From: Alphaproteobacteria bacterium | GTDB taxonomy: Bacteria; Pseudomonadota; Alphaproteobacteria; JAAEOK01 | Assembly (NCBI GenBank): GCA_024244705.1 | Contig: JAAEOK010000045.1 | Location: forward strand, 1-64,000 | Reading direction: 5' to 3' | Length of the DNA: 64,000 bases | Shown here: piece after piece, positions 1 through 64,000 of the stretch | Numbering within the stretch: position 1 is the first letter of the stretch | Layout: every line of letters starts with the position of its first letter | The notes under the pieces: generated by a model | What the model was told of the DNA's origin: nothing | What the model saw: only the letters and a program-made list of their open reading frames with translations | The model's database searches: none | Program-made: the position numbers and the translations under genes

Positions 1-64
1 CAGACAGATATTCCTGGGCAACTTGGCGCTTGAAAGCGATTGAATAGGTGCGATGCCTTGCCAT
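1..64 (-). CDS. IS3-type transposase orfA, N-terminus only (cut by window edge)
   Basis: The complement starts ATG at 64 after a strong Shine-Dalgarno site (AGAGGAG) and reads MARHRTYSIAFKRQVAQEYL before leaving the window. This matches the start of IS3/IS911-family orfA proteins (helix-turn-helix DNA-binding subunit), which commonly open with a basic stretch, YS-x-EFK and QVAQEYL. The rest of the element, including orfB and the far terminal repeat, lies outside. The near end of the IS should fall between 65 and about 140, but with one end visible I cannot define the inverted repeat. It is the only mobile-element signal in the window and lies directly beside carnitine-like locus A. The family call is from memory of the N-terminus only. 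Confidence 0.7.
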   Translation of the reverse strand, partial: MARHRTYSIAFKRQVAQEYLS

Positions 65-169
65 GAGCTTCTCCTCTGAAGCCCGGACACCATAGTCAAA
101 AATCACCAATCCCGCCTGTCCAGCCCCTGGGGGTCACTCCAGTTGATCGGTGAACTTGTCGTGGCGCGG

Positions 170-1054
170 TCAAGCGCCCCGCAGACCCAGTTTTTGTCGC
201 GCTTCGTCCGGGCCGATGACGCGGGCGCCGAGCCGCTCGACTATTTCGACCGCTCGTTCGACCAATTGCCCGTTACTCGCCAACACGCCGCGATCGAGAT
301 AGATGTTGTCCTCGAGGCCGACCCGCGCATTGCCGCCGAGCAGCACGGCCTGCGCCACCATCGGCATTTGCATTCGTGAAATACCGAAGCCGGCCCATTG
401 CGCGTTGGGCGGTAGCGAATCACGCATCGTCATCATCGATTTGGTATCCGCGCCTGCGCCCCATGTCAGGCCGAGGCAAATCTGGAACAGCGGCGGCTCG
501 GCGATCAGCCCTTCGGCAACCATCTGCGATGCAAATCGGACGTGGCCAAGGTCGAAGACCTCAAGCTCGGGTTTTACGCCGCAGTCTCGGATCCGTTGCG
601 CCATCGCTCGCAAATAGGCCGGCGGGCTGACATAGATGTCGGCGCCGTCGCTAAAATTCATCGTACCGCAATCGAGACTGCAAATGTCGGGCCGCAAGGC
701 CTCGACGTGGGTAAGCCGTTCTTCCGGCCCCACCATGTCAGTGCCGGGGCCGCCGACGCTGGGATCGTCCTCGCTGGGCACCCAGTCGCCGCCCATGCCG
801 GCGGTCAAGTTGATCACGACGTCGGTGCCGCTGGCGCGGACCAGTTCGACGGCCTGGCGAAAGAGCTCCGAATCGCGTGAGCCTTTGCCGGTCTCCGGGT
901 TGCGGACGTGGATATGGGCGATCGCCGCGCCGGCCTGAGCGGCTTCGATCGCCGCGTCTGCCACTTGTTGCGGCGTGACCGGTACGCCCGGGTGCTTGTC
1001 CAAGGTGTCGCCGGCGCCGGTGACCGCGCATGTGATAATGACATCCCTGTTCAT
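170..1054 (-). CDS. BKACE family beta-keto acid cleavage enzyme (DUF849), locus A copy
   Basis: A 294-residue protein of the BKACE family, TIM-barrel zinc enzymes that transfer the acetyl group of acetyl-CoA in cleaving a beta-keto acid. The family includes dehydrocarnitine cleavage enzyme CdhC. Zinc ligands are visible as HIH at 47-49 and a Glu in GLEDN near 248; the [11 protein letters not shown] opening and NLTAGMGGD are typical. It is clearly paralogous to the copy at 46893 but differs at several positions ([10 protein letters not shown] against [10 protein letters not shown], and HVRFA against HLWFV), so it may take a different keto acid. It is divergent from the GlxA-type regulator at 1237, and a dehydrogenase and crotonase of the same pathway type follow. 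Start ATG at 1054. Confidence 0.9.
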
Positions 1055-1097
1055 CGCCCCTCCAGGTCAAGCATCCGCATGTCCAAGGGATAAATTC

Positions 1098-1126
1098 TTG
1101 ACGAAAATCCATGAACAGATTATTGG
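1098..1126 (+). promoter_or_regulatory. Candidate sigma70-like promoter for the locus A regulator
   Basis: TTGACG at 1098-1103 is followed after 17 bases by TATTGG at 1121-1126. The -35 is good and the -10 is weak (3 of 6 consensus positions). It lies between the divergent BKACE and GlxA-type genes. A 10-bp palindrome GACCGCGGTC follows at 1179-1188, in the leader of the regulator, and could be an operator. This is motif matching only. Confidence 0.3.
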
Positions 1127-1236
1127 GTTTTCGCCGGATTTTGCGTTTTTTCGACGGATTCGCCCGATGCTCGTCCGTGACCGCGGTCGAGACCGCGCGG
1201 TCGGAACCAGATGACAACGGAGACGAGATTAGGACC

Positions 1237-2322
1237 ATGGCAGCGCCAGAGGCGGAAACGCCACATCAAACCTTCGCTTTCGTATTGATCCCGCGATTCA
1301 ACATGATGGCCCTGACGACCACATTGGAGCCACTGCGGATCGCCAACTATTTTCACGGACGGACGCTTTACGAATGGCGATTCCTGTCGGTCGATGGCGA
1401 GACCATAACCGCCAGCAACGGCATGTCATTGAAGACCGAGCCCTTGCACCACAACGACCGTCGTTGGGACGCGATTTTCGTTTGCGGCAGCTGGAACGCC
1501 CAACGTTACGAAAACGACAATCTATTGGGTTGGCTTCGCCGAATGGCACGATACGGAATTCCACTCGGCGCGATGGAGGTCGGCACCTTTATCCTCGCGC
1601 GGGCGAAGCTGCTATCCGGTTACCGTGTGACAACCCATCTCCATTGCATCCGTGCCTTTACCGAGGAATTCGCCGACACCATCGTCGAAGAGCGTTTGTT
1701 TGTGATCGACCGCGATCGGATGACCAGTGCGGGAGGCACTGCCGGGATCGATATGATGCTCGACGAAGTGCGGCAGCGTCATGGCCTTCAGCTCATGCTC
1801 CAGGTTGCCGAGCAGATCCTTCATTACCCGATCCGCGATTCGGCCACACCCCAACGTCGTACCGCCGGCGGTGCACCCAAGGTCCCGCATCCTGTTCTCC
1901 GTGAAGCGATCGCACTGATGGAAAACAACCTCGAAGAACCAATTGCGATACCCGACCTGGCGGACGCCATCGGCATCTCGCAACGCAAGCTCGAGCGGCT
2001 GTTCCGCAAGCATATGGGGGCGTCGATCATCGGGTTTTATCGGGTTATGCGATTGGAATTTGCGCGCGTCCTGCTGATGTACACAAACCTGACGATTCTT
2101 GAAGTGTCGGTGGCGTGCGGCTTTTCCAGCCTGTCCCATTTCGCCAAATCGTTTTCCGCTCAATTTGGCAAGCGGCCACGCGATCACCGCGAAGCCTGGC
2201 CCGAAGCAGAACCGATGCCGATCTGGCCGGGGACCAACGAACTGCTGGTCGAGGCCGCCAAAGTCGCCGCGCGCCGCGGCCGTCGGGGGCCACCGGTGGA
2301 ACCGGGTGCGCCCGCCGCCTAA
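1237..2322 (+). CDS. GlxA/CdhR-like AraC-family transcriptional regulator, locus A
   Basis: A 361-residue regulator with an N-terminal DJ-1/PfpI-like domain (about residues 10-190, with a GAMEVGTFILA nucleophile-elbow-like motif) and a C-terminal AraC double helix-turn-helix (AIGISQRKLERLFRKH, then CGFSSLSHFAKSF). This is the architecture of CdhR, GbdR and ArgR-type activators that sense carnitine, betaine or arginine. I place the start at the ATG at 1237 (MAAPEAETP), preceded by GGAG at 1219 and AGGA at 1231. An upstream in-frame ATG at 1111 would add a non-homologous basic leader. Its stop overlaps by 4 nt the stop of the convergent dehydrogenase gene. It is the likely activator of the flanking catabolic genes. 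A second paralogue serves locus B at 45798. Confidence 0.88.
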   Translation: MAAPEAETPHQTFAFVLIPRFNMMALTTTLEPLRIANYFHGRTLYEWRFLSVDGETITASNGMSLKTEPLHHNDRRWDAIFVCGSWNAQRYENDNLLGWLRRMARYGIPLGAMEVGTFILARAKLLSGYRVTTHLHCIRAFTEEFADTIVEERLFVIDRDRMTSAGGTAGIDMMLDEVRQRHGLQLMLQVAEQILHYPIRDSATPQRRTAGGAPKVPHPVLREAIALMENNLEEPIAIPDLADAIGISQRKLERLFRKHMGASIIGFYRVMRLEFARVLLMYTNLTILEVSVACGFSSLSHFAKSFSAQFGKRPRDHREAWPEAEPMPIWPGTNELLVEAAKVAARRGRRGPPVEPGAPAA

Positions 2323-3260
2323 TCGTCTTTCAGTGCCCGGGCGACGGCAACCAGAGCAGCGTCGCGTTCGCCGGCGAGTCGCGTAAAATCACGACCCGCA
2401 GCCTCGCGCAGACAGCCCGCGACCATGCGTTCGCGCAAATCCGAGGTAAGTTCAGGTGCCTCCAGTCGGGTCCAAGGCAACTTCAGGGCGGGCCCGAAAT
2501 GGTCGAGAGTCGCGGCCATTCCACCTTCTCCGGCTGCCACATGAAAGGCCATGCAGGGACCCATGACCGCCCACCGCGGCCCCGGTCCGGTCGTGATCGC
2601 GAGATCGATCTGTTCGACGGTAGCCTCGCCATTGGCGACCATGTGCAGGGCTTCGCGCCATAGTGCCTCCTGCAGGCGGGTCGCAATGAAGCCGGGGATT
2701 TCCGTGTCCATTACCAAAGGCGCCTTGCCACTCAACCGGTAGAATTCGGCCAGCCAAACCACCGCTGCCGGGTCCGTCCTCGCGCCACCGACAATTTCGA
2801 CCAACGGTAACAGATAGGGCGGGTTGAAGGGATGGGCGACCACCGTCCGCTCGGGTGATGGGCAGCGTGCCTGAATGTCTGTCATCGTCAAGCCCGAGGT
2901 GCTCGAGGCGATGACGACGTCATCGGGTACCAGGGTGCCGAGTTCGACATAAAGCGATTGTTTGAGTGCCAGGTTCTCGGGCGCACTTTCCTGGACGAAC
3001 TCGGCATTGGCGACGGCCGCCGCCAAGTCGGAAGTGCACCGCAACGCGTTGGGCGATGCACCGTCGGCCAGCCCGAGCGATTCAAGGCTGGGCCAGGCGG
3101 TGTCGACGAATTGGCGCAGCGCTTCCTCCTCCGCGGCATCGTGGAGGTAGGTGGTGACCTGATATCCGTGGGCGAGAAAGTGCGCCGACCAGCCGCCGCC
3201 GATCGGGCCGGCACCGATGCAGGTCACGCGGCGGACGTCCCGTGGTTCTTTCCTGGCCAT
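2319..3260 (-). CDS. L-carnitine dehydrogenase-like 3-hydroxyacyl dehydrogenase
   Basis: A 313-residue NAD-dependent dehydrogenase of the 3-hydroxyacyl-CoA dehydrogenase fold. The N-terminal Rossmann motif is GAGPIGGGW, the catalytic His lies in AHPFNPPYLLPLVE, and the C-terminal helical dimerisation domain is present. The length and the HPFNPPYLLPLVE block fit L-carnitine dehydrogenases, which oxidise carnitine to 3-dehydrocarnitine. The ATG at 3260 follows AGGAG at 5-nt spacing; a GTG two codons earlier has no usable site. Unlike the locus B homologue (47851) it has no thioesterase domain. It directly follows the crotonase gene (8-nt gap), so the two probably form one transcript. The exact substrate is uncertain because the partner BKACE is also divergent. 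Confidence 0.85.
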   Translation of the reverse strand: MARKEPRDVRRVTCIGAGPIGGGWSAHFLAHGYQVTTYLHDAAEEEALRQFVDTAWPSLESLGLADGASPNALRCTSDLAAAVANAEFVQESAPENLALKQSLYVELGTLVPDDVVIASSTSGLTMTDIQARCPSPERTVVAHPFNPPYLLPLVEIVGGARTDPAAVVWLAEFYRLSGKAPLVMDTEIPGFIATRLQEALWREALHMVANGEATVEQIDLAITTGPGPRWAVMGPCMAFHVAAGEGGMAATLDHFGPALKLPWTRLEAPELTSDLRERMVAGCLREAAGRDFTRLAGERDAALVAVARALKDD

Positions 3261-3268
3261 GTTCACTC

Positions 3269-4069
3269 CTAACGTCCCTTGAAAACCGGGTTACGCCGTT
3301 CGACAAAAGCGCGAATACCCTCTTCAGCGTCTTCCGAACGGAGCATTTGCCGGTAGACCGGCAGGTCGCCGGTGCGCATCGTCTGAAACGACTGTTCGAT
3401 GGTGTTACCCTCGATAGCGCGCAACACCTCTTTCACTGTCTGCAGGGCGAGCGGCGCCGATTCGGCGAGTTGGTCGGCCCATTCCCGGGCCTTGTCGATC
3501 AATTCGCTGCCTGGAACAACCAAGTTGACAAGGCCATGATGGGCAGCTTCCGTCGCTGGCATCCGGCGGCCCAGGAGAAGCATCTCCATTGCCACGTTGT
3601 AGGGAATGCGTCGCGGCACGCGTTGAATGGCGCCGGCGTCGGGGACAATGCCGAGCGGCAATTCGGGCAAGGCAAATTCAGCGTGTTCGGCGGCGATGAT
3701 CAGATCGCAGGCGATCGCCAACTCCAGTCCGCCGCCGATGGCCAGTCCGTTGACTGCCGCGATAACCGGCTTGTTGAGGTCCCACCGTTCGGTGATCCCG
3801 GCAAAGCCGCCCGGAGCCTGCTCGTCCTCCCACCATTCGTCCAACTTGGCATCGCCGCGTTCGACCTCCTTTAGATCCCAGCCCGCCGAGAAGATCCGAT
3901 CGCCGGCCGCAGTCAAAATCGCGACGCGCAGTTCCGGGTCGTCGCGGAGCGTGTCGAAGGCGGCACCGAGTTGGCGGTTGGTCTCTTGACCGATGGCATT
4001 GACCTTGGGCCGATCGAGGGTGATTTCCAGAACATGGCCGCGCCGCACGACGCCTACCTCTTGCTTCAT
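3269..4069 (-). CDS. CaiD-like enoyl-CoA hydratase (carnitinyl-CoA dehydratase family)
   Basis: A 266-residue crotonase-fold protein. The blocks LEITLDRPKVNAI, ELRVAIL and FSAGWDLK are those of CaiD. The oxyanion-hole region is AIGGGLELA. Two Glu residues at 116 and 136 (GGGLEL and LPELPLG) match the CaiD/crotonase catalytic pair. Compared with CaiD and the locus B copy it carries a short Trp/acid-rich insertion (DEWWEDEQA, about residues 77-85) near the active-site entrance, suggesting a related but different acyl group. Predicted role: hydration of a trans-enoyl-CoA to the 3-hydroxy compound. ATG at 4069 follows GGAGGATC. It is divergent from the acyl-CoA dehydrogenase at 4284 across a 214-nt region with a long inverted repeat. 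Confidence 0.88.
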   Translation of the reverse strand: MKQEVGVVRRGHVLEITLDRPKVNAIGQETNRQLGAAFDTLRDDPELRVAILTAAGDRIFSAGWDLKEVERGDAKLDEWWEDEQAPGGFAGITERWDLNKPVIAAVNGLAIGGGLELAIACDLIIAAEHAEFALPELPLGIVPDAGAIQRVPRRIPYNVAMEMLLLGRRMPATEAAHHGLVNLVVPGSELIDKAREWADQLAESAPLALQTVKEVLRAIEGNTIEQSFQTMRTGDLPVYRQMLRSEDAEEGIRAFVERRNPVFKGR

Positions 4070-4158
4070 CGATCCGATCCTCCGCTGGCTTTCGGTGGTT
4101 TGTATGATCGGGGAATCCGCCTATCTCGGCATTACTGTTTCCGACAAAAACACGGTTA

Positions 4159-4206
4159 ATTCGACATGCCGGCTGGGGCGGCGAAAACCTTTAAAAGATG
4201 TCGAAT
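4159..4206. promoter_or_regulatory. Perfect 9-bp inverted repeat in the divergent crotonase/acyl-CoA dehydrogenase promoter region
   Basis: ATTCGACAT at 4159-4167 is repeated in exact inverted form as ATGTCGAAT at 4198-4206, with centres 39 bp apart (nearly four helical turns). It lies between the divergent starts at 4069 and 4284, where a regulator would be expected to bind. Widely spaced half sites suit AraC-type activators or looping, and the GlxA-type protein at 1237 is the obvious candidate. The site is read directly; its function is inferred. Confidence 0.45.
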
Positions 4207-4283
4207 AGCTACAAATCCCGTGGCGTGAAATCCCCAATCATTAGGACGCGCTATTGCCATGACAGCGAGACCGGAGGCGCGCC

Positions 4284-5444
4284 ATGGATTTTCACCTCAC
4301 CGACGAGCAGCGCATTCTCGTCGGATCCTTGCAGGCGTTCTTGGAGGACGAAATTTATCCCCATGAGGCCGAAGTCGATCGTAGCGGCGAGGTCCCAGCG
4401 GAACTTGGCGAGCAGATCACCCGTAGGGCGATTGAGATGGGATTCTATGCGGCCAATCTGCCGGAATCGGTCGGCGGTGGTGGCCTCGACAATACGAGCT
4501 TGGCCTTGTTCGAGCGCGTGCTCGGCACATGCAGTCATGCATTGCACGGTTATATCGGCAGACCGACGGAATTACTGCTGGCCTGTGAAGGCGATCAGGT
4601 AGAACGCTACCTGAGACCCTGTGTGCGTGGCGACTTACGCGAATGCTTCGCCCTCAGTGAGCCCGGTGCGGGCTCCGACATCATGTCGATGACGACCCGC
4701 GCGGTGCGGGATGGTGGCGACTTTGTGATCAACGGATCGAAGCACTTCATCAGCTGCGTCGGCGTACCTGATTTCGCCATTGTGTTCGCCGCCACCAGCG
4801 TCGAGGACACGCCGAAGGGCGAGCGCAAACGGGCAACCGCATTCCTCGTCGATCGCGGTACCAAGGGCTTCGCCCTGGAACCGGGCTACGATTGCATCAG
4901 CATTCGCGGCTATAACAACTACCGACTGACCTTCGATGACTGCCGGGTCGGTTCCGGCCAAATCCTCGGCGAGGTCGACAACGGCCTCGATCTTGCGGAA
5001 ACTTGGCTAAAGATGGGCCGGGTGTGGGTCGGAGCGACCTGCTGCGGCAAGGCCGAACGTCTGATCAATCTAGCGACCGAGTGGGCCGCGACACGCAAGC
5101 AGTTCGGCCAACCGATCGGCAAGTTTCAGGGTACATCGTTCAAGCTCGCCGACATGGCGACCGAGTTGCGGGCGGCCGATTTGCTGGTCATGAACACCGC
5201 CTGGAAGGCGGACCAAGGGGTCATGGAGCCGGCCGACGCGGCAATGGTAAAGCTTTATGGGTCGGAAATGCTTGGCCGCGTCGCGGACAATGCGGTGCAG
5301 ATATTCGGCGGAATGGGGTTGATGTCGGAATTACCGATCGAACGCATGTGGCGCGATTCCAGGCTCGAGCGCATTTGGGACGGAACGTCGGAAATCCAGC
5401 GCCATATCATCGCCCGGTCGATGCTGCGCCCGCTCGGCGGATGA
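4284..5444 (+). CDS. Acyl-CoA dehydrogenase, locus A (crotonobetainyl/butyrobetainyl-CoA type candidate)
   Basis: A 386-residue FAD acyl-CoA dehydrogenase with the full N-helical, beta and C-helical layout. Visible motifs are ALSEPGAGSDI, FVINGSKHFIS, TRKQFGQPIGKFQ and NAVQIFGGMGLM. The C-terminal RIWDGTSEIQR carries Asp366 where medium-chain enzymes have the catalytic Glu in YEGT; the paralogue at 50155 has the same change. Expected reaction: alpha,beta-desaturation of an acyl-CoA made by the synthetase encoded immediately downstream (ATGA overlap). GGAGG precedes the ATG. CaiA in the anaerobic carnitine pathway is from the same superfamily, which supports a betainyl-CoA substrate, but this is inference. 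Confidence 0.88.
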   Translation: MDFHLTDEQRILVGSLQAFLEDEIYPHEAEVDRSGEVPAELGEQITRRAIEMGFYAANLPESVGGGGLDNTSLALFERVLGTCSHALHGYIGRPTELLLACEGDQVERYLRPCVRGDLRECFALSEPGAGSDIMSMTTRAVRDGGDFVINGSKHFISCVGVPDFAIVFAATSVEDTPKGERKRATAFLVDRGTKGFALEPGYDCISIRGYNNYRLTFDDCRVGSGQILGEVDNGLDLAETWLKMGRVWVGATCCGKAERLINLATEWAATRKQFGQPIGKFQGTSFKLADMATELRAADLLVMNTAWKADQGVMEPADAAMVKLYGSEMLGRVADNAVQIFGGMGLMSELPIERMWRDSRLERIWDGTSEIQRHIIARSMLRPLGG

Positions 5445-7483
5445 CACCCGGCCAGCGCGATAATTTGCGCCGGTTGCTGGCCCCACGCCATGTTGCGTTG
5501 ATCGGCGGCGACGACGCGGATGTCGCCGCGATTCAATGTGCGGCGGCCGGTTTCAAGGGCCCGATTTGGGGTGTCAACCCACGTCGCAAGGAACTCGGTG
5601 GCCGGCCCTGTTTCGCCCGGGTCGAAGACCTTCCCGAGGCCCCCGATGCGGTTTTTCTCGCCGTACCGAGGGCCGCCGTCGGCGACATCGTCGGGGCGCT
5701 GAGCCGCGTCGGTGCCGGTGGCGTTATTTGCTACACCGCCGGCGACCTCGCCTTGGTCGGCCCCAATTGCTACGGCTTGATCAACTACGTCCACGACGCC
5801 GTTCTCTGGCCGTATGGCCATGGCGGTACTCGGGTAAACCGCGGCGTCGCTTTGGTCTCGCAGAGCGGTATGTTGGGGACCAACCTGACGATGAACCGTC
5901 GATCGGTGCCCTTCGCCTATGTGATCAGCGCCGGCAACATGGCGATGCTCGGCGTCGAGGACTATCTCGAAGTCCTAATCGAAGACCCGGCGGTCGCCGC
6001 TATCGGACTCTACCTGGAGACGCTGCGCGACATCCCGCGTTTCGCCGATATCGCGGGCCGTACCCTCGAAGCCGGCATTCCCATCGTCGCGCTCAAGGCA
6101 GGGAGCTCCGAGATCGGCGCTCGCCTCACGGTCACCCATACCGGTTCCCTCGCAGGTGCCGACGATCTCTACCAGGCATTGTTCGACCGCCTCGGTGTCA
6201 TACGCGTCGATACGCCCGTGACGCTGCTTGAAACGCTCAAGATGTTGATCGTTGCGGGTGCCCCTGCGGGTCGACGGGTGGCCGGTTTTACCTGCTCCGG
6301 CGGCGACGCGGCGATGCTGGCCGACGGCGCCGGCAAGGCAGGTATCTCATTCGACCAGCCGTCGCCGGGGGCGGCGAAGGACCTGGCGGACCGCCTGCCC
6401 AACATCGCCACCGTCTCCAACCCCCTCGATTACACGACCCCTTTGTGGGGCGACCCCGACCGCATGCCAGCGATCTTTCAGGCGCTGATCGGCGATGGCT
6501 ACGACGCGGCGCTGCTGGTCCAAGATTATCCGGCGCCGGAAATCGACACCGATCGCGACAGCTATCTCACCGACGCCCGCAGCTTCGCGGCGGCGACCCG
6601 CGCGGCCGGGATTCCGGGGGCCATCTGCAGTGACCTGCCGGAAAACATCGACCGCAAGACACGCGATATCATGGTCGAGCTCGGCGTCGCTCCACTCCAG
6701 GGTATATCCGAGGCGATGACCGCAATGGCGGGCGCCGCATTCCTTGGTGAACGGCGCGCCGTGATGGCCGCCGCCGGCGGCGCGGCTGCATTCCGCCTGC
6801 GTACACCACCATTGCCACACGGTGATCTTGAAATCCTTGACGAATGGGCCGGCAAACAGCGGTTGGCGGCCGCCGGTATAGCGGTACCGGCGGGCCGACT
6901 GGTCGGCGCCGAGGCCGCACCCGCGGCAGCTGAGGAGATTGGCTTCCCGGTTGTCGCCAAATTGGCCGACCCGCGGATGCCGCACAAGAGCGAGGCCGGC
7001 GCGGTGCGGGTCGGCCTGAACAGTCCGGCCGCCGTCGCCGAAGCCGTGGCTGCAATCGCCAACTCGGTTGCCGACTATCAGCCCGGCTTCAATTGCGACG
7101 TTTTTCTCATCGAGCGCATGATAGTCGACGCGATCGCCGAACTCCTCATCGGTATTCGCCGCGATGATGTATTCGGGCACGTCATGGTGCTGGCCAGCGG
7201 TGGCGTTCTCGTGGAACTTGTCGGTGACGCCCGGGCGCTGCTGCTTCCAATCGACCGGGACGGCATTGCCAGGGCCTTGGCGTCGCTAAAGGTCTCAGAG
7301 CTGCTCGCCGGGTACCGCGGCGGTGCCGCGGCGGACATCGATGCGGTCGTCGACGCGGTGCTGAAAGTCGCTGAATTCGCGGACACCTATCGCGACAAAC
7401 TCGAGGAACTCGACATCAACCCGTTGATGGTCCGGTGCGATGGCGTGGTGGCGGCAGACGTGCTGCTCCGGATCGCCAGGTAA
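5441..7483 (+). CDS. NDP-forming acyl-CoA synthetase (fused alpha-beta acetate-CoA ligase type), locus A, with internal 20-residue deletion
   Basis: A 680-residue protein: a CoA-binding Rossmann domain (1-130), a succinyl-CoA-ligase-like domain carrying the phosphohistidine-type loop HTGSLAG, and a C-terminal ATP-grasp domain (about 460-680, with GFPVVAKLADP and ELDINPLMV). It makes an acyl-CoA with ATP giving ADP. Start ATG at 5441 overlaps the stop of the acyl-CoA dehydrogenase (ATGA), so translation is coupled. Relative to the paralogue at 51321 it lacks 20 residues (copy B residues 101-120), exactly in frame, between GAGGVICYTA and GDLALVGPN. In SucD the equivalent stretch follows the CoA-binding loop. 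It may have altered specificity or be impaired. Long upstream in-frame extensions read through the previous gene and are rejected. Confidence 0.88.
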   Translation: MTPGQRDNLRRLLAPRHVALIGGDDADVAAIQCAAAGFKGPIWGVNPRRKELGGRPCFARVEDLPEAPDAVFLAVPRAAVGDIVGALSRVGAGGVICYTAGDLALVGPNCYGLINYVHDAVLWPYGHGGTRVNRGVALVSQSGMLGTNLTMNRRSVPFAYVISAGNMAMLGVEDYLEVLIEDPAVAAIGLYLETLRDIPRFADIAGRTLEAGIPIVALKAGSSEIGARLTVTHTGSLAGADDLYQALFDRLGVIRVDTPVTLLETLKMLIVAGAPAGRRVAGFTCSGGDAAMLADGAGKAGISFDQPSPGAAKDLADRLPNIATVSNPLDYTTPLWGDPDRMPAIFQALIGDGYDAALLVQDYPAPEIDTDRDSYLTDARSFAAATRAAGIPGAICSDLPENIDRKTRDIMVELGVAPLQGISEAMTAMAGAAFLGERRAVMAAAGGAAAFRLRTPPLPHGDLEILDEWAGKQRLAAAGIAVPAGRLVGAEAAPAAAEEIGFPVVAKLADPRMPHKSEAGAVRVGLNSPAAVAEAVAAIANSVADYQPGFNCDVFLIERMIVDAIAELLIGIRRDDVFGHVMVLASGGVLVELVGDARALLLPIDRDGIARALASLKVSELLAGYRGGAAADIDAVVDAVLKVAEFADTYRDKLEELDINPLMVRCDGVVAADVLLRIAR

Positions 7484-7534
7484 TCGAGCAACTCGAGGAA
7501 ACGAGGCAGCCTGAGGCGATGGCGAAGGAACGCC

Positions 7535-9421
7535 CTATTTGAGAACCTCGGTTCTCTCCTGTGCGGCGCCTTCCAACGATTCGATCTCTTCCCGGTGCTC
7601 GGAGAGTTCACCGGCGAGAGAGCGCTCGACCGCATTGGCGACGGCCTTCGCGGCCTCGATTCTTTCGAGGTATACGAAGTCTGCACCGGCCGCATAGAGT
7701 CGCGGGATCTCTTCGATGGTGATCGCGTTTGCGATGATCGATGCCGTTGGGTTGAGCTGCCGAATCATGCGCACCAACTGGCGATTGGTGATGCCACGTA
7801 GAACATCGTCCGGAACCGTCGACACGACGATCTTGGCCCGGTCGATCCCGGCGTGCATCAATGTGTCCGAATTCGAAATGTCGCCGTATTCGGTGTGTAC
7901 GCCGAGACGGCGTATTTCCCCATGCAGGCGCGCGTTGAAATCGACGACGAGGATCTCCTCCATAATCTCCGGATGCTTGCGGGCCACCTCGTGGAGCAAT
8001 GACGACGAGACGCGATAGAAACCCAAGAGCGCGATCCGGAAACTCTTCGTTTCTTCGATGTCGGTGCCGCTCGGCGGTCTTATTCCCAAAGTCTCCAGCA
8101 AGGGGGAAAGGCGGTCGTGTAGCCAATAGGCGTGCTTGTAGATCGGCGGCGTCAGCAGTGCCGTTATCACAAACGCAAAGATGATGCTCGCGTTCAACCC
8201 TGCGCCGATATGCCCCAATTGAAATCCGAGATAGGCAATCACCAGGCCGAACTCGGATATCTGGGCCAAACGGGCCGAAGCGACAACCGAGGTCCGGCGA
8301 TCGCAACCGGTGTAATAGAGTACCGGGAGGAAGATTGCGAAGCGGCAAAAAATCGCGAGCACCGAAATTAGGATCGCGAGGGTCAGAATATCCCAGTTTT
8401 CAATGGCCGGAATGGTCATCCCCACGCCGACGAAGAACAGCGTCACAAAGAAATCTTTGACGACGCTGACCTTCGTCAAAATCTCCTTGCTGTAAGGAAA
8501 ACTAGCGATGCTGGCGCCGGCGATGAGCGCCGCCATCCCGGAACCGACCGCCAAATGCCAGTCGAAGCCGAAGGCCAATACCGTGAAGGTGTCAAAATGC
8601 AGACCAAGAAAGATGACCAGGAAGCACCACGAGACGGCGGCCAGCACGATAATCTCGGGTTTGTCCGCCATCGAACGGAAGATGGTGGACGCGACATATC
8701 TGGAAAACAGAATCGCCCCGAACGCCAAAATAACGATGCCCACCAGGGAGAGGACGACGGGGCCAATGCTCATACTTTCAAAGTCAGGCTGCACCGCCAG
8801 CACGATGACTGCCCAAATGTCTTGGAAGATCAATAGTCCAAGCGCGGCCCGCCCGGGTTCGGTATCGAGTTCGAGATTGGCCTGGAAGAGCTTGACGACC
8901 AGCAGTGTCGAGGAACCTGCAAGGACGATGCCGATATAGACGGCGGCGAACGGCGCATCGCCAAGGAGATCCGAGGCGAAACCCAGCCACAGGAAGATCT
9001 TCGTCATGACGACGCCGAATGCGACACAGAGGGGATATTGCAACAGTCCGGACGCGACCAATGCCTTGCCGCTCGACCTTACCTTCCGCAGATCGATTTC
9101 CAGGCCAATGATGAATAGCAGCAGGACGAAACCCAGCTGGGCGATCGTATCGATATTGGCCGGATCGGTAACAAGCCCCAGTCCGACGGGGCCGGCAATC
9201 ATGCCGGCGACCAAGAAGCCGGCGATATCAGGGATCCGAATACGCGTGAACAAGACAGCGAGCCCGCCGGCCAACAACAGGCTGATCCCAATGTCGTTAA
9301 CGAGCGGGGGGAGTTCTGCGCCGGCGGCCAAAGCCGATCGGCCGCCGAAGGACAAAATGCCGAATAGGCACAAGCCAGGGGCGACGGTTTTCGCAAGGGA
9401 CCTAACGCGTGATACGGACAT
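7535..9421 (-). CDS. CPA2-type cation:proton antiporter with TrkA-N domain (KefB/YbaL-like)
   Basis: A 628-residue membrane protein: a hydrophobic N-terminus that may be a signal sequence, about a dozen transmembrane stretches (residues 35-430) typical of Na+/H+ exchanger domains, then a cytoplasmic TrkA-N nucleotide-binding domain (about 460-590, with IALLGFYRVSSSLL and VVDFNARLHGEIRRLG) and a short charged tail with coiled-coil character. The family exports K+ or Na+ in exchange for protons. In the TrkA-N domain the first glycine motif is unusual (GFYRVSS rather than GxGxxG), so nucleotide binding may differ. It stands alone, convergent with the synthetase gene, with a 380-nt gap upstream. 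No link to the catabolic genes is evident. Confidence 0.85.
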   Translation of the reverse strand: MSVSRVRSLAKTVAPGLCLFGILSFGGRSALAAGAELPPLVNDIGISLLLAGGLAVLFTRIRIPDIAGFLVAGMIAGPVGLGLVTDPANIDTIAQLGFVLLLFIIGLEIDLRKVRSSGKALVASGLLQYPLCVAFGVVMTKIFLWLGFASDLLGDAPFAAVYIGIVLAGSSTLLVVKLFQANLELDTEPGRAALGLLIFQDIWAVIVLAVQPDFESMSIGPVVLSLVGIVILAFGAILFSRYVASTIFRSMADKPEIIVLAAVSWCFLVIFLGLHFDTFTVLAFGFDWHLAVGSGMAALIAGASIASFPYSKEILTKVSVVKDFFVTLFFVGVGMTIPAIENWDILTLAILISVLAIFCRFAIFLPVLYYTGCDRRTSVVASARLAQISEFGLVIAYLGFQLGHIGAGLNASIIFAFVITALLTPPIYKHAYWLHDRLSPLLETLGIRPPSGTDIEETKSFRIALLGFYRVSSSLLHEVARKHPEIMEEILVVDFNARLHGEIRRLGVHTEYGDISNSDTLMHAGIDRAKIVVSTVPDDVLRGITNRQLVRMIRQLNPTASIIANAITIEEIPRLYAAGADFVYLERIEAAKAVANAVERSLAGELSEHREEIESLEGAAQERTEVLK

Positions 9422-9801
9422 TAGTCGTCATATGATAATGGGGTGCCGTTCAATTCCAGATGCAGAGTTATTCTTTTCCAGTCGCGTGCAGTTTAGCCGC
9501 TTGTTTTTCTTAACAAAAGCCCGACAGAGAATGCATTTGACGTGTTCAGTGGAAAAGCGGGCCGCACTGAGGATGATTTCCAGCAACTGCCGGAGCTACA
9601 ATTCCCGATCGGCAAGCAAGGGGTGGCCCTGAGATTGATATAGTCCCGTTCGAGACGCGGTATTGATGGCTTTGTGCGGACAGAGCGCTGGTGCTCACGG
9701 GTTTGCCCTAAAACCGCAGTCGCCAAACCAACGAGATGGTCATGCTTCGACCACGCTTTGATCCATGATGCGTCGCCGACGAAAGATGGCTGGTGTGCAC
9801 T
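9422..9801. other. Intergenic region, 380 nt, between divergent antiporter and amidohydrolase genes
   Basis: No convincing gene. The part nearest the antiporter is relatively AT-rich and probably holds its promoter. A 6-bp inverted repeat GGTTTG/CAAACC with an 18-nt loop sits at 9700-9729 upstream of the amidohydrolase. A long complementary-strand frame runs through here from inside the amidohydrolase gene, but it has no recognisable protein motif. Confidence 0.5.
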
Positions 9802-11307
9802 ATGCCTGACAGATTTATTATTCGGGGCGGCCGCATCCTGGATGTCGCCACCGGTGTTGACCGTCCCGCCGACCTGCTGATCGACGGAACCACGATCGCG
9901 GAGATCGGGCCACCCGAAATGATCGCGCCCGTGGACGCAAAGCTGATCGATGCGACGGACCGGCTGTTGCTGCCGGGACTGATAAATGCCCATACCCACA
10001 GCCATGGTGGATTGGCCAAGGGCATGGTCGCCGATCGTGTGCCGCTCGAGGTGTTCCTGGCTTCGAGTGCCGGCCTTTACTGGGGCCGCACGCTCACGGA
10101 CAAATATCTCAGCGCCCTGATCTCGGCGGTCGAGCTGGTCCGCAAGGGATGCACTGCGACCTACGATATGTTCGTCGAGATTCCGGTTCCCACCCGAGAC
10201 GGCGCCGAAGCGGTTGCACAGGCCTATCACGATGTCGGCATGCGTGCCGTCGTCGCACCGATGATGGCGGACCGTACGCTCTATCAAGCGATGCCCGGGC
10301 TGATCGACGCGATGCCGGACCAAATTCGCCGGCAGGTCGAGAAAATCACCACCGCTCCCCAGGAGGCAAGTATCGAGGGATGCCGGACCATACTCAAGCA
10401 CTGGCCGTTCGATCGCGATCGGGTGCGCCCTGCGGTGGCACCGACGATCCCGCTTCACTGTACCGACGAATTCCTTTCTGCTTGCGGAGATCTGGCCCGT
10501 GACTTCGATGTCGGAATGCAGACTCATCTCGCGGAATCCAAGACGCAGGCGCTGATCGGCCTGAGAAAGTACGGCAAAACCCTGACCGCGCACCTGTCGG
10601 ACCTGGGTCTGCTCGGCCCGAGGTTTAGCGCTGCTCATGCGATTTGGGTTGATCGCGAGGATATCCTGCGCATGGCGGATGCCGGCGCCGGCGTCTCGCA
10701 CAACGTTTTGAGCAATCTGCGTCTGGGCTCTGGAATGGCGCCGGTTCGGCTGATGATCGAAAACGGTCTACAGGTCGGTATCGGGACAGATGCGACCAAT
10801 ACATCGGATACGCAGAACATGTTCGAGGCGATGCGGCTCGCCGCCTATATTTCCCGTATCCAAGCGCCCGAATACGACCAATGGCTTTCGATCGAGGACG
10901 TGATCGCCATGGCGACAACGGGTAGCGCCGCAATTCTCGGATTTGCGGATCGTATCGGCCGCCTCGAGACCGGCTACAAGGCCGACATCGTATTCTTGAA
11001 CCTCGCCGACATCACCTATGTGCCGGCCAACAACATCGCCCTCCAGCTCGTCAACGGTGAAAGCGGCGGTGCCGTTGATTCGGTGATGATTGGTGGCCGG
11101 ATGGTCCTTGAGCATGGCCGAATGCTAACAGTCGACGAGGCGAAGCTGCGGATCGACATCGAGAAGGCGTCGGCCCGTCTGAACGTATCGAACGCGCGGA
11201 ACGCGACACTCGCCCGGTCGATCGCGGATATCGTCGGGGCGTTTTGCGTCAGCCACTCGCGAATGCCGCTTCCCATCCATCGCCGGGCAGAGACCTGCGG
11301 TGCCTGA
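9802..11307 (+). CDS. Amidohydrolase-superfamily deaminase/hydrolase (TRZ/ATZ, cytosine-deaminase-like)
   Basis: A 501-residue metal-dependent amidohydrolase. Metal-binding HTH occurs at 64-66 in GLINAHTHSHGG, followed by QTHLAES, a later His in SAAHAIW and Asp in GIGTDA. This is the one-zinc/iron layout of TRZ/ATZ, guanine and cytosine deaminase relatives, which remove amino or chloro groups from heterocycles. The C-terminal DIVFLNLAD and VMIGGRMV strands are typical. I prefer ATG 9802 over GTG 9793. The substrate is not readable. Downstream genes (creatininase-like, biuret-hydrolase-like, nucleoside-type importer) suggest a cyclic amide, amidine or pyrimidine-like compound. Confidence 0.87.
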   Translation: MPDRFIIRGGRILDVATGVDRPADLLIDGTTIAEIGPPEMIAPVDAKLIDATDRLLLPGLINAHTHSHGGLAKGMVADRVPLEVFLASSAGLYWGRTLTDKYLSALISAVELVRKGCTATYDMFVEIPVPTRDGAEAVAQAYHDVGMRAVVAPMMADRTLYQAMPGLIDAMPDQIRRQVEKITTAPQEASIEGCRTILKHWPFDRDRVRPAVAPTIPLHCTDEFLSACGDLARDFDVGMQTHLAESKTQALIGLRKYGKTLTAHLSDLGLLGPRFSAAHAIWVDREDILRMADAGAGVSHNVLSNLRLGSGMAPVRLMIENGLQVGIGTDATNTSDTQNMFEAMRLAAYISRIQAPEYDQWLSIEDVIAMATTGSAAILGFADRIGRLETGYKADIVFLNLADITYVPANNIALQLVNGESGGAVDSVMIGGRMVLEHGRMLTVDEAKLRIDIEKASARLNVSNARNATLARSIADIVGAFCVSHSRMPLPIHRRAETCGA

Positions 11308-11353
11308 GGCGGCCGCAGGTCGGCACACGCCCTTTTGCGCTTGGCGGGGCGTG
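11293..11353. terminator. Tandem hairpins between convergent genes, possible bidirectional terminator
   Basis: Two perfect stems lie at the end of the amidohydrolase gene: ACCTGCGG (11293-11300) with CCGCAGGT (11313-11320), spanning the stop codon, and CACGCCC (11326-11332) with GGGCGTG (11347-11353). A TTTT run lies in the loop of the second rather than after it, so classical intrinsic termination is unsure. The position between convergent genes favours a terminator role. Confidence 0.35.
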
Positions 11354-11370
11354 AATTCCGCTCCTCCGCA

Positions 11371-12528
11371 TTATGGGCGCTCTTTTCTCACGGCAACGAA
11401 CGACTCGTCATTGAACCATAGGCCGCCGTGGCGACGGAGGACGTCGGCAGTGGCCTCGAGATAGGTTCCGGCCTCCAGCGCCTTGGCCAGCCTACTATCC
11501 TCGATCTGCGCCACGTAGATGGCGGCATTCCATGCCGCGAGCAGGGTCGACGTGCCGATGCTTCCGCTGACCTCGGAAGGCAGCATGTACATATGGTATT
11601 GGAACTTGTACTCGGCCGCTGGGTCGGTGTGGAAATCGTAGTCGCCGGCGCTCTCGCCTAGTGCCTCGCGGAGGTCAGAAATCAGATCGGGGCATTTGTG
11701 CTCGAACGGAGTTTCGTCCGGCCAGATCCGGCGGATTATTTCCAACCCGGGATCGTCGCCGAAAGACTGCACGAGGAGCAGTCTGCCGCCCGGTGCCAGC
11801 GAACGGACCAACGGCTCGAGGATACGATCGACCTTGAAAGCGATCGACGCGCGGGCCCGGTACGGTTGCGAGACGATAACCAGGTCATAGGGAAACGGGA
11901 CTTCGCCGCGGCGGGGTATGACGCGCTCGAGGGCGAACCGTTGATCGGCGCGATAGAGGACCAGGACCGACGGTTTTTCGTAGATCAGATTGTTTGTGGT
12001 TTTGCTCGGACGTACCTGCCAGCCGTCGGTAAGGGTCGTATGCAATTCTCGTATCTGGGCTGCAAACTCATGGGCGGAGGTCCCGTCAAGCGCGACCTCC
12101 GTCCAGTTGACGGATGACATATCGCCACTCTCGACGCGGAGCCAAGGAGCCTCGCGATAGAACATGTTGGTCGCGGTAAACACCATCTGCGGGTGTTCGA
12201 AAAAACGATCCGCCACTTTCTCGAGGGACATGCGCACGTCTTCCAGGCTGATTTCTTTGCCGACCACATGGAACGGCACCGTTGGAAACTGGGCATGGAG
12301 GTGACGCATCACGTTCGAAAGTACCGATCCATCGCCCATCCCGGCATCGAACACGCTGAGGCATGGGGGCGTGGGACGGAGATATGCAATCTCGCGACCG
12401 ATCCGGCTGCCGATCACCCACTTCTCATCGCAGGTGGTCACGAACAGAAGATATTTCTGCCGATTGTCGTAGAATCGGAAGTTTCCCGAGCCGCCTCCGC
12501 CGTTTTCGTTTTCTGCGGCTTTTCGCAT
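11371..12528 (-). CDS. Uncharacterised class I SAM-dependent methyltransferase-like protein
   Basis: A 385-residue soluble protein that I do not recognise as a named family. Residues 58-70 read SVFDAGMGDGSVL, a good motif I of class I methyltransferases (acidic residue, then GxGxG-like loop). A following acidic turn (VGKEISLEDV, about 88-97) may be motif II. PYDLVIVSQPYRA (about 215-227) could be motif IV, and LAPGGRLLLVQSF (about 245-257) matches the post-IV strand. A long insertion (about 100-210) separates motifs II and IV. The Asn-Gly-rich N-terminus is probably flexible. It is divergent from the MDR gene at 12838 across 309 nt and convergent with the amidohydrolase. The methyl acceptor is unknown; a role in methylated small-molecule metabolism is only suggested by the neighbours. 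Confidence 0.7.
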   Translation of the reverse strand: MRKAAENENGGGGSGNFRFYDNRQKYLLFVTTCDEKWVIGSRIGREIAYLRPTPPCLSVFDAGMGDGSVLSNVMRHLHAQFPTVPFHVVGKEISLEDVRMSLEKVADRFFEHPQMVFTATNMFYREAPWLRVESGDMSSVNWTEVALDGTSAHEFAAQIRELHTTLTDGWQVRPSKTTNNLIYEKPSVLVLYRADQRFALERVIPRRGEVPFPYDLVIVSQPYRARASIAFKVDRILEPLVRSLAPGGRLLLVQSFGDDPGLEIIRRIWPDETPFEHKCPDLISDLREALGESAGDYDFHTDPAAEYKFQYHMYMLPSEVSGSIGTSTLLAAWNAAIYVAQIEDSRLAKALEAGTYLEATADVLRRHGGLWFNDESFVAVRKERP

Positions 12529-12837
12529 CGTTCACTCGTCTCTGCGGTCGCGTTGATCCATAGTATGCCGATTTCCGATATCGGTCGTCCATCGGACCAT
12601 AAATCGTAATCGGTTCCCGGCTGACCAATTTTGCCCGAAGACAGATACGACGCGAGAATGGTCGCTCTCGCGAATTCTCAATGATGCAATCCAACCAATT
12701 CCGCTCCACCCCAGGAGGAGCGGACCCGGCGGACCGATTCCGGTAACCAGGACCGCTAAATTTGGGCCGCGACAGGCAGCTGATCGAAAAGGTATTACAA
12801 GCAATCGATTGTTTGAGTAGGTGCGGGGTACAAATCC
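12529..12837. other. Divergent promoter region, 309 nt
   Basis: No gene seen. It contains a perfect 7-bp GC-rich hairpin CGCGAGA/TCTCGCG with an 8-nt loop at 12651-12672 and the palindrome listed at 12798-12815. It should hold promoters for the methyltransferase-like gene (leftward) and the MDR-SDR-racemase operon (rightward). Confidence 0.5.
12798..12815. promoter_or_regulatory. 18-bp near-perfect palindrome, candidate operator
   Basis: CAAGCAATCGATTGTTTG is symmetrical except for one position per arm; the 10-bp core CAATCGATTG is perfect. It ends 22 nt before the MDR start at 12838, close to where a repressor would overlap a promoter or leader. The cognate regulator is unknown. Confidence 0.4.
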
Positions 12838-13893
12838 ATGACGGAGATGATGCGGGCGGTCTATCTGACCGGACACGATGGACTCGAATCAGTCGTTGTT
12901 GGTAAGCGGCAGAAGCCCGAGCCCGGACCCGGCGAGGTTTTGATCAAGGTCGCCGCCTCCAGTATTAACCGGGTCGATTTGTACATGGCTAACGATGGTT
13001 CCGGATTTCGTCATGAACTGCCGCTCACCTTGGGTGTGGATGGGGCCGGTGTCATTGAGGCGGTCGGACCCTACGTTCGAAGCCGCCAGCCCGGAGAACG
13101 AGTCGTCCTTTACTCGTCGCGATTCGGGCTCGACGAATTCAGCCGCCGCGGCGATCAGATGCTGTCCTACGCCCGCGAACTGACTGGGGAGAACATAGAC
13201 GGGTGCATGGCCGACTATGTTGTGATGCCCGAAGAGTGTGCATTTCCGATTTCCGAAGCCATTAGTTTTCGTGACGCAGCGACCTTGTCGACCGCCTATT
13301 TGACCGCGTGGCGATCGGTGGTAACTCAAGGTCAAGTGACGCAGAAGGATTGGGTGCTCATACACGGTGTCGGCGGTGGCGCTTCCATGGCGGCACTTCA
13401 GTTCTGCGCCCTGCGCCGCGCGAAAACCATCGTTACGTCGTCCTCCGACGCGAAGTTGGAGATCGCCCGCGAACACGGCGCCACCCATGTCGTCAACTAC
13501 CGCGAACAGAATGTATTGGAAGAGGTGCGGCGGCTGACCGAGAGGCGAGGTGTCGACGTCGTGATCGAGAACGTTGGTGCCGAGACCTGGGATACAAGCC
13601 TGCGCTCGGCGGTCGGTGGCGGCCGCATCGTCGTATTCGGTGCGACGACCGGCGCAAATCCGAAAATCGATCTGCAGCGCGTATTCATTCGCCAGCTGCA
13701 TATCATCGGCGCGACGATCGGGAATTTTGAGGAATTCCGGACATTGATCGACGCGTTGGAGCGCAATCTGTTCGGTCCCCTTATCGATTCCGTTGTATCG
13801 CTCGAGGATGTGCCGAGGGGATTGGCACGCATGGCGGCAGGAGAACAGGTTGGTAAAATCAGTGTCCAAGTGAATGAATCTCTGGGACTCTAA
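12838..13893 (+). CDS. MDR-family zinc-type alcohol dehydrogenase / quinone oxidoreductase
   Basis: A 351-residue medium-chain dehydrogenase/reductase. The GroES-like N-terminus contains GVDGAGVIEAVG, and the cofactor-binding domain has VLIHGVGGGASMAALQ and GATHVVNYRE. The four-Cys structural-zinc lobe of classical alcohol dehydrogenases is absent, as in NADPH quinone or acryloyl-CoA-type reductases. First gene of an apparent operon with an SDR (33-nt gap) and a racemase-fold protein. Start ATG 12838; two further ATGs at codons 4 and 5 are less likely because a GGAG directly abuts them. The electron acceptor is unknown. Confidence 0.82.
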   Translation: MTEMMRAVYLTGHDGLESVVVGKRQKPEPGPGEVLIKVAASSINRVDLYMANDGSGFRHELPLTLGVDGAGVIEAVGPYVRSRQPGERVVLYSSRFGLDEFSRRGDQMLSYARELTGENIDGCMADYVVMPEECAFPISEAISFRDAATLSTAYLTAWRSVVTQGQVTQKDWVLIHGVGGGASMAALQFCALRRAKTIVTSSSDAKLEIAREHGATHVVNYREQNVLEEVRRLTERRGVDVVIENVGAETWDTSLRSAVGGGRIVVFGATTGANPKIDLQRVFIRQLHIIGATIGNFEEFRTLIDALERNLFGPLIDSVVSLEDVPRGLARMAAGEQVGKISVQVNESLGL

Positions 13894-13926
13894 GGCGGAC
13901 GTCAAATTGGGACGGGAGCGAGTTAC

Positions 13927-14694
13927 ATGCGAGGTTTGGCGGACAAGAAGGTGATCATAACCGGCGGCGGCGGCGGAATCGGCCGTGCGATTTCGCTTAG
14001 ATTGGCCGAGGAAGGCGCGGTTGTCGGAGTCCTCGATATCGACAAAGTGAGCGCGAACGAGACCGTCGAACAATTAGCCGGCTTGGGCGGAAACGCTTAT
14101 GCGCACCAGGTCGACATCATTGATTACGATGCGGTCGAATCAGCGATCGCGGAATTCGAGGCCGCCACCGGGCCCGTCGACATCCTGATCAACAATGCCG
14201 GTTGGGACGAAGCACGCCCGTTTATCCGAACCGACCCCGAGCTGTGGCGCAAGATCATCGATATCAATCTCTATGGGCCCTTGAACCTCCACCATGTCGT
14301 GGTCAGGGGCATGGCCGAGCGCGGTCGCGGAAAGGTCATCAACATCGCTTCGGACGCCGGCCGCGTGGGATCGTCCGGTGAGGCGGTATATGCCGCCTGC
14401 AAGGGGGGAATCATTGCCTTTACCAAGACCCTGGCTCGGGAACTAGCACGGTCGAACGTTCAACTCAACGCGGTTTGTCCAGGGCCGACGGACACCGCTT
14501 TGTTCGCATCCTTCGCCGGCAACGACGAGGCGGGGCAACGGCTTGTCGAAGCCCTCAAGCGGTCGATCCCAATGCGGCGGCTCGGCCGTCCCGATGACAT
14601 GCCGGGGATCGTAGCCTTTCTCGCCAGCGACGAGGCAGGTTATATTACCGGCCAGACGATAAGCGTTTCGGGCGGCCTGACGATGCACGGCTGA
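13927..14694 (+). CDS. SDR-family dehydrogenase (BadH-like)
   Basis: A 255-residue short-chain dehydrogenase. TGGGGGIG near 17-24 binds NAD(P), NNAG is present, and the catalytic Ser-Tyr-Lys set is IASDAG then YAACK. The C-terminus ends in ITGQTISVSGGLTM. The overall sequence resembles BadH (2-hydroxycyclohexanecarboxyl-CoA dehydrogenase) and related acyl-CoA-acting SDRs. GGGAG precedes the ATG. It probably acts on a hydroxy/keto intermediate together with the neighbouring MDR. Confidence 0.85.
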   Translation: MRGLADKKVIITGGGGGIGRAISLRLAEEGAVVGVLDIDKVSANETVEQLAGLGGNAYAHQVDIIDYDAVESAIAEFEAATGPVDILINNAGWDEARPFIRTDPELWRKIIDINLYGPLNLHHVVVRGMAERGRGKVINIASDAGRVGSSGEAVYAACKGGIIAFTKTLARELARSNVQLNAVCPGPTDTALFASFAGNDEAGQRLVEALKRSIPMRRLGRPDDMPGIVAFLASDEAGYITGQTISVSGGLTMHG

Positions 14695-14862
14695 GGCAGC
14701 ATTACGGGCGGTCGCCAGGCAATTGCCGACGGCATAATTGCGGTCGTCGATAGACCCGGTCATCGATGAACCATCGGCGGCAACTCAGTTTTGCCTTGAC
14801 GCGATTGAACGGTTAGATTTTTCCGAGTGAGAGAATTCTCGCCCCGCCACATGGGAGGAATT

Positions 14863-15657
14863 ATGGCCCTGGACCTTCCACCTGTTAGATCGAAGTATCG
14901 AGAGGTTCGATATGATAGGGGCCGCCATTGGCGGGCCAAGCTGGGCTTTGTCGTGCTGGAGATGGAGCAAACCGTCGAAGATGATGTCTTCCGTTTGACA
15001 CCGCCTGGCGTCGGCGTGCATTTCAGCAGGCTCGCCATGTCCAACAGCGCCACGATCGAAACCTTGCGGCAAATGGCGCCCGGGATAGAGGCTTCGGCCC
15101 GGTCGATTCTGCCCGAAGATCGCCTCGATGTCGTTTGTTACACGTGTAACTGCGGGACGATGGTCATCGGCGAAGAGGCCGTCGCGGCGGCGCTGACCCG
15201 CGCCAAGCCGGAAGCCAAACCGACCACGGTCATGACCGGCGTCGTACGGTCGCTCAGGGCACTCGGCGCGAAGCGGATCGTGGTGGCGACACCGTATCTC
15301 GATGAAATCAACGCCTACGTATTGCAATTCCTTCAGTCGCACGGGTTCGATGTGCTGGAGCTTCAGGGTCTCAACATCGAGACGAACACCGATATCGATC
15401 TGGTCGATCCGGGATACATGCGCGAGTTCGCTGCCAGCCTCTACCGTTCGGATGCGGATGCCGTGTTCGTATGCTGCGGCGCACTGCGGACGCTCGATAT
15501 CGTGGCCGCGCTCGAAGAAGATATCGGCAAGCCGGCCGTGGTCAGTAACCAGGCGATGATGTGGGACTGTCTGCGCAGTGCCGGGATCGACGACAGGATC
15601 GAAGGATTCGGCCGACTGTTTCAACTCGGCGTTCGTTCGGCCGACGCCGCCGCTTGA
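14863..15657 (+). CDS. Asp/Glu-racemase-superfamily protein (maleate isomerase / arylmalonate decarboxylase type)
   Basis: A 264-residue protein. I start it at ATG 14863, which follows a strong GGGAGGA at 14853; an upstream GTG at 14827 lacks a site. The superfamily uses two active-site cysteines from symmetrical halves. Candidates here are CYTCNCGTM (Cys92, 95, 97) and VFVCCGALRT (Cys204, 205). The region after the first Cys cluster and the SNQAMMWDCLR segment fit maleate cis-trans isomerase-like members. The doubled cysteines at both sites are unusual. Possible roles are isomerising maleate or racemising a hydantoin-like acid; the creatininase and amidase genes downstream make a heterocycle pathway plausible. 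Confidence 0.75.
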   Translation: MALDLPPVRSKYREVRYDRGRHWRAKLGFVVLEMEQTVEDDVFRLTPPGVGVHFSRLAMSNSATIETLRQMAPGIEASARSILPEDRLDVVCYTCNCGTMVIGEEAVAAALTRAKPEAKPTTVMTGVVRSLRALGAKRIVVATPYLDEINAYVLQFLQSHGFDVLELQGLNIETNTDIDLVDPGYMREFAASLYRSDADAVFVCCGALRTLDIVAALEEDIGKPAVVSNQAMMWDCLRSAGIDDRIEGFGRLFQLGVRSADAAA

Positions 15658-15682
15658 ACGCTGGGCGGGTGGTGGCGCGGAC

Positions 15683-16612
15683 CTATTCGGCCGCGGCCGG
15701 GATCTCACCCACATTCGCAATCAGATCGTCGATGAACGCATTGACGATCGAGTGGCGGGCACGGTTGCGGCGCGCGATCAATTCGATTTCGGCAAAGAAT
15801 ATCAGGGTATCCGGCCTGACCGCGCGCATTGCGCCGGATTTCACCCAGCGCTCCGCGTAGTGAGCGGGTAGGAATCCGAGGAATTGTCCGGATAGGACGA
15901 GAAGTGCGATGGCCTCGATATTCGAGGCCTGAGCGGTTGCATTGATCAATTCGCCGAACGGGTGGATGGAATCGGGAATGTAAGTGCGTTTAACGTGTTC
16001 GTATTGCCGCAACTGGTTCAGGTCGGAAAGCGTCTCAGCCGCTTCGTAGACCGGATGCTGCCGGCCGCAGTAAAGGTGAAGGCGTTCGCGGAAAAGCGTG
16101 AAGTATTCGATTCCGGTGGCCCGATTCGTGTATGTGCCCAGTCCGAGCTGAAGGCGCCCATCGACGATCGCGCGCTCGATGTCGTGCGGCGTTCCGACAT
16201 GGATATTTATGCTTACGGCACTTTGCCGTCTCTTGAATCGGGCGATGGCGCTGCTGAGTGGAAAACGGATGTTGGTAATCACGTTATCGATGGTGCCAAT
16301 ATGAAGCTCACCGACCAACCGTCCCCTTAGCGCCTCGACCTCGGAAGTAAAGGTCTCGAGTGAGCGGAACACGCGCTGTGTGGCTTCGTAGACGTGTCGG
16401 CCGGTCTCCGTCAGCCGAAATCCGCTGCGGCCGCGGTCGCAAAGCCGCACACCCAATTTGGCCTCGAGGTCCGACATATGCGAGCTCACGGTAGACTGTC
16501 CGATACCAAGTTCGACTTGAGCAGAAGAAAAGCCGCCACAATCGACGATGGTCGCGAAAACACGCAGGAGACGAAGGTCGACCTGATCAAGCTTGGGGAT
16601 CGGTATGGCCAT
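15683..16612 (-). CDS. LysR-family transcriptional regulator
   Basis: A 309-residue LysR-type regulator: N-terminal winged helix (about 10-70, with FSSAQVELGIGQSTVSSHMSDLE) and a substrate-binding co-inducer domain (about 98-300). It is divergent from the creatininase-like gene at 16779, the usual arrangement for a LysR activator of that operon. A 6-bp-arm inverted repeat at 16648-16665 lies in the shared promoter region and may be its site, giving autoregulation. The inducer is unknown. Confidence 0.9.
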   Translation of the reverse strand: MAIPIPKLDQVDLRLLRVFATIVDCGGFSSAQVELGIGQSTVSSHMSDLEAKLGVRLCDRGRSGFRLTETGRHVYEATQRVFRSLETFTSEVEALRGRLVGELHIGTIDNVITNIRFPLSSAIARFKRRQSAVSINIHVGTPHDIERAIVDGRLQLGLGTYTNRATGIEYFTLFRERLHLYCGRQHPVYEAAETLSDLNQLRQYEHVKRTYIPDSIHPFGELINATAQASNIEAIALLVLSGQFLGFLPAHYAERWVKSGAMRAVRPDTLIFFAEIELIARRNRARHSIVNAFIDDLIANVGEIPAAAE

Positions 16613-16647
16613 TTCCGCCCTTCCGAAAGCAAATGCTATAAATCGAT

Positions 16648-16665
16648 CATGATATTCTAATCATG
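16648..16665. promoter_or_regulatory. Candidate LysR operator CATGAT-N6-ATCATG
   Basis: A perfect inverted repeat with 6-bp arms (CATGAT at 16648-16653, ATCATG at 16660-16665), AT-rich, 35 bp upstream of the LysR start and about 114 bp upstream of the creatininase start. It contains T-N11-A spacing as expected for a LysR-type box. Confidence 0.5.
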
Positions 16666-16676
16666 CTGTTACATCA

Positions 16677-16692
16677 GGAGAAATCAATGTAA
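16677..16692 (+). other. Start-stop element: Shine-Dalgarno followed by ATG-TAA
   Basis: GGAG at 16677-16680 is followed after 6 nt by ATG (16687-16689) and at once by TAA (16690-16692). Such minimal open reading frames can hold an initiating ribosome and influence a leader. It lies in the leader of the creatininase-like operon, about 87 nt before its start. It may be chance. Confidence 0.25.
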
Positions 16693-16778
16693 GAATCCTG
16701 ACTTTGTTATTTTTCGAGTGCCGAAAAACTGCGAATATTTCTGCAGGGCGACCACCGAATTTCCGCGGTCGGGGTGAG

Positions 16779-17603
16779 ATGATGCACGAAACCGTTCTCA
16801 TGGCCGAGATATCCTGGGTCGAGTATGAACGCCGTCTGATTGTGGAGGACGCGATCGTATTGGTCCCGGTCGGCGCCGTTGAACAACACGGCCCGCATAT
16901 GCCTTTGGGAACCGATGCCATCCTGTCGGGCGAAATGGCGCGCCGCGCGGCAGAGCGCGTAGGTGGCATCGTCGCGCCGACCCTCAGCTATGGTTACAAG
17001 TCGCAGCCGCGTACCGGTGGCGGTGATCATTTCCCGGGCTCAACAGGGCTCGATGGTGACAACCTCTCTCATCTGGTGACCGATGTCGTCGCCGAGCTCG
17101 GTCGCACCGGCGCCAAGAAAATTGCACTTATAGACGGGCACTATGAAAATCAATTCTTCCTGACCGAAGGTTGTGAACAGGCCATACGCAGGCTCGAAGC
17201 CAAGGGCATCGACGATGTCAAGGTCCTTAAGATGCGCTATCCGGAAACCGTGAAGCAGGAGACCCTCGATTATCTTGAGCAGTTCTATCCTGATGGGTAT
17301 CCCGGTCTCGACCTCGAGCACGGAGGGATACTCGAGACTTCGATGATGCTCTATTTGTTTCCGCATCTCGTCGACATGAACAAGGTACCACAGGATCCAC
17401 CGGCCTCTTTTCCGCCGTTCGACCTGTATCCCCACGAAGGGCGCGAGTGGGTACCGGAGTCCGGTGTGTTGACCCCGGCGACCAACTCCTCTGCCGAGAT
17501 CGGCCGAATGCTGGTCGAAGAGTTCGTCGAGCTGGTGGCGGGAGCGTTGAGGTCGGCGTTCCGCTCAACCGATTCCTCGATGGTGGAAAGGCGAGTGTCG
17601 TGA
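16779..17603 (+). CDS. Creatininase-family amidohydrolase
   Basis: A 274-residue protein matching Pseudomonas creatininase closely through the active site: metal ligands Glu35, His37 and Asp46 in VEQHGPHMPLGTD, His121 and Glu123 in DGHYEN, and the block YGYKSQPRTGGGDHFPG. However, the two tryptophans that contact creatinine in the Pseudomonas enzyme (Trp154, Trp174) align with Pro155 and Leu177 here. It is therefore a creatininase-type metal amidase whose substrate may be another small amide or lactam. ATG ATG at 16779/16782 follows GGTGAG. It is divergent from LysR and followed by an isochorismatase-family amidase and an ABC importer. Confidence 0.88.
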   Translation: MMHETVLMAEISWVEYERRLIVEDAIVLVPVGAVEQHGPHMPLGTDAILSGEMARRAAERVGGIVAPTLSYGYKSQPRTGGGDHFPGSTGLDGDNLSHLVTDVVAELGRTGAKKIALIDGHYENQFFLTEGCEQAIRRLEAKGIDDVKVLKMRYPETVKQETLDYLEQFYPDGYPGLDLEHGGILETSMMLYLFPHLVDMNKVPQDPPASFPPFDLYPHEGREWVPESGVLTPATNSSAEIGRMLVEEFVELVAGALRSAFRSTDSSMVERRVS

Positions 17604-17644
17604 GACGATTGCCGACCTAGCGGAATTTAAATGGAGGTACCAAA

Positions 17645-18355
17645 TTGAGTTCGTCCGTCCCCGCCGATCCCTACGACTTTCCGTTTGACGGTGATCTCGG
17701 CGCCGAGAACACGGCGGTCATGGTCATCGATATGCAAAAGGATTTCTGCGATGAAGGGGGTTACTTCCATGCCATGGGCTATGACGTATCGGCGATGCGG
17801 GCATTGATCGAACCGATTGGCAAGGTCTTAGCGGCGGCGCGGACACAGGGCTTTCCCGTTATGCACACGCGTCAGGGAAAGCGACCGGACCTATCCGACG
17901 TCCCCGAGGTGGCACGATGGCGGAGCCGCAACGGCGGTGCCGAGATTGGTTCTCCCAGCCCCCTGGGCCGATTCATGATTCGAGGCGAGGCGGGATTCGA
18001 AATTGTCGATGAGTTGAGCCCGGTACCGGGCGAACCGGTCATCGACAAGGCTGGCGCCAGTGCATTCTTCGCCACCGATCTCGATCTCTTACTGCGCAGC
18101 CAGGGCATCCGGAACATCGTCTTCACCGGCATAACGACCGATGTCTGCGTTCACAGCACGATGCGGGCGGCGGCGGATCGCGGTTACGATGGATTGTTGC
18201 TGGAGGATTGCTGCGCCGCGACTGTCGCCAGCAATCACACGGCGGCCCTTAGCATGATCAAACAGGAAGGCGGCTATTTCGGTAGCGTCTCAAACGCGGC
18301 CGATTTCATTGGCGCGATATCGCTGGGTGATGAGGCCACGCGATTGGCAGGGTAG
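17645..18355 (+). CDS. Isochorismatase-family amidohydrolase (biuret hydrolase / RutB-like)
   Basis: A 236-residue cysteine hydrolase. The catalytic triad is visible as Asp in VIDMQKDFC, Lys in VIDKAGASAF and Cys in GITTDVCVHSTMR. The N-terminus (DPYDFPFDGDL, then DNTA-like ENTAVMVIDM) and the RQGKRPDLSD and SPLGRFMIRGE blocks recall biuret and ureidoacrylate amidohydrolases, which split a terminal urea or carbamoyl amide. Start is TTG at 17645 with GGAGGT at 17633. Together with the creatininase-like enzyme it could carry a ring-opening then decarbamoylation sequence, for example a carbamoyl-amino acid to the amino acid, CO2 and ammonia (inference). Confidence 0.86.
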   Translation: MSSSVPADPYDFPFDGDLGAENTAVMVIDMQKDFCDEGGYFHAMGYDVSAMRALIEPIGKVLAAARTQGFPVMHTRQGKRPDLSDVPEVARWRSRNGGAEIGSPSPLGRFMIRGEAGFEIVDELSPVPGEPVIDKAGASAFFATDLDLLLRSQGIRNIVFTGITTDVCVHSTMRAAADRGYDGLLLEDCCAATVASNHTAALSMIKQEGGYFGSVSNAADFIGAISLGDEATRLAG

Positions 18356-18405
18356 GGCAGGTTGGAATGATTGTCGTTCAACAACACACCAGAAGAGGGA
18401 GGCAA

Positions 18406-19362
18406 ATGATGAAATTCACAAGGCGAATGGTTCTCGGTGCGGCGACGGTCTTGGTCGCCGCGTCAGCCTATGGCGGCGCAGCCAACGCGCAGGACAAGAA
18501 GGTCGCGATCGTGCTGCCCGGCAGCATCACCGACCAGGCTTTCAACCAGGTTCTTTATGAGGGCATCGTCCTCGTCGGCAAAGAGACGGGCATGGAGACC
18601 GCCTACAGCGAAAAGGTCAAGCAGGCGGATCAGTCCGAGCATCTGGAAGATTACGCCCGACGCGGCTATGGCTTGGTCTACGGTGCCGGCGGCGAGTTCG
18701 TCGATTCGACCAAGCGCGCGGCTCGACGCTATCCGGAGACATTGTTCGCGTGCCTCAATTGTTCTGCGGTCGAGGGTGTCGCGACGATCGGCTATGACAA
18801 TGTGTCTATCGGCTACTTGCTTGGCTTTACGGCGGGCAAGATGGTTGAAACGGGCAAGATTGGGATCGTTGCCGGACAGAAAATCGCGCCGGTCCTGCAG
18901 CTTGTCGAGGGCATGACCGCCGGCATGAAGGATGCGATGGGTGGCGGCGAGGTGCTCGTGACCTATACCGAGGATTGGGACGACGTGGCCAAGGCCAAAG
19001 AGGCCACCTTCGGCCAGATCAGCCAAGGCGCCCAGGCCATTATTCCCTATCTGGACAACGGCATCGTCGGCGTCATGCAGGCGCTCGAAGAAAAGGGTAT
19101 GTGGGGGCTTGGCGCAATCACCGATCTCGGTTCCAGCTGGCCGAAGACCAATCTCATCTCGGCCGTTCAAGATTGGCGCCAGGCTATTCTGTTCTATGCC
19201 AACGAGTACGAAAACGGCACCGCCGAGAAGAAGGTATATACCTTCGGCATCGGTACGACGCCGCTGAGCGTCGGCACAATGAACCCAGACATGCCGCCGA
19301 GTGTAAAGGCCGATGTCGAAAAACTCGTCGACGATATGAAAACCGGCAAGTTCAGCATGTAG
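18406..19362 (+). CDS. BMP-family ABC transporter substrate-binding protein
   Basis: A 318-residue periplasmic binding protein of the basic membrane protein family (nucleosides and related purine/pyrimidine compounds). It has a Tat/Sec-like signal peptide (residues 1-29, RRMVLGA then a hydrophobic stretch and ANAQ), then KVAIVLPGSITDQAFNQ, GYDNVSIGYLLGF and an IGTTPLSVG end. ATG 18406 follows GAGGGAGG; the earlier in-frame ATG at 18367 lacks a site. It is followed by a strong terminator-like hairpin and then the ATPase and two permeases, so the binding protein is probably made in excess. It contains no membrane-anchoring lipobox Cys. Confidence 0.9.
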   Translation: MMKFTRRMVLGAATVLVAASAYGGAANAQDKKVAIVLPGSITDQAFNQVLYEGIVLVGKETGMETAYSEKVKQADQSEHLEDYARRGYGLVYGAGGEFVDSTKRAARRYPETLFACLNCSAVEGVATIGYDNVSIGYLLGFTAGKMVETGKIGIVAGQKIAPVLQLVEGMTAGMKDAMGGGEVLVTYTEDWDDVAKAKEATFGQISQGAQAIIPYLDNGIVGVMQALEEKGMWGLGAITDLGSSWPKTNLISAVQDWRQAILFYANEYENGTAEKKVYTFGIGTTPLSVGTMNPDMPPSVKADVEKLVDDMKTGKFSM

Positions 19363-19379
19363 CGAAACCTAACTCCCTG

Positions 19380-19415
19380 GGGCCCCGCGCGCTCGTGCGT
19401 GGGGCCCGTTCTTTT
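19380..19415 (+). terminator. Strong hairpin with T-tract inside the ABC operon (partial terminator)
   Basis: A 12-bp stem (GGGCCCCGCGCG pairing with TGCGTGGGGCCC, two G-T wobbles) with a CTCG tetraloop at 19380-19407, followed by TTCTTTT. It sits between the binding-protein gene and the ATPase gene, so it probably attenuates transcription and sets the excess of binding protein over transporter. It may also protect the 3' end of the upstream message. Confidence 0.75.
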
Positions 19416-19439
19416 GCACCGCCGAACAGCCGGTGAGTC

Positions 19440-20972
19440 ATGCCGACCGTGGCCAGTGAGCATCACCTCGTCGTCGACGGCGTAACCAAGACGTTTGGCG
19501 AATTGCGCGCCAATGACGACGTCAATCTTCATGTCCGAAGAGGATCGATCCACGCCATATTGGGTGAAAATGGGGCCGGCAAGACGACCCTCATGAACAT
19601 CCTGTACGGGCTCTATCAACCTGATGAAGGGCGCATTCTGGTCGATGACCGCGAGGTCAAGATCGAGAGCCCGAAGGACGCGTTGGCCCAGGGCATCGGC
19701 ATGGTGCATCAACATTTCATGCTGGTCCGGCCGTTGACCGTTACCGAAAACGTCATTCTTGGCATGAAACAGGGGAGGGTCGGCCTTGATCTAAAGGCCC
19801 ATGCCACCCGGCTATCCGAACTCAGTGATTCATTTGGCTTCGAGATAGATCCCAATGAAGCCATCTGGAAGCTGCCGATGGGCATGCAGCAGCGGGTCGA
19901 AATCTTGAAGCTGCTCTATCACAACGTCGATATTCTTATATTCGATGAACCGACCAGCGTGCTGACGCCGAGCGAGACTGGCCCTTTTTTCGATGTCCTG
20001 AGGCGCCTGACCGAGGCCGACAAGACGATTCTGTTTATCACCCATAAGCTCGAGGAGGTGATATCGATCTCCGACCGGGTCACGGTGATGCGAAACGGCC
20101 AAGTGACGGCGGAGGTCGAGACAACCGATACGGATGCTCGGGAGTTAGCGCGGCTGATGATCGGTCGCGATGTCGTATTCGACATTCCCCACCGGGACAT
20201 GGAAGCCGGACGGGAGATGCTGCGGGTGGAGAATGTTCGTGCCACCGGCGACAGAGGCATCGGCGCTCTCGACGACATTTCCCTGTCCGTGAAAAGTGGC
20301 GAAATTCTCGGAGTGGCCGGTGTCGACGGCAATGGTCAAGCGGAACTGGCCGAGGTCATCGCCGGTTTGAGGAAGCCCGAATCAGGTCATATTCGGGTTG
20401 GCGGTGAACTGATCGACGATGTTTCGGTGGCCGAACGCAAGCGTCGATGGAAAATCGGTTATGTTCCAGAGGACCGTCACGAAGTAGGTCTTGTCCTCGA
20501 CCAATCTGTCGCCATGAATCTGGTCCTTAGGACCTTTCGTTGGCTGCCATTTGCAAACCACCATGTTCTCAATCCCGGAGCAATCCGCGCCAACGCCGAA
20601 AAGTTGGTCGACCAGTACAATGTACGCCTGCAAAGCATCGAACAAGAGACCCGGTATCTCTCGGGCGGCAATCAACAAAAGCTCATCCTCGCCCGAGAGA
20701 TAGAAGACGGGCCGCAAGTCCTGGTCGTTGCGCAGCCAACCAAGGGACTGGACGTTGGCGCAATCGAATTCGTCCAGAAAACGCTTCTCGAGCAGCGGGC
20801 GAGGGGCGTCGCGATTCTTTATATTTCAACCGAGCTCGAGCATGTGCTCGAGGTAAGCGGCCGTATAGCGGTCATCTTTCGCGGCCGGATAACCGGCTTG
20901 CTCGATACCGCCGAGGCAACCCCGGAGCGCCTCGGCCTGCTAATGGCAGGCGCCGTCGGAGAAGCTGCCTGA
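19440..20972 (+). CDS. ABC transporter ATP-binding protein, two NBDs (nucleoside/simple-sugar type)
   Basis: A 510-residue double ATPase of the NupA/YufO/RbsA class. NBD1 has Walker A GENGAGKT at 42-49, the Q-loop in MVHQHFML and Walker B ILIFDEPTSVL; its signature is the variant LPMGMQQR. NBD2 has a degenerate Walker A (GVDGNGQAE) but a good signature LSGGNQQK, the usual asymmetry in this class. It couples ATP hydrolysis to uptake through the two permeases that follow with overlapping start and stop codons. Confidence 0.92.
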   Translation: MPTVASEHHLVVDGVTKTFGELRANDDVNLHVRRGSIHAILGENGAGKTTLMNILYGLYQPDEGRILVDDREVKIESPKDALAQGIGMVHQHFMLVRPLTVTENVILGMKQGRVGLDLKAHATRLSELSDSFGFEIDPNEAIWKLPMGMQQRVEILKLLYHNVDILIFDEPTSVLTPSETGPFFDVLRRLTEADKTILFITHKLEEVISISDRVTVMRNGQVTAEVETTDTDARELARLMIGRDVVFDIPHRDMEAGREMLRVENVRATGDRGIGALDDISLSVKSGEILGVAGVDGNGQAELAEVIAGLRKPESGHIRVGGELIDDVSVAERKRRWKIGYVPEDRHEVGLVLDQSVAMNLVLRTFRWLPFANHHVLNPGAIRANAEKLVDQYNVRLQSIEQETRYLSGGNQQKLILAREIEDGPQVLVVAQPTKGLDVGAIEFVQKTLLEQRARGVAILYISTELEHVLEVSGRIAVIFRGRITGLLDTAEATPERLGLLMAGAVGEAA

Positions 20973-22072
20973 TGCTGGGCGCAATACGCTTCCTTTATAT
21001 GTTCAAAAGCGTCTGGGCGGTTGTGGCTGCCTTGATCGTTGGCTCCTTCCTCATCAAGCTTGCCGGATCCGATCCAATCGAGGCCTATGTCGCTCTCTTC
21101 AAGGGCGCATTTACGGAATACTATGGCGTCGGTAGCACCCTGGTGAAGATGTCGCCGTTGGTGCTTGCGGGTCTGGCGGTCACCGTGCCGCTGCGGGCTG
21201 GGCAGTTCAACATTGGCGTCGAAGGGCAGATTTACATGGGCGCGCTGTTCGCGACGCTCGCGGCCCTTTATCTTCCCGCTATGCCGGGCTGGCTCCACAT
21301 CCTGGCCGCGTCCTTGTCGGGGATGATTGGCGGGGCGTTTTGGGCCCTGATTCCCGCGATCCTCAAGGCGTACTACCGAGTCAACGAGATTATCGTCACC
21401 CTGCTGATGAACTATGTGGCGATCAACATAGTCAGTTACGCGGTAAGCGGCCCGATGATGGCGCCCGACGCGCCCTATCCCTACTCCCACGAGATACCCG
21501 AAGCCTTGTTCCTGCCTCATGTGCTGCCGCGGACCGACGCCCACCTCGGCGTCGTTATTGGGATCGTTCTCGCCATCGTCATATTCGCCGTATTTCGATA
21601 CGGCACCTTCGGCTTCACCTTGTCCACCGTGGGCAAGAACGCACGGGCCGCCGAGTACGCCGGCGTCTCGGTACGCCGCACCATTGTCCTCGCCTTCGTG
21701 GTCGCCGGTGCCATGGGAGGATTGGCGGGGACGTATGAGGTGTTGGGACTGAAATATCGGCTGTTTCACCATTTCAGCCCGGGATACGGGTACGACGGTA
21801 TCGTCATAACATTCCTCGCCGGCGCCAATCCCCTGTTCGTCGTCATCGCCGCGACCTTCCTGGCCGGCCTGAGAAGCGGTGCCGGTATCATGCAGCGCGC
21901 CGTCGGCGTCGATGCGACGGTAATCGAGGCAATCCAGGGCTTGGTCGTTATCTTTGTTGCGATGGGCCTCGCGTTTCGCTTCGACCGCACATATTGGGCC
22001 AAATTCCTCCATACGCGCAGGGCCGCCGACCGCGGTCTGGCGCCAGGGTCGGGGGGCGACAAGCCACCATGA
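20972..22072 (+). CDS. ABC transporter permease (BMP-type importer, first subunit)
   Basis: A 366-residue integral membrane protein of the nucleoside/branched-chain-type permease family. About ten hydrophobic segments follow a short N-terminus, with AGQFNIGVEGQIYMGA and the coupling-helix region TVGKNARAAEYAGV. The ATG at 20972 shares a base with the stop TGA of the ATPase gene, so I reject the long upstream extension of the same frame. It pairs with the permease at 22069. Confidence 0.9.
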   Translation: MLGAIRFLYMFKSVWAVVAALIVGSFLIKLAGSDPIEAYVALFKGAFTEYYGVGSTLVKMSPLVLAGLAVTVPLRAGQFNIGVEGQIYMGALFATLAALYLPAMPGWLHILAASLSGMIGGAFWALIPAILKAYYRVNEIIVTLLMNYVAINIVSYAVSGPMMAPDAPYPYSHEIPEALFLPHVLPRTDAHLGVVIGIVLAIVIFAVFRYGTFGFTLSTVGKNARAAEYAGVSVRRTIVLAFVVAGAMGGLAGTYEVLGLKYRLFHHFSPGYGYDGIVITFLAGANPLFVVIAATFLAGLRSGAGIMQRAVGVDATVIEAIQGLVVIFVAMGLAFRFDRTYWAKFLHTRRAADRGLAPGSGGDKPP

Positions 22073-23013
22073 TCGAAATTTTTCTCGACCCACAGTTACT
22101 GACGGACTTTCTTCGGACCAGCCTGCGTCTCGCGGTACCGATCACCTTTGCCGCCGTCGGTGGGGTGCTGTCGGAACGGAGCGGGGTCTACAACATTGGC
22201 CTCGAAGGGATGATGCTGGCCGGCGCCTTCGGTGCGGCGGTCGGCGCGTTCTTTTTTGGGACCCCGTTCGCGGGTGTCGTGACCGGCGCGATGTGCGGCA
22301 TGCTTGCGGCCCTAATACTCGCCGTCCTTGGTGTTTCCTTGGGCGTCAACCAAATCGTGACCGGGATCGCAATCAACCTCCTGGTGCTCGGATTGACGTC
22401 GTTCCTGTCACGCGTGGTTTTCGGCGCCCAGGCCAACACGCTCGATCTCGAAGGCTTCCGGCCATTGGCGATCCCGGTCCTGGTTTCGATCCCAGTCATA
22501 GGTCCGGTTTTCTTCGGCCAGGATGCGCTGGTCTATGCCATGTATGGGCTTGTGCCGATGATGTATTACATCATGTTCAAGACCCCCTGGGGGCTGAACA
22601 TTCGAGCCGTCGGCGAGAACCCGCGGGCAGCCGATACAGCGGGTGTTCCGGTTAACCTCGTACGCTATGCCTGCGTTCTGGGAAGCGGCGTTTTTGCTGG
22701 GCTGGGCGGCTGTTTCCTCGTTCTATCCCAGGTCTTTCTGTTTTCGGAGAACATGAGCGCGGGCAAAGGCTTCATTGCCCTTGCCGCGGTTATTCTCGGG
22801 CGCTGGAATCCGATCGGTGCCCTATTGGCCTGTTTGCTCTTTGGATTTTTTGATTCGCTGCAACTTCGATTGCAATTCCTCAATCCCGACGTCCCGCACG
22901 AGATTTTCGTGGCGCTGCCCTACATGGTTTCGATATTGGCGCTGGTCGGGCTCGTCGGTCGGCCAACACCGCCCGCCGCTGCGGGTATCCCCTACCGACG
23001 GGAGGCGAAATGA
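22069..23013 (+). CDS. ABC transporter permease (BMP-type importer, second subunit)
   Basis: A 314-residue membrane protein homologous to the first permease: GVYNIGLEGMMLAGA, then the coupling-helix block AVGENPRAADTAGV, and a C-terminus with several transmembrane helices. The ATG at 22069 overlaps the upstream TGA in an ATGA arrangement. It completes a BMP, ATPase, permease, permease importer. Its own stop overlaps the start of the amidinotransferase gene, tying the imported compound to that enzyme. Confidence 0.9.
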   Translation: MIEIFLDPQLLTDFLRTSLRLAVPITFAAVGGVLSERSGVYNIGLEGMMLAGAFGAAVGAFFFGTPFAGVVTGAMCGMLAALILAVLGVSLGVNQIVTGIAINLLVLGLTSFLSRVVFGAQANTLDLEGFRPLAIPVLVSIPVIGPVFFGQDALVYAMYGLVPMMYYIMFKTPWGLNIRAVGENPRAADTAGVPVNLVRYACVLGSGVFAGLGGCFLVLSQVFLFSENMSAGKGFIALAAVILGRWNPIGALLACLLFGFFDSLQLRLQFLNPDVPHEIFVALPYMVSILALVGLVGRPTPPAAAGIPYRREAK

Positions 23014-24068
23014 GCATGTCCACAATCGATCCGGCCGCTCGGTCGTCTCGGCGAGACAGCCGATCCGAGGGTGCCGGTTGTTCAACCGCAGCCGGTGACG
23101 CGATCTATGTGCGATCAGAGTGGGGTGAGCTCAAGGAATGCATATACGGGTGGAGCGGTCAGTTCATTTTTCCAAAGTTTTTACAAGATGCCGACGTGCG
23201 GCCATCGGGCGATTTCCGGCAGTTCTGGTTTGAGAATCAGGAACGCGACGTGCGCGACGCCGACCCGGATTATTACCAACGCTGGAGTGCGCAGATCGAG
23301 GGCGCCGTCAAGTTTCTCGAGGGCGAGGGCGTGCGGGTGCATCAACCCACCTACATCAGCGAAGCAAACCTGCGATATCCGCGCGGCGAAAACCATGGCG
23401 TGTTGACCGGTTGGCTTCGCGATCCCTTCGTCACAATCGCCAATAGTGTTATCGAGTTGGCGCCCCGATCGCTCTTCCACCGGCGCCAACGCTTTTCCAT
23501 ACGTCACATACTGGCCGAGACGATGGATCGTGGCGCCCGCTACTTCGCCCAACCCGATGGTGGCGCAGACGATAGTCTCGATGGTCCCGGCTGGGGTTAC
23601 CTCGAAGGCGGCGACATTTTCGTCCTCGGTAAAAAGATCTTGGTCGGTCACTCCGGCAATGCCAGCAACCCGGAAGGCGCGCGATGGCTTCAGCACGTCT
23701 TGGGAACCGATTACAATGTCGAGATGGTTGCGATCGATCCCAATTTCGCCCATCTCGATTGCGTGCTGTCGACGCCACGCGAAGGCGTGGCAGCGGTTTG
23801 CAAGTCAGCGATGATCGAAGGGATTCCAGATTGCCTCCGCGATTGGGACATCATCGACGTTCCGTTCGAGATCGCGAAAATCCATTTAGGCTGCAACAAC
23901 CTGATAATGAACGACCGTCTCGTCGTCATGCCATCGGAGCAGGCGCACGACACGCTCGCCGCTGAGCTCGAGGCGCGCAAGTTCGACGTCGTTCGCCTGC
24001 CATATGGTGATGTATATGCGGTTGGCGGCTCGTTCCGCTGCGCACATCAGCCGCTGATTCGGTTGTAG
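23010..24068 (+). CDS. Amidinotransferase-family protein (pentein fold, AGAT-like)
   Basis: A 352-residue protein of the glycine/inosamine amidinotransferase branch of the guanidino-modifying superfamily. Visible catalytic elements: RDPFV, EGGDIFVLGK (Asp), FAHLDCVLST (His) and Cys344 in GGSFRCAHQPLIR, spaced as in AGAT and arginine deiminases. It moves or hydrolyses the amidino group of arginine-like substrates through a Cys-amidino intermediate. Its start overlaps the permease stop (ATGA), so it is translationally coupled to the importer. The imported molecule is therefore a likely amidino donor or acceptor. Whether it is a transferase or a hydrolase cannot be read from sequence. Confidence 0.82.
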   Translation: MSMSTIDPAARSSRRDSRSEGAGCSTAAGDAIYVRSEWGELKECIYGWSGQFIFPKFLQDADVRPSGDFRQFWFENQERDVRDADPDYYQRWSAQIEGAVKFLEGEGVRVHQPTYISEANLRYPRGENHGVLTGWLRDPFVTIANSVIELAPRSLFHRRQRFSIRHILAETMDRGARYFAQPDGGADDSLDGPGWGYLEGGDIFVLGKKILVGHSGNASNPEGARWLQHVLGTDYNVEMVAIDPNFAHLDCVLSTPREGVAAVCKSAMIEGIPDCLRDWDIIDVPFEIAKIHLGCNNLIMNDRLVVMPSEQAHDTLAAELEARKFDVVRLPYGDVYAVGGSFRCAHQPLIRL

Positions 24069-24070
24069 GC

Positions 24071-25093
24071 ATGGTTACCAACAGCAGCGTCCACACCATG
24101 CGCGCGGTCGTGGTTGATGAGCCTGGGAACATCGATCACCTGCACCTGAAAACCGTTCCGGTCCCCGAACCACAACCCGGTGAGATTCGGATCCAGGTTG
24201 CCTATGCCGGCTGCAACTGGAGCGACATTCAGAAGCGGCAGGGTGTCTACCCTGACCCGATCGTCTATCCGGCGATCCTTGGGCTCGAGGTATCGGGGCG
24301 AGTCGACGCGGTCGGCAAGGGCGTTCGTGGATTCCGCATCGGCGACCGAGTTGCGGCAATCACCGGCCCCTCTCATCTTGGCGGGTTTGCAGACTATTGC
24401 ATGGTCGCCGCTCGGTATGCGATGCGAATGCCGGATTCTGTTTCGTTGGAACTCGGTGCCGCATTTCCTATGGTGGCGATGACCGCCTACCACCTGTTGT
24501 TCAGCGCCCATAGGCTGCGCAAGGGGGAGGTCCTTCTGGTCCACGCCATCGGCGGTGCGGTCGGCCTCATGTTGACCCAGATCGCGGTTCGCGAAGGCGC
24601 CATCGTGATCGGCACCGTCGGCACGGCGTCCAAGGCGCAGAAGGCTCTCGATTATGGCGCCGCCCTCGTCGTCGACAACACCGGCGAAGATTTCGTTGCC
24701 GCGGCGATGACATTCACCGAAGGTCGCGGCGTCGATCTGGTCATCGATTCGCTTGGCGGGACAATCTTGCCGCGTAGCTTCGATGCGCTTCGCACCTACG
24801 GCAAGATCATCAATATCGGCGAAGCGGCCGGTTACCCGGATTTCGATATTCGTCCGAAGCTTTACGAAAAGTCGACCTCGCTAGCCGGGTTCGAATTGCA
24901 CCATGCGGACCCGGGCTCGACGCGGTGGCGGCGCGGCCTGCGATATGTCCTAGAGGGACTTAGCGCGGGCTGGCTCAGGGTTCCGATCGAAGGCATTTAC
25001 GACCTCGAAGATTACGAGGCCGCGCAAAGACGATTGGAAAATCGCGGCGTCAGCGGGAAGTTGTTGCTAAGTGTCGATCCCAGCCTCAATTAG
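24071..25093 (+). CDS. MDR-family NADPH:quinone oxidoreductase-like protein
   Basis: A 340-residue medium-chain reductase with GLEVSGRVDAVG, GDRVAAI and the cofactor motif LLVHAIGGAVGLMLTQIA, without structural-zinc cysteines, as in zeta-crystallin-type quinone reductases. It starts 2 nt after the amidinotransferase stop, so it is the last gene of the importer operon. The third such reductase in the window. The natural substrate is unknown. Confidence 0.85.
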   Translation: MVTNSSVHTMRAVVVDEPGNIDHLHLKTVPVPEPQPGEIRIQVAYAGCNWSDIQKRQGVYPDPIVYPAILGLEVSGRVDAVGKGVRGFRIGDRVAAITGPSHLGGFADYCMVAARYAMRMPDSVSLELGAAFPMVAMTAYHLLFSAHRLRKGEVLLVHAIGGAVGLMLTQIAVREGAIVIGTVGTASKAQKALDYGAALVVDNTGEDFVAAAMTFTEGRGVDLVIDSLGGTILPRSFDALRTYGKIINIGEAAGYPDFDIRPKLYEKSTSLAGFELHHADPGSTRWRRGLRYVLEGLSAGWLRVPIEGIYDLEDYEAAQRRLENRGVSGKLLLSVDPSLN

Positions 25094-25100
25094 GAACGGG

Positions 25101-25712
25101 TCAGTCAAGAACTTCAAAATGGGCATCCTTCGGCGGCGCGCCGCCTTCGCCATGGATCGGCAGAATGTCCTGAGGACAGGTCGAGAAGGCAACGTAGCAG
25201 TCCATATCCGCGCGGAATGTGATGTATTGGCCCGGTTCGCATACGGTAGGTCGGAAATCGAGGCTGTTGCGATCATCGAGGACGGGAATGTTCATGAACA
25301 CGTTGAATGAGGCGGCGATCGGGAAGGGCGGCGTGACGCCGAGTTCAAGCAGCCCTTCGAACATGTTGTCCTGGCAATTTCGATGATAGCCCTCGACCCC
25401 CAGTACCTGATAGCGATAGCGATCGCAGGCGGCCATGAAGGTGTCGTGAATGCCCGGCGTCGTGTCTTCGAGGATAGTAAGGATCGGCCGTCGTCGATTG
25501 GTAACCAACGAATCGCCGACTATGGGATTGAGACGCACATTCCAGACCCGGGTCGACTCCATCGACATGTACTCTTGGAGCTCGTAGGCGTTAAGCGCCC
25601 AGGTATCGACCACTTGGGTGCCGTGCGTGTTTATGAGTTTGACGCGCTGGCCAGCAGTCAGACGGGCGGCCTTGCCGTGACCGGCGGGGATCAAGACACG
25701 GTTTTCGGACAT
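25101..25712 (-). CDS. DUF1989 family protein (urea-carboxylase-associated / carboxyguanidine-deiminase-like)
   Basis: A 203-residue protein of the DUF1989 family. The core INTHGTQVVDTWAL, TNRRRPILTILEDT, CRYQ-like RYRYQVLGVEGYHRNCQDN and FNVFMNIPV are typical, with conserved His and Cys that probably bind a metal. Members of the family form the CgdAB carboxyguanidine deiminase in guanidine assimilation; others are uncharacterised. Only one subunit is present here and no guanidine carboxylase is in the window, so I do not assign that reaction. ATG at 25712 follows a GGAGG-type site. It is convergent with the amidinotransferase operon and divergent from the ammonia-lyase gene. Confidence 0.82.
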   Translation of the reverse strand: MSENRVLIPAGHGKAARLTAGQRVKLINTHGTQVVDTWALNAYELQEYMSMESTRVWNVRLNPIVGDSLVTNRRRPILTILEDTTPGIHDTFMAACDRYRYQVLGVEGYHRNCQDNMFEGLLELGVTPPFPIAASFNVFMNIPVLDDRNSLDFRPTVCEPGQYITFRADMDCYVAFSTCPQDILPIHGEGGAPPKDAHFEVLD

Positions 25713-25849
25713 GATATGAGCCTCCTCAAATCGGTCGCGAGATCGATATGACAACAGACTAATACGGTAGCCGCTCGCCGACAATTGCCGTGCATCGCGT
25801 GGCATCGCACGAATCGAGTTAGGCTGCGAAATCGAAGACGGAGGGTCCA

Positions 25850-27382
25850 TTGACAGAAATACTGACAATCGAACCGCGGGGTCTCGATTTTGAAACCATG
25901 CGACGGGTTTCGGCCGGCGGGTTGGCCTTGGACCTGTCCCCCGAGGCGCGATCGGAAATCGACGCCGGTTACGACGTCGTGCGTCGTGTGGTCGGCGAGG
26001 GAAGGCGAACATATGGCGTCAACACGGGGTTCGGTGCGCTGGCCGATCGGGTCATACCGGAAGAGGACCTGGAGGAGCTGCAAAGACGCCTGGTGCTGTC
26101 CAACGCATGCGGCACCGGGGGTCCGCTTCCGGATCAGATCGTTCGCAAGATTCTCGTCCTAAAGATCGCCGCTCTGGCGAGCGGCCGGTCCGGCGTTCGG
26201 CGAGACCTCGTCACCGCGCTGATCGCCCTTTACAACGCCGACATCCTGCCCTGCGTGCCGGCCCAGGGCTCGGTTGGCGCCTCCGGCGACTTGGCGCCGT
26301 TGGCCCATATCGCCGCGGTCCTCATCGGCGCCGGCGAGGTTCGCGCTGGAGATCGGATTCTCTCGGCAGCCGAAGGTCTCGAAATGGCGGGGATCAGCAA
26401 TTTTCGATTCGCGCCGAAGGAAGGCTTGGCGATGGTCAACGGTACGCAAGTCTCGACTGCGCTCGCGCTTGCCGGGCTGTTCGCGTCCGAAGCCGTGTTC
26501 GCCGCCGCCGCCGTGTCCGGCATGTTGAGCGTCGAAGCGGCTCTCGGCCAGGATATGGCCTTCGACCCCCGTATTCAGGAGGCCCGCGGCCAGGCCGGAC
26601 AACGGGACATGGCAGCAGCCTACCGTGCCCTGCTCGATGGTAGCGGTTTGCGCGACCGTGCGGCACGCGATGGACGCATCCAGGACCCCTACAGCCTGCG
26701 TTGTCAGCCGCAAGTGATGGGTGCCGCGCTTGATATCTTGCGGAACACATCAACGACATTGGCGCAGGAAATCAACGCACTCACCGACAACCCTCTGGTC
26801 TTCGCCGAGGACGATGCAATTCTGTTCGGCGGTAATTTTCACGCCGAGCCGGTCGGGCTCGCCAGCGATATGATCGCGCTCGCGCTTGCGGAGATGGGGG
26901 CCATTGCGGAGCGCCGGATTGCGCTTCTGACCGACAGCAATATCAGCGGCCTGCCGGCATTCCTTGTGGAAAGCAGTGGACTCGATTCCGGGTTCATGGT
27001 GGCGCAGGTCGTCGCCGCCGCCTTGGTCAGCGAAAACAAGAGCCGGGCGTTTCCGGCGAGCGTCGACAGCATTCCGACAGTGGCGAACTTTGAAGATTTT
27101 GTCAGCATGGCAACCCACGGGGCGCGGCGTCTCGGCGAGATGGCGGACAATGCAGCCGGGGTCGTCGCGATCGAGTTGCTGGCGGCCTGCCAGGGGCTGG
27201 AATTCCGCCGTCCGGACCGCTCCAGCGAGGTCCTCGAACGCGCCGTCGCCGCCGTTCACGAACGCGTTCCCTCCTATGACACCGATCGCTTTTTCGCGCC
27301 CGATGTGGCGGCCATCAAGGACCTGGTCAAAAGCGGCTACTTCCTTGACCTGGTTCCGGAAAATCTACGGTTTGCGATCTGA
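25850..27382 (+). CDS. MIO-dependent aromatic amino acid ammonia-lyase, divergent HutH homologue
   Basis: A 510-residue lyase of the histidine/phenylalanine ammonia-lyase family. The MIO-forming Ala-Ser-Gly is at 144-146 in GSVGASGDLAPLAH. Tyr55 (TYGVNTGFG), QDPYSLRCQPQVMGA, GGNFHAEPV and Glu in NFEDFVSM are in place. The substrate-pocket His83 of histidase (LVLSHAAG) is Asn85 here (LVLSNACG), and NQEDHVSM has become NFEDFVSM, so histidine is unlikely to be bound in the normal way. Start TTG at 25850 with GGAGGG. No hutU, hutI or hutG is present; the neighbours are a DUF1989 protein and a ureohydrolase. A novel amino-acid or betaine substrate is possible. Confidence 0.85.
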   Translation: MTEILTIEPRGLDFETMRRVSAGGLALDLSPEARSEIDAGYDVVRRVVGEGRRTYGVNTGFGALADRVIPEEDLEELQRRLVLSNACGTGGPLPDQIVRKILVLKIAALASGRSGVRRDLVTALIALYNADILPCVPAQGSVGASGDLAPLAHIAAVLIGAGEVRAGDRILSAAEGLEMAGISNFRFAPKEGLAMVNGTQVSTALALAGLFASEAVFAAAAVSGMLSVEAALGQDMAFDPRIQEARGQAGQRDMAAAYRALLDGSGLRDRAARDGRIQDPYSLRCQPQVMGAALDILRNTSTTLAQEINALTDNPLVFAEDDAILFGGNFHAEPVGLASDMIALALAEMGAIAERRIALLTDSNISGLPAFLVESSGLDSGFMVAQVVAAALVSENKSRAFPASVDSIPTVANFEDFVSMATHGARRLGEMADNAAGVVAIELLAACQGLEFRRPDRSSEVLERAVAAVHERVPSYDTDRFFAPDVAAIKDLVKSGYFLDLVPENLRFAI

Positions 27383-28387
27383 TCAGGTAGCCTTCCCGCG
27401 TTCCGCGAGCCATGCCTCGCGGCGCTCGGCCCACCAAGGCTGAGCACAAATACGGCCGAGGAATTCGATGACCGTATGGGCGCCGAGATAGGCGGTCACA
27501 CCGGTGCCGACATCGAGTTGCGGGTTTACTTCGACGAAATCGAACCCAACGATCCGCGTGCGTTCCGCGATCGCGGTCAAGGTGTCTCGCAATTCCGCAT
27601 AGGCCATGCCATTGGGCTCCGCGGATACGCAGCCAGGGACGAGCGAAATATCGAGCACATCGATATCGATACTGACGTAACAATTTTCGCCCTCGGGTAC
27701 CAGCGCGGCCAGACCCTTCGGGCCGATTTCATGAAACTCGTTCATGGTGACGATTCGATTTCCGTCGACAATGGAATCCTCGATCCAATCGCGGCCATGG
27801 CGAAGGCTGCGAATTCCGGCCTGGATCAAATTCTTGACGTGAGGCATCGGTGACAGATGACGGAATGCATGCCCGTTGGTGAAACGCAGGTCATGGATGA
27901 AAGGCGCATAGTCGTTGTGAGCATCGAAGTGCACGATATGCATGGGTTCCGTGAACACCCGCGCCACCGGATAGGTGATTGAGTGGTCACCGCCGAGAAT
28001 GATCGGAAGGGCGCCGCGGTCGAGGACACGGCGAACGAGGCTGCTGATGTTGTCGAAGGTCTGCTTGACGTCGGTGGGCCAGATCTCGGCGTCGCCGACA
28101 TCTGCGATCATGCCATGCGCCATTTCCGGGACCAGGTATTCTTCGCTTGTTTCCGGATCGTAGTAGCCATGGCCCATGGCGAATCTCAGCGAATGTTCGC
28201 GGAGCGCCCGCGGTCCAAAGCGGGACCCGGCCATGAATGGCGAGCCTTCGTCGGTCGGAACGCCGATCACGGCGATGGCGGCGTCCAACTCGTCGACATT
28301 CGTGCAGATCGGGGCGCGCAGGAACGATGGAATTCCGACGAACGGCCACATCAGGCTGGGGTTGGCATCCTTGTCATCAGAAGACAT
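27383..28387 (-). CDS. Ureohydrolase (agmatinase/guanidino-acid hydrolase family), copy 1
   Basis: A 334-residue manganese ureohydrolase. Metal ligands are visible in GGDHSITYPV, HFDAHNDY and SIDIDVLD. The substrate loop reads VPGCVSAEPNGM in place of the APGTGTP-x-GG of standard agmatinases and of the second copy at 57896, so specificity probably differs; a guanidino acid or a smaller guanidine is possible. ATG 28387 has upstream purines. Its stop directly abuts the stop of the convergent ammonia-lyase. It is probably co-transcribed after the amidohydrolase-2 gene (43-nt gap). Confidence 0.87.
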   Translation of the reverse strand: MSSDDKDANPSLMWPFVGIPSFLRAPICTNVDELDAAIAVIGVPTDEGSPFMAGSRFGPRALREHSLRFAMGHGYYDPETSEEYLVPEMAHGMIADVGDAEIWPTDVKQTFDNISSLVRRVLDRGALPIILGGDHSITYPVARVFTEPMHIVHFDAHNDYAPFIHDLRFTNGHAFRHLSPMPHVKNLIQAGIRSLRHGRDWIEDSIVDGNRIVTMNEFHEIGPKGLAALVPEGENCYVSIDIDVLDISLVPGCVSAEPNGMAYAELRDTLTAIAERTRIVGFDFVEVNPQLDVGTGVTAYLGAHTVIEFLGRICAQPWWAERREAWLAERGKAT

Positions 28388-28430
28388 CGCTGGGCTCCGT
28401 TGATTGGTCCGGCCGGATCGGCGCCACAAG

Positions 28431-29384
28431 TCAGGCGTCGAGGCGAAGGATACGAACCGCGTTGGCGCCGATGATGGCCTCTTTTTCTTCGACCGACAGC
28501 AATGGCAATTCCATTACCCGGTCAATCGTGCGGTCGAGATCGTACCAAGGAAAATCCGAACCCATCATGACGCGGTCGCTGCCGACGTTCACTATCAATT
28601 GGGCGAGTTCCTGGTCGTTGGGTCCATTGTCGCTCTCGGTCCATTCGATTATTTCGCAACAATCGAAGTAGGCGTTGGCGTGGATCTCCGCGATTTCACG
28701 TGCCTGCTGCCACGTCGCGCCACCCATGTGCGCCAGTACGATCGGGAGATCCGGAAAGGCGGCGAGGGCGTCGCCAAAGGCGCGCGGTTCCGCGAAACCC
28801 TTGCCATCGAGGTCCGGGCCGGAATGGCCAACCACCGGCAATCCGAGTTCCTGACACAAGGCATAGGTCGGCCACAATCGTTTGTCGCCCATATGGAATT
28901 CCTGGGCCGGGCCATGCAATTTAATACCTCGCGCACCATCGCTTTCGGCCAGATCTCGCAGGTGGTCGGCATTTTCCTGGTCGCTGAGCAAATTCACATC
29001 GGCGCAAATGAAAGTAACAATTTCCGGATGATCGCGGCCGATTTCGCAGGCCCAACGGTTGAAGGCAACGAAGTCCTGGCGTAGGCGTTCCTCGATTTCG
29101 CCAAGGGCCTTCTCCCGCTGGCTCGGTCCCAGGTCCGAGGGCAAGGCGTCGATGAATTCCTGCCGCACGACCTCGGCGATAAACAGATTGACCAGGACCG
29201 ACCGCGAAATGTTCGCGGTTTTCATGGCCCCGAGTAGATCTTGTACGGTCCCGGCCAAACCGCTAATCGCGACATCGGCCTGCCGACCGTATTCCCAGAT
29301 TTCATAACCTTCCTTGGCGGCAATTCCGGACTGCGCATCCTGATAGATATGAATGTGAGAATCGATTCTGACCGGACTGCTCAT
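28431..29384 (-). CDS. Amidohydrolase-2 family TIM-barrel metal hydrolase/decarboxylase
   Basis: A 317-residue protein of the amidohydrolase_2 family (ACMSD, LigW and lactonase relatives). HIH occurs in IDSHIHIY at about 8-14, later His in VVGHSGPD and LAHMGG, and Asp in MGSDFPW near the C-terminus, all expected metal or catalytic positions. It could hydrolyse a lactone or decarboxylate an acid. It lies upstream of the ureohydrolase on the same strand. Substrate not identifiable. Confidence 0.8.
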   Translation of the reverse strand: MSSPVRIDSHIHIYQDAQSGIAAKEGYEIWEYGRQADVAISGLAGTVQDLLGAMKTANISRSVLVNLFIAEVVRQEFIDALPSDLGPSQREKALGEIEERLRQDFVAFNRWACEIGRDHPEIVTFICADVNLLSDQENADHLRDLAESDGARGIKLHGPAQEFHMGDKRLWPTYALCQELGLPVVGHSGPDLDGKGFAEPRAFGDALAAFPDLPIVLAHMGGATWQQAREIAEIHANAYFDCCEIIEWTESDNGPNDQELAQLIVNVGSDRVMMGSDFPWYDLDRTIDRVMELPLLSVEEKEAIIGANAVRILRLDA

Positions 29385-29532
29385 GCGCTGGGCTCCTTAT
29401 TCCGATCCGCCGGATACCCGAGGATCGCAATTCTCCGATGTCGGCGTCATCCCTGAGCGGGGCGCCGATCCGATCCCCAGTGTAGCGGATTTTGAGGGTG
29501 AATGTTTACTATGGCAGAGCCCTTGTCATGGA

Positions 29533-31849
<2,317 letters not shown>

Positions 31850-31978
31850 GTGCGAAATCGGATGCCGATTCACGGCGGGAGCGTTGGAATAAAGTGAATA
31901 CCGGTGCCAACTTCGTATAAGATGGCAAAGGCATGCAGAGTTGGGCCCGCGTCACGTTACCGAAGAAAGAGTTCGAAT

Positions 31979-32449
31979 ATGGAAAAGGCACTTCTCATCG
32001 ACCCGGAGAAATGTACGAGCTGCCTGCAATGCGAGCTTGCGTGCTCGTTCGAGCACGAGGGCGTGTTCAATCCGGCCAAGTCGCGGATCAAGATTTTCGA
32101 ATTCGAACACGGCGCCCGCGCCATTCCCTATACCTGCACCCAATGCGCGGAAGCCTGGTGCTTGCACGCCTGTCCGGTCGAGGCGCTGACCCGTAACCCG
32201 GCGACCAATGCGGTCGAGGTCAACGAAGACATTTGCGTCGGTTGCAAGGTGTGCACAATCGCCTGCCCATTCGGGACGGTGAATTACAATCAGGACAGCG
32301 GCAAGGTCATCAAATGCGATCTCTGCGGCGGCGACCCTGAATGCGCCAAGGCATGCCCGACCGATGCGATCACCTATGTCGATGCCAGTTGGACCGGCTA
32401 TGAGCGAATGAAGGATTGGGCGGTTCGCGGTCATGGTCGGCCGGCCTAG
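31979..32449 (+). CDS. aorA: Polyferredoxin subunit of tungsten aldehyde oxidoreductase
   Basis: A 156-residue iron-sulphur protein with sixteen cysteines in four clusters (CTSCLQCELAC, CTQCAEAWCLHACP, CVGCKVCTIACP, CDLCGGDPECAKACP), enough for four [4Fe-4S] centres, as in HycB/AorA-type subunits. It carries electrons between AorB and the FAD subunit. ATG at 31979 after GAAAGAG; I reject the 25-codon upstream extension. Gene order Fe-S, W-enzyme, FAD subunit, MoaD-like protein matches the aor operon described in Aromatoleum. Confidence 0.88.
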   Translation: MEKALLIDPEKCTSCLQCELACSFEHEGVFNPAKSRIKIFEFEHGARAIPYTCTQCAEAWCLHACPVEALTRNPATNAVEVNEDICVGCKVCTIACPFGTVNYNQDSGKVIKCDLCGGDPECAKACPTDAITYVDASWTGYERMKDWAVRGHGRPA

Positions 32450-32483
32450 TTCGGCGCGAGCCTGAGATAAAGGATAGCAAGCG

Positions 32484-34322
32484 ATGAGTTGGCAAAGGAA
32501 AGTCCTTCGGGTCGATTTGAGCAAAATGACCCATGAAGTCGAGCCCCTGAACATGGACTGGGCCTTGGACTATATAGGCGAGCGCGGGTTGGCCACGAAG
32601 TACCTGTGGGAAAACATGGATCCGGCCACCGACGCGATGGATCCGGGCAATGTCCTGATCTTTGCGACCGGCCCATTGACCGGAACCATGGCGTCGACCA
32701 GCGGGCGCTATGCGGTTGTCACCAAGGGGCCCCTGACCGGCGCCATTGCGTGCTCCAACTCGGGCGGTAAATTCGGCGCCGAGTTGAAATTTGCCGGCTA
32801 CGACCTGCTGATCATCGAGGGTCGCGCGCCGGGCCCGGTTTACCTTCACATCGTTGACGACAAGGTCGAGATTCTACCCGCCGATCAGATTTGGGGCACC
32901 ACGGTATGGCATACCGAGGAATGGCTGAAAGCCCACCATCATGAGCCTCAGTTGAAGGTTGCGTCGATTGGCGTGGCCGGCGAATGCGGCGTACGGTACG
33001 CCTGCGTCGTCAACGACCTTCACCGCGCCGCCGGGCGTTCCGGCGTCGGTGCCGTCATGGGCTCGAAGAACCTCAAGGCGATCGCCGTGCGCGGCTCGGT
33101 CGGTGTCAGCGTCAATGATCCCAAGGCGTTCATGACCACTGTCCAGCGCGTGAACAAGATGCTCGCCGAGAGTCACGGCCGGATGGAACTGACCGAACTG
33201 GGCACCAACGCCATGATGGATGTCATGAACGAGTTCGGCGGGCTACCGACTCGCAACAATCAACAGGTGCAGTTCGAGGGGACGAGCAAGATCAACGCAA
33301 CGGCCATGTTGGATACCCGAGACGATGGCCACAGAAACCTCGTTGCCAACAAGGCCTGTTTTGGCTGCACGATCGCCTGCGGACGTATCGCTCATATCCA
33401 TCAAGGACATTTCACGGTCGTCAACCGCATGCAGTATTGGCATGCTTCGGGTGGGCTCGAATATGAGACCGCCTTCGCTTTCGGACCGCTGATCGGTGTC
33501 GACGACATCGACGCTTTGACCTTTGCCGGCTACCTCATGAACGAACATGGCATGGATCCGATTTCGTTCGGCGGCACGCTGGCCTCGGCCATGGAGCTGT
33601 TTGAGATGGGCGTCATCACCGTGGACGACACCGATGGGATTCCGCTCAATTTCGGCAACCCGGAAGCCCTTACCTTGATGGCGGAGAAGACCGGCACCTA
33701 CGAGGGTTTCGGTCAGGTCCTGGGCTTGGGGTCCCGTTTGATGTGCGAAAAGTACGGCCACCCCGAGTTGTCGATGACCGTCAAGGGTCAGGAGTTTGCC
33801 GGCTATGACGGCCGTGCCCTGCAGGGCATGGGGCTCGGTTACGCGACCAGCAACCGCGGGGCCTGCCACCTCAAACATGCGGTCTTTTCGGAGGACATGG
33901 ACGATCAGACCGGAAAGGGAAAGGCAAAGCCGTGCAAGGACTCCCAGGATCGGATCGCAGTCATCGATTCGACCGGGCTTTGTCTCTTTTCCGGTGAAGG
34001 TGGCTGGGATACCGAAGAATATCGCGAACTCCTCGATACGGCTTGCGAGGGGGATTGGACGACCGAACGGGTATTGGCGTGCGGCGAGCGGATCTGGAAC
34101 TTGGAGCGGATGTTCAATCTCAAGGCCGGTCTCTCGAAGGCCGACGATACGCTTCCCCCGCGGATCTTGGAAACGCCGGCGCCATCCGGGACCGCCAAGG
34201 GGAAGGTCAGTCAGTTGGACATCATGCTGCCCGAATATTACGAGTACCGCGGCTGGAATAGTGATGGAGTGCCGACCAAGGACACTCTCGATCGGCTTGG
34301 TATTCAAGAGACCAAGGGGTAG
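32484..34322 (+). CDS. aorB: Aldehyde:ferredoxin oxidoreductase, tungsten catalytic subunit
   Basis: A 612-residue AOR-family enzyme. [4Fe-4S] ligands Cys292, Cys295 and Cys299 (ACFGCTIAC) and the late Cys in DSTGLCLF, a bis-pterin-binding N-domain (TGTMASTSGRYAVVTKGPLTG), and the KGQEFAGYDGRALQGMGLGYATSNRGACH block are visible. It oxidises aldehydes to carboxylic acids, or reverses this at low potential, with a tungsten bis-tungstopterin. In this setting it could oxidise betaine- or amine-derived aldehydes. It follows aorA by 34 nt. Confidence 0.92.
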   Translation: MSWQRKVLRVDLSKMTHEVEPLNMDWALDYIGERGLATKYLWENMDPATDAMDPGNVLIFATGPLTGTMASTSGRYAVVTKGPLTGAIACSNSGGKFGAELKFAGYDLLIIEGRAPGPVYLHIVDDKVEILPADQIWGTTVWHTEEWLKAHHHEPQLKVASIGVAGECGVRYACVVNDLHRAAGRSGVGAVMGSKNLKAIAVRGSVGVSVNDPKAFMTTVQRVNKMLAESHGRMELTELGTNAMMDVMNEFGGLPTRNNQQVQFEGTSKINATAMLDTRDDGHRNLVANKACFGCTIACGRIAHIHQGHFTVVNRMQYWHASGGLEYETAFAFGPLIGVDDIDALTFAGYLMNEHGMDPISFGGTLASAMELFEMGVITVDDTDGIPLNFGNPEALTLMAEKTGTYEGFGQVLGLGSRLMCEKYGHPELSMTVKGQEFAGYDGRALQGMGLGYATSNRGACHLKHAVFSEDMDDQTGKGKAKPCKDSQDRIAVIDSTGLCLFSGEGGWDTEEYRELLDTACEGDWTTERVLACGERIWNLERMFNLKAGLSKADDTLPPRILETPAPSGTAKGKVSQLDIMLPEYYEYRGWNSDGVPTKDTLDRLGIQETKG

Positions 34323-34328
34323 CGAGCG

Positions 34329-35582
34329 GTGGAATACGTCGTCATCGGAACCGGACCTTCGGGGGTGATCGCCGCGGAAACACTGCGCCGCACCGACCCT
34401 TCCGGCCATGTGAGAATCCTCGGTGACGAAGTCGAACCACCTTATTCTCGGATGGCGTTACCCTATTTTCTGGCGGAAAACATCACCGAGAGCGGCACCT
34501 ATTTGCGCCACGGAGAGGGTCACTACGACGCACTCGGCATCGCGGTCGAACAAGGGCGAGTAGCGAGAATTGCACCCGCCGAAAAGTCGATATCGTTGGA
34601 AGGTGGCGGGGAGGTCTCTTACGACCGGCTGCTGATCGCCACGGGCTCCCATGCGATTCGCCCTCCCATCCCGGGAATCGACCTGCCCGGGATCGAGAAT
34701 TGCTGGACCCTCGACGATGGCCGTCGAATCGCCGCATCGACCTCGAAAGGGTCTCGCGTGTTGCTGTTGGGCGCCGGATTTATCGGATGCATCGTCTTGG
34801 AGGCGCTGGTGGCGCGTGGGGTCGAACTCACGTTGGTCGAGATGGAAGATCGCGTTGTTCCGCGCATGATGGACCACACCGGCGGCGATATGATCAAAAC
34901 ATGGTGCGAGTCCAAGGGCGTATCCGTTCGCACATCGACGCGCGTCACGGGCATCGAGAAATCGGGAGACGCCTTCGACGTGAGTTTTGACGGTGGTGAC
35001 GGTGTTACGGTCGATGTTGTCGTCTGTGCAACGGGGGTGAAGCCGAATATCGCATTCCTCGAAGGAAGTGGGATCTCGACCGACGACGGTGTTTTGGTCG
35101 ACCACCACCTGCAGACCAATGTCGATCATATCTACGCCGCCGGTGATGTCGCCCAAGGGCCGGAATTCTTCACCGGCAAGCAGGAAATTCATGCAATCCA
35201 GCCGACCGCTTCCGAACACGGTCGGATCGCCGCACTCAATATGGCCGGCCGCGAGACCTACTATCGTGGCAGCTTGTCGATGAACGTCCTGAACACACTG
35301 GGATTGATATCCAGTTCGTTCGGCTTGTGGATGGGGATCGAGGGCGGGAGCGAGGCGCGGGTCGCCGATGCCGAGCGCTCCCGTTATCTCAAGCTTGTGT
35401 TTCGCGACGATGTCATTGTCGGCGCGCTCGCCCTCGGCTTGACCCAGCATGTCGGCGTCATCCGCGGTTTGATGCAGGCGAAGACTGGGCTCGGGCACTG
35501 GAAGGAGAGGCTGATCAAGGACCCCTATCGGGTCATGGAAGCCTATCTTGCTCGCACCCAGGGCTCATCAAGCGGATATTGA
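34329..35582 (+). CDS. aorC: FAD/NAD-dependent oxidoreductase subunit of AOR complex
   Basis: A 417-residue pyridine-nucleotide disulphide oxidoreductase-type protein. FAD motif GTGPSG at 7-12, NAD motif LLGAGFIG at about 145-153, ATGVKPN, and a closing FAD motif YAAGDVAQG. It begins 6 nt after aorB. In the Aromatoleum complex this subunit passes electrons to NAD. No redox-active CxxC is seen, consistent with an NADH:acceptor-type member. Confidence 0.88.
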   Translation: MEYVVIGTGPSGVIAAETLRRTDPSGHVRILGDEVEPPYSRMALPYFLAENITESGTYLRHGEGHYDALGIAVEQGRVARIAPAEKSISLEGGGEVSYDRLLIATGSHAIRPPIPGIDLPGIENCWTLDDGRRIAASTSKGSRVLLLGAGFIGCIVLEALVARGVELTLVEMEDRVVPRMMDHTGGDMIKTWCESKGVSVRTSTRVTGIEKSGDAFDVSFDGGDGVTVDVVVCATGVKPNIAFLEGSGISTDDGVLVDHHLQTNVDHIYAAGDVAQGPEFFTGKQEIHAIQPTASEHGRIAALNMAGRETYYRGSLSMNVLNTLGLISSSFGLWMGIEGGSEARVADAERSRYLKLVFRDDVIVGALALGLTQHVGVIRGLMQAKTGLGHWKERLIKDPYRVMEAYLARTQGSSSGY

Positions 35583-35598
35583 GGGCGGTTCGGCCGCA

Positions 35599-35850
35599 AT
35601 GCGAATCACCGTTCGGACCGGCGGAATACTCCACCGTTATCTCCCGGCAGGCAGTACAAACAACACCGCAGTGCTCGAGATCGAGGAGGGAGACGGGCCG
35701 CTTGACGTCCTTCGCAGGCTGGGATTTCCGGAGGGGCAACGGTTTCTGGTCACGGTGAATGGAATCTCGATTCCGACCACGGAACGCGAAGCGACCCGCT
35801 TGGCCGAATCAGACGATCTCGGGATTTTTCCCCCGCTTAAGGGCGGATAA
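35599..35850 (+). CDS. aorD: MoaD/ThiS-like small protein with C-terminal Gly-Gly
   Basis: An 83-residue beta-grasp protein ending exactly in KGG, the C-terminal di-glycine needed for thiocarboxylation in MoaD-type sulphur carriers. The FPPLKGG ending is typical of MoaD. It is the fourth gene of the AOR operon and probably supplies dithiolene sulphur for the tungsten pterin. ATG at 35599, 16 nt after aorC; a longer in-frame start at 35548 inside aorC is less likely. Confidence 0.83.
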   Translation: MRITVRTGGILHRYLPAGSTNNTAVLEIEEGDGPLDVLRRLGFPEGQRFLVTVNGISIPTTEREATRLAESDDLGIFPPLKGG

Positions 35851-35873
35851 GCACACCCGTCCCTTGACGATCT

Positions 35874-36983
35874 TTACGTGAATTGGGCGACCACGGGACC
35901 GAGTAGGTCCTCGGTTGGTGTCACCCCGATCCCAGGTGTATTCGGTGCGACCGCCACTCCGTCGATGTTGCGCGAGCCCTGTCCCGGGGCGATATCCACG
36001 GTAAGCATATCGTGGCACATCCAGGTCGCGCGACGGTGGGTCTCGGGGGTCGAATGGGCCAAATGGAGCGATCCCATGTCGGCCGAGACACTGCCTCCCG
36101 TTTCTTCGATGTTCATGCGCAGACCCACGGCGACGCAGAAATCGCGCATGCGCCGAGCCTTGGTGAGGCCGCCGACGCGATTGATCTTCAGCCCGATGAG
36201 CTCACAGGCTTGGTCCGTATGGGCGCGGACCAGATCGGCGAAGGTCTGAATCGATTCGTCGAGGATGATGGGTTGTCGCGTCCGGCGGCGCACGTTTAGA
36301 CATTCGGCATAGGTCTCACACGGCTGCTCGAAATGCCCGCGACAATCTTCGACCGAATTCATCACCTGAATCGCCGTATCCGCCAGCCATGCCCGATTGA
36401 CGTCGAAGGTGAGGGAGACGCCCGCGGCGCGGTTCTCGTCCAGCGCCCGGATACGCGCAACATCGAGCTCAACGTCGGTGCCGCCAACCTTCGGCGAATG
36501 AATTCGGTATCCCTTGGTATGTGCCGTCGCCATCGCGGCGACCATCTCTTCCGGTGTGCCGGTCGGCACGGAGCTGTGAAGGCGCACGGGTGTCTTTGTG
36601 CGGCCACCGAGGAGTTCGCAGACCGCCATGCCGGTCGATTGCCCTAAAATGTCCCAACATGCGATGTCGAGGGGCGACTTGGCGTAGGGATGGCCGGGCA
36701 GGGCGGAATCCATGGCCCGGTCGATGGCGTCGAAATGGCGCGGGTCCCTGCCGATCAAATACCCCGCAATTTCGGCGATCGCGGCACGCAGGCCGCCGCC
36801 GAACGCGGGCAGGTAGGTCGAGCCCCAAGGACAGCCTTCTCCCCAGCCGGTCAAACCGGTGTCGGTATCGATGGCGATGATCGTAGAATCGAGTTTTTCG
36901 AAAAGGAGACGGTCGCCGGAGAGGCGGTAAGGGTGGGTCAGCGGCAATGTGACCTGGTAGACCCGGATGCTTTCGATCCTCAT
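35874..36983 (-). CDS. Enolase-superfamily epimerase/dehydratase (MLE subgroup, HpbD-like)
   Basis: A 369-residue mandelate racemase/muconate lactonising enzyme-type protein. Like hydroxyproline-betaine 2-epimerase (HpbD) it has GWGEGCPWGSTYLPA, PGHPYAKSPLDIACWDI, a Lys in SPKVGGTD, FDVNRAW (metal Asp), EQP, DES and the second Lys in LKINRVGG, ending in PGIGVTPTEDLLGP. The HpbD C-terminal SCDD region is NIEETGG here, so catalysis or specificity may differ; cis-3-hydroxyproline dehydratase-like activity is an alternative. ATG 36983 overlaps the stop of the MDR gene. Last gene of a leftward betaine-type operon. Confidence 0.82.
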   Translation of the reverse strand: MRIESIRVYQVTLPLTHPYRLSGDRLLFEKLDSTIIAIDTDTGLTGWGEGCPWGSTYLPAFGGGLRAAIAEIAGYLIGRDPRHFDAIDRAMDSALPGHPYAKSPLDIACWDILGQSTGMAVCELLGGRTKTPVRLHSSVPTGTPEEMVAAMATAHTKGYRIHSPKVGGTDVELDVARIRALDENRAAGVSLTFDVNRAWLADTAIQVMNSVEDCRGHFEQPCETYAECLNVRRRTRQPIILDESIQTFADLVRAHTDQACELIGLKINRVGGLTKARRMRDFCVAVGLRMNIEETGGSVSADMGSLHLAHSTPETHRRATWMCHDMLTVDIAPGQGSRNIDGVAVAPNTPGIGVTPTEDLLGPVVAQFT

Positions 36984-38095
36984 CGGTCCGGCTTGGGCAG
37001 AACGGCGAAATTGCCCACATGCTTTTTGGCCAGAAATGCCTCCTGCGCCGCTTGCAAATCTTCCAAAGGCCATGTCCGGGCTAGCAGCGGCTTGATTTCG
37101 CCGCGTTCGATATAGCCGACGAGACGCGCGAATAGATCCGGCGGAACGATGGTCGCACCCAAGAATGTCAGGTTGTTGAGGTAGAACGGCCGAAGATCGA
37201 ATTTGACGATCGGGCCGGCTATGGCTCCAGAGCACACATAGCGGCCGGCGCGGCGCAGGACTCCGATAATCTGCGGCCACAGTGGACCGCCCACAACATC
37301 CGCGACCACGTCGACCTGACTGCTGCCCATCGCGGACTTCAGATCACGACCCAGATCGTCCGGCGTTCGCGGTAGAACCGCCTCGGCGCCGATGGCGCGC
37401 ACGTCGTCCGCCTTGCTTTCGCTGCACATCGCGATAGGCCGTGCTCCGCGGCGGCGCACCAGCTGAATCAGTGCCGATCCGACGCCGCCCGATGCTCCCG
37501 GGATAAGAACCGTTTCGCCGGCATCGACGCCGCTCATATGCAGCATGTTTTCGGCCGTGACATAGGATGTCGCAAAGGTCGCCAGCTCGGCGTCCGAATG
37601 TTGGCTATCGATCGGGTGCACATTCCGTGACGGTGCCGTCGTGTACTCGGCGAAGCCACCATCGCATTCGGATCCAAAATAGCCGGTGGCTTCCAGATTG
37701 CGCGGGTCGCTCCAGTCGCGCAACCACGTGTCGATCAGGACACGCTTGCCCATGAGGTCACCCGCCACGCCATCACCGAGCGCCACCACGCGACCGCAAA
37801 CATCGGCGCCCTGGATGCGGGGGAAGTTGATACCAGCACCGCCCCAGTCGCCGCTGTCGTCATCCGCCTTATCGAACCCGGCGACGCCACCTTCGGCCGT
37901 CGTGCCAACCTCGACCGAGCTGGCGTACCAGCCCGTGCGGGTATTGATATCGGTGTTGTTCATCCCGCAGGCACCGACTTCGATAAGGACTTCCCCCGGA
38001 CCGGCAGACGGCACAGGCCAGCTTTCGTGGAATTCGAGCTTGTCGAGTCCGCCGTGGCCGGTCAAGACCACCGCACGCATACGCTTCGGCGACAC
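36980..38095 (-). CDS. MDR-family zinc-type alcohol dehydrogenase
   Basis: A 371-residue medium-chain reductase with GADVCGRVVALGDGV and PGASGGVGSALIQLV. I start it at GTG 38095, which shares a base with the TAG stop of the upstream CMD gene and sits 7 nt after GGAGG; an ATG at 38080 would leave a 22-nt spacing. A long acidic/Gly insertion (about 60-90, GTTAEGGVAGFDKADDDSG) lies in the catalytic domain. Same operon as the epimerase-like gene, with ATGA coupling downstream. Substrate unknown. Confidence 0.82.
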   Translation of the reverse strand: MSPKRMRAVVLTGHGGLDKLEFHESWPVPSAGPGEVLIEVGACGMNNTDINTRTGWYASSVEVGTTAEGGVAGFDKADDDSGDWGGAGINFPRIQGADVCGRVVALGDGVAGDLMGKRVLIDTWLRDWSDPRNLEATGYFGSECDGGFAEYTTAPSRNVHPIDSQHSDAELATFATSYVTAENMLHMSGVDAGETVLIPGASGGVGSALIQLVRRRGARPIAMCSESKADDVRAIGAEAVLPRTPDDLGRDLKSAMGSSQVDVVADVVGGPLWPQIIGVLRRAGRYVCSGAIAGPIVKFDLRPFYLNNLTFLGATIVPPDLFARLVGYIERGEIKPLLARTWPLEDLQAAQEAFLAKKHVGNFAVLPKPDR

Positions 38096-38475
38096 TAAGC
38101 CGCCTCCAGTTCGGCGAAAGCCCGTTTCGCGATCCGCATGCATTCGACACCGACCGGAACGCCGCAATAGATCGCGATGACATGAATGATCGCTTGCAGC
38201 TCATCTTTCGTGACGCCATTTTTTATTGCGCCCTTGAAATGCAGCTCCCATTCATGCATCCGGTTGAGGGCTGCAATCATGGTCAGGTTCATCATCGAAC
38301 GGGTCTTATCGTCGATCCGATCGTCGCCCCAACATCCACCCCAGCAAAACTCGGTCAACATCTCCTGGAACGGGAGGCTGAATTCGTCGGCCTGGGCCAA
38401 CATGTTGTCGACATATTCCGTCCCAAGGACCTGTTTTCGCTTGGCTAGGCCCTTTTCGAAGAGTTGCTTGTCCAT
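38095..38475 (-). CDS. Carboxymuconolactone decarboxylase (CMD) family protein
   Basis: A 126-residue CMD-fold protein similar to 4-carboxymuconolactone decarboxylases (LAKRKQVLGTEYVD, RMHEWELHFKGAIKNGVTKDE, IHVIAIYCGVPVGVEC). The AhpD-type CxxC is not present, so a peroxidase role is unlikely; a decarboxylase or lactone-handling role is possible. Coupled to the MDR gene by a TAGTG overlap. Confidence 0.83.
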   Translation of the reverse strand: MDKQLFEKGLAKRKQVLGTEYVDNMLAQADEFSLPFQEMLTEFCWGGCWGDDRIDDKTRSMMNLTMIAALNRMHEWELHFKGAIKNGVTKDELQAIIHVIAIYCGVPVGVECMRIAKRAFAELEAA

Positions 38476-38544
38476 CCTTGTCCTCCCTAATGCGATCCGC
38501 CTTAATAGTTGTACCGTCGCCGCATGTAAATCCGTGTGCCTGTC

Positions 38545-39864
38545 TCACGCGATCGCGGCACAGGATTCGTCGAGGGCGCTGACGGTTTCAGCCAAATCCT
38601 CATCCGTATTGACGACGGCGAGAAAGCGACGGACCCCGGGCAGCACGTAGATCCCGCGTCGCAGCAATTCGGTATCGAGGGCGACCATCCGCGCGCGGTC
38701 GCTGTTGAGGATGTCGATCTGATTGGCCGGTGGCCGTTCCATGAACAGGATCTGCCAAAACGAATTTGACCCGGCTACCAGCGCGGGAACGCGATGACGG
38801 TTGAGAACCTCCTGGAGTGCCGTCTTGTACCTCTCGGTCTTGTCGGCGAGATCCTTGTGCAATCCCGGCCGTTCCAATTCTTCGATCGTTGCCAGACCGG
38901 CCGCTGCGGCGACCGGATTGCCGTGCAACGTGCCGTTGATATAGGCGTAATCGGGCTTGTCCATATTGCGAGGACTCGTGTGGTCGAGGATTTCGGCCGG
39001 TCCGGCGACGCATCCCAGCGGGCCGCCACCGCCAACGATCTTGCCATAAGCTGCGAGGTCGGGCTGGACTCCGAAGTGTTCCTGGGCGCCGCCGAGGGCA
39101 AGGCGAAAACCGGTCACCACCTCGTCAAAGATGAGAAGAATACGATTTTCGTCGGCGATCCGGCGCAACCCTTCCAAGAAACCCGGCTCGGGGAAGATGA
39201 TCCGCTGTATGGGCTCGACGATGATCGCAGCCAGATCGTCCTTGTGCGTCTTAGCGATTCCCTCGACCACGTCGAGATCGTTGTAGGGTGCGACCAGCAT
39301 GGTGTCCTGAAGCGCCGACGGCACACCTCCGGAGCTTGCCGTCGCCTGGGGATAGTTGGCGGCCGACTTCGGAAACTGGCTGAACGAGGCGTAATCGTGA
39401 TTACCGTGGTAGGCGCCCTCGAATTTCAGAACCATGTCCCGCCCCGTATAGGCCCGTGCAAGACGCAACGCATAAGCCGTCGCCTCGGACCCCGTCGTCG
39501 TAAAGGCGATCTTTTCGGCGCAGGGGATGGTGGCAACCAGTTTTTCGGACAGGGTAATCGCGATATTGGAAAGCGTTCCGAAAAAATGAATGCCATTCGC
39601 CACCTGCGCTTGAACAGCCGCCGTCACCGCCGGATGAGCGTGCCCCAAAATATTGGCGCCGGCGCCACCGACATAATCGATGTACCAGCGTCCATCGACG
39701 GATTGGACCCGCGAACCCTCACCACGCTCGATGACGAATCGTACCTCTTCGGGTAGGGAATAGCCGCCGAGACCGGCGCCGGGCAAGGTGCGCTCGGCGA
39801 TTTCGTAATAGTCCGTCTGCGAATGAGCGAGCGCGGGGACAGGGGAGAGGGAAGTAGTGGTCAT
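38545..39864 (-). CDS. Class III aminotransferase (glutamate-1-semialdehyde aminomutase-like)
   Basis: A 439-residue PLP enzyme. TTGSEATAYALRLARAYTGR, FDEVVTGFR and the PLP Lys in AAYGKIVGGGGPLG are clear. It resembles GSA 2,1-aminomutases and the broad group of catabolic aminotransferases derived from them; it is too far from hemL context to be the haem enzyme. It lies 17 nt downstream of the DMGDH-type gene, so its substrate is probably a product of that pathway, for example an amino aldehyde or omega-amino acid. Confidence 0.84.
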   Translation of the reverse strand: MTTTSLSPVPALAHSQTDYYEIAERTLPGAGLGGYSLPEEVRFVIERGEGSRVQSVDGRWYIDYVGGAGANILGHAHPAVTAAVQAQVANGIHFFGTLSNIAITLSEKLVATIPCAEKIAFTTTGSEATAYALRLARAYTGRDMVLKFEGAYHGNHDYASFSQFPKSAANYPQATASSGGVPSALQDTMLVAPYNDLDVVEGIAKTHKDDLAAIIVEPIQRIIFPEPGFLEGLRRIADENRILLIFDEVVTGFRLALGGAQEHFGVQPDLAAYGKIVGGGGPLGCVAGPAEILDHTSPRNMDKPDYAYINGTLHGNPVAAAAGLATIEELERPGLHKDLADKTERYKTALQEVLNRHRVPALVAGSNSFWQILFMERPPANQIDILNSDRARMVALDTELLRRGIYVLPGVRRFLAVVNTDEDLAETVSALDESCAAIA

Positions 39865-39881
39865 GATCGGTTCCCGTTTGG

Positions 39882-42305
39882 TCAGCTGCGTGGGCGCGAA
39901 TTCCGGGGATCATAAGCGGGTTCGGCGAGAATCCGCGCCGGACGGCGTTCGCCGAGAATCATGACTTCGAGCTCGGCACCGGGTTCGGCCATGGCGGGAT
40001 CCAGATAGGCGAAGGCGAGAGTCTCGCCGACATGATGGCCATAGCCGCCGGAACTGACGGCGCCGATCTTGTGGCCGTTCTTGAAGACCGCCTCCGAACC
40101 GTGGCAATCGGCATCTTCCGTGTCGATGGCCAGATAGGTACAGATCCAAGGCAGGTCGCCATTCATGCTCCGCTCCGTCGCGTTTCGGCCGATAAAATCC
40201 TTATCGAGTTTGACGAAGCGCATGACATCGGCTTCGGGCAACGTTACCTCGGTGGTCAATTCGTGGGCGCCCTTGAAGCCCTTCTCCAGGCGCATCGAAT
40301 TCATCGCATAGGAGCCATAGTTGGCGATACCAAGCGAAGAACCGGCCTGCCACAGCGCATCATAGACCGCCGGCAACCGGTCCATCGGCATGTGGAGTTC
40401 CCAGCCGAGTTCCCCGGAATAGGACATTCGCAGCGCGCGCAACGGAGCGCCGGCAATCTCGACCGTCTGGGCGGTGAGCCACGGGAAGCTTTCATTATCC
40501 AGCGGCGCTTGACAGACCCGTCGCAGGACATCGCGGGCGAGCGGTCCCTGTAACGCAAGCGCGCCATAGATCTCGGACGCGTTGACGATCGATATCTCTT
40601 CATCGTCGTGCCTGTGCTGGTTGAGCCAATCGAAGACACGAAGCTCCGAAAAGGCGGCAAACACGAAATAGAATCGATCGTCGCCGATTTTGATCACTGT
40701 TGTTTCGGCTTCGATGGTGCCTTTTTCATTGAGGATATGGGTGAGCACCAAGCGTCCTGCCTTGACTGGCGTTCGATTGGCGATGACACGATCGACGAAA
40801 GTCCCAGCATCCGGCCCCGAGACCTCGATCTTCGCGAACGAGGATAGGTCCATAACACCGAGTCGATTGCGTACGGCATCGATCTCGCGAGCCACGCAAT
40901 CGTGCCACACCGTGCGTCGGAACGAATGCATATCGCGCTGCGGAACGCCATCATGGGCGAACCAGCGCGGTCGCTCCCAGCCGAATATTTCCTCGTAAAC
41001 CGCCCCTTCCGCCAGTAGTCGGTCATAGAGCGGGCTGGTCTTGACCGGCCGCCCCTCGGTTCGGTTGAGGCCCGGGAACGGAATCTCGTGGCGAAGCAGA
41101 TAGTCTTCCTTCGCCTTTGCGACCGCATAGCCGGCGTCGGCAAAATCGCCGTAGCGACGCGGGTCGAATTCGCGCATGTTGATCTCCGCCGCCCCATGGA
41201 CCATCCATTGCGCCAGGAACTTGCCGGCACCGGGCCCCCAGGCGATGCCGATCTGGGATCCGCAGCAGCACCAGAAATCGCAAAGACCGGGAGCCGGGCC
41301 GAGCAGCATATTCCCGTCCGGCGGGTGGGTGATGGCGCCGTGAACCGCCCGCTTGATACCCTTGTCGGCGAGCACCGGCATGCGTTCGAGCGCATTTTCG
41401 AGCCATGGCGAGATGCGGTCATAGTCGGGCTCGAACAGTTCGTGTTCCGCCTCCCATGGCGTCCCTTCGAGCCACACCGTGTTCGGATTGGCTTTCTCGT
41501 AAATACCGATCAGCCCCGACTTCTGCTCCATGCGGACATAGCCCGAAACCATGCGATCGTCGCGGACGACGGGCAGTTCATGATCAAGGCCTTCGAATTC
41601 GGTAACCGTGTCGGTAACCAGGTAGTGGTGGGTCATGCAGGTAATCGGCAGGTTCAGTCCGACCCAGGCGCCGATCTGCTTGGCGTAGGTTCCGCCGGCG
41701 TTGACGACGATCTCGCAGGCAATTTCGCCCTGTTCGGTCGAGACACGCCATCCGCCGTCGGGCCGCTTGGCGATATTCGTGACGCGATTGTGACGGATGA
41801 TCTTTGCGCCGAGATTGCGCGCACCGCGCGCCAGAGCATGGGTCGCGCCGGCCGGGTCGACATGACCGTCGGCCGGTGTGTGTAGCGCAGCGCGGACGCC
41901 CTCCAGGTTATAGAATGGGTGGAGCGCTCGAATCTCGTCGACGCCAATAATCTCCATCGGATGATCGAGTGTCGCGCCGACGCTCATCGTATGTTTCAGC
42001 CAATCGAGTTCGTCCGCGGTATAGGCCAGACGCAGCGATCCGCAGTCATGAAAGCTGACCGATTGCTCGGTTTCCTCTTCGATGCGTTTATAAAGTTCGA
42101 TGCCGTAACCGGCCATCTTGCCGAGGGCGTAGCTCGAGGTCGAATGCGTGATCTGGCCGGCGGCATGCCAGGTCGAGCCTGAGGTCAGCTCGGCCTTTTC
42201 GATCAAGACGCAGTCGTGCCACCCTTCCTTGGCCAGGTGGTAGAGCAGACTGCAGCCCATGATTCCGCCGCCGACGATGACCACCCTGGCATGGCTTGGG
42301 ACCAT
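39882..42305 (-). CDS. Dimethylglycine/sarcosine dehydrogenase-type FAD enzyme with GcvT domains
   Basis: An 807-residue two-part flavoprotein. N-terminal DAO-type domain (1-400) with VVIVGGGIMG and SGSTWHAAGQ, where His is the usual covalent FAD attachment site. C-terminal GcvT-like folate domains (about 430-800, with GVMDLSSFAKIEVSGPDA, ALQGPLARDVL and SYSGELGWELHMP). Such enzymes remove N-methyl groups and pass the carbon to tetrahydrofolate or release formaldehyde. I choose ATG 42305 (GAGG at 8-nt spacing); a TTG at 42356 would add 17 residues. First gene of the leftward operon and divergent from the RpiR regulator. Confidence 0.88.
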   Translation of the reverse strand: MVPSHARVVIVGGGIMGCSLLYHLAKEGWHDCVLIEKAELTSGSTWHAAGQITHSTSSYALGKMAGYGIELYKRIEEETEQSVSFHDCGSLRLAYTADELDWLKHTMSVGATLDHPMEIIGVDEIRALHPFYNLEGVRAALHTPADGHVDPAGATHALARGARNLGAKIIRHNRVTNIAKRPDGGWRVSTEQGEIACEIVVNAGGTYAKQIGAWVGLNLPITCMTHHYLVTDTVTEFEGLDHELPVVRDDRMVSGYVRMEQKSGLIGIYEKANPNTVWLEGTPWEAEHELFEPDYDRISPWLENALERMPVLADKGIKRAVHGAITHPPDGNMLLGPAPGLCDFWCCCGSQIGIAWGPGAGKFLAQWMVHGAAEINMREFDPRRYGDFADAGYAVAKAKEDYLLRHEIPFPGLNRTEGRPVKTSPLYDRLLAEGAVYEEIFGWERPRWFAHDGVPQRDMHSFRRTVWHDCVAREIDAVRNRLGVMDLSSFAKIEVSGPDAGTFVDRVIANRTPVKAGRLVLTHILNEKGTIEAETTVIKIGDDRFYFVFAAFSELRVFDWLNQHRHDDEEISIVNASEIYGALALQGPLARDVLRRVCQAPLDNESFPWLTAQTVEIAGAPLRALRMSYSGELGWELHMPMDRLPAVYDALWQAGSSLGIANYGSYAMNSMRLEKGFKGAHELTTEVTLPEADVMRFVKLDKDFIGRNATERSMNGDLPWICTYLAIDTEDADCHGSEAVFKNGHKIGAVSSGGYGHHVGETLAFAYLDPAMAEPGAELEVMILGERRPARILAEPAYDPRNSRPRS

Positions 42306-42342
42306 AGGATCTGCCTCGACCCAGTTCCGAATTCTCTGGACA

Positions 42343-42375
42343 GGTTTATGGGACAATCATACAATAGTCAACAAT
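42343..42375. promoter_or_regulatory. ACAAT direct repeats and weak promoter between DMGDH-type and RpiR genes
   Basis: Three copies of ACAAT start at 42353, 42361 and 42371 (spacing 8 and 10). On the complement, TTGACT (42371-42366) is followed 17 nt later by TAAACC (42348-42343), a weak promoter reading toward the DMGDH-type gene. An RpiR protein bound to the repeats would overlap both promoters. No Shine-Dalgarno site precedes the RpiR ATG at 42374. Confidence 0.35.
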
Positions 42376-43273
42376 GAATGATACGGATGTACCATACACC
42401 GGTGACCCTCATCTGACCGCACCGGTTCTTGGTCGGATCGTCGATGGTCTGTCGGCGATGAGCCCGCAACTGCGCAAAGCCGCGCAGTACGTCCTCGACA
42501 ATCCGACCGATGTGGGTGTGAGCTCGATCCGCGAAATCGCGATTGCGGCCCAAGTCAAGCCGAATACGCTGGTTCGCATGGCGCGCGCCGTCGGTTTTGA
42601 TGGTTACGACGACATGCGCGCGCCGTTCCGCGAGGCGTTGAGGACGGGCCGGGAATCGTTTCCTGACCGGGCTCGCTGGCTGCAGTCGATAGCGAGAGGG
42701 GAGCGGTTTGGTGGCCTCATGCGCGATATGGCGGCGTCCGTGCTGGCCAATGTCGAGGCGTTGTACGCCGGTATCGACGCCGCCGCGATGAAGGGAGCCG
42801 CCGATCGCATCGTCGCCGCGCGGCATACCTATGTGCTGGGACTCGGAGTCTCTCATGCACTGGCTCACAACATCGCCTATCTAGCCCACATGGCGCTTGA
42901 CAGCGTTACGGCTATCCCCCGCGATGGCAGCCTGCCGGTCGACGATCTCGTCACCGCCGGTCGGCACGACGTCTTGATCGCCATGACCTTTGCACCATAC
43001 CGAAGCGAAGTCGTATCAGCCGTCGAGATGGCGAAAGAACAAGGCATGGCGATCATTGCCGTGACCGATAGCCTGGGGTCCCCGATCGCGCTTGGCGCCG
43101 ATCATGCATTCGTGGTCCCGACCGAAACGCCACAATTCTTCACCTCCACGGTCGCCGCCGCGGCTTTGCTCGAAACCCTGGTCGCATTCGTCGTCGCGGA
43201 GGCCGGTACCGGCGCCGTTCGCAACATCGAGCGGATGCACGACCGCCGCCAACGGCTCGGCGTGTACTATTAG
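42374..43273 (+). CDS. MurR/RpiR-family transcriptional regulator
   Basis: A 299-residue regulator: N-terminal RpiR helix-turn-helix (about 15-90, ALSPQ-like MSPQLRKAAQYVLDNP, then IREIAIAAQVKPNTLVRMARAVGF) and a SIS domain (about 135-270, YVLGLGVSHALAH, with SAVEMAKEQGMAIIAVTDS). SIS domains usually sense phosphosugars, but in betaine and amino-sugar clusters other ligands occur. It lies 15 nt upstream of the Rieske oxygenase gene and is divergent from the DMGDH operon, so it probably controls both. Translation may be leaderless. Confidence 0.87.
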   Translation: MNDTDVPYTGDPHLTAPVLGRIVDGLSAMSPQLRKAAQYVLDNPTDVGVSSIREIAIAAQVKPNTLVRMARAVGFDGYDDMRAPFREALRTGRESFPDRARWLQSIARGERFGGLMRDMAASVLANVEALYAGIDAAAMKGAADRIVAARHTYVLGLGVSHALAHNIAYLAHMALDSVTAIPRDGSLPVDDLVTAGRHDVLIAMTFAPYRSEVVSAVEMAKEQGMAIIAVTDSLGSPIALGADHAFVVPTETPQFFTSTVAAAALLETLVAFVVAEAGTGAVRNIERMHDRRQRLGVYY

Positions 43274-43288
43274 CGTTGGGACTGGATT

Positions 43289-44383
43289 ATGAACCGCAAG
43301 GCAGGCGCCGCGAAGACCGATGGGCTGATCCGCGGACTCGAACCGGCCTACTACACGGATCCGGCGATTTTCGAACGCGAGAGAGAGCGTATCTTCTATC
43401 GCACCTGGCAGCACGCGTGCCATGTCAGCGACGTCGAATCCTCCGGCGACTATGTGGTCTTCGAAATCGCCGACCAAAGCCTCTTCGTTATTCGCGACGG
43501 TGAGGGTGGTCTGCGCTGCTTCTATAATGTCTGCCAGCATCGCGCCCACCATTTGTTGCAGGGCGCCGGCACCTGCCGCAAGATCGTTTGCCCCTATCAT
43601 GCCTGGGCCTATGAGCTCGACGGCCGTCTTGTCGGTGCTCCCAATTCAAAAGCCGTACCGGGTTTTGATGTTAGTGAGATATGTCTATCCGAAGTCGGGC
43701 TGGAGGTGTTTTGCGGATTTGTCTTCGTCAATCTCGATCGAAACGCCGCGCCCATGGATATGTGGTATCCGGGTGCGCGCGCAGCATTGCAGGCACGGGT
43801 CCCCAAGGTCGACCAATACAGCCCCATATGGACACATGAGGCGGAGGAGCTCTGCAACTGGAAAGTCGCGGTTGAAAACTACAACGAGTGCTATCACTGC
43901 AAGCACGTGCACCGCGCCTTCACCACCGGCGTTATCGATCCGTTATCGGTCGATATCGTCCCGGATGGGTACACCCTGAGACATAGCGGCCGCGCCGCCG
44001 TTGGCGACTCGGTTGCCTACGAATTCGACGATGCGGCCTATGGAGCGATCTATTTCTGGCCCACCATGTCGGTGCAGATCTACCCTGGCAGGGTCGTTAA
44101 CACGTACTATTGGAGAACAAATACATACGATTTAACAATAGTATATAGGAGTTGGTTAACGCTAAATGGAAACTCGGATCCTGAAACAATGGGGATCGCG
44201 GAAATCGATCGCGACACGACTTTCGCCGAGGACATACCGCTGGTCAATTCGGTCCAGCGCGGCTTGGCCAGCCGCGGTTACCGGCCGGGTCCCCTGATCA
44301 TCGATCCGGCCGGTGGGGTGGCCAGCGAACTGTCGGTGCACACTTTTCACAACTGGGTCCGCGAGGCTTTGGACGAGGCCTAA
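43289..44383 (+). CDS. Rieske [2Fe-2S] oxygenase alpha subunit (CntA/GbcA/Stc2-like betaine demethylase)
   Basis: A 364-residue aromatic-ring-hydroxylating-type oxygenase. Rieske ligands Cys82, His84, Cys101 and His104. The catalytic domain has NYNECYHCKHVH with bridging Glu200 and iron ligands His203 and His208, matching Glu205, His208 and His213 of carnitine monooxygenase CntA. The C-terminus EDIPLVNSVQRGLASRGYR also mirrors CntA (EDLRLVESVQ). Glu rather than Asp at the bridge is a hallmark of the CntA/betaine-demethylase branch. No reductase subunit is adjacent. The stretch encoding about residues 270-301 (44098-44190) is strikingly AT-rich with rare codons. Likely removes a methyl group or trimethylamine from a quaternary ammonium acid. 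Confidence 0.88.
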   Translation: MNRKAGAAKTDGLIRGLEPAYYTDPAIFERERERIFYRTWQHACHVSDVESSGDYVVFEIADQSLFVIRDGEGGLRCFYNVCQHRAHHLLQGAGTCRKIVCPYHAWAYELDGRLVGAPNSKAVPGFDVSEICLSEVGLEVFCGFVFVNLDRNAAPMDMWYPGARAALQARVPKVDQYSPIWTHEAEELCNWKVAVENYNECYHCKHVHRAFTTGVIDPLSVDIVPDGYTLRHSGRAAVGDSVAYEFDDAAYGAIYFWPTMSVQIYPGRVVNTYYWRTNTYDLTIVYRSWLTLNGNSDPETMGIAEIDRDTTFAEDIPLVNSVQRGLASRGYRPGPLIIDPAGGVASELSVHTFHNWVREALDEA

Positions 44384-44515
44384 TCTTCGGCAAAGTGTTT
44401 CGAAAAATCGAGGGTAACCGCGCGTCGAATTGTCGACATGGACTCGGACGCGCATCTCGGGCAGAGCCAGTCGTCAAAGGGGAAATGAAATTGCCGGAAT
44501 TCGAGGCATGAAATC
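44380..44515 (-). pseudogene. Possible 3' remnant of a small Cys-containing gene
   Basis: On the complement, a frame ending in TAG at 44380 encodes an open stretch with CLEFRQFHFPFDD, WLCPRC and VTLDFSKHF in otherwise noncoding sequence, overlapping the end of the Rieske gene by 4 nt. The composition (CPRC, aromatic residues) looks protein-like, but no start codon is found before the frame enters the glycosyltransferase gene on the other strand. It may be a decayed zinc-ribbon-type gene or chance. Confidence 0.2.
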
Positions 44516-44557
44516 TTGTCGCCAGCGAGACCGGCACCGCAGGTTCGAGCCGGCGCG

Positions 44558-45781
44558 ATGAGTAAATTCGACCCACTGGATATACTCTTTGTCGGCGCGG
44601 TGAGACCGTCAATTGACGGCGACGCGGTCTGCGGCACCGAACTCATCAACATTCTCGCGCAACGAGGGCATCGTGTTCGTGCGGTGGCGCCGCGGTCGCA
44701 GTCGGCCGGCGATGACGATTTGGCGAACGATGCCGAGCTTCATCCTGGGGTCTTGCTTGAGCGCTTGAGGTCGGACGCGATCGAATTGATCTATGCACCG
44801 TCCTGGTTAATATACGAGGCCTGCCAAGCAGAGATCGAAGCCACGCTGCGCCGATTGATAACCGTACGCCAACCGGATGTGCTCATGGTCGGGTCCCCGC
44901 GCTGCGCAGCCGGGGTCGGTGAGATTGCCGAACGGGTTGGGATCCCATGGCTTTGTTGGGCCCATGGCGAGTTCGAGACGGCCGACATAGACGGGTTCGA
45001 CTCCACCATACGAGACCGGATCTCGACGGAAGTGATCACGGCCGATCGCGTTGTCTCCTGCGCCCGACACCATGGCGAATGGCTGGCGAGGCGGGGATTC
45101 ACACGGATCACCACTATCCCCAACGGGATCGACGTTGCGAATTTTGCTCCGGCGCCGAAAAACCTAGAGCTGTTGGCACAAATGAGCCTCAACTCCGACC
45201 AAATTGTAATCGGTCATATTTCGCGACTGGACGAAAACAAGCGTCCACGCGATATCATCCGGTCCGCGGCGAACGTGGCCCGAAGCGAGCCCCGGATTCG
45301 TTACGTCATCGTGGGCGGGCGGGCGCAAATTCCCGCGCTTAGGGAAGATTGTCGACGGAACGCCGTCGACGACAAATTCCGCTTCATCGAATGGCAGGAC
45401 TATTCGCGCATACCCGATCTTGTTCGCCTTGCGGACATAATGGTCATGCCGTCATCCATCGAGTGCATGAACCGTGTCTATTTGGAAACCCAGGCCAGTG
45501 GGCGGGTCTTGCTCGCCAGCGACATCGTGGCCGCACGCGAGGTTGTGGTGGACGATCGGACGGGCGTTCTGTTTCGTGCCGGGGACATCGCCGACCTCAC
45601 AGCCAAGATTGTCTCGCTGGCAAGAGATGCCAAGCGCCGTGAGCGTATTGGAAAATCGGCGCGCGCTTATGCCGAATCGGCACACGACATCCAATCCACC
45701 GCGACGCGCTTCGAATATGTGCTGGCCGAGATTGCCGAAAACAGGAAACGCGACCCGGCAATCGCCCACGCATCGGCCTGA
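44558..45781 (+). CDS. GT4-family glycosyltransferase
   Basis: A 407-residue GT-B glycosyltransferase. The C-terminal donor-binding half has IGHISRLDENKRPRDII, YVIVGGRAQIPALRE, RFIEWQDYSRIPDLVRLADIMVMPSS and YLETQASGRVLLASD, the last replacing the usual EAMA-type motif. The N-terminal half (acceptor side) has DILFVGAVRPSIDGDAVCG. Start ATG 44558. It is the only envelope-type gene in the window and has no partners, so its acceptor is unknown. Convergent with the locus B regulator. Confidence 0.85.
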   Translation: MSKFDPLDILFVGAVRPSIDGDAVCGTELINILAQRGHRVRAVAPRSQSAGDDDLANDAELHPGVLLERLRSDAIELIYAPSWLIYEACQAEIEATLRRLITVRQPDVLMVGSPRCAAGVGEIAERVGIPWLCWAHGEFETADIDGFDSTIRDRISTEVITADRVVSCARHHGEWLARRGFTRITTIPNGIDVANFAPAPKNLELLAQMSLNSDQIVIGHISRLDENKRPRDIIRSAANVARSEPRIRYVIVGGRAQIPALREDCRRNAVDDKFRFIEWQDYSRIPDLVRLADIMVMPSSIECMNRVYLETQASGRVLLASDIVAAREVVVDDRTGVLFRAGDIADLTAKIVSLARDAKRRERIGKSARAYAESAHDIQSTATRFEYVLAEIAENRKRDPAIAHASA

Positions 45782-45797
45782 GACTTTCGATCTTGCC

Positions 45798-46769
45798 CTA
45801 AGGCCGCCGTGCCGCCGTCGGCGAAAGGTTGAAACGGGCCCGGAAGGCGCGGGCCAAAGCCGAGGCGGAATTGAACCCGCAGCGCACGGCGATTTCGGCC
45901 ACCGTCCATTTGGTTTGACGCAACATGCGGTGAGCGAGCCGAAGCCTGAGATCCAGGTAATATCGCATCGGCGTTGTCATGAGATATTTCTTGAACAGCC
46001 GCTCCAGGTCACGCTGATTGGCGTCGACCCGCCTCGCGATGTTCGCCACGGTGACCGGTTCCTCGATCTGCGATTCCATGAGCTCGATTGCCCTGGCTAG
46101 TGGCGGGCTGCTGATCTCGAGCTGTTGGATGGACACACTGTGCTGAGGATCGGTCGACGGCATGTCATGGCCGTAGATGAGCTGGCCCGCCGTGTCGAGT
46201 GCCAGGCGGAGGCCGTGCTGCACGCGTACCAAATGGAGCATGAGATCGAGACTCGTCGTCCCGCCGCCGGCCGTAAACCGATTGCGGTCGATCACGTAGC
46301 GATCGGGCAACACCTCGACATTCGGGAATGCCTCGCCGAAGGTGGTGAGATCTTCCCAATGTATGGTCGCCTTGTAGCCATCGAGCAGACCGGCTCTCGC
46401 CAGGATATGGCTGCCGGTGTCGAGGCCGCCGAATTGCGTGCCGCGGCGCGACAGGTGCCGAAGTATTCCAATCAGGCGAGGCGTACACGCGTGGTCCGGG
46501 TTGAAGCTCGCGATGACGAACAATACTGGTGGACATGCCGCGGTGGTCAGCGGTCCGTCGACCGCAATCCGAAATCCGCTGCTGGCCGCAACGCTTTCGC
46601 CTTCCGTTGTGTACAAGCGCCAGCGATAAAGCGCTTGATCCGCCATCCGGTTGGTTGCCCGCAAGGGCTCGAGCGTCGACGCAAAGCAGATATTGGAGAA
46701 TTCCGGAACCAGCAAGAATCCGATTTCTTGGAAGGGATTGCTTGGTGTGCCATCGAATAGATGGGTCAT
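45798..46769 (-). CDS. GlxA/CdhR-like AraC-family transcriptional regulator, locus B
   Basis: A 323-residue regulator with the DJ-1/PfpI-like N-terminal domain (GGLDTGSHILARAGLLDGYKATIHW) and a C-terminal AraC domain (VDANQRDLERLFKKYL, CGFNSASALARAFRARF). Divergent from the cdhC-like gene across 123 nt. This mirrors CdhR beside cdhC in Pseudomonas, so it is the likely carnitine/dehydrocarnitine-responsive activator of locus B. Confidence 0.88.
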   Translation of the reverse strand: MTHLFDGTPSNPFQEIGFLLVPEFSNICFASTLEPLRATNRMADQALYRWRLYTTEGESVAASSGFRIAVDGPLTTAACPPVLFVIASFNPDHACTPRLIGILRHLSRRGTQFGGLDTGSHILARAGLLDGYKATIHWEDLTTFGEAFPNVEVLPDRYVIDRNRFTAGGGTTSLDLMLHLVRVQHGLRLALDTAGQLIYGHDMPSTDPQHSVSIQQLEISSPPLARAIELMESQIEEPVTVANIARRVDANQRDLERLFKKYLMTTPMRYYLDLRLRLAHRMLRQTKWTVAEIAVRCGFNSASALARAFRARFNLSPTAARRP

Positions 46770-46892
46770 TTTGCGAAAACCGTATAAGTGCCGCCCAAAA
46801 CTGTATCAAATTACCACCGGATCGTCGGTACCATATCCAAGAAATACGAGCCAGCGCCGACTTGCGCTGCGGCCGTTTTGCGAGGAGACGAT

Positions 46893-47780
46893 ATGAACTG
46901 GGATGTCTTCATTACCTGCGCCGTCACCGGTGCCGGCGATACGTTCGGCAAACACCCCGATCTTCCGGTAACCCCGGCACAGATCGCATCGGCGGCGCTC
47001 GAGGCGGCAAGTGCCGGCGCGGCCATCGCGCATTGCCATGTGCGTGATCCGGCGACCGGGCAGGGAAGTCGAGACGTCGCGCTCTACCGGGAAGTCGTCG
47101 AGCGCATTCGAGAAAGCGATACGGATGTGGTGATCAACTTGACTGCCGGCATGGGCGGCGACCTCTATGTCGGCACCGAAGGGGTCAAGGATACGCCGGC
47201 GGATGGAACCGACCTTGTGGGCCCAATCGAGCGCCTAGCCCATATCGAGGAATTGACGCCGGAGATTTGCACGTTGGATTGCGGGAGTCTCAATTTCGGC
47301 GATGGCAGCATGGTCTATATTTCCCCGCCGTCATATCTTCGGAAGGGCGCTCAGCGGATTCGGGAATTGGGCGTCAAACCGGAGCTTGAAATCTTCGATA
47401 CCGGTCATCTGTGGTTTGTCAATCAGATGGTCTCGGAGGGTCTCGTCGATGCTCCGCCGATGATTCAGCTTTGCCTCGGGATCCCCTATGGTGCACCGGC
47501 GGACACGACGACAATGAAATCGATGGTCGACAATCTGCCGACCGATTGCGTGTGGAGCGGTTTCGGCATCGGCCGCATGCAGATGCCGATGGTGGCCCAG
47601 GCCGCGCTGCTTGGCGGCAATGTCCGTGTCGGCCTCGAAGACAATCTGTATCTCGAACGCGGTGTGTTCGCATCAAACGGTCAGCTCGTCGAAAAGGCGC
47701 AGGCAATTCTCGAACGCATGGGTGCGAACGTGCTGACACCGGATCAGGCGCGTCAGAAGCTGGGCTTGCGCAAGACCTGA
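46893..47780 (+). CDS. cdhC: 3-dehydrocarnitine cleavage enzyme (BKACE, DUF849)
   Basis: A 295-residue BKACE-family zinc enzyme very close to Pseudomonas CdhC as I recall it: [21 protein letters not shown] (zinc His pair), [36 protein letters not shown] and [10 protein letters not shown]. It cleaves 3-dehydrocarnitine with acetyl-CoA to betainyl-CoA and acetoacetate. ATG 46893 follows GAGGAGA; the upstream 35-codon extension is rejected. First gene of locus B operon, with a regulator divergent and dehydrogenase-thioesterase downstream. Best substrate assignment in the window. Confidence 0.9.
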
Positions 47781-47850
47781 CCAGGATTGGGCACGGGAAT
47801 GCAGTCGCTCGATAGCGGGTCCGGCAGCTCGGCGCAGACAAACCGTCGGA

Positions 47851-49368
47851 ATGGGGGTGTGGATGACCGCGAATAGGGTCGAGAAAGTCGCCGTCGTCGG
47901 TACCGGCGTCATCGGGGCCGGTTGGGCGGCGCGGCTGTTGCATTTCGGTATCGATGTGGTCGCCGCGGATCCGGCGCCGGGCGCAGAAGATCGGCTGCGG
48001 GCAAGTGTCGCCAACGCCGAGCCGGCGCTCGCGAAACTAACCCTGGTTCCGATCGGCAAGAAGGGCACGCTAGAATTCGTAAATGACCTGAAAGACGCAG
48101 TAGAAGATGCTGATCTTATTCAAGAAAGTGCCTCCGAAAATGAGGCCCTCAAACGCGATCTCTTAGCCCAGGTCAGTCGTGCGGCGCGGCCGGACGCGAT
48201 AATCGCGTCGAGCTCGTCGGGCCTTTTGCCGAGCCGTATTCAAGCCGATTGCGTCAATCCGGCGCGGGTCCTTATCGGACACCCTTTCAATCCGGTTTAC
48301 CTACTTCCGCTTGTCGAGTTGGTCGGTGGTGAACAGACCTCCGGACAGACCATCGAGCAGGCGACCGAGTTCTATCGCGCAATCGGCATGCATCCGCTCC
48401 ATGTTCGCAACGAGATCGAAGGCTATATTTCGGACCGTCTGCAAGAGGCTCTGTGGCGGGAGGCGCTTCACCTCGTCAACGACGGTGTCGCGACCACCGA
48501 CGAGATCGACCAGGCGGTCATCTACGGTCCGGGCCTACGCTGGGCGTTCATGGGTACATGTCTGACATTTCACCTTGCGGGTGGCGAGGAGGGAATGCGC
48601 CACATGTTGCGGCAATTTGGACCGGCGCTGAAACTGCCGTGGACGAAGCTCGAAGCGCCCGACCTGACGGATCGGCTGGTCGATCGTATGGTCGAGCAGA
48701 CCCAAGAGCAGGCTGAGTCGAAGTCGATCCGCGAACTCGAACAACTGCGCGACGATTGCCTCGTCGCCATAATGCAGTCACTGCGAGAGTTCGACTATGC
48801 GTCGGGACGGACCTTGAACGCCCAGGATCGGCGGCTCTATCGGGGCATGAATTTTCGTCGATTCGATGCAAAAGACGATTTCTCGGCGCCGTTGCGCCTG
48901 CATGAAGCCTTCGTTCGTCCTGAATGGGTGGATTATAACGGCCACATGACCGAATCGCGATACCTGCAGATCTTCGGTGATGCCTCTGACGCCCTGTTCC
49001 GATTTGTCGGCGTCGACGACGACTATCACGCCCGGGGGTTTTCCTACTATACGGTCGAAACCCATATCATGAACCTGCGCGAGGTGGCGGCCAACGAGCC
49101 GCTCTACGTCACCACCCAAATCTTGGGCGTCGACGAGAAGCGGCTCCATTTTTTCCATTCCATGCATCATGCCGACAGCGATGAAAATTTGGCGACGGCG
49201 GAGCAAATGGTTCTCCATGTCGACATGGAGGCCGGCAAGACCTGTCCGGCGCCGGCCGATGTCCTCGAGAAACTGCAAGCGATTTTTGAAGGCCATCGTG
49301 ATATCGCGCCGCCCTCGGCAGCGGGCCGCTCGGTCGGCGCGGCAAAGACACGGACGTTGAGCGCATGA
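47851..49368 (+). CDS. Bifunctional L-carnitine dehydrogenase / betainyl-CoA thioesterase fusion
   Basis: A 505-residue fusion. Residues about 8-320: NAD-binding VVGTGVIGAGW, catalytic His in GHPFNPVYLLPLVE and the C-terminal 3-hydroxyacyl dehydrogenase domain. Residues about 345-485: a hotdog thioesterase domain (EAFVRPEWVDYNGHMTESRY with the catalytic-type Asp-Tyr-Asn-Gly-His). In Pseudomonas the two functions are separate genes; fused forms occur in rhizobia and relatives. It makes 3-dehydrocarnitine and later frees glycine betaine from betainyl-CoA, the steps either side of CdhC. ATG 47851 or 47863 is possible. A short AT-richer patch (48061-48120) lies in the dehydrogenase domain. ATGA overlap with the SDR. 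Confidence 0.9.
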   Translation: MGVWMTANRVEKVAVVGTGVIGAGWAARLLHFGIDVVAADPAPGAEDRLRASVANAEPALAKLTLVPIGKKGTLEFVNDLKDAVEDADLIQESASENEALKRDLLAQVSRAARPDAIIASSSSGLLPSRIQADCVNPARVLIGHPFNPVYLLPLVELVGGEQTSGQTIEQATEFYRAIGMHPLHVRNEIEGYISDRLQEALWREALHLVNDGVATTDEIDQAVIYGPGLRWAFMGTCLTFHLAGGEEGMRHMLRQFGPALKLPWTKLEAPDLTDRLVDRMVEQTQEQAESKSIRELEQLRDDCLVAIMQSLREFDYASGRTLNAQDRRLYRGMNFRRFDAKDDFSAPLRLHEAFVRPEWVDYNGHMTESRYLQIFGDASDALFRFVGVDDDYHARGFSYYTVETHIMNLREVAANEPLYVTTQILGVDEKRLHFFHSMHHADSDENLATAEQMVLHVDMEAGKTCPAPADVLEKLQAIFEGHRDIAPPSAAGRSVGAAKTRTLSA

Positions 49369-50138
49369 CCGCGTCAGCCGCGCGGGTGCTGGTCACCGCG
49401 GGCGCGTCGGGTATCGGACGGGCCATTTCAGAGGCGTTTCTGGCTGAGGGCGCGTTGGTGCATATATGCGATATCGACGAAAAGGTTCTGCGTGAGTTTT
49501 GCGGCCAACACAACCGACTCGAAGGGTCGGTAGTCGATGTCGCAAACGCCGATGACGTGGACACGCTACTCGACGATTTCCTTGTTCGCCAGGGCGGTAT
49601 CGATGTCCTCGTCAATAATGCTGGTGTCGCCGGCCCGACGGCACCGGTCGAAGCGATTTCCTACGCCGATTGGCGGCATTGCCTGGCGGTTAACTTGGAC
49701 GCGGCCTATTTGTGCGCACGCCGCGCCGCGCCGAGCATGAAGGCGCAGGGCGCGGGATCGATTGTCAACATTTCTTCGACCGCCGGTTTCATGGGCTATC
49801 CTTTGCGGACACCGTATGCCGCGGCCAAATGGGCGTTGATCGGGCTCACGAAGTCCTTGGCCATGGAACTCGGACCCTATGGTATTCGCGTAAACGCGGT
49901 TTGTCCGGGACCAGTTCAGGGCGACCGCATGCAAAGAATTATTGCGTCCGAGGCCGAGGCCACCGGCAAGGATGTAGAGGAGGTTGCGGCTGCGTATGTG
50001 CGGAGCACGTCGTTGCGCACTTTCATCGAGGCCGCAGATATCGCGGCGACGGTATCGTTTCTTTGTTCACCGGCCGGAGCGAAGATCACGGGACAGGCGG
50101 TTCCCGTCGACGGCCACACTGAAAGCCTTACGGGATAG
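49365..50138 (+). CDS. SDR-family dehydrogenase, locus B
   Basis: A 257-residue short-chain dehydrogenase: VTAGASGIGR, NNAGVAGP, catalytic ISSTAG and YAAAK, and an ITGQAVPVDGG-like end. Its start overlaps the upstream stop (ATGA). SDRs recur in carnitine loci and could handle the D-enantiomer or another hydroxyacyl intermediate; sequence does not decide. The glycine motif AGASGIG is standard for NAD(P) binding. Confidence 0.86.
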   Translation: MTASAARVLVTAGASGIGRAISEAFLAEGALVHICDIDEKVLREFCGQHNRLEGSVVDVANADDVDTLLDDFLVRQGGIDVLVNNAGVAGPTAPVEAISYADWRHCLAVNLDAAYLCARRAAPSMKAQGAGSIVNISSTAGFMGYPLRTPYAAAKWALIGLTKSLAMELGPYGIRVNAVCPGPVQGDRMQRIIASEAEATGKDVEEVAAAYVRSTSLRTFIEAADIAATVSFLCSPAGAKITGQAVPVDGHTESLTG

Positions 50139-50154
50139 GACGAAGGGGCTGATC

Positions 50155-51315
50155 ATGGATTTCGGTCTCACCGAAGAACAGCAAATGGTGGTCGATACGG
50201 TTCGGGGTTTTGTCGAACGGGAGCTCTACCCGCTCGAAGCCGAGGTCGAGCTGAGCGGCCGGGTGGCCAATGAAATCGGCCGTGACATACAGCGAAAGGT
50301 TCTCGGCCTGGGGTTCTACGCGGCGAATATACCTCAGGAATTCGGCGGCGGCGGGCTGGATCATCTGACCTTTACACTCCTCGAGCGGGAACTGGGCCGC
50401 GGATCGATGGCGCTGAGCACGTTTTTCGGCCGGCCCTCGAACATTCTTTGTGCCTGCAGTGACGAGCAAAAGGAACGCTACCTCTACCCAGCGGTGCGGG
50501 GCGAAATGATGGATTGCTTGGCAATGACAGAGCCGGGGGCGGGTTCAGACATCCGCTCGATGAAGACGGTGGCGCGACGAGACGGTGACGATTTCGTCAT
50601 AAACGGGTCCAAGCACTTCATCAGCCACGCCGATATCGCCGATTTTGCCATCGTCTTCGTCGCAACGGGCAGCGAAGACACGCCGCACGGCAATAAGCAG
50701 CAGATCACATGTTTCCTGATCGACCGGGGCACGCCCGGCTTCGAAGTGAGGGATGGCTACAAGAGTGTTTCTCATCGCGGCTATCACAATTGCATTCTCA
50801 CGTTTGACGATTGCCGGGTGCCGGCGACCCAGGTACTCGGCGGGGTAGGGCAGGGCTTCCAGTTGATGAATACCTGGCTCTACGCCACCCGGTTGACGGT
50901 CGCGGCGATGAGTGTCGGACGGGCGCGCCGCGTTTTCGATTTGTGCGCCGAATGGTGTGCGACACGAAAGCAATTCGGCCAATCAATTGGCAAGTTTCAA
51001 GGTACGTCGTTCAAACTCGCCGATATGGCGACGGAAATCGACGCAGCCGACTATCTGAACCTGGGCGCGGCGTGGATGCTCGACAATGGACGCGACGCCA
51101 ACCGAGCCATCGCGCAGGCAAAACTGTTCGCGACCGAAATGCTCGCGCGGGCGACAGATAATGCCGTTCAAATCTTCGGCGGAATGGGTTTGATGGACGA
51201 ACTACCAATCGAGCGATTTTGGCGTGATGCTCGGGTCGAACGTATCTGGGATGGCACCAGTGAGATCCAGCGCCACATCATATCCCGCGACATCCTGCGC
51301 CCGCTCGAAGATTAA
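50155..51315 (+). CDS. Acyl-CoA dehydrogenase, locus B
   Basis: A 386-residue acyl-CoA dehydrogenase, the same length as its locus A paralogue and alignable without gaps by eye: AMTEPGAGSDIRS, FVINGSKHFISH, TRKQFGQSIGKFQ, AVQIFGGMGLMDELP. It too has Asp366 (RIWDGTSEIQR) at the position of the medium-chain catalytic Glu. Proposed to desaturate gamma-butyrobetainyl-CoA or a similar cationic acyl-CoA to the crotonyl form used by CaiD. ATG 50155; the longer upstream frame lies inside the SDR gene. Confidence 0.88.
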   Translation: MDFGLTEEQQMVVDTVRGFVERELYPLEAEVELSGRVANEIGRDIQRKVLGLGFYAANIPQEFGGGGLDHLTFTLLERELGRGSMALSTFFGRPSNILCACSDEQKERYLYPAVRGEMMDCLAMTEPGAGSDIRSMKTVARRDGDDFVINGSKHFISHADIADFAIVFVATGSEDTPHGNKQQITCFLIDRGTPGFEVRDGYKSVSHRGYHNCILTFDDCRVPATQVLGGVGQGFQLMNTWLYATRLTVAAMSVGRARRVFDLCAEWCATRKQFGQSIGKFQGTSFKLADMATEIDAADYLNLGAAWMLDNGRDANRAIAQAKLFATEMLARATDNAVQIFGGMGLMDELPIERFWRDARVERIWDGTSEIQRHIISRDILRPLED

Positions 51316-51320
51316 CGGCG

Positions 51321-53417
51321 ATGGCGCGAGCCGCGACCCGACGTAACCTGAAACGGCTGCTTTCGCCGAAGAGCATTGCGGTCGTTGGCGGCGATCTCGC
51401 CGCAAGGGTCATCCGTTTGACCCGCGACTTTGGCTTCGCAGGTCCCATTCACGCTGTGCACCCGACGCGGAACGAACTTACCGGGGTTCCCTGCGTGCGA
51501 TCGATTGCGGACCTCCCATCCGCCCCCGATGCAGTTTTCCTCGGCGTGTCCCGAGAGGCAACGCTAGCGAGCGTCAAAGAATTGTCGGCGCTCGGTGCGG
51601 GCGGAGCGGTTTGCTATGCCTCGGGCTTTTCCGAAGTTTCCGATGGGGACCGCTTGGAACGCGATTTGATCGCCAGCGCCGGCGATATGGCGCTGATCGG
51701 TCCGAACTGCCACGGTGTTATCAACGGGCTCGATGGGATCGCGCTGTGGCCCGACGAACACGGTATCGCGCCGACAACTGCGGGCGCTGCCATCATCACG
51801 CAGAGCGGCAATATCGGTATCACGCTGACCATGCAGGAGCGGGGCCTCGACATCGCCTACATGCTCTCGGTGGGCAATCAAGCCGTGCTCAAGGTCCACG
51901 ACTACCTCGATGTGCTCGCCGATGATCCGCGGATTGGCGCGATCGGTCTCTATATCGAGGCCGTAGAGGAGGTCGGCGATTTCGCCGAGGCCGTTCTGAA
52001 ATGTGCCCGCAGGCGACTTCCTATCGTGGCGATCAAGGCCGGACGTTCGGAGGCGGCGGTCCAGACGGCGCTGAGCCACACGTCATCGCTCGCCGGGTCC
52101 GACGCGTTGGTCGATGCATTCTTTCACCGTTACGGAATCGTCCGCGTCGACAGTCTCGCCGAACTCGTTGAAACCCTGAAATTCCTGTCGCTGGCGGGAC
52201 CGATTGACGGTCCACGCATCGCATCATTGAGTTGTTCGGGCGGTGATGCGGCCATGCTCGCCGACTTGGCACATCCACTTGGGCTGGATCTGGCACCGCT
52301 CCCGGACAGAACCCGTGGCCGTTTGACCGATCTATTGGGCGCACGGGTCGCGATTTCCAATCCCCTCGACTATCACACCTACATTTGGGGCGACCGGGAG
52401 CGTTTGACGGCGTGCTTCGGCGCCGTTTGCGAGGCCGGCTACGATGCGACAATGCTGGTCCATGACTATCCGCGACCGGATGCCAACGATGTCGCGGCAT
52501 GGGACGTCACGACCGAGGCAATGATTGCCGCGCACCGCACCCATGGCGGCGTCGGGATTGTCGTGTCCTCGCTTCCCGAGGCCATGCCCGCCCATGCGCG
52601 TCGAATGCTGAACGAAGCCGGCCTCACCGCGATGCAGGGTCTGCCGGAATGCCTGAAGGCGGTCGCGGCGTCAGTCCGCCTCGGCCGGGCATGGCGACGG
52701 TTCGACTGTCATCCGCCGTCCATGCCAATTGACAGTCCGCCGCTTCCGCTCGACGGCAAACCTGTGGTGGCGACGGAGCCGGCGGCCAAGGCGTTGTTTA
52801 CGGCTCATGGGATACGGGTACCCGAGGGGCGCCGGGTGGCGATTTCCCAGGCATCGGCGGCGGCCGCCGAAATCGGATTTCCGGTTGTCGTCAAGACCGC
52901 GGCCGCGGTCGGTCATAAGACCGAATTGGGTGGCGTCGCGCTGGATCTCGAAGACACCGTTGCGGTACATGCCGCTGCCGTTCGAATGTCATCCCTGAGC
53001 CCGGAGGTTTATGTCGAGCGCATGTTGCCATCGCCCCTCGTCGAGTTGATCGTCGGCGTGAAATCCGATCGCCAATTCGGACCCGTTCTGGTCGTGGGGG
53101 AGGGAGGCATCCGGGTCGAGCTTCAGGACGACAACCGGTTCATATTGTTACCGACCGACCCAGCGGAAATCCGCGACGCGCTTCAGGCTTTGCGGATATG
53201 GCCGATACTTGAGGGTTACCGGGGTGCCGCCGGTGCCGATATTGATTCGCTCGTCGACGCAATCTCTCGGTTGGCCACCCTCGCGATCGCCCAACGCAAG
53301 TCCATTTTCGAGATCGAAATAAACCCGCTGATGGTTTATCCAGCGCCGGATGGCGCCATCGCAGCCGATGCCTTGGTGTGCACGAGCGAATCACTCAACA
53401 TCGAAGAAGTCGGGTAG
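51321..53417 (+). CDS. NDP-forming acyl-CoA synthetase (fused alpha-beta), locus B
   Basis: A 698-residue acetate-CoA-ligase-type enzyme: CoA-binding domain (1-150, intact CYASGFSEVSDGD region), phosphohistidine loop SHTSSLAGS, SCSGGDAAML, and a C-terminal ATP-grasp domain (GFPVVVKTAAAVGHKTE, FEIEINPLMV). It starts 5 nt after the acyl-CoA dehydrogenase stop. It replaces the CaiB/CaiC CoA transferase/ligase logic of enterobacteria as the activation step. Compared with it, the locus A paralogue has lost residues 101-120. Confidence 0.88.
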   Translation: MARAATRRNLKRLLSPKSIAVVGGDLAARVIRLTRDFGFAGPIHAVHPTRNELTGVPCVRSIADLPSAPDAVFLGVSREATLASVKELSALGAGGAVCYASGFSEVSDGDRLERDLIASAGDMALIGPNCHGVINGLDGIALWPDEHGIAPTTAGAAIITQSGNIGITLTMQERGLDIAYMLSVGNQAVLKVHDYLDVLADDPRIGAIGLYIEAVEEVGDFAEAVLKCARRRLPIVAIKAGRSEAAVQTALSHTSSLAGSDALVDAFFHRYGIVRVDSLAELVETLKFLSLAGPIDGPRIASLSCSGGDAAMLADLAHPLGLDLAPLPDRTRGRLTDLLGARVAISNPLDYHTYIWGDRERLTACFGAVCEAGYDATMLVHDYPRPDANDVAAWDVTTEAMIAAHRTHGGVGIVVSSLPEAMPAHARRMLNEAGLTAMQGLPECLKAVAASVRLGRAWRRFDCHPPSMPIDSPPLPLDGKPVVATEPAAKALFTAHGIRVPEGRRVAISQASAAAAEIGFPVVVKTAAAVGHKTELGGVALDLEDTVAVHAAAVRMSSLSPEVYVERMLPSPLVELIVGVKSDRQFGPVLVVGEGGIRVELQDDNRFILLPTDPAEIRDALQALRIWPILEGYRGAAGADIDSLVDAISRLATLAIAQRKSIFEIEINPLMVYPAPDGAIAADALVCTSESLNIEEVG

Positions 53418-53428
53418 GGAGGGTTAAG

Positions 53429-54211
53429 ATGAGCGAACCGGTGCGAACCTCCAGAAATGGACAGATCCTGGAGGTCGTTCTCGATCGTCCGAAAGCCAAT
53501 GCTATCGACGTCGCGACCAGTCGCGAGCTGGGCTCGGTGTTTGAAAAATTCCTCGCCGCGCCCGAACTACGGGTTGCCATTCTGACTGGCGGCGGCGACA
53601 GGTTTTTCAGCGCCGGCTGGGATCTTATCAGCGCAAGCGAAGGCGAAGCCGCGGATTCGGATTATGGAATCGGTGGCTTCGGCGGTATCACCGAGCTTAA
53701 GGATCGGACCAAGCCCATCATTGCCGCGGTCAACGGTATGGCCGTCGGAGGCGGGTTCGAATTGGTGCTTGCCGCCGATTTCGTAATCGCCGCCGAGGAT
53801 GCGCAGTTCTTTCTGCCCGAAGTGCAACGCGGTCTGGTTGCCGATGCGGCTTCCTTTCGGTTGCCGAAGCGTCTGCCGCGGGCGCTCGCGATGGAGTTGC
53901 TGCTTACCGGGCGCCGGATGAGCGCCGCTGAAGCCTGCGACCGTGGCCTGATCAACCAAGTCGTGCCCAAGGCGGCGGTCATGGAAACGGCACGTTCGCT
54001 CGCCCAAGAGATCCTGAAGGCGGCGCCGTTATCGATCGCCGCCGTCATGGAAATCGTCCGCGAGACCGAGGCGATGCCGTTGGAGGCGTGCTACGCGGCG
54101 ATGCGCAACGGAAAATGGCAACACTACGAGACTATGCTCAAAAGCGACGACGCCGTCGAGGGGCCGCGCGCCTTCGCGGAAAAACGCGACCCGGTTTGGA
54201 CCGGAAAATGA
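53429..54211 (+). CDS. caiD: Carnitinyl-CoA dehydratase (crotonobetainyl-CoA hydratase)
   Basis: A 260-residue crotonase-fold enzyme that follows Escherichia coli CaiD almost throughout: LEVVLDRPKANAID, FFSAGWDLISASEGEA, GFGGITEL, AVGGGFELVLAADFV, TGRRMSAAEA, and the ending FAEKRDPVWTGK. Catalytic Glu111 and Glu131 fall at the same numbers as in CaiD. It hydrates crotonobetainyl-CoA to L-carnitinyl-CoA. ATG 53429 follows GGGAGGG. Last gene of locus B operon; 11 nt after the synthetase. The strongest single indication that locus B works on trimethylammonium acyl-CoAs. Confidence 0.92.
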   Translation: MSEPVRTSRNGQILEVVLDRPKANAIDVATSRELGSVFEKFLAAPELRVAILTGGGDRFFSAGWDLISASEGEAADSDYGIGGFGGITELKDRTKPIIAAVNGMAVGGGFELVLAADFVIAAEDAQFFLPEVQRGLVADAASFRLPKRLPRALAMELLLTGRRMSAAEACDRGLINQVVPKAAVMETARSLAQEILKAAPLSIAAVMEIVRETEAMPLEACYAAMRNGKWQHYETMLKSDDAVEGPRAFAEKRDPVWTGK

Positions 54212-54231
54212 TTTGGCCGGAAGGAAGCCGT

Positions 54232-55212
54232 TCAGCTGTCGTAAAGCCCGGCGACGCTGCCGCGTTGTTGAACCAGTGCCAGCACGGTGTCGATATAGGG
54301 CGTTTCGGTGTCGGTTAGCCGGCCCAGTTCCTGAACGGCGGTCACCAGCGCGTCGATTTCCATCGCGCGGCCGTGGTCCAGATCCTGCAGCATCGATGTT
54401 CGGTGAGCGCCGACCGCCGCCGCGCCATCAATCCTTTCGTCGACATCGATGCGGAACTCGACGCCCAGCTTCTCACCGATTTCCTTTGCTTCGAGCATCA
54501 TGTTGCGGGCCACGGCCCTGGTTCCCGAATCGGTAGCCACGATGTCGAGAGTGGCATGGGTCAGCGCGCTGATCGGATTGAAACAGAGATTTCCCCACAA
54601 CTTCTTCCAAATGTCGTCGCGGATGTTGGTGCGGATCGGCGCCTGCAATCCTGAATCGATCATCGCCCGGCTCAGCGTTTCGCAGCGGGTCGATACCTCA
54701 CCGTTCGGTTCGCCGAGAGTGAATTTGTTGCCGTAGACGTGCCGGACGATTCCCGGCGCTTCGATCTCCGTCGCCGGAAAAACAACGCAGCCGATTGCCC
54801 GCTCGGGATGGAGCGTCCGCCATTGGCGCCCCCCGGGATCGACCGATTCAACGTAGCGGCCATCGTAGGGGCCGCCGAGTTTGTAGAAATACCACCAGGG
54901 AACGCCGTTCTGCGCGGTCACGAGAGACGTATCATTGCCGAACAGAGGCAGCATCTGCTCAACGATATCGCATGCTTGGTGAGATTTGAGGGTGACGATG
55001 ACGTAGTCCTGCGGTCCCGCCTCGGTAGGATCGTCGGTGCAGAACGGACGCGTCACCCGTTCTTCGCCGTCGATCTTAAGGCGCAGACCGTTCGCCCTCA
55101 TCGCTTCGAGGTGAGCACCGCGGGCTATCAAGGAAACATCGAGGCCGCTGATAGCAAGCTGTGCGCCAAGATAGCCGCCGATCGCGCCCGCACCATAGAT
55201 GCAGATCTTCAT
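54232..55212 (-). CDS. Ketopantoate reductase-family (PanE/ApbA) protein
   Basis: A 326-residue NADP-dependent 2-hydroxyacid-type dehydrogenase: N-terminal GAGAIGGYLGAQL, then RGAHLEAMRANGL and a C-terminal helical domain with NPISALTHA. PanE homologues are often recruited to catabolic loci to reduce or oxidise a 2-keto acid, so panE is not assigned. It is convergent with caiD. A 205-nt gap separates it from the end of the SucD-like gene, which lies on the same strand and upstream of it. Confidence 0.83.
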   Translation of the reverse strand: MKICIYGAGAIGGYLGAQLAISGLDVSLIARGAHLEAMRANGLRLKIDGEERVTRPFCTDDPTEAGPQDYVIVTLKSHQACDIVEQMLPLFGNDTSLVTAQNGVPWWYFYKLGGPYDGRYVESVDPGGRQWRTLHPERAIGCVVFPATEIEAPGIVRHVYGNKFTLGEPNGEVSTRCETLSRAMIDSGLQAPIRTNIRDDIWKKLWGNLCFNPISALTHATLDIVATDSGTRAVARNMMLEAKEIGEKLGVEFRIDVDERIDGAAAVGAHRTSMLQDLDHGRAMEIDALVTAVQELGRLTDTETPYIDTVLALVQQRGSVAGLYDS

Positions 55213-55417
55213 GCTTTTCGATCCCCCAGGTGCACTCGTAACGGCGCGTTCAGATTTCCGGGGAGCCTTGTCGCCGATCAGGCGTTGGGCCCCGTCTCGG
55301 ATTCGGCCGGTCGAATTCTGTGCCCTTGCGACGCTGTTTAGCGAGATTCGGGCGCAAAATCAAACCGTGCGGATCGCTCCCGCACAACCCTGCATCCTGA
55401 GTCGGCGAGGCGCCGAT

Positions 55418-56293
55418 CTATCCATTGAGCGCATCGCGCACTGTGCTGCCAACCTCGGCAGCGGAGGGAGCGATAAGGACGCCCGCTGCACGCAAGGCGT
55501 CGATCTTTACTGACGCCGTGCCGCGACCGAAGACATTGACGGTTCCGGCGTGCCCCATGCGGCGTTCGGTCGGTGCGTGGACACCCGCGACATACGCTAC
55601 AATCGGCTTCGTCGGCTTTGATTGCTGAATATATTCGGCAGCCTCTTCTTCGGCGGTGCCGCCAATTTCTCCAAGCATGATGATGGCGGTCGTTTCTGGA
55701 TCGGCGAAAAATAGCTCCAGGCAATCGACGAAGCCCATGCCATAGACCGGGTCGCCGCCGATACCGACGGAAGTCGATTGCCCGAGCCGGTATGCGGTTA
55801 CCTGATCCACGACTTCGGACGTCAGCGACGCCGACCGGGACACGATGCCGACACCTCCCGGGCGCTCGAGGTGAGCCGGCATGACACCTATCTTGCATCG
55901 TCCGGGAACGATAATTCCTTGCGAATTCGGACCGATGAGCCGAGTCTTCGATCCTTCGAGGCGCCGCTTGACGCGAACCATGTCGAGCACCGGCACCCGT
56001 TCCGTTACACAAACAGCCAACGGGATCTCCGCCTCCACCGCTTCGATGATGGCAGCGGCGGCCGATTGCGGCGGTACGAAGACTGCGCTTGCGGTGGCGC
56101 CGGTTTCGGCAACCGCCTGAGCAACCGAATCGAAAACCGGCAGGCCAAGATGTTTTTGCCCACCCTTTCCAGGAACAACTCCGCCGACAACGTTGGTGCC
56201 GTAGGCAATGGCACGTTCCATGTGATAGGTGGCCACGTGTCCGGTTAGGCCCTGGCAAATAACTTTGGTATCCGAATTGATCAGAATGGCCAT
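55418..56293 (-). CDS. Succinyl-CoA ligase alpha subunit-like protein (SucD/MtkB family)
   Basis: A 291-residue CoA ligase alpha subunit. CoA-binding N-terminus ([13 protein letters not shown]), [38 protein letters not shown] and the phosphohistidine in RRMGHAGTV are present. The conserved SRSGTLTYE of SucD is SRSASLTSE here. ATG 56293, 4 nt after the beta-subunit stop. A second, non-housekeeping acyl-CoA ligase pair is likely, possibly for malate or another dicarboxylate or acyl acid. Confidence 0.86.
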
Positions 56294-56297
56294 CCCG

Positions 56298-57467
56298 TCA
56301 TGCCCTCTTCGCGGCGGCAATTACTTTGTCCGCAGCGTCCATCATATCGCGGGCAAAAACCACAGGAACGCCACGTGCGGTGAGCGCCTTTTCGGCTAGT
56401 TCCTTGTTCGTACCGGCGGTCCGAACGATAAGCGGTACCCGCAATCCGAGCTCCTTGCACGACGCGGCGACACCTTCGGTGACCGTGTCGCAACGCAGAA
56501 TGCCGCCGCCATAGATGTTGACCAAGATGGCCCTGATCTTCGGGTTGGAAAGCAGCATCTTGAATCCCGTCGCGATTTGGTCGCGTGTTGCGACCGGCCG
56601 AATATCCATGAAATCAGCCGGGTCTCCACCACGTTCCTTCAACAGGTCGACCGTCGCCAACGCCAATCCGGCACCGTTGACCATCACGCCGATATCGCCG
56701 CCCAGTTTTACATAGTTTAACTCGAACCGCTTCGCCTCGACCTCGCTTGGGTCAACCTCGTTGACATCGCGCAATGAATCGAGCTCGCGATGACGGTACA
56801 AAGCGTTGTCGTCGAGCACCATCTTGACGTCGAGCGCAACCAAGGTTCCTTGGTTGGTTACGACAAGGGGATTGATTTCGATCAGGCTGGCATCGTTTTC
56901 GATAAACGCGTCGTAGGTTCCCTTCATGACATCGGCCGCCGACGCGGCGAGGTCGCCATCGAGCCCGAGTTTAGCAGCGAATGCCATCGCCGCGCTTCGG
57001 TCGAATCCGACGTCAGGATCGATAACCAACCGCGCGATCCGGTCCGGGTGCGCGATCGCCGTTTCCTCGATGTCTTCGCCGCCTTCTTTCGCGCCGATGA
57101 ATGCCACCCGCCCGGCCGAGCGGTCGACCAGGGCGGCAAGATAAACTTCCTGAACGATGCCGACCGCCTGTTCGATATATACCTGATGGACGGCCTTGCC
57201 CTCCGGACCGGTCTGGTCCGTGACGATCCGATTGCCGAGGAGGTCGCGTGCGGCGGCGGTAACCTCTTCCGTCGTCTTTACCAGGCGGACACCCCGTGCC
57301 TTTCCGCGTCCGCCGGCATGAACCTGCACCTTCACCGCCCAGGCGCGGCCGTCGATCTTGCGCGCGACGGATGCGGCGTCCGCCGGGGTTTCCGCGACTT
57401 CACCGGCGGGGATAGGTATGCCGTAGCCCGCGAGGATCTTCTTTGCCTGATATTCGTGAATGTTCAT
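56298..57467 (-). CDS. Succinyl-CoA ligase beta subunit-like protein (SucC/MtkA family) with altered Gly motif
   Basis: A 389-residue ATP-grasp ligase subunit: [38 protein letters not shown] and [11 protein letters not shown] are standard. The highly conserved LDVGGGA stretch of the beta subunit, which faces the alpha phosphohistidine, reads MDIRPVA here, and NIFAGI is NIYGGGI. This hints at changed chemistry or partner contact. ATG 57467 follows GGAGG. A perfect palindrome TGGTATACCA lies upstream at 57516. Confidence 0.86.
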
Positions 57468-57895
57468 GGCTTGAACCTCCAGCAGGTGCGGGCAAATTGT
57501 GGGTATCGGTGTTCTTGGTATACCATATGCCAGATGTTTGTTAGCCGCAATTTTTTTGTCCGATACGGTGCCACGGTACGACGAGAACCTGACACAAGCC
57601 ACCGCAACATCCCACTCGAATCCCGTGACCACATCCGCGTCCGCAACGTCAACCGTGACGGCGGAATGCCGGCAAGCCCGGATCGGTACGGAAACTCAAA
57701 CGCCGGGATCCACTTTCGGTCTTGAGGCGGGATTCGGCCTTACGATCGGTACGATGCCATAGAATCAACCGTTGCCCGAATGGCAGCTGCAAGCAATAGC
57801 ATCGTTCAATTCGACATAATGGGCGCGCTGACCATGGGAGCGCGGCCGCGCGCCGCACCGATGCCCGAACCCTAAACCGAGTGGCGGCATCGCAG
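57468..57895. other. Intergenic region, 428 nt, upstream of the SucCD-like operon
   Basis: No credible gene. It carries the operator-like palindrome at 57516-57525 next to the beta-subunit start and a 12-bp GC palindrome GCGCGGCCGCGC at 57840-57851. Short open frames on both strands have no recognisable motif or Shine-Dalgarno site. Between same-strand genes, so it should hold the SucCD-like promoter and the end of the ureohydrolase transcript. Confidence 0.5.
57516..57525. promoter_or_regulatory. GntR/FadR-like operator TGGTATACCA
   Basis: A perfect 10-bp palindrome 49 bp upstream of the SucC-like start. TGGT-N2-ACCA resembles the TGGT-Nx-ACCA core bound by many FadR-type GntR repressors. 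No GntR gene is in the window. Confidence 0.4.
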
Positions 57896-58912
57896 TTAGG
57901 TCGTAACTTTTTCCTTGATTCTTGCTTCCGCGGACAAGGCGGCATCACTCGACCTGAGATCGCGCTCGTGGAAAATGAACCCGAGGAAATTCAGCAACAA
58001 TTGCGCGGCCAGGAATGTCGTCGTGCCGTCACGGTCATAGTCGGGCGCGACTTCGACGAGATCAATGCCGACGACGTCTCCCTGTCTGACCAATCCCTGG
58101 AGGATTTCGAGAATTTCGTAATAGAGGAATCCGCCATGGCTCGGCGTGCCGGTCCCCGGGGCGATCGACGGATCGAAGCCATCGATATCGATGGTGCAAT
58201 AATAGCGAACGCCTTTCGGGATTCGTTCGAGTACGCCGTCGCGGCCAAGGTGGCGCACATGGCGCACCGACAGGATGTCCGATCCGGCCGCGCGCGCCGC
58301 GTCGTAGTCCGACCGGTTCGACGAAGATACGTTGCGGATGCCCAGTTGGGTCATACCGGTCACGTGCTTCATTTCGGAGGCACGGCGCAGCGGATTGCCG
58401 TGGCCATATCGAACGCCATGACGCTCGTCGACGAAATCGAGGTGTGCATCGACGTGAATCAAATGAACCGGCGGCTTGTCGTTGAAGGCCTTGATGCAGG
58501 GGATATGAACGGAATGATCGCCGCCCAGCACGACCGGTAGCGCATCGGCATCGAGTATCTTACGGACGGCGAATTCGATATTGTCGTGGCTCTTGATCGT
58601 ATCGGTATGAACCATATCGGCGTCACCCATATCGACCATATGCACTTTATCCGCCGGTAAATACGTGACGTCGTCTTCGAAGTCATAGGCGCCGCTGTGG
58701 CCGAAGGAAAAAAGCGTGGATGCCTCACGAATCGCACGCGGCCCAAACCGCGCGCCGGCGCGATATTGGGTCCCCATGTCGAAGGGCGCACCAAGAATTG
58801 CCACATCGGCATCGATCGCGTTCCAGTCGAGGCAGATCGGCTGCTTCCCGAAAGTACAGTGGCCGACAAACGGCAGGTCCAACCGCCCGCTTTCGTATCC
58901 GTGTTCGCTCAT
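57896..58912 (-). CDS. Ureohydrolase (agmatinase / guanidinobutyrase family), copy 2
   Basis: A 338-residue manganese ureohydrolase with GAPFDMGTQYRAGARFGPRAIRE, GGDHSVHIP, HVDAHLDF, TIDIDGFDPSIAPGTGTPSHGG. All six metal-binding residues and the standard agmatinase GTGTP loop are present, unlike copy 1 at 27383. It hydrolyses a guanidino compound to urea and an amine. Start ATG 58912. It is divergent from the ornithine-cyclodeaminase-like gene, a sensible pair for arginine-type nitrogen. Confidence 0.89.
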   Translation of the reverse strand: MSEHGYESGRLDLPFVGHCTFGKQPICLDWNAIDADVAILGAPFDMGTQYRAGARFGPRAIREASTLFSFGHSGAYDFEDDVTYLPADKVHMVDMGDADMVHTDTIKSHDNIEFAVRKILDADALPVVLGGDHSVHIPCIKAFNDKPPVHLIHVDAHLDFVDERHGVRYGHGNPLRRASEMKHVTGMTQLGIRNVSSSNRSDYDAARAAGSDILSVRHVRHLGRDGVLERIPKGVRYYCTIDIDGFDPSIAPGTGTPSHGGFLYYEILEILQGLVRQGDVVGIDLVEVAPDYDRDGTTTFLAAQLLLNFLGFIFHERDLRSSDAALSAEARIKEKVTT

Positions 58913-59066
58913 GGCTAGCCTCGATCGTTGCTGATCCAAGTCACAGGATTTCGAACTTCCCTTCGGTATGCTGGATCGAAATTAGTATAGCCGGAAATAT
59001 TCCATTGTTATCGGATTCGTGAAAGGCTGGGTGAACCAGGTGTTTCCAAGAAATATTGCCCGTCAA

Positions 59067-60038
59067 ATGCGATTCATCGACGCCCGCCAAGTCTATGAAG
59101 CTGGCGATTTCAGCGCATTGATGGATGCGCTCGAGCGCGATCATCAGGCCCCGGTGCCAATGGTCGAGCGTGTCCTTCTTGAAACCGAAGCACGGGACAA
59201 GACGCGCAACGGGTTCCTCATCTGGCCGGCCTGGCAGCCGGGCGAAATTCTGGGCGCGAAGTTGGTGACCATTTTTCCAGGTAATGACACGCAGTCTGCA
59301 GGGGTTCCTTCGGTACAGGCGATCTACAATTTGTTCGACGGTGGGGATGGGCGATTGCTGGCGGCGATCGACGGCACCGCCCTGACTTACCTGAAAACGG
59401 CCGCCGATTCGGCGCTCGGCGCGCGTTTTCTTGCGCGACGCGATAGTCGCCATCTGGTCATGGTCGGAGCCGGCGCCCTGGCACCCCACTTGATCGAAGC
59501 GCATCTGATTTCGTGCTCGTCGGTCGAGCGGGTAACTTTGTGGAACCGTACCGCAGAGCGCGCGGTGGCGCTTTGCGATCGGTTAGTACGCCCGGGGCTG
59601 GAGGTCACGGCGGCGGAAGACTTGGAAGAATCGGTTCGTGCAGGCGACATCATTTGCTGTGCGACGATGGCGCAGGATCCGTTGATCCAGGCGGAGTGGC
59701 TCGCTCCGGGGAGCCATCTCGACCTGGTCGGCTCGTTCACGACGGAAATGGCGGAGGCAGCGCCTCGGGTCGCTGCAATGGCCGACGTCTATGTCGATAC
59801 CCGTTGGTTCACGGTTGGCCATTGCGGCGATTTGGACCGTGCCATCGAGCAGGGTCTGATGGCGCCGGAAGACATTAGAGGCGATCTTTTCGAACTCTGT
59901 GCAGCCAAGGTTGCGGGGCGCATCTCCGCGGATCAAATCACCATGTTCAAGAATGCCGGCGGCGCGCATCTCGACCTGATGACGGCTCGGTTCCTGTGGG
60001 AAAAGGTGCGTGATCAGGCGCCCGGACATGACGGCTGA
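59067..60038 (+). CDS. Ornithine cyclodeaminase / mu-crystallin family protein
   Basis: A 323-residue NAD(P)-binding protein of the OCD/mu-crystallin family: GAKLVTIFPGN, LTYLKTAADSALGARFLAR, Rossmann VMVGAGALAPHLIEAH and DLVGSFTTEMAEA. I prefer ATG 59067 (MRFIDARQVYEAG, typical start) over GTG 59019. Members deaminate ornithine to proline or reduce cyclic imines such as pyrroline-carboxylate. The key Asp of true ornithine cyclodeaminase cannot be assigned by eye. Divergent from a ureohydrolase. Confidence 0.84.
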   Translation: MRFIDARQVYEAGDFSALMDALERDHQAPVPMVERVLLETEARDKTRNGFLIWPAWQPGEILGAKLVTIFPGNDTQSAGVPSVQAIYNLFDGGDGRLLAAIDGTALTYLKTAADSALGARFLARRDSRHLVMVGAGALAPHLIEAHLISCSSVERVTLWNRTAERAVALCDRLVRPGLEVTAAEDLEESVRAGDIICCATMAQDPLIQAEWLAPGSHLDLVGSFTTEMAEAAPRVAAMADVYVDTRWFTVGHCGDLDRAIEQGLMAPEDIRGDLFELCAAKVAGRISADQITMFKNAGGAHLDLMTARFLWEKVRDQAPGHDG

Positions 60039-60163
60039 ACATTCAACGCGCCACCCGATGGGCCCGGATGCCGCCTCTCCTGACGGATGGCTCAAATGCC
60101 CGCCGCAGGGGAATTACTCTTCGTTTTCGGGTAGAATCGAATGTTGCTCAATGGAGGTGTCGA

Positions 60164-60718
60164 ATGGCGGGTGACCGACAGGGGTTTGGCGACAAACGGG
60201 TAAAATCATTCGAGTTCCGCTGCGATCAATGTGGCGAAGTCCACACCGGTTCACCGTCATTCGCTTATGCGCGACCCCACCAATACTTCCTGGTTCCCAA
60301 ATCCGAGCGGGAGCACCGCATCCGAATTGATCGCGATACCTGTGTCATTGATGAAGACACATTTTTCGTACGTGGTTTATTGGAAATTCCAATTCGGGAC
60401 ACGCAAGATCCGTTCTTGTGGGGAGTTTGGGTCAGCCAGAGCCCCGAGAGTTTCGCGCGTTATGTCGAAACCTTCGATCAAGATCAAAGCGGCGACGGCA
60501 GCTTCGGTTGGCTCACGGTGACCATGCCGGGTTACGTTCGAACCCCAAATGGCGAGGAATTGGAGAATTTGGCCTGTGACATCAGGTGGCAGGATGTGGG
60601 ACAACGCCCTCTGATCGCGCCGCACGAATGTGACCACCCCCTGTATCGTGACTTCACGAATGGAATTGATTGGGACCGGGCTATCGAACTCGCTCAGCTG
60701 GTCTTGCACAGCGATTAA
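60164..60718 (+). CDS. DUF2199 domain-containing protein
   Basis: A 184-residue protein with an N-terminal CDQCGEVHTGSPSFAY, then DEDTFFVRGLLEIPI, FLWGVWVSQS and a C-terminal HPLYRDFTNGI, the pattern of DUF2199 proteins. The CxxC pair may bind a metal. Function unknown. ATG 60164 follows GGAGGTG. It is convergent with the flavoprotein gene and appears monocistronic. Confidence 0.82.
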   Translation: MAGDRQGFGDKRVKSFEFRCDQCGEVHTGSPSFAYARPHQYFLVPKSEREHRIRIDRDTCVIDEDTFFVRGLLEIPIRDTQDPFLWGVWVSQSPESFARYVETFDQDQSGDGSFGWLTVTMPGYVRTPNGEELENLACDIRWQDVGQRPLIAPHECDHPLYRDFTNGIDWDRAIELAQLVLHSD

Positions 60719-60738
60719 CCGCCGGACATCGACCGCGC

Positions 60739-62724
60739 CTAAAGAGAAAGTCCCAACCGCCGGCCCTCGTAGATCGCCGCCGGCGCGTGGCGCGGAGCGA
60801 CACAATCGCCAATGCTATGAAGCTCTAGCTCGGTATCGGCGAGATCCGCGGCGAGGCCCGATTGGGCGGCATTTGGTGTCGCCAGGACGAGGCTATCAAA
60901 GGAACGGTGCTCGGTCTGGCCATCGAGCAGATCGAGAAGGGTGGCGGCATCGCCGTGCCACTCCCGTAGCGCCGTATTTATCAACATCTCTGTGCCCAAC
61001 TGCTTGAGCTTCTCACGAAGCGGGTAGTCGGCGCTTGTGCGCACGAGTTCGCGGCCGATCATAGGATCGGGGGATGCGAGGGTCACGTCGTAGCCGGCCT
61101 CGGCGAGATGCCATGCGGTGCCGCAGCCGCGCCAATTGCCGCCATCGTCGATCACGAGTATGCGCCGGCCAAGCCGAGCCGCCTTTCCCATCACATCCTC
61201 GACCGACCATGTGTTTCCGCGTTCGATCCCCGGCAACGAATCGAATTGTGGCAACGCCCGCTGAAAGCCGGTGCCCGAAGGCCACGAACCGGTGGCGACA
61301 ATTACCGCATCCGGAGCGAAGGCGACGACATCCGCGGCGTCGACGAATGCGTTCAACTGGATCGTTACTTGATGTTTTCGCAGCTGGCCTTCGTACCATT
61401 CCAGCAAGTCGAGGATCTGACCCCGCCGCGGCTGCAGCCCTGCCAGGCGAAATTGCCCGCCCAAGTCGTTGGCCGCCTCGGTTAGGGTCACTTGATGGCC
61501 CCGTTCGGCCAACACCCGCGCGGCCTCGATCCCGGCCGGGCCGCCGCCGATGACCAAGATCCGGCGCGGGATCGGCGAGGGCGTGAATCGGTCACCGCCC
61601 CACTCGAACTCACGGCCGGCCGACGGATTAACCAAGCATGAGATCCAATAGTCGCGGGAGCGACGTCCCCAGCACATCTGGTTGCACGAGATGCACCGAC
61701 GAATGTCTTCGGGGCGTCCTTCGCGAGCTTTGTTCGCAAGATGGGGATCGGCAATTTGGCCACGCACGATACTGACCATGTCGGCCTGATTGGAGGCGAT
61801 TACGTAGTCCGCATTTTCCGGAGTACGTATGTGGCTTTCGGCCTGGACCTTGGCGTGGATCACGGCTTGCTTGAGTGCCTCGGCGAAGGGCGGACCCAGG
61901 TTCTCCGCATAGAGGAACGTTGGGATGAGCTGGGGAAAGTCGAAATAGCCGCCGGTGCCGCAGGTTACATAGTCGACCAGCCCCCGAGCGTCATGCCAAG
62001 CGACCACCTCCTGGAGGGCTTCGATCGACAACGACACTTCGGTCGTTGGGTCGAGGCTCAAGGCCATGCCTATGACGAAATCGGGCCCGGTTGCTTCGCG
62101 AATGCGCCGTAGCACTTCGGCGGAAAACCTGGTTCGATTCTCGAGACTTCCGCCCCACCGATCGTCGCGTCGGTTCGACCATGGCGTCCAGAATTGCTCG
62201 GGCAACGAGTGATAGGCGGCAAAAATCTCGACGCCGTCGAAGCCCGATTCCCTGGCCCGTAGGGCTGCCGCGACGAAGCCCTCAATGAGCTCTTCGATCT
62301 CAGACTCGCTGACGGAGTGGCTGCCGTCGCTGTCGTGATAGGACGGTAATCCGGACGGTGACCAGTTGGGCTCGTACGAATTGTCATAATCGCCGTGCTG
62401 GCCGACATGGTAAAGCTGGTGAATCATGACCGCGCCGATGCCGTGGCAAGTGTCGGTGATCCTACGGAAGGCCGGAATAATGGAATCGTCGTCGTGGCGA
62501 AGATTGCCCCGGGTTAAAACCCCGGTGCGGTGAATCGGCACCGGTTCGACGACGATCATCGCCGCTCCACCACGCGCGCGCTCTTCGTAGTAGCCACGCA
62601 TTCGCTCGCCGGGCAGCCCGTCGACCGACATGTTGTTGGTATGGGCGCCGAAATTGAGCCGATGCTTGAGCGTTACCGATCCGACCTTCAGCGGCTCGAA
62701 TAGGTGCGGGAAGGGTGTCGTCAT
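60739..62724 (-). CDS. NADH:flavin oxidoreductase with [4Fe-4S] and FAD domain (DgcA / TMADH / 2,4-dienoyl-CoA reductase type)
   Basis: A 661-residue three-domain flavoprotein: an FMN-binding old-yellow-enzyme barrel (1-340, with FAAYHSLPEQF and RWGGSLENR), [4Fe-4S] ligands Cys344, Cys347, Cys351 and Cys363, then an FAD/NAD-type domain (ILVIGGGPAGIEAARVL at about 390 and a second dinucleotide motif ILVIDDGGNWRGCG). Trimethylamine dehydrogenase, dimethylglycine demethylase DgcA and stachydrine demethylases share this layout; the PEQF-WTP segment recalls TMADH. In a window rich in betaine enzymes an N-demethylase is the best guess. ATG 62724 follows GGCGGA. Divergent from a flavin reductase. 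Confidence 0.86.
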   Translation of the reverse strand: MTTPFPHLFEPLKVGSVTLKHRLNFGAHTNNMSVDGLPGERMRGYYEERARGGAAMIVVEPVPIHRTGVLTRGNLRHDDDSIIPAFRRITDTCHGIGAVMIHQLYHVGQHGDYDNSYEPNWSPSGLPSYHDSDGSHSVSESEIEELIEGFVAAALRARESGFDGVEIFAAYHSLPEQFWTPWSNRRDDRWGGSLENRTRFSAEVLRRIREATGPDFVIGMALSLDPTTEVSLSIEALQEVVAWHDARGLVDYVTCGTGGYFDFPQLIPTFLYAENLGPPFAEALKQAVIHAKVQAESHIRTPENADYVIASNQADMVSIVRGQIADPHLANKAREGRPEDIRRCISCNQMCWGRRSRDYWISCLVNPSAGREFEWGGDRFTPSPIPRRILVIGGGPAGIEAARVLAERGHQVTLTEAANDLGGQFRLAGLQPRRGQILDLLEWYEGQLRKHQVTIQLNAFVDAADVVAFAPDAVIVATGSWPSGTGFQRALPQFDSLPGIERGNTWSVEDVMGKAARLGRRILVIDDGGNWRGCGTAWHLAEAGYDVTLASPDPMIGRELVRTSADYPLREKLKQLGTEMLINTALREWHGDAATLLDLLDGQTEHRSFDSLVLATPNAAQSGLAADLADTELELHSIGDCVAPRHAPAAIYEGRRLGLSL

Positions 62725-62877
62725 CGTTCCGCCTTCGAAGCAATGCGGGGGCCGGTTTCCAGGCACCGGGTGGCTAAATTTCGCACGCTTGGAAGAGGCG
62801 AGCCACCGCGAAATGCTAGGGCGAGACGCCCTGGACGGTTACAATGGACGACCAATGCGGTGACGAAGGAAAGCGTT

Positions 62878-63822
62878 GTGGCAGGCGGTGACTTTGATTC
62901 CCTCGAATACCGGAAGGCGCTGGGCTGTTTTCTGACCGGTGTCACGGTCGTCACGACTGTCGACGAATTGGGCAGACCTCGCGGGTTCACGGCGAATTCC
63001 TTTACCTCCGTATCGATGGATCCGCCGCTTGTGCTGATTTGTATCGGCAACCACGCCCATAGCTATGGCGTATTTTCCGAGGCGGAGCATTTCGGCGTCA
63101 ATATCTTGAGCGAGCATCATCGCGAGGTTTCCAATATTTTTGCTTCCAAGCACCCGGAAAAATTCGCCCAGGTCGGCTGGAATCCGGGCGGACGCGGCTG
63201 TCCCTTGTTCGAGGATGCGGTCGCCTGGCTCGATTGCGTTGTGCACCAACGCGTCGAGGCGGGCGATCATATGATCCTGATCGGACGAGTCCTCGACTTC
63301 ACCCACTCGACACGCAGCCCGCTCGGCTATTGCCGAAGCAACTATGTTTCCCCGGGTCTCGACCAGGTGGCGGTCGGCCGGTCTGAGGGGCGAAAACGGC
63401 AGGTCGGTGCGATTCTGGAAACAGACGGAAGGTTACTCTTCCTGGTCGATCCCGGAACCGGCCATCTCACTCTGCCGGTCAGCGCCAGCTTGGGCGATGG
63501 GAGTGCCGATTCGGGCGGTCTTCTGGGCCTCCTCGCCGAGAATGGGGTCCACGCCGAGATCGAGTTTCTGTTCTCGGTCTATGACGACGACAATCACGGG
63601 CTGCAGGTCTTCTATCGCGGCACGGTGTTAAAGGATTTCGTGCCGGACCCAAAACAGACCCGGTTGTGCGGCTTCGACGAAATCCCGTGGGATGATCTTA
63701 CGGACCAGGCTACGCAGACAATGCTCCGCCGATATATCGACGAGCGGCGCAATGATCTGTTCGGCGTCTATGTCGGCGATTCCGACGCCGGGGATGTTCG
63801 CCGTCTGCAGCAGCCCGCCTGA
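62878..63822 (+). CDS. Flavin reductase-domain protein with extra C-terminal domain
   Basis: A 314-residue protein. Residues 1-165 form a flavin reductase-like FMN-binding split barrel (ALGCFLTGVTVVTT, GFTANSFTSVSMDPPLVLICI, FGVNILSEHH). Residues about 170-310 are an additional domain (GRKRQVGAILETDGRLLFLVDPGTG, then LFSVYDDDNHGLQVFYRG) that looks like a Nudix-type strand order but lacks a visible Nudix box. Start GTG 62878 with GAAGGA at 7-nt spacing. It may supply reduced flavin to a monooxygenase or partner the divergent DgcA-like flavoprotein. Confidence 0.82.
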   Translation: MAGGDFDSLEYRKALGCFLTGVTVVTTVDELGRPRGFTANSFTSVSMDPPLVLICIGNHAHSYGVFSEAEHFGVNILSEHHREVSNIFASKHPEKFAQVGWNPGGRGCPLFEDAVAWLDCVVHQRVEAGDHMILIGRVLDFTHSTRSPLGYCRSNYVSPGLDQVAVGRSEGRKRQVGAILETDGRLLFLVDPGTGHLTLPVSASLGDGSADSGGLLGLLAENGVHAEIEFLFSVYDDDNHGLQVFYRGTVLKDFVPDPKQTRLCGFDEIPWDDLTDQATQTMLRRYIDERRNDLFGVYVGDSDAGDVRRLQQPA

Positions 63823-63948
63823 TATCGTCGGATGTTTCGGTAATACCGACCTTCAAGACAATTGTGAGAGCGGGCCAATTTTTTTGGTTCTCCGATGACC
63901 CCCGCGAAACGGCACCCATTCTCCCAATCGCGATCGGCCCAAGTCGCC

Positions 63949-63985
63949 ACCCCTATCGGGACGGTCCCAATCTTGCTATAGGGGT
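63949..63985. repeat. Nested inverted repeats at the right edge
   Basis: ACCCCTAT (63949-63956) pairs exactly with ATAGGGGT (63978-63985); between them GGGAC-G-GTCCC (63958-63968) forms a second small palindrome. The pair could be a terminator-like or operator structure for a gene beyond the window. Confidence 0.4.
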
Positions 63986-64000
63986 CGGCCGTTCAAACGC

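What the first reader, a model, noticed from the sequence alone, without database searches (positions are those of the whole stretch)
18406..25093. BMP-type importer translationally coupled to an amidinotransferase
Binding protein, ATPase, two permeases, amidinotransferase and an MDR reductase are on one strand with ATGA-type overlaps at four of the junctions. BMP importers are known for nucleosides. Coupling to an AGAT-like enzyme implies uptake of an amidino donor or acceptor, or an unknown guanidino-nucleoside-type compound.
Basis: partly seen in the sequence, partly recalled or inferred. Interest (0 to 1): 0.6.

Follow-up and report, generated by a model that had tools for sequence, protein, structure and literature searches.

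The report
Importer-deiminase operon for cyclic guanidine
A rare, conserved bacterial gene set seems to import a small ring-shaped guanidine compound, open the ring and strip its nitrogen step by step; the exact compound is not known and the chemistry is still inferred.

Summary
Three junctions overlap (TGATG, ATGA, ATGA), not four. The interval starts too late: the run begins with a creatininase-family gene (16782-17603) and a biuret-hydrolase-like cysteine hydrolase (17645-18355), behind a divergent LysR gene. Creatininase-like gene, BMP importer, amidinotransferase-like gene (amd) and MDR gene recur together in six alphaproteobacterial loci, so the association is real; the ATGA coupling is not conserved.

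Amd has the fold of AGAT-type amidinotransferases (HsvA Z 37, AGAT 36, arginine deiminase 30) and a complete active site, but EGGD where HsvA and SxtG have DAAD. A hydantoinase/carbamoylase gene lies nearby in 9 of 15 loci. I read amd as more likely a deiminase than a transferase. All six cluster creatininases keep the metal ligands but lack both tryptophans of known creatininase, and this genome has a separate creatinine-type cluster, so plain creatinine is less likely.

Best reading: a catabolic operon that imports a creatinine-like cyclic guanidine, opens the ring, deiminates the guanidino acid and hydrolyses the ureido product. Genes and residues are shown; substrate and chemistry are inferred. 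New variant of known kinds.

The parts
14863..15657 (+). EutA / arylmalonate decarboxylase-like protein (racemase or isomerase superfamily); possible member
   Evidence: PF17645 106.7 bits; EutA model 194.6 bits, below cut-off 318; present beside the cluster in 3 of 6 loci (window, L018, L045); both Cys motifs (CNCGT, VCCGAL) conserved in these three
15683..16612 (-). Divergent LysR-type regulator
   Evidence: HTH_1 and LysR_substrate; divergent LysR gene beside the creatininase-like gene in the window, L045, L017 and L018 at 52-70% identity, a more distant one in L025
16782..17603 (+). Creatininase-like ring hydrolase lacking Trp154 and Trp174
   Evidence: TIGR04448 306.5 bits, cut-off 235; metal ligands kept, Trp154->Pro and Trp174->Leu; own group in tree, 90/93
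17645..18355 (+). Isochorismatase-like cysteine hydrolase, biuret-hydrolase-like but with changed substrate residues
   Evidence: NF050097 316.8 bits, below cut-off 370; D36, F41, K142, C175 kept, K145->A, Q215->E, V218->Y
18406..19362 (+). BMP-family periplasmic binding protein
   Evidence: PF02608 130.9 bits; closest solved Lbp, 2hqb, AtzT; Glu97 in GGE motif
19380..19407 (+). GC-rich hairpin between binding protein and ATPase genes (attenuator- or terminator-like)
   Evidence: fold of 19363-19439, z -2.06
19440..20972 (+). ABC importer ATPase (two-domain, sugar/BMP type)
   Evidence: NCBIfam matches; 59-79% identical in the 5 other cluster loci
20972..22072 (+). ABC importer permease 1
   Evidence: PF02653 135.8 bits
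22069..23013 (+). ABC importer permease 2
   Evidence: PF02653 139.5 bits
23010..24068 (+). amd: AGAT-fold pentein, proposed guanidino-acid deiminase; active site D138, E199, D202, H248, D250, C344
24071..25093 (+). MDR-family NAD(P)H-dependent reductase, role open
   Evidence: ADH_N and ADH_zinc_N; quinone_pig3 224.6 bits, below cut-off 296.8; in 6 of 6 cluster loci
25101..25712 (-). DUF1989 protein (urea-carboxylase-associated type), convergent; possible member
   Evidence: PF09347 155.4 bits; 87% identical neighbour in L045; start chosen by comparison with L045

Best explanation
A LysR-controlled catabolic operon for a small cyclic guanidine. The BMP-type ABC importer brings in a creatinine-like ring compound (2-iminoimidazolidin-4-one or hydantoin type). 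The creatininase-like enzyme opens the ring to an open-chain guanidino acid. Amd attacks the guanidino carbon with Cys344, releases ammonia and hydrolyses the thiouronium intermediate, giving an N-carbamoyl (ureido) acid. The cysteine hydrolase (here and in L045) or an M20 carbamoylase (in relatives) removes the carbamoyl group, giving an amino acid, CO2 and ammonia. Shown: the gene set, its conservation, intact active sites and altered pockets. Inferred: the substrate, the order of steps and that amd is a deiminase rather than a transferase. The roles of the MDR, EutA-like and DUF1989 proteins are open.
For: Creatininase-like, importer, amd and MDR genes together in 6 loci. M20 hydantoinase/carbamoylase gene in the fetched flank of amd in 9 of 15 loci with amd at 45% identity or more (two of the nine supplied the M20 query sequences); L018 and L025 M20 proteins pass the NF006769 cut-off. 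Full catalytic set of amd invariant in 10 of 10 close rows, EGGD rather than the DAAD printed for HsvA and SxtG. Metal ligands of the creatininase-like enzyme kept in 6 of 6. In L018 and L025 an agmatinase-family gene, closest to 3-guanidinopropionase, proclavaminate amidinohydrolase and guanidinobutyrase, stands in the same cluster. Glu97 of the binding protein and Glu at the BiuH 215 place fit a cationic ligand.
Against: By sequence and fold amd is closer to amidinotransferases (Z 35-37) than to deiminases (Z 30 and less). Human DDAH is recalled to have an Asp at the Glu199 place, so EGGD alone does not decide. The window itself has no M20 gene in the cluster; the carbamoylase role of the cysteine hydrolase is a guess. 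L017 and L020 show neither cysteine hydrolase nor (for the clade-A copy) an M20 gene of their own, though L020 is a short contig. The ligand is not known and no binding contact was mapped.
Confidence: 0.5

Rival explanations
1. Amd is a true amidinotransferase: the operon imports a guanidino compound and moves its amidino group onto a cellular amine.
For: Nearest by sequence and fold are HsvA, SxtG, AGAT and StrB, all amidinotransferases.
Against: Neighbours are hydrolases; carbamoylase genes beside amd in 9 of 15 loci have no role after a transfer; EGGD instead of DAAD.
Confidence: 0.25
2. A second creatinine-use operon: creatinine is imported and opened to creatine; amd deiminates creatine to N-carbamoylsarcosine, and the cysteine hydrolase gives sarcosine.
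For: The creatininase-like protein passes the creatininase equivalog cut-off (306.5 against 235); an N-carbamoylsarcosine amidohydrolase is among the weaker solved relatives of the cysteine hydrolase (53.9 bits).
Against: Trp154 and Trp174 are lost in 6 of 6 cluster members, while 10 of 10 other homologs keep an aromatic at 154 and 8 of 10 at 174; this genome has a separate creatininase cluster with an M24/Creatinase_N gene.
Confidence: 0.14
3. An ordinary nucleoside or nucleobase importer with unrelated enzyme genes beside it.
For: BMP proteins with known ligands bind nucleosides (BmpD paper PMC7093131, passages read); D43, F46 and N47 are kept.
Against: The same enzyme genes accompany the importer in 6 loci with varied order; no nucleosidase, phosphorylase or kinase gene was recognised among them.
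Confidence: 0.06

Closest known systems
AGAT-type amidinotransferases (human AGAT, StrB1, SxtG, HsvA)
   Same: Fold over nearly the whole protein (Z 35-37), catalytic Cys, His and acidic residues aligned
   Different: About 20% identity, EGGD instead of DAAD, catabolic neighbours with carbamoylases
Arginine deiminase and DDAH (guanidino hydrolases)
   Same: Same pentein fold (Z 27-30); only Pfam family that matches is ADI, just under cut-off for P0004 (21.7 against 22.8)
   Different: More distant in fold score than the transferases; not itself an ADI by cut-off
Creatininase (Pseudomonas putida, PDB 1j2t) with creatinase in creatinine use
   Same: Creatininase equivalog over cut-off, metal ligands kept
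   Different: Both tryptophans lost, no M24/Creatinase_N gene recognised in the cluster, BMP importer and amd instead
Biuret/triuret hydrolase with bmpA-nupABC importer in nitrifiers (mSystems 2025, PMC12625717, passages read)
   Same: BMP importer beside a biuret-hydrolase-like gene; that paper also notes one archaeal biuH near a creatininase-like gene
   Different: Q215 and K145 changed here, no allophanate hydrolase recognised in the cluster, amd present
AtzT, atrazine periplasmic binding protein (PDB 6pi5)
   Same: BMP-family binding protein, 100.6 bits to the profile
   Different: No Glu at the 97 place; different enzyme set

Membership tests
Pentein guanidino-modifying enzymes | Catalytic Cys, His and acidic residues on the alpha/beta propeller fold | tested here: met
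   D138, E199, D202, H248, D250, C344 invariant in A3; fold matches with Z up to 37
AGAT-type amidinotransferase | AGAT-type fold | tested here: met
   HsvA, SxtG, AGAT, StrB rank first
AGAT-type amidinotransferase | DAAD acidic motif | tested here: not met
   EGGD in amd; DAAD printed for HsvA and SxtG; AGAT's full motif recalled only. That the motif is defining is my inference
AGAT-type amidinotransferase | Transfer of the amidino group to an amine | not testable with these tools
   needs an assay
Arginine deiminase (PF02274) | Pfam gathering score | tested here: not met
   21.7 bits against 22.8 for P0004
Guanidino-acid deiminase (function) | Ammonia and a ureido product from a guanidino acid | not testable with these tools
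   only context: M20 genes in 9 of 15 loci
Creatininase | NCBIfam equivalog score | tested here: met
   306.5 against 235; 4 further cluster members 283.6-304.9
Creatininase | Metal ligands E34, H36, D45, H120, E122 | tested here: met
   6 of 6
Creatininase | Trp154 and Trp174 of the substrate pocket (role recalled) | tested here: not met
   P/A and L in 6 of 6
Biuret hydrolase (BiuH) | Catalytic D36, K142, C175 | tested here: met
Biuret hydrolase (BiuH) | Substrate residues K145 and Q215 | tested here: not met
   A and E in the window, S and E in L045; importance from PMC7948467, passages
Biuret hydrolase (BiuH) | NCBIfam cut-off | tested here: not met
   316.8 against 370
BMP-type ABC importer | BMP binding protein, double ATPase, two BPD_transp_2 permeases | tested here: met
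Nucleoside-binding BMP proteins | Pocket that binds nucleosides | tested here: inconclusive
   D43, F46, N47 kept, Glu97 unusual; contacts not mapped in 3D

The most novel reading that the evidence does not exclude
The operon takes up and dismantles hydantoin-type products of oxidised guanine (iminoallantoin and guanidinohydantoin): the creatininase-like enzyme opens iminoallantoin, PuuE-like enzymes of relatives open the hydantoin form, amd turns the shared guanidino-ureido acid into allantoate, and allantoate-amidohydrolase-like M20 enzymes finish. This would be a dedicated recycling route for oxidatively damaged guanine. Pointers only: M20 subfamily and PuuE-like genes in L018 and L025, an 8-oxoguanine deaminase gene (697.9 bits, cut-off 532) next to the M20 gene in L025, a purine-type importer family, and a creatininase pocket without its tryptophans.
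Probability: 0.08. Interest if true: 0.8.

Novelty: new variant of a known kind. Interest (0 to 1): 0.5.

Why it matters
If right, it gives a testable function to a pentein branch that no Pfam family claims, shows a creatininase subfamily turned to another substrate, and ties a BMP importer to guanidine rather than nucleoside nutrition. Cyclic guanidines (creatinine relatives, oxidised guanine, arginine glycation products) are nitrogen sources with few known uptake and breakdown routes (general knowledge).

Tried and rejected
Rejected or unproductive: (1) 'Four overlaps': only three found. (2) Riboswitch control: no Rfam match above gathering scores anywhere in the window. (3) Biuret hydrolase for the cysteine hydrolase: score and key residues fail. 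(4) First model of amd from 10 close sequences was poor (pLDDT 62.7); repeated with 22 diverse sequences. (5) Canavanine: clade-B loci L023 and L026 carry a Cys/Met-type PLP enzyme and homoserine dehydrogenase, which hints at canavanine use there, but I recognised neither in the window cluster; the key paper (10.1039/d2cb00128d) is not held, a related one was read in passages (PMC10018355). (6) The agmatinase-family protein of the window (27383-28429, -) is only 26% identical to the one in the L018 cluster, so it was not counted as a part. (7) Histidine ammonia-lyase 25850-27382 has a 68% identical neighbour in L045 but passes as plain HutH (613.6 bits, cut-off 539.15); left out of the parts.

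Literature: ten searches of the open PMC library listed no paper that I recognised as describing a creatininase-amidinotransferase-BMP importer set. Only listings, starts of abstracts and the passages named were seen, so this is not proof of absence.
Full report
OBSERVATION. The window carries on the + strand a BMP binding protein 18406-19362, ATPase 19440-20972, permeases 20972-22072 and 22069-23013, amd 23010-24068 and an MDR reductase 24071-25093. Three junctions overlap (TGATG, ATGA, ATGA); amd/MDR is a 2-base gap and BMP/ATPase a 77-base gap with a hairpin. The claim of four overlaps is wrong by one.

THE UNIT IS LARGER. Upstream on the same strand lie a creatininase-family gene 16782-17603 (TIGR04448, 306.5 bits, cut-off 235) and an isochorismatase-like hydrolase 17645-18355 whose best model is biuret hydrolase, below its cut-off (316.8 against 370). 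A LysR gene is divergent (15683-16612, -), and an EutA/arylmalonate-decarboxylase-like gene (14863-15657) lies beyond it. A convergent DUF1989 gene follows the MDR gene.

CONSERVATION. One scan of genome contigs with a two-row alignment of amd gave 15 loci. Four of these (L017, L018, L020, L025) carry creatininase-like, BMP importer, amd and MDR genes. A sample of 385 genomes of the class added G183 (L045), syntenic from the EutA-like gene to DUF1989 at 70-91% identity. With the window that makes six loci. The set is rare in that sample: amd over 600 bits in 4 of 385 genomes including the window's own, the binding protein at E up to 1e-60 in 6 of 385, the creatininase profile at E up to 1e-50 in 10 of 385; only the own genome and G183 appear in the strong matches of all three. 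Order varies (MDR before amd in L020; amd divergent in L025), so the association, not the overlap, is what is kept.

AMD. By sequence amd finds HsvA, AGAT, StrB and SxtG. A model with mean pLDDT 88.2 from 22 sequences aligns to HsvA (Z 37.3, rmsd 4.5 A, 324 residues), SxtG 36.0, AGAT 35.8 and StrB1 35.1, then arginine deiminase 30.5, ArgZ 28.2, NnhA 27.7, DDAH 27.6. D138, E199, D202, H248, D250 and C344 are invariant in the 10 rows of A3. The acidic site reads EGGD, where the printed HsvA and SxtG rows read DAAD. In the wider alignment of 22, D138, GGD and H248 stay invariant. No Pfam family passes its cut-off for P0004; all 10 rows of A3 match only ADI at E up to 0.01. So 'AGAT-like' is right by fold; transferase chemistry does not follow from it.

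CONTEXT FOR A DEIMINASE. Among 15 loci whose amd is at least 45% identical to the window's, 9 have an M20 hydantoinase/carbamoylase gene in the fetched flank: L017, L018, L021, L023, L024, L025, L026, L045, L061 (L018 and L023 supplied the query sequences). None is seen in the window, L019, L020, L022, L031 or L046; the window has the cysteine hydrolase instead, L019, L020, L022 and L031 are short contigs or have amd near an edge, and L046 has full flanks without it. L021 and G028 look like the same genome and were counted once. In a second group (clade B, tree support 100/97) amd sits beside its own LysR gene, an SBP_bac_3 amino-acid-type importer and the M20 enzyme. Deimination of a guanidino acid followed by hydrolysis of the ureido product is the simplest common logic. 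Five loci with amd at 35% identity or less (L016, L027-L030) show no specific partner: only a weak ATPase match in L028 and L029. The window's own genome has M20 homologs elsewhere (two above cut-off), not tied to this operon in the stretches read.

RING OPENING. All six cluster creatininases keep E34, H36, D45, H120, E122 but have P or A at 154 and L at 174. Ten other homologs have an aromatic at 154 in 10 of 10 and at 174 in 8 of 10. In 4 of the other loci (L079, L081, L082, L084) an M24 gene lies near (Creatinase_N shown for L079, L081 and L084). L079 is in the window's own genome (contig C86) with two creatininases, a deaminase-family gene, an importer, urease-accessory-like genes and a PuuE-like gene (urease and importer labels by recall of the sequences). 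The cluster enzymes form their own group in the tree (90/93). That both tryptophans matter for creatinine is recalled; the solved chains include variants at both places, and no paper was found. A substrate other than creatinine is favoured, not proven.

HYDROLASE AND BINDING PROTEIN. The cysteine hydrolase keeps D36, F41, K142, D173 and C175 of BiuH, but K145 is A (S in L045) and Q215 is E in both; in BiuH alanine at these places costs all or over 90% of activity (PMC7948467, passages). Guanylurea hydrolase, a relative that takes a charged substrate, is known (PMC9800807, passages). The binding protein has Glu97 in a GGE motif in 6 of 6 cluster members and in 3 of 5 further relatives (Roseateles, Aminobacter, G259; not G245 or Fischerella), absent from AtzT and Lbp. 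Both changes fit a cationic ligand; neither shows one. Two relatives on plasmids pair the importer with a polysaccharide-deacetylase-family gene and, in Roseateles, an agmatinase-family gene, with no amd listed nearby, so the importer group may serve several related compounds.

MECHANISM AND STATUS OF STEPS. Shown: genes, conservation, intact catalytic residues, changed pockets. Inferred: import of a cyclic guanidine, ring opening by the creatininase-like enzyme, deimination by amd, carbamoyl hydrolysis by the cysteine hydrolase. Unknown: MDR, EutA-like and DUF1989 steps (carboxyguanidine deiminase is recalled to be of the DUF1989 family). The EutA-like protein keeps two Cys motifs, which would fit a racemase or isomerase and hence a chiral substrate, unlike creatinine; this is a weak hint. 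Candidate substrates, all inference: 5-substituted 2-iminohydantoins, iminoallantoin or guanidinohydantoin, arginine-derived hydroimidazolones, creatinine itself.

VERDICT. New variant of known kinds; moderately interesting, chiefly because substrate and deiminase activity can be tested directly.

Noticed in passing
L079 and L096 (own genome, contig C86, about 9591-29000): A separate creatinine-type cluster: M24/Creatinase_N gene, LysR, ABC importer, two tandem creatininase-family genes with aromatic residues at 154 and 174, a deaminase-family gene, PuuE-like gene and urease-accessory-like genes.
   Followed up: partly
L021, L023, L024, L026, L061 and L017:12003-17632: A second, tighter setting of amd: LysR-amd with SBP_bac_3 importer and M20 carbamoylase; on an Agrobacterium pusense conjugative plasmid amd is annotated 'hypothetical protein'. 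Four of these also carry homoserine dehydrogenase.
   Followed up: partly
L086 (G347:C1:5131000-5150000): LysR, importer, SDR, creatininase-family gene and an agmatinase-family gene side by side: a possible creatinine-type route with a ureohydrolase in place of creatinase.
   Followed up: no
window 27383-28429 (-) and 57989-58828 (-); own genome: Ten matches of one agmatinase-family query in the own genome (two may be pieces of one gene), two of them in this window.
   Followed up: no
window 25850-27382 (+): Histidine ammonia-lyase gene over the HutH cut-off, with a 68% identical neighbour at the same place in L045.
   Followed up: no
window 32484-35582 (+): Aldehyde ferredoxin oxidoreductase-like protein (208.3 bits, well below its cut-off) followed by a pyridine-nucleotide-disulfide reductase-like protein.
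   Followed up: no
NZ_CP084754.1 (Roseateles sp. XES5 plasmid) 510697-520427: BMP importer, agmatinase-family gene, two SDRs and polysaccharide-deacetylase-family gene near an annotated ureidoglycolate lyase and glycine cleavage genes.
   Followed up: partly

Follow-up and report, generated by a model that had tools for sequence, protein, structure and literature searches.

Only very few amino acids are known as substrates of natural MIO lyases. The closest described relative of the lyase considered here is the histidase HutH (TIGR01225, EC 4.3.1.3; P. putida 1GKM/1B8F), with which it shares the fold, the Ala-Ser-Gly MIO triad and the active-site Tyr, Asn, Gln, Tyr, Arg, Phe and Glu, and in whose phylogeny it is nested at about 51-60% identity. 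Unlike HutH, however, the variant has His83 exchanged to Asn, Gln413 to Phe/Leu/His, His416 to Phe, the Ser before the GGNFH loop to Phe/Tyr and an Asn to Asp379, and it belongs to no hut operon but sits with genes of a BMP importer, a DUF1989 protein and ureohydrolases. Ergothionase (6S7J, Treponema denticola) also has the MIO lyase fold and shows that a MIO lyase for a histidine derivative exists in nature, but the variant is only 25-26% identical to it and has no thiourocanate hydratase alongside. TAL (R. sphaeroides 2O6Y) and the MIO aminomutases belong to the same superfamily, in which the position of Asn85 is known for substrate selectivity, whereas the variant is 30-36% identical to the solved ones, falls below their model cut-offs and keeps the histidase-type Glu415. 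As for the neighbourhood, homologues of the ureohydrolases and DUF1989 proteins of guanidine scavenging (such as guanidinopropionase and the hydrolases of guanidine and metformin; for DUF1989, carboxyguanidine deiminase) adjoin the lyase with intact metal motifs, although no MIO lyase was found in the guanidine-pathway papers that were consulted.

A histidase-like lyase with an exchanged pocket

The window, i.e. the whole 64,000-nucleotide stretch of alphaproteobacterial DNA that was analysed, carries the lyase gene with the following features:

25850..27382, + strand: MIO ammonia-lyase derived from HutH, its specificity pocket altered (Asn85, Met195, Phe326, Asp379, Phe414, Phe417)
26102..26104, + strand: codon of Asn85, which stands in place of the histidase His83
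27086..27109, + strand: N-F-E-D-F-V-S-M in place of N-Q-E-D-H-V-S-M, with Glu415 kept

The ORF encodes 510 aa without an internal stop and begins with TTG, 4 nt downstream of GGAGGG. P. putida HutH was its best solved relative (E 8e-155), and the AlphaFold model (pLDDT 91.6) had P. putida HAL as the nearest solved fold (TM 0.96, 51-52% identity). The sequence-only reading had described His83 as replaced by Asn85 and QEDH by FEDF, with MIO, Tyr and Glu retained, and the alignment bore this out: residues 414-417 are FEDF, while Tyr55, Ala-Ser-Gly 144-146, Asn197, Gln278, Tyr281, Arg284, Phe330 and Glu415 are unchanged. The MIO triad within a HAL/PAL fold places the protein in the MIO superfamily, and its score with the hutH equivalog TIGR01225 is above the cut-off (613.6 versus 539.15). 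The TAL/PAL models FlxA and phe_am_lyase scored below theirs (294 versus 700 and 247 versus 519), as did the aminomutase models TIGR03832 and TIGR04475 (298 versus 501 and 334 versus 800).

These scores bear on the suggestion, also made in the sequence-only reading, that the protein acts as an aminomutase, i.e. a 2,3-aminomutase giving a beta-amino acid. The fold is common to the MIO aminomutases, yet the model scores lie far below cut-off, the variant clusters within HutH, and its neighbourhood, in which hydrolase and importer genes but no natural-product synthase gene were noted, looks catabolic, so this activity is very improbable. Aminomutase, PAL, TAL and ergothionase were set aside by model scores, identity or partners.

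A subfamily of four genes beside canonical histidases

Among the 80 best public genome matches, the exchanges of the window lyase recurred at a single locus, L003, and all the others keep the histidase residues at 85, 414 and 417. A search around the L003 genome brought two further members (L123 and L124), and its repetition over the order of L003 added none. The family found thus comprises four genes in four genomes, i.e. the window, L003 (G745), L123 (G750) and L124 (G786), three of which come from mutually related genomes. A motif-pattern scan of 385 class and 399 phylum genomes gave no members beyond the window genome, plus one QEDF protein with His83. None was recognised on plasmids, where the best matches listed had <60% full-length identity and were annotated as hutH or unannotated, nor on viral contigs.

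All four variants have Asn85, Met195, Phe/Tyr326, Gly336, Asp379, Val384 and Phe417 in common, while residue 414 is Phe, Leu or His (FEDF in the window, LEDF or HEDF in the others). Asn85, Phe/Tyr326 and Phe417 occurred in 0 of 93 related HutH, all of which have His83; this set had been picked for SH (His) and QEDH, so that positions 85, 414 and 417 are fairly judged by the 80 public matches and position 326 is the difference independent of the picking. In the tree, the window and L003 lyases formed a 100/100 clade within the HutH radiation, and the four variants stayed one clade (85/100) with the diagnostic columns masked. The phylogenetic comparison proposed with the sequence-only reading therefore nests the variant among HutH, but with the substitutions confined to its own clade, and no grouping with equally substituted ordinary HutH was seen. 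Pairwise dN/dS within the subfamily was 0.20-0.32 by Nei-Gojobori counts, the larger distances being rough, which shows the gene to be maintained under purifying selection.

Two observations concern other HAL-family proteins. The HutH of L093 (G156), which adjoins hutI, has QEDF for QEDH with a normal His83; QEDF was therefore rejected as a sole signature, and Asn85 and residue 414 are more telling changes than Phe417, since QEDF also occurs in this ordinary hutH. In three homologues (L109, L110 and L111, from G037, G040 and G033), the alignment lacks the Ala-Ser-Gly triad (GSVGY---) and keeps QED, and these appear from their sequences to be MIO-less HAL relatives.

The sequence-only reading had also stated that no hut genes accompany the lyase. 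This holds locally, hutU being absent from the window and neither hutU nor hutI lying beside the variant at any of the loci, but not for the genome, where another contig carries a full hut operon (hutF-hutH / hutI-hutC-hutU) with a canonical hutH (SHA, QEDH). A canonical HutH is likewise encoded in the genomes of L003 and L123, and G786, a small assembly, gave no second match over the hutH cut-off. A single hutU was found in each of the window genome and G745; the sole HutU match in the window genome fits hutU and scores below the thiourocanate hydratase cut-off.

It is also conceivable that the variant still works as a histidase, perhaps weakly and as a specialised paralogue, and that its substitutions are drift which the enzyme tolerates. 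Its passing of the hutH cut-off (613 versus 539) and its place inside the HutH tree were counted against re-specialisation, QEDF is present in an ordinary hut operon, and Asn is able to hydrogen-bond as His does. Against drift stand the complete hut operon that the genome carries on another contig, the fixation of the same exchanges in all four genomes with purifying selection acting on the gene, the lack of hut partners, and the GkHAL mutant H82L, altered at the position cognate to Asn85, which was inactive on histidine and identified His82 as essential (PMC11432326), although that mutant has His changed to Leu whereas the variant has Asn. Traces of activity persist in PpHAL mutated at comparable sites (PMC11432326), and the variant may have residual or changed histidase activity. 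Overall, a histidase with drift is distinctly unlikely, and an ordinary drifted hutH was dropped as the leading reading by the full hut operon elsewhere together with the conserved exchanges.

Import and hydrolase genes around the variant lyases

The partners named in the sequence-only reading, i.e. a ureohydrolase, a DUF1989 protein and an amidohydrolase, were confirmed by their families, and the surroundings of the window lyase contain:

15683..16612, - strand: LysR regulator; 43% identity with the LysR encoded in the L123 cluster
16785..17603, + strand: creatininase (TIGR04448 above cut-off), placed in the system by position only
17645..18355, + strand: hydrolase of the isochorismatase family, close to biuret amidohydrolase and RutB but under the cut-off of each; a C-terminal remnant of a relative lies in L003
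18406..19362, + strand: BMP-family ABC substrate-binding protein, distantly related to the guanine-binding AtzT and 44% identical to that of L123
19440..20972, + strand: BMP-type ABC transporter ATPase, 69-71% identical to those of the L123 and L124 operons
20972..22072, + strand: BMP-type ABC permease, start approximate, 66-67% identical to L123/L124
22060..23013, + strand: BMP-type ABC permease, start approximate, 71-74% identical to L123/L124
23010..24068, + strand: amidinotransferase-family protein (HsvA/AGAT/StrB1 relatives), placed in the system by position only
25101..25712, - strand: DUF1989 protein (PF09347) with intact Cys, HxxC and CPQD metal motifs, adjoining the variant lyase in 4/4 genomes
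27383..28429, - strand: arginase-family ureohydrolase (PF00491) with GGDH, DAHxD, DxD and a guanidinium-type Glu motif, 71% identical to one L003 ureohydrolase
28431..29384, - strand: Amidohydro_2 (PF04909) metal-dependent hydrolase; a related N-terminal remnant lies beside the L003 ureohydrolase

The lyase gene lies between the DUF1989 and ureohydrolase genes on the strand opposite to both, 2.8 kb from the BMP importer, and no promoter-like site was found between it and the DUF1989 gene in the window. The metal site of the DUF1989 protein is intact in its Cys, His and Asp motifs, and this family includes carboxyguanidine deiminase. For the ureohydrolase there was no close solved match, the best being 1WOG, a structure named agmatinase (167 bits); judged by the family pattern, its metal motifs and guanidinium-type Glu motif are intact. 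Aligned with AtzT, a guanine-binding BMP-family protein, the window binding protein appears to retain the aromatic position and the Trp, but the ligand is not readable from this pocket since conservation of the polar ligand contacts is not clear and another BMP protein has the Trp as well. The amidinotransferase-family gene comes after the importer genes of an apparently catabolic cluster, and its closest plasmid relative (61% identical) is from Agrobacterium pusense. Further along (31970-35850), a row of genes encodes a ferredoxin, an aldehyde ferredoxin oxidoreductase-family protein, an NAD(P)-linked oxidoreductase and a small ThiS/MoaD-like ORF; oxidoreductase genes of the window would join the system by position alone.

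In L123, one strand carries the BMP binding protein, ATPase, two permeases, lyase, DUF1989 and an ATZ/TRZ-type amidohydrolase, with 67-71% identity between the transporter genes and window 19440-23013. Divergently, a LysR and a ureohydrolase gene are followed by genes for a nitrilase-family protein, for a urea-type ABC transporter and for a protein of the carbamoylase/allantoate amidohydrolase type. L124 has the same BMP importer, lyase and DUF1989 on one strand up to the contig end, and L003 has an amidohydrolase, a ureohydrolase, the lyase, DUF1989 and two more ureohydrolases, of which one has 71% identity with that of the window. Thus, the lyase and DUF1989 are adjacent in 4/4 genomes despite rearranged surroundings, the BMP importer accompanies them in 3/4 (window, L123 and L124), and ureohydrolase genes do so in all three contigs that are long enough (window, L003 and L123). 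The partner set varies, with ureohydrolases of different clades and amidohydrolases of two families. A literature search for a lyase-ureohydrolase cluster returned nothing relevant. A hybrid ORF in L003 (8864-9199, - strand) joins an Amidohydro_2 N-terminus like that of 28431-29384 to an isochorismatase C-terminus like that of 17645-18355, and is apparently a deletion scar.

Outside the subfamily, an ortholog of the window ureohydrolase accompanies DUF1989 and polar amino-acid importers without a lyase on Chelatococcus and Salipiger plasmids, and a more distant homologue adjoins DUF1989 on a Mesorhizobium plasmid. The Chelatococcus and Salipiger contexts, together with the ureohydrolases and DUF1989 next to the lyase, speak for ammonia elimination from a non-aromatic guanidino amino acid (arginine-like, 2-amino-3-guanidinopropionate or canavanine-like), whose unsaturated guanidino product the ureohydrolase would take over. 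BMP importers, though, are better known for nucleosides and nucleobases, and a non-aromatic substrate is not known to us for any MIO enzyme. Moreover, in the proposed MIO mechanism it is the aromatic ring that acidifies the beta proton (PMC11432326), and a substrate of this kind is quite improbable.

A candidate pocket function and catabolic route

Position 85 has known counterparts in other MIO enzymes. Besides the essential His82 of GkHAL, the cognate TAL residue, His89, forms a hydrogen bond with the hydroxyl at the distal end of the ring and sets specificity, its exchange in His89Phe switching the substrate (PMC8773403, PMC9002059). Asn85, together with bulkier hydrophobic residues at 417, 326 and partly 414 and with Glu415 kept, would most simply mark a pocket re-specialised for another side chain that is still polar. 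Nitrogen of the amidine or guanidine type in that side chain is suggested by the adjoining ureohydrolases and DUF1989, whose motifs are intact, DUF1989 being the family to which carboxyguanidine deiminase belongs.

We therefore consider it probable, if by no great measure, that the variant is a duplicate of hutH in which the MIO elimination chemistry has been kept and the side-chain pocket exchanged, and which serves a nitrogen-scavenging gene set of importer, lyase and DUF1989/ureohydrolase/amidohydrolase enzymes. The BMP-type ABC transporter would bring in a nitrogen-rich, probably heteroaromatic, amino acid; the lyase would attach the substrate amine to MIO, abstract the beta proton and release ammonia and an acrylate-type product; and the DUF1989, ureohydrolase and amidohydrolase enzymes would then remove nitrogen from the guanidine- or amidine-like side chain. 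The lyase action, the loss of histidine as a substrate and the direction of the pathway are all three what we infer. The ammonia elimination from a non-standard amino acid suggested by the sequence-only reading is retained in this conditional form, given the conserved subfamily, the canonical hut copy and the importer/DUF1989/ureohydrolase neighbourhood; nothing specifically favours enduracididine or ergothioneine as the substrate. The side chain could be guessed to be a heteroaromatic ring with a cyclic guanidine or urea (2-amino- or 2-oxo-imidazole, or aminopyrimidine), a guess more apt to fail than to hold, and Asn85 could hydrogen-bond such a ring from its distal side.

A lyase for methylhistidine (N-tau or N-pi) or a related modified histidine would account for the pocket in another way, since the hydrophobic residues (Phe417, Phe/Tyr326 and Met195) and the loss of His83 would leave space for a methyl group, and the products would pass to the ordinary Hut enzymes. 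Glu415 is kept, as expected for an imidazole-type ring, and HAL chemistry on N-tau-methylhistidine is known according to the passage of PMC11432326 that cites Beliaeva et al. 2022. However, no dedicated urocanase or imidazolonepropionase lies alongside, hutU is single in the window genome and G745, and the ureohydrolase, DUF1989 and BMP importer partners are left unexplained, which makes such a substrate unlikely.

For the re-specialised duplicate of hutH, the fuller proposal of a natural MIO lyase for a substrate other than His, Phe, Tyr and ergothioneine, in a so far undescribed route that would break down a heteroaromatic amino acid with a guanidine or amidine group via BMP importer, lyase, DUF1989 and ureohydrolase, is tentative and lies near the balance, slightly on the doubtful side. 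If true, it would give a bacterial nitrogen source of a new kind, place a DUF1989 protein in a pathway and offer a scaffold for lyases that act on unusual amino acids. Should the reading hold, passing the hutH equivalog cut-off does not guard a protein against misannotation, and Asn85 with Phe417 and Phe/Tyr326 would be a signature for finding such proteins.

Modules without the lyase recur on plasmids of Chelatococcus, Salipiger, Mesorhizobium and Neorhizobium (L101, L102, L103 and L106), with LysR, agmatinase-like, polar amino-acid ABC importer and arginase-family genes; DUF1989 is present in three of these four modules, none being listed for Neorhizobium. On a Palleronia plasmid (L105), one amino-acid ABC importer is surrounded by three DUF1989 genes.

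Follow-up and report, generated by a model that had tools for sequence, protein, structure and literature searches.

An alphaproteobacterial operon proposed to degrade gamma-butyrobetaine to glycine betaine through CoA thioesters, with a fused thioesterase as candidate for carnitine release

A cluster of carnitine and acyl-CoA genes on contig JAAEOK010000045.1 of an alphaproteobacterium (the window is the 64,000-nucleotide stretch that was analysed) raises two questions: whether it encodes a route from gamma-butyrobetaine (GBB) to glycine betaine, and how carnitine would be freed from CoA along the way. The first-pass annotation of this cluster, locus B (45798-54211), named seven proteins in order across this span, and profile matches and synteny agree with all of them. 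The seven genes had been taken as one operon; their order and adjacency hold, but the regulator is divergent, and the operon proper consists of six plus-strand genes (46893-54211). The regulator (45798-46769, minus strand) is a CdhR/GbdR-type AraC/GATase1-like protein with a Pfam HTH_18 domain that scores 279.6 bits against NCBIfam GbdR, below the cutoff of 480. The plus-strand genes encode a BKACE (46893-47780; Pfam PF05853, 335 bits), an L-carnitine 3-dehydrogenase fused to a hot-dog thioesterase (47851-49368), a FabG-like SDR oxidoreductase (49365-50138), an acyl-CoA dehydrogenase (ACAD; 50155-51315; Pfam ACAD domains) proposed to act on gamma-butyrobetainyl-CoA, an NDP-forming acyl-CoA synthetase of the BcoAB type (51321-53417; CoA_binding_2, Succ_CoA_lig and ATP-grasp_5 domains) and a CaiD-like crotonobetainyl-CoA hydratase (53429-54211). 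The genes of the operon follow one another closely, with 70 bp, a 4-bp overlap, and 16, 5 and 11 bp between them. The most likely starts are ATG 46893 for the BKACE (preceded by GAGGAG, and in place of GTG 46788), 50155 for the ACAD and 53429 for CaiD. A promoter scan returned no sigma-70-like site.

The same arrangement recurs in other bacteria. In a plasmid collection it was found, with the SDR absent and an ABC importer following, in the soil bacterium Sinorhizobium meliloti and on many Rhizobium plasmids, among them those of R. phaseoli, R. ruizarguesonis and Rhizobium sp. BT04, and Kiloniella also carries the regulator, BKACE, fused dehydrogenase-thioesterase, ACAD, synthetase and CaiD in this order. 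In Rhizobium, S. meliloti and Kiloniella alike, the operon has an orthologue of the regulator divergent from it. Because the same gene set in the same order recurs in distant genomes, the composition of locus B is not a matter of chance. A search with only the synthetase yielded 80 loci, several of them cut by contig ends. CaiD was present in 76, the ACAD-synthetase-CaiD trio in 70, and the trio together with carnitine dehydrogenase and BKACE in 40; the loci come from Actinobacteria and from Alpha-, Beta- and Gammaproteobacteria. A strong carnitine dehydrogenase match was obtained in 43 of the 372 sampled genomes of the class, and in the set searched this genome alone represented its family and order. 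The operon had been described as unusual, a view that these occurrences do not support: the pathway is already known and widespread, and the window holds a new copy with an SDR added, not a new pathway.

The S. meliloti GBB/carnitine cluster (BcoAB; SM2011_c01638) has the gene order of the window, including the fusion of the dehydrogenase to the thioesterase, and the features of its pathway are present in the window, where synthetase, ACAD and CaiD adjoin carnitine dehydrogenase, thioesterase and BKACE. The window differs in having the SDR between the fusion and the ACAD; no importer was found beside the window operon, unlike in the rhizobia. Its proteins are 45-72% identical to those of S. 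meliloti (38% for the regulator). A 2019 study (Bazire et al., J Bacteriol 201:e00772-18) is reported to have characterised carnitine metabolism in S. meliloti. The first-pass statement that aerobic degradation was known only through the dioxygenase BBOX or from carnitine onwards is contradicted by S. meliloti and also by strain HK4 (Lonza), which aerobically makes L-carnitine from GBB by a beta-oxidation-like route and then degrades it further (PMC2131755); the likeness of the window to HK4 is one of route. With E. coli caiTABCDE the window shares the CaiD hydratase, a CaiA-type dehydrogenase and CoA-thioester intermediates, but it has an NDP-forming synthetase instead of CaiB/CaiC and is assumed to run in the oxidative direction; no CaiT, CaiB, CaiC or CaiE gene was found beside the operon. 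The CdhR-controlled Pseudomonas cdh operon resembles it in an AraC-type regulator divergent from carnitine dehydrogenase, BKACE and thioesterase genes, but starts at carnitine and has no GBB-activation module.

The operon very probably corresponds, as its orthologue, to the S. meliloti cluster for degradation of GBB via carnitine to glycine betaine, and the CoA-thioester chemistry first read from it is very probably right, given that orthology, the activity of BcoAB and the close match of the hydratase to E. coli CaiD. Gene content and order, conserved residues, synteny and the thioesterase phylogeny were observed directly; from them we infer all the substrates and the way in which the pathway runs in this organism. 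The NDP-forming synthetase would convert GBB with ATP to gamma-butyrobetainyl-CoA, the ACAD would desaturate this to crotonobetainyl-CoA, and CaiD would hydrate the latter to L-carnitinyl-CoA. Release of L-carnitine would then fall to the thioesterase domain of the fusion, and oxidation of L-carnitine to 3-dehydrocarnitine to its dehydrogenase domain. The BKACE would combine 3-dehydrocarnitine and acetyl-CoA into betainyl-CoA and acetoacetate, and the same fused thioesterase domain would hydrolyse betainyl-CoA to glycine betaine. The 2019 work of Bazire and co-workers reportedly assigned five enzymes to seven steps from GBB to glycine betaine in S. meliloti; this would match the gene set of the window if the fusion protein takes three steps. 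PMC12482172, with reference to Bazire 2019, credits the S. meliloti 3HCDH protein with both carnitine dehydrogenase activity and conversion of betainyl-CoA to betaine.

The release of carnitine from carnitinyl-CoA, for which the first-pass annotation saw no obvious enzyme, is best explained by the thioesterase domain fused to the carnitine dehydrogenase, a good candidate for this step. The fused dehydrogenase is the strongest single assignment in the operon (NF005716, 620 bits against a cutoff of 592). Its dehydrogenase part covers residues ~10-314 and its thioesterase part residues ~351-497 (about 48901-49341), with a 4HBT_2 match of 108 bits at 355-475. Many loci carry two separate thioesterases, one adjoining the carnitine dehydrogenase and one adjoining the ACAD. 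A thioesterase tree of 126 sequences was built by a quick search and rooted at the midpoint; its central split has support near 94, and some of its branches are long. In this tree the ACAD-adjoining thioesterases form one clade (51 rows, SH-aLRT 97), and those adjoining the carnitine dehydrogenase group apart from it with the P. putida structure 2hlj, which we take to be PP_0301, a betainyl-CoA thioesterase. The dehydrogenase-fused domains, that of the window included, adjoin the ACAD-side clade; the window domain thus falls with the thioesterases of the GBB module, the proposed carnitinyl-CoA-releasing group, and away from the CdhB/PP_0301 type. Full 20-kb windows from actinobacteria (L029, L043, L044, L066, L072 and L087 among them) contain a thioesterase and the trio with no carnitine dehydrogenase or BKACE match, and because the two occur together in this setting, carnitinyl-CoA is the likely substrate of the ACAD-side clade. 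That the fused domain acts on both carnitinyl-CoA and betainyl-CoA would be the simplest account of the window operon. A separate, dedicated thioesterase elsewhere in the genome was also considered: the lone 4HBT_2 homologue (C75:110765-111229, 44% identical to the fused domain) is unlikely to serve the operon because it lies near metH-like and UvrD-like genes and away from carnitine genes.

Alternatively, the synthetase might run backwards on carnitinyl-CoA, freeing carnitine and recovering ATP and CoA, so that a single enzyme would both attach CoA to GBB and take it off carnitine, similar to the E. coli CoA transferase CaiB. NDP-forming synthetases are generally reversible, and clusters of the locus A type described below carry a synthetase with no adjacent thioesterase. 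This reading is nevertheless unlikely, as most loci with the module also have a thioesterase of a separate clade, including loci in which betainyl-CoA would not be expected, and reversal would be unneeded if the fused domain accepts carnitinyl-CoA.

It counts against the GBB route that none of the synthetase, ACAD and CaiD received a curated assignment above cutoff. The ACAD is 70-72% identical to the corresponding operon gene of Rhizobium and S. meliloti and 30% identical to E. coli CaiA, and it scores 182 bits against the CaiA model NF002885 (cutoff 540); by these values it is of the rhizobial ACAD type and not CaiA. The hydratase is 57% identical to E. coli CaiD over its full length, and the glutamates of its FELVLAAD and FLPEV segments align with those of the E. 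coli enzyme; with 345 bits against NF002936 (curated cutoff 500), it is strictly to be termed CaiD-like. The synthetase is 45% identical to its S. meliloti orthologue and has the phosphohistidine segment LSHTSSLAG. Its motif NPLDYHTYIWGD is common to the window, S. meliloti and Rhizobium. As DYHTYIWG had served among the patterns used for searching, the recurrence of the motif in the first 80 loci is a biased observation, although loci retrieved with the whole protein have it too. With GBB, ATP and CoA as substrates, BcoAB of S. meliloti formed GBB-CoA in vitro, and the product was confirmed by mass spectrometry (PMC8364193). As a BcoAB orthologue with a common motif, the window synthetase is proposed to be a GBB:CoA ligase.

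The closest solved relative of the synthetase is DddX (PDB 7cm9), an ATP-dependent DMSP lyase that forms DMSP-CoA. DddX shares the fused NDP-forming synthetase architecture and acts on an onium acid, in keeping with the proposed substrate, but it is remote (231 bits) and goes on to cleave DMSP-CoA. A likely 4-residue insertion (NPLD-IWGK versus NPLDYHTYIWGD) makes it ambiguous where DddX Trp391 falls on the window synthetase, and the cation-pi residue of the synthetase is therefore left without claim. The nearest structure being a DMSP enzyme, and CaiD and ACAD scoring below their equivalog cutoffs, the acyl-CoA module could be imagined to serve some other short omega-onium acid, such as delta-valerobetaine or a DMSP-like compound, and merely to share an operon with carnitine degradation. 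This is improbable in view of the identity of the hydratase to E. coli CaiD, the tight synteny of the module with carnitine dehydrogenase and BKACE, and the activation of GBB by the S. meliloti ligase.

The SDR had been listed within the operon, correctly, and had been given no step; its context now makes it a candidate D-carnitine dehydrogenase. Orthologues 47-51% identical to it adjoin the fused carnitine dehydrogenase in several loci (L154, L156, L157, L159, L161, L179 and L180, some of which are short windows) that showed no GBB module, and because of this the SDR was assigned to the carnitine module. Membership in the GBB module was rejected, since the orthologues track the carnitine module. 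D-carnitine dehydrogenase is listed as an activity in PMC2131755, and the SDR may be such an enzyme, most likely providing a side entry for D-carnitine. That the SDR instead oxidises carnitinyl-CoA, bypassing free carnitine to give a product cleaved by a thiolase elsewhere, would fit its place in the operon and the lack of a release enzyme in the first reading, but is very unlikely because its orthologues accompany carnitine dehydrogenase in loci where CaiD, ACAD and synthetase were not seen, the S. meliloti and Rhizobium operons have no SDR, and the BKACE substrate is a free keto acid.

A paralogous cluster at the contig end, locus A (170-7483), did not figure in the earlier annotation of locus B. 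Its proteins are 36-66% identical to their locus B counterparts, and it has no thioesterase. It comprises a BKACE (170-1054, minus strand; 66% to the locus B copy), an AraC regulator (1111-2322, plus; 36%), a carnitine-dehydrogenase-like 3HCDH protein without thioesterase (2319-3266, minus; 305.8 bits against a cutoff of 414), a CaiD-like hydratase (3269-4069, minus; 48% to locus B and 52% to E. coli CaiD), an ACAD (4284-5444, plus; 59%) and an NDP-forming synthetase (5441-7483, plus; 42%) with the motif NPLDYTTPLWGD. The synthetase lacks, in frame, about 22 amino acids of the CoA-binding region that all relatives compared have kept, owing to either an in-frame deletion of 66 bp or an assembly error. 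The locus A type is also present in genomes G162, G337 and G302, and in G302 a B-type cluster lies ~15 kb from it on the same contig. Synthetases of the locus A type group in a clade of their own (4 rows, support 99), which has the motif NPLDYTTP[LI]WGD, compared with NPLDYHT[YF][IV]WG in the B type. With rather low probability, locus A might be a second conserved type of cluster for betaine-CoA degradation without a thioesterase of its own; its synthetase clade would then take a different trimethylammonium or similar acid, and it may release the hydroxy acid by working in reverse.

Elsewhere in the genome no genuine GBB dioxygenase was found. A BBOX match at C73:191408-193185 (L185:8409-10186) is TmpA, with 578 bits to TmpA (above cutoff) against 442 to BBOX, and the gene after it is TmpB-like; a second dioxygenase match is TMLD-like and below cutoff. 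Because the only above-cutoff BBOX match is TmpA, no dioxygenase route was found. The TmpA and TmpB-like pair likely degrades 2-trimethylaminoethylphosphonate, another source of glycine betaine. For the further metabolism of betaine, no true GbcA scored above cutoff in the genome (best 290 of 670, at C32), and the Rieske oxygenase gene that the window carries at 43289 is only distantly GbcA-like. It belongs to a group 2-6 kb upstream of locus B (39882-44383) that also encodes a DAO/GCV_T protein resembling dimethylglycine/sarcosine dehydrogenase and an RpiR-type regulator; onward demethylation of betaine is a possible role of these genes. A glutathione-dependent formaldehyde dehydrogenase at 30458-31849 (TIGR02818, 632 bits, above cutoff) fits methyl-group oxidation.

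GBB is a common plant and animal metabolite, and locus B extends a known route for its use to a bacterium that stands alone in its order within the set searched. It offers a testable answer to how carnitine would be released from CoA, namely by the thioesterase fused to carnitine dehydrogenase. Locus A, its paralogue in the window, raises the question of a second substrate for this chemistry.
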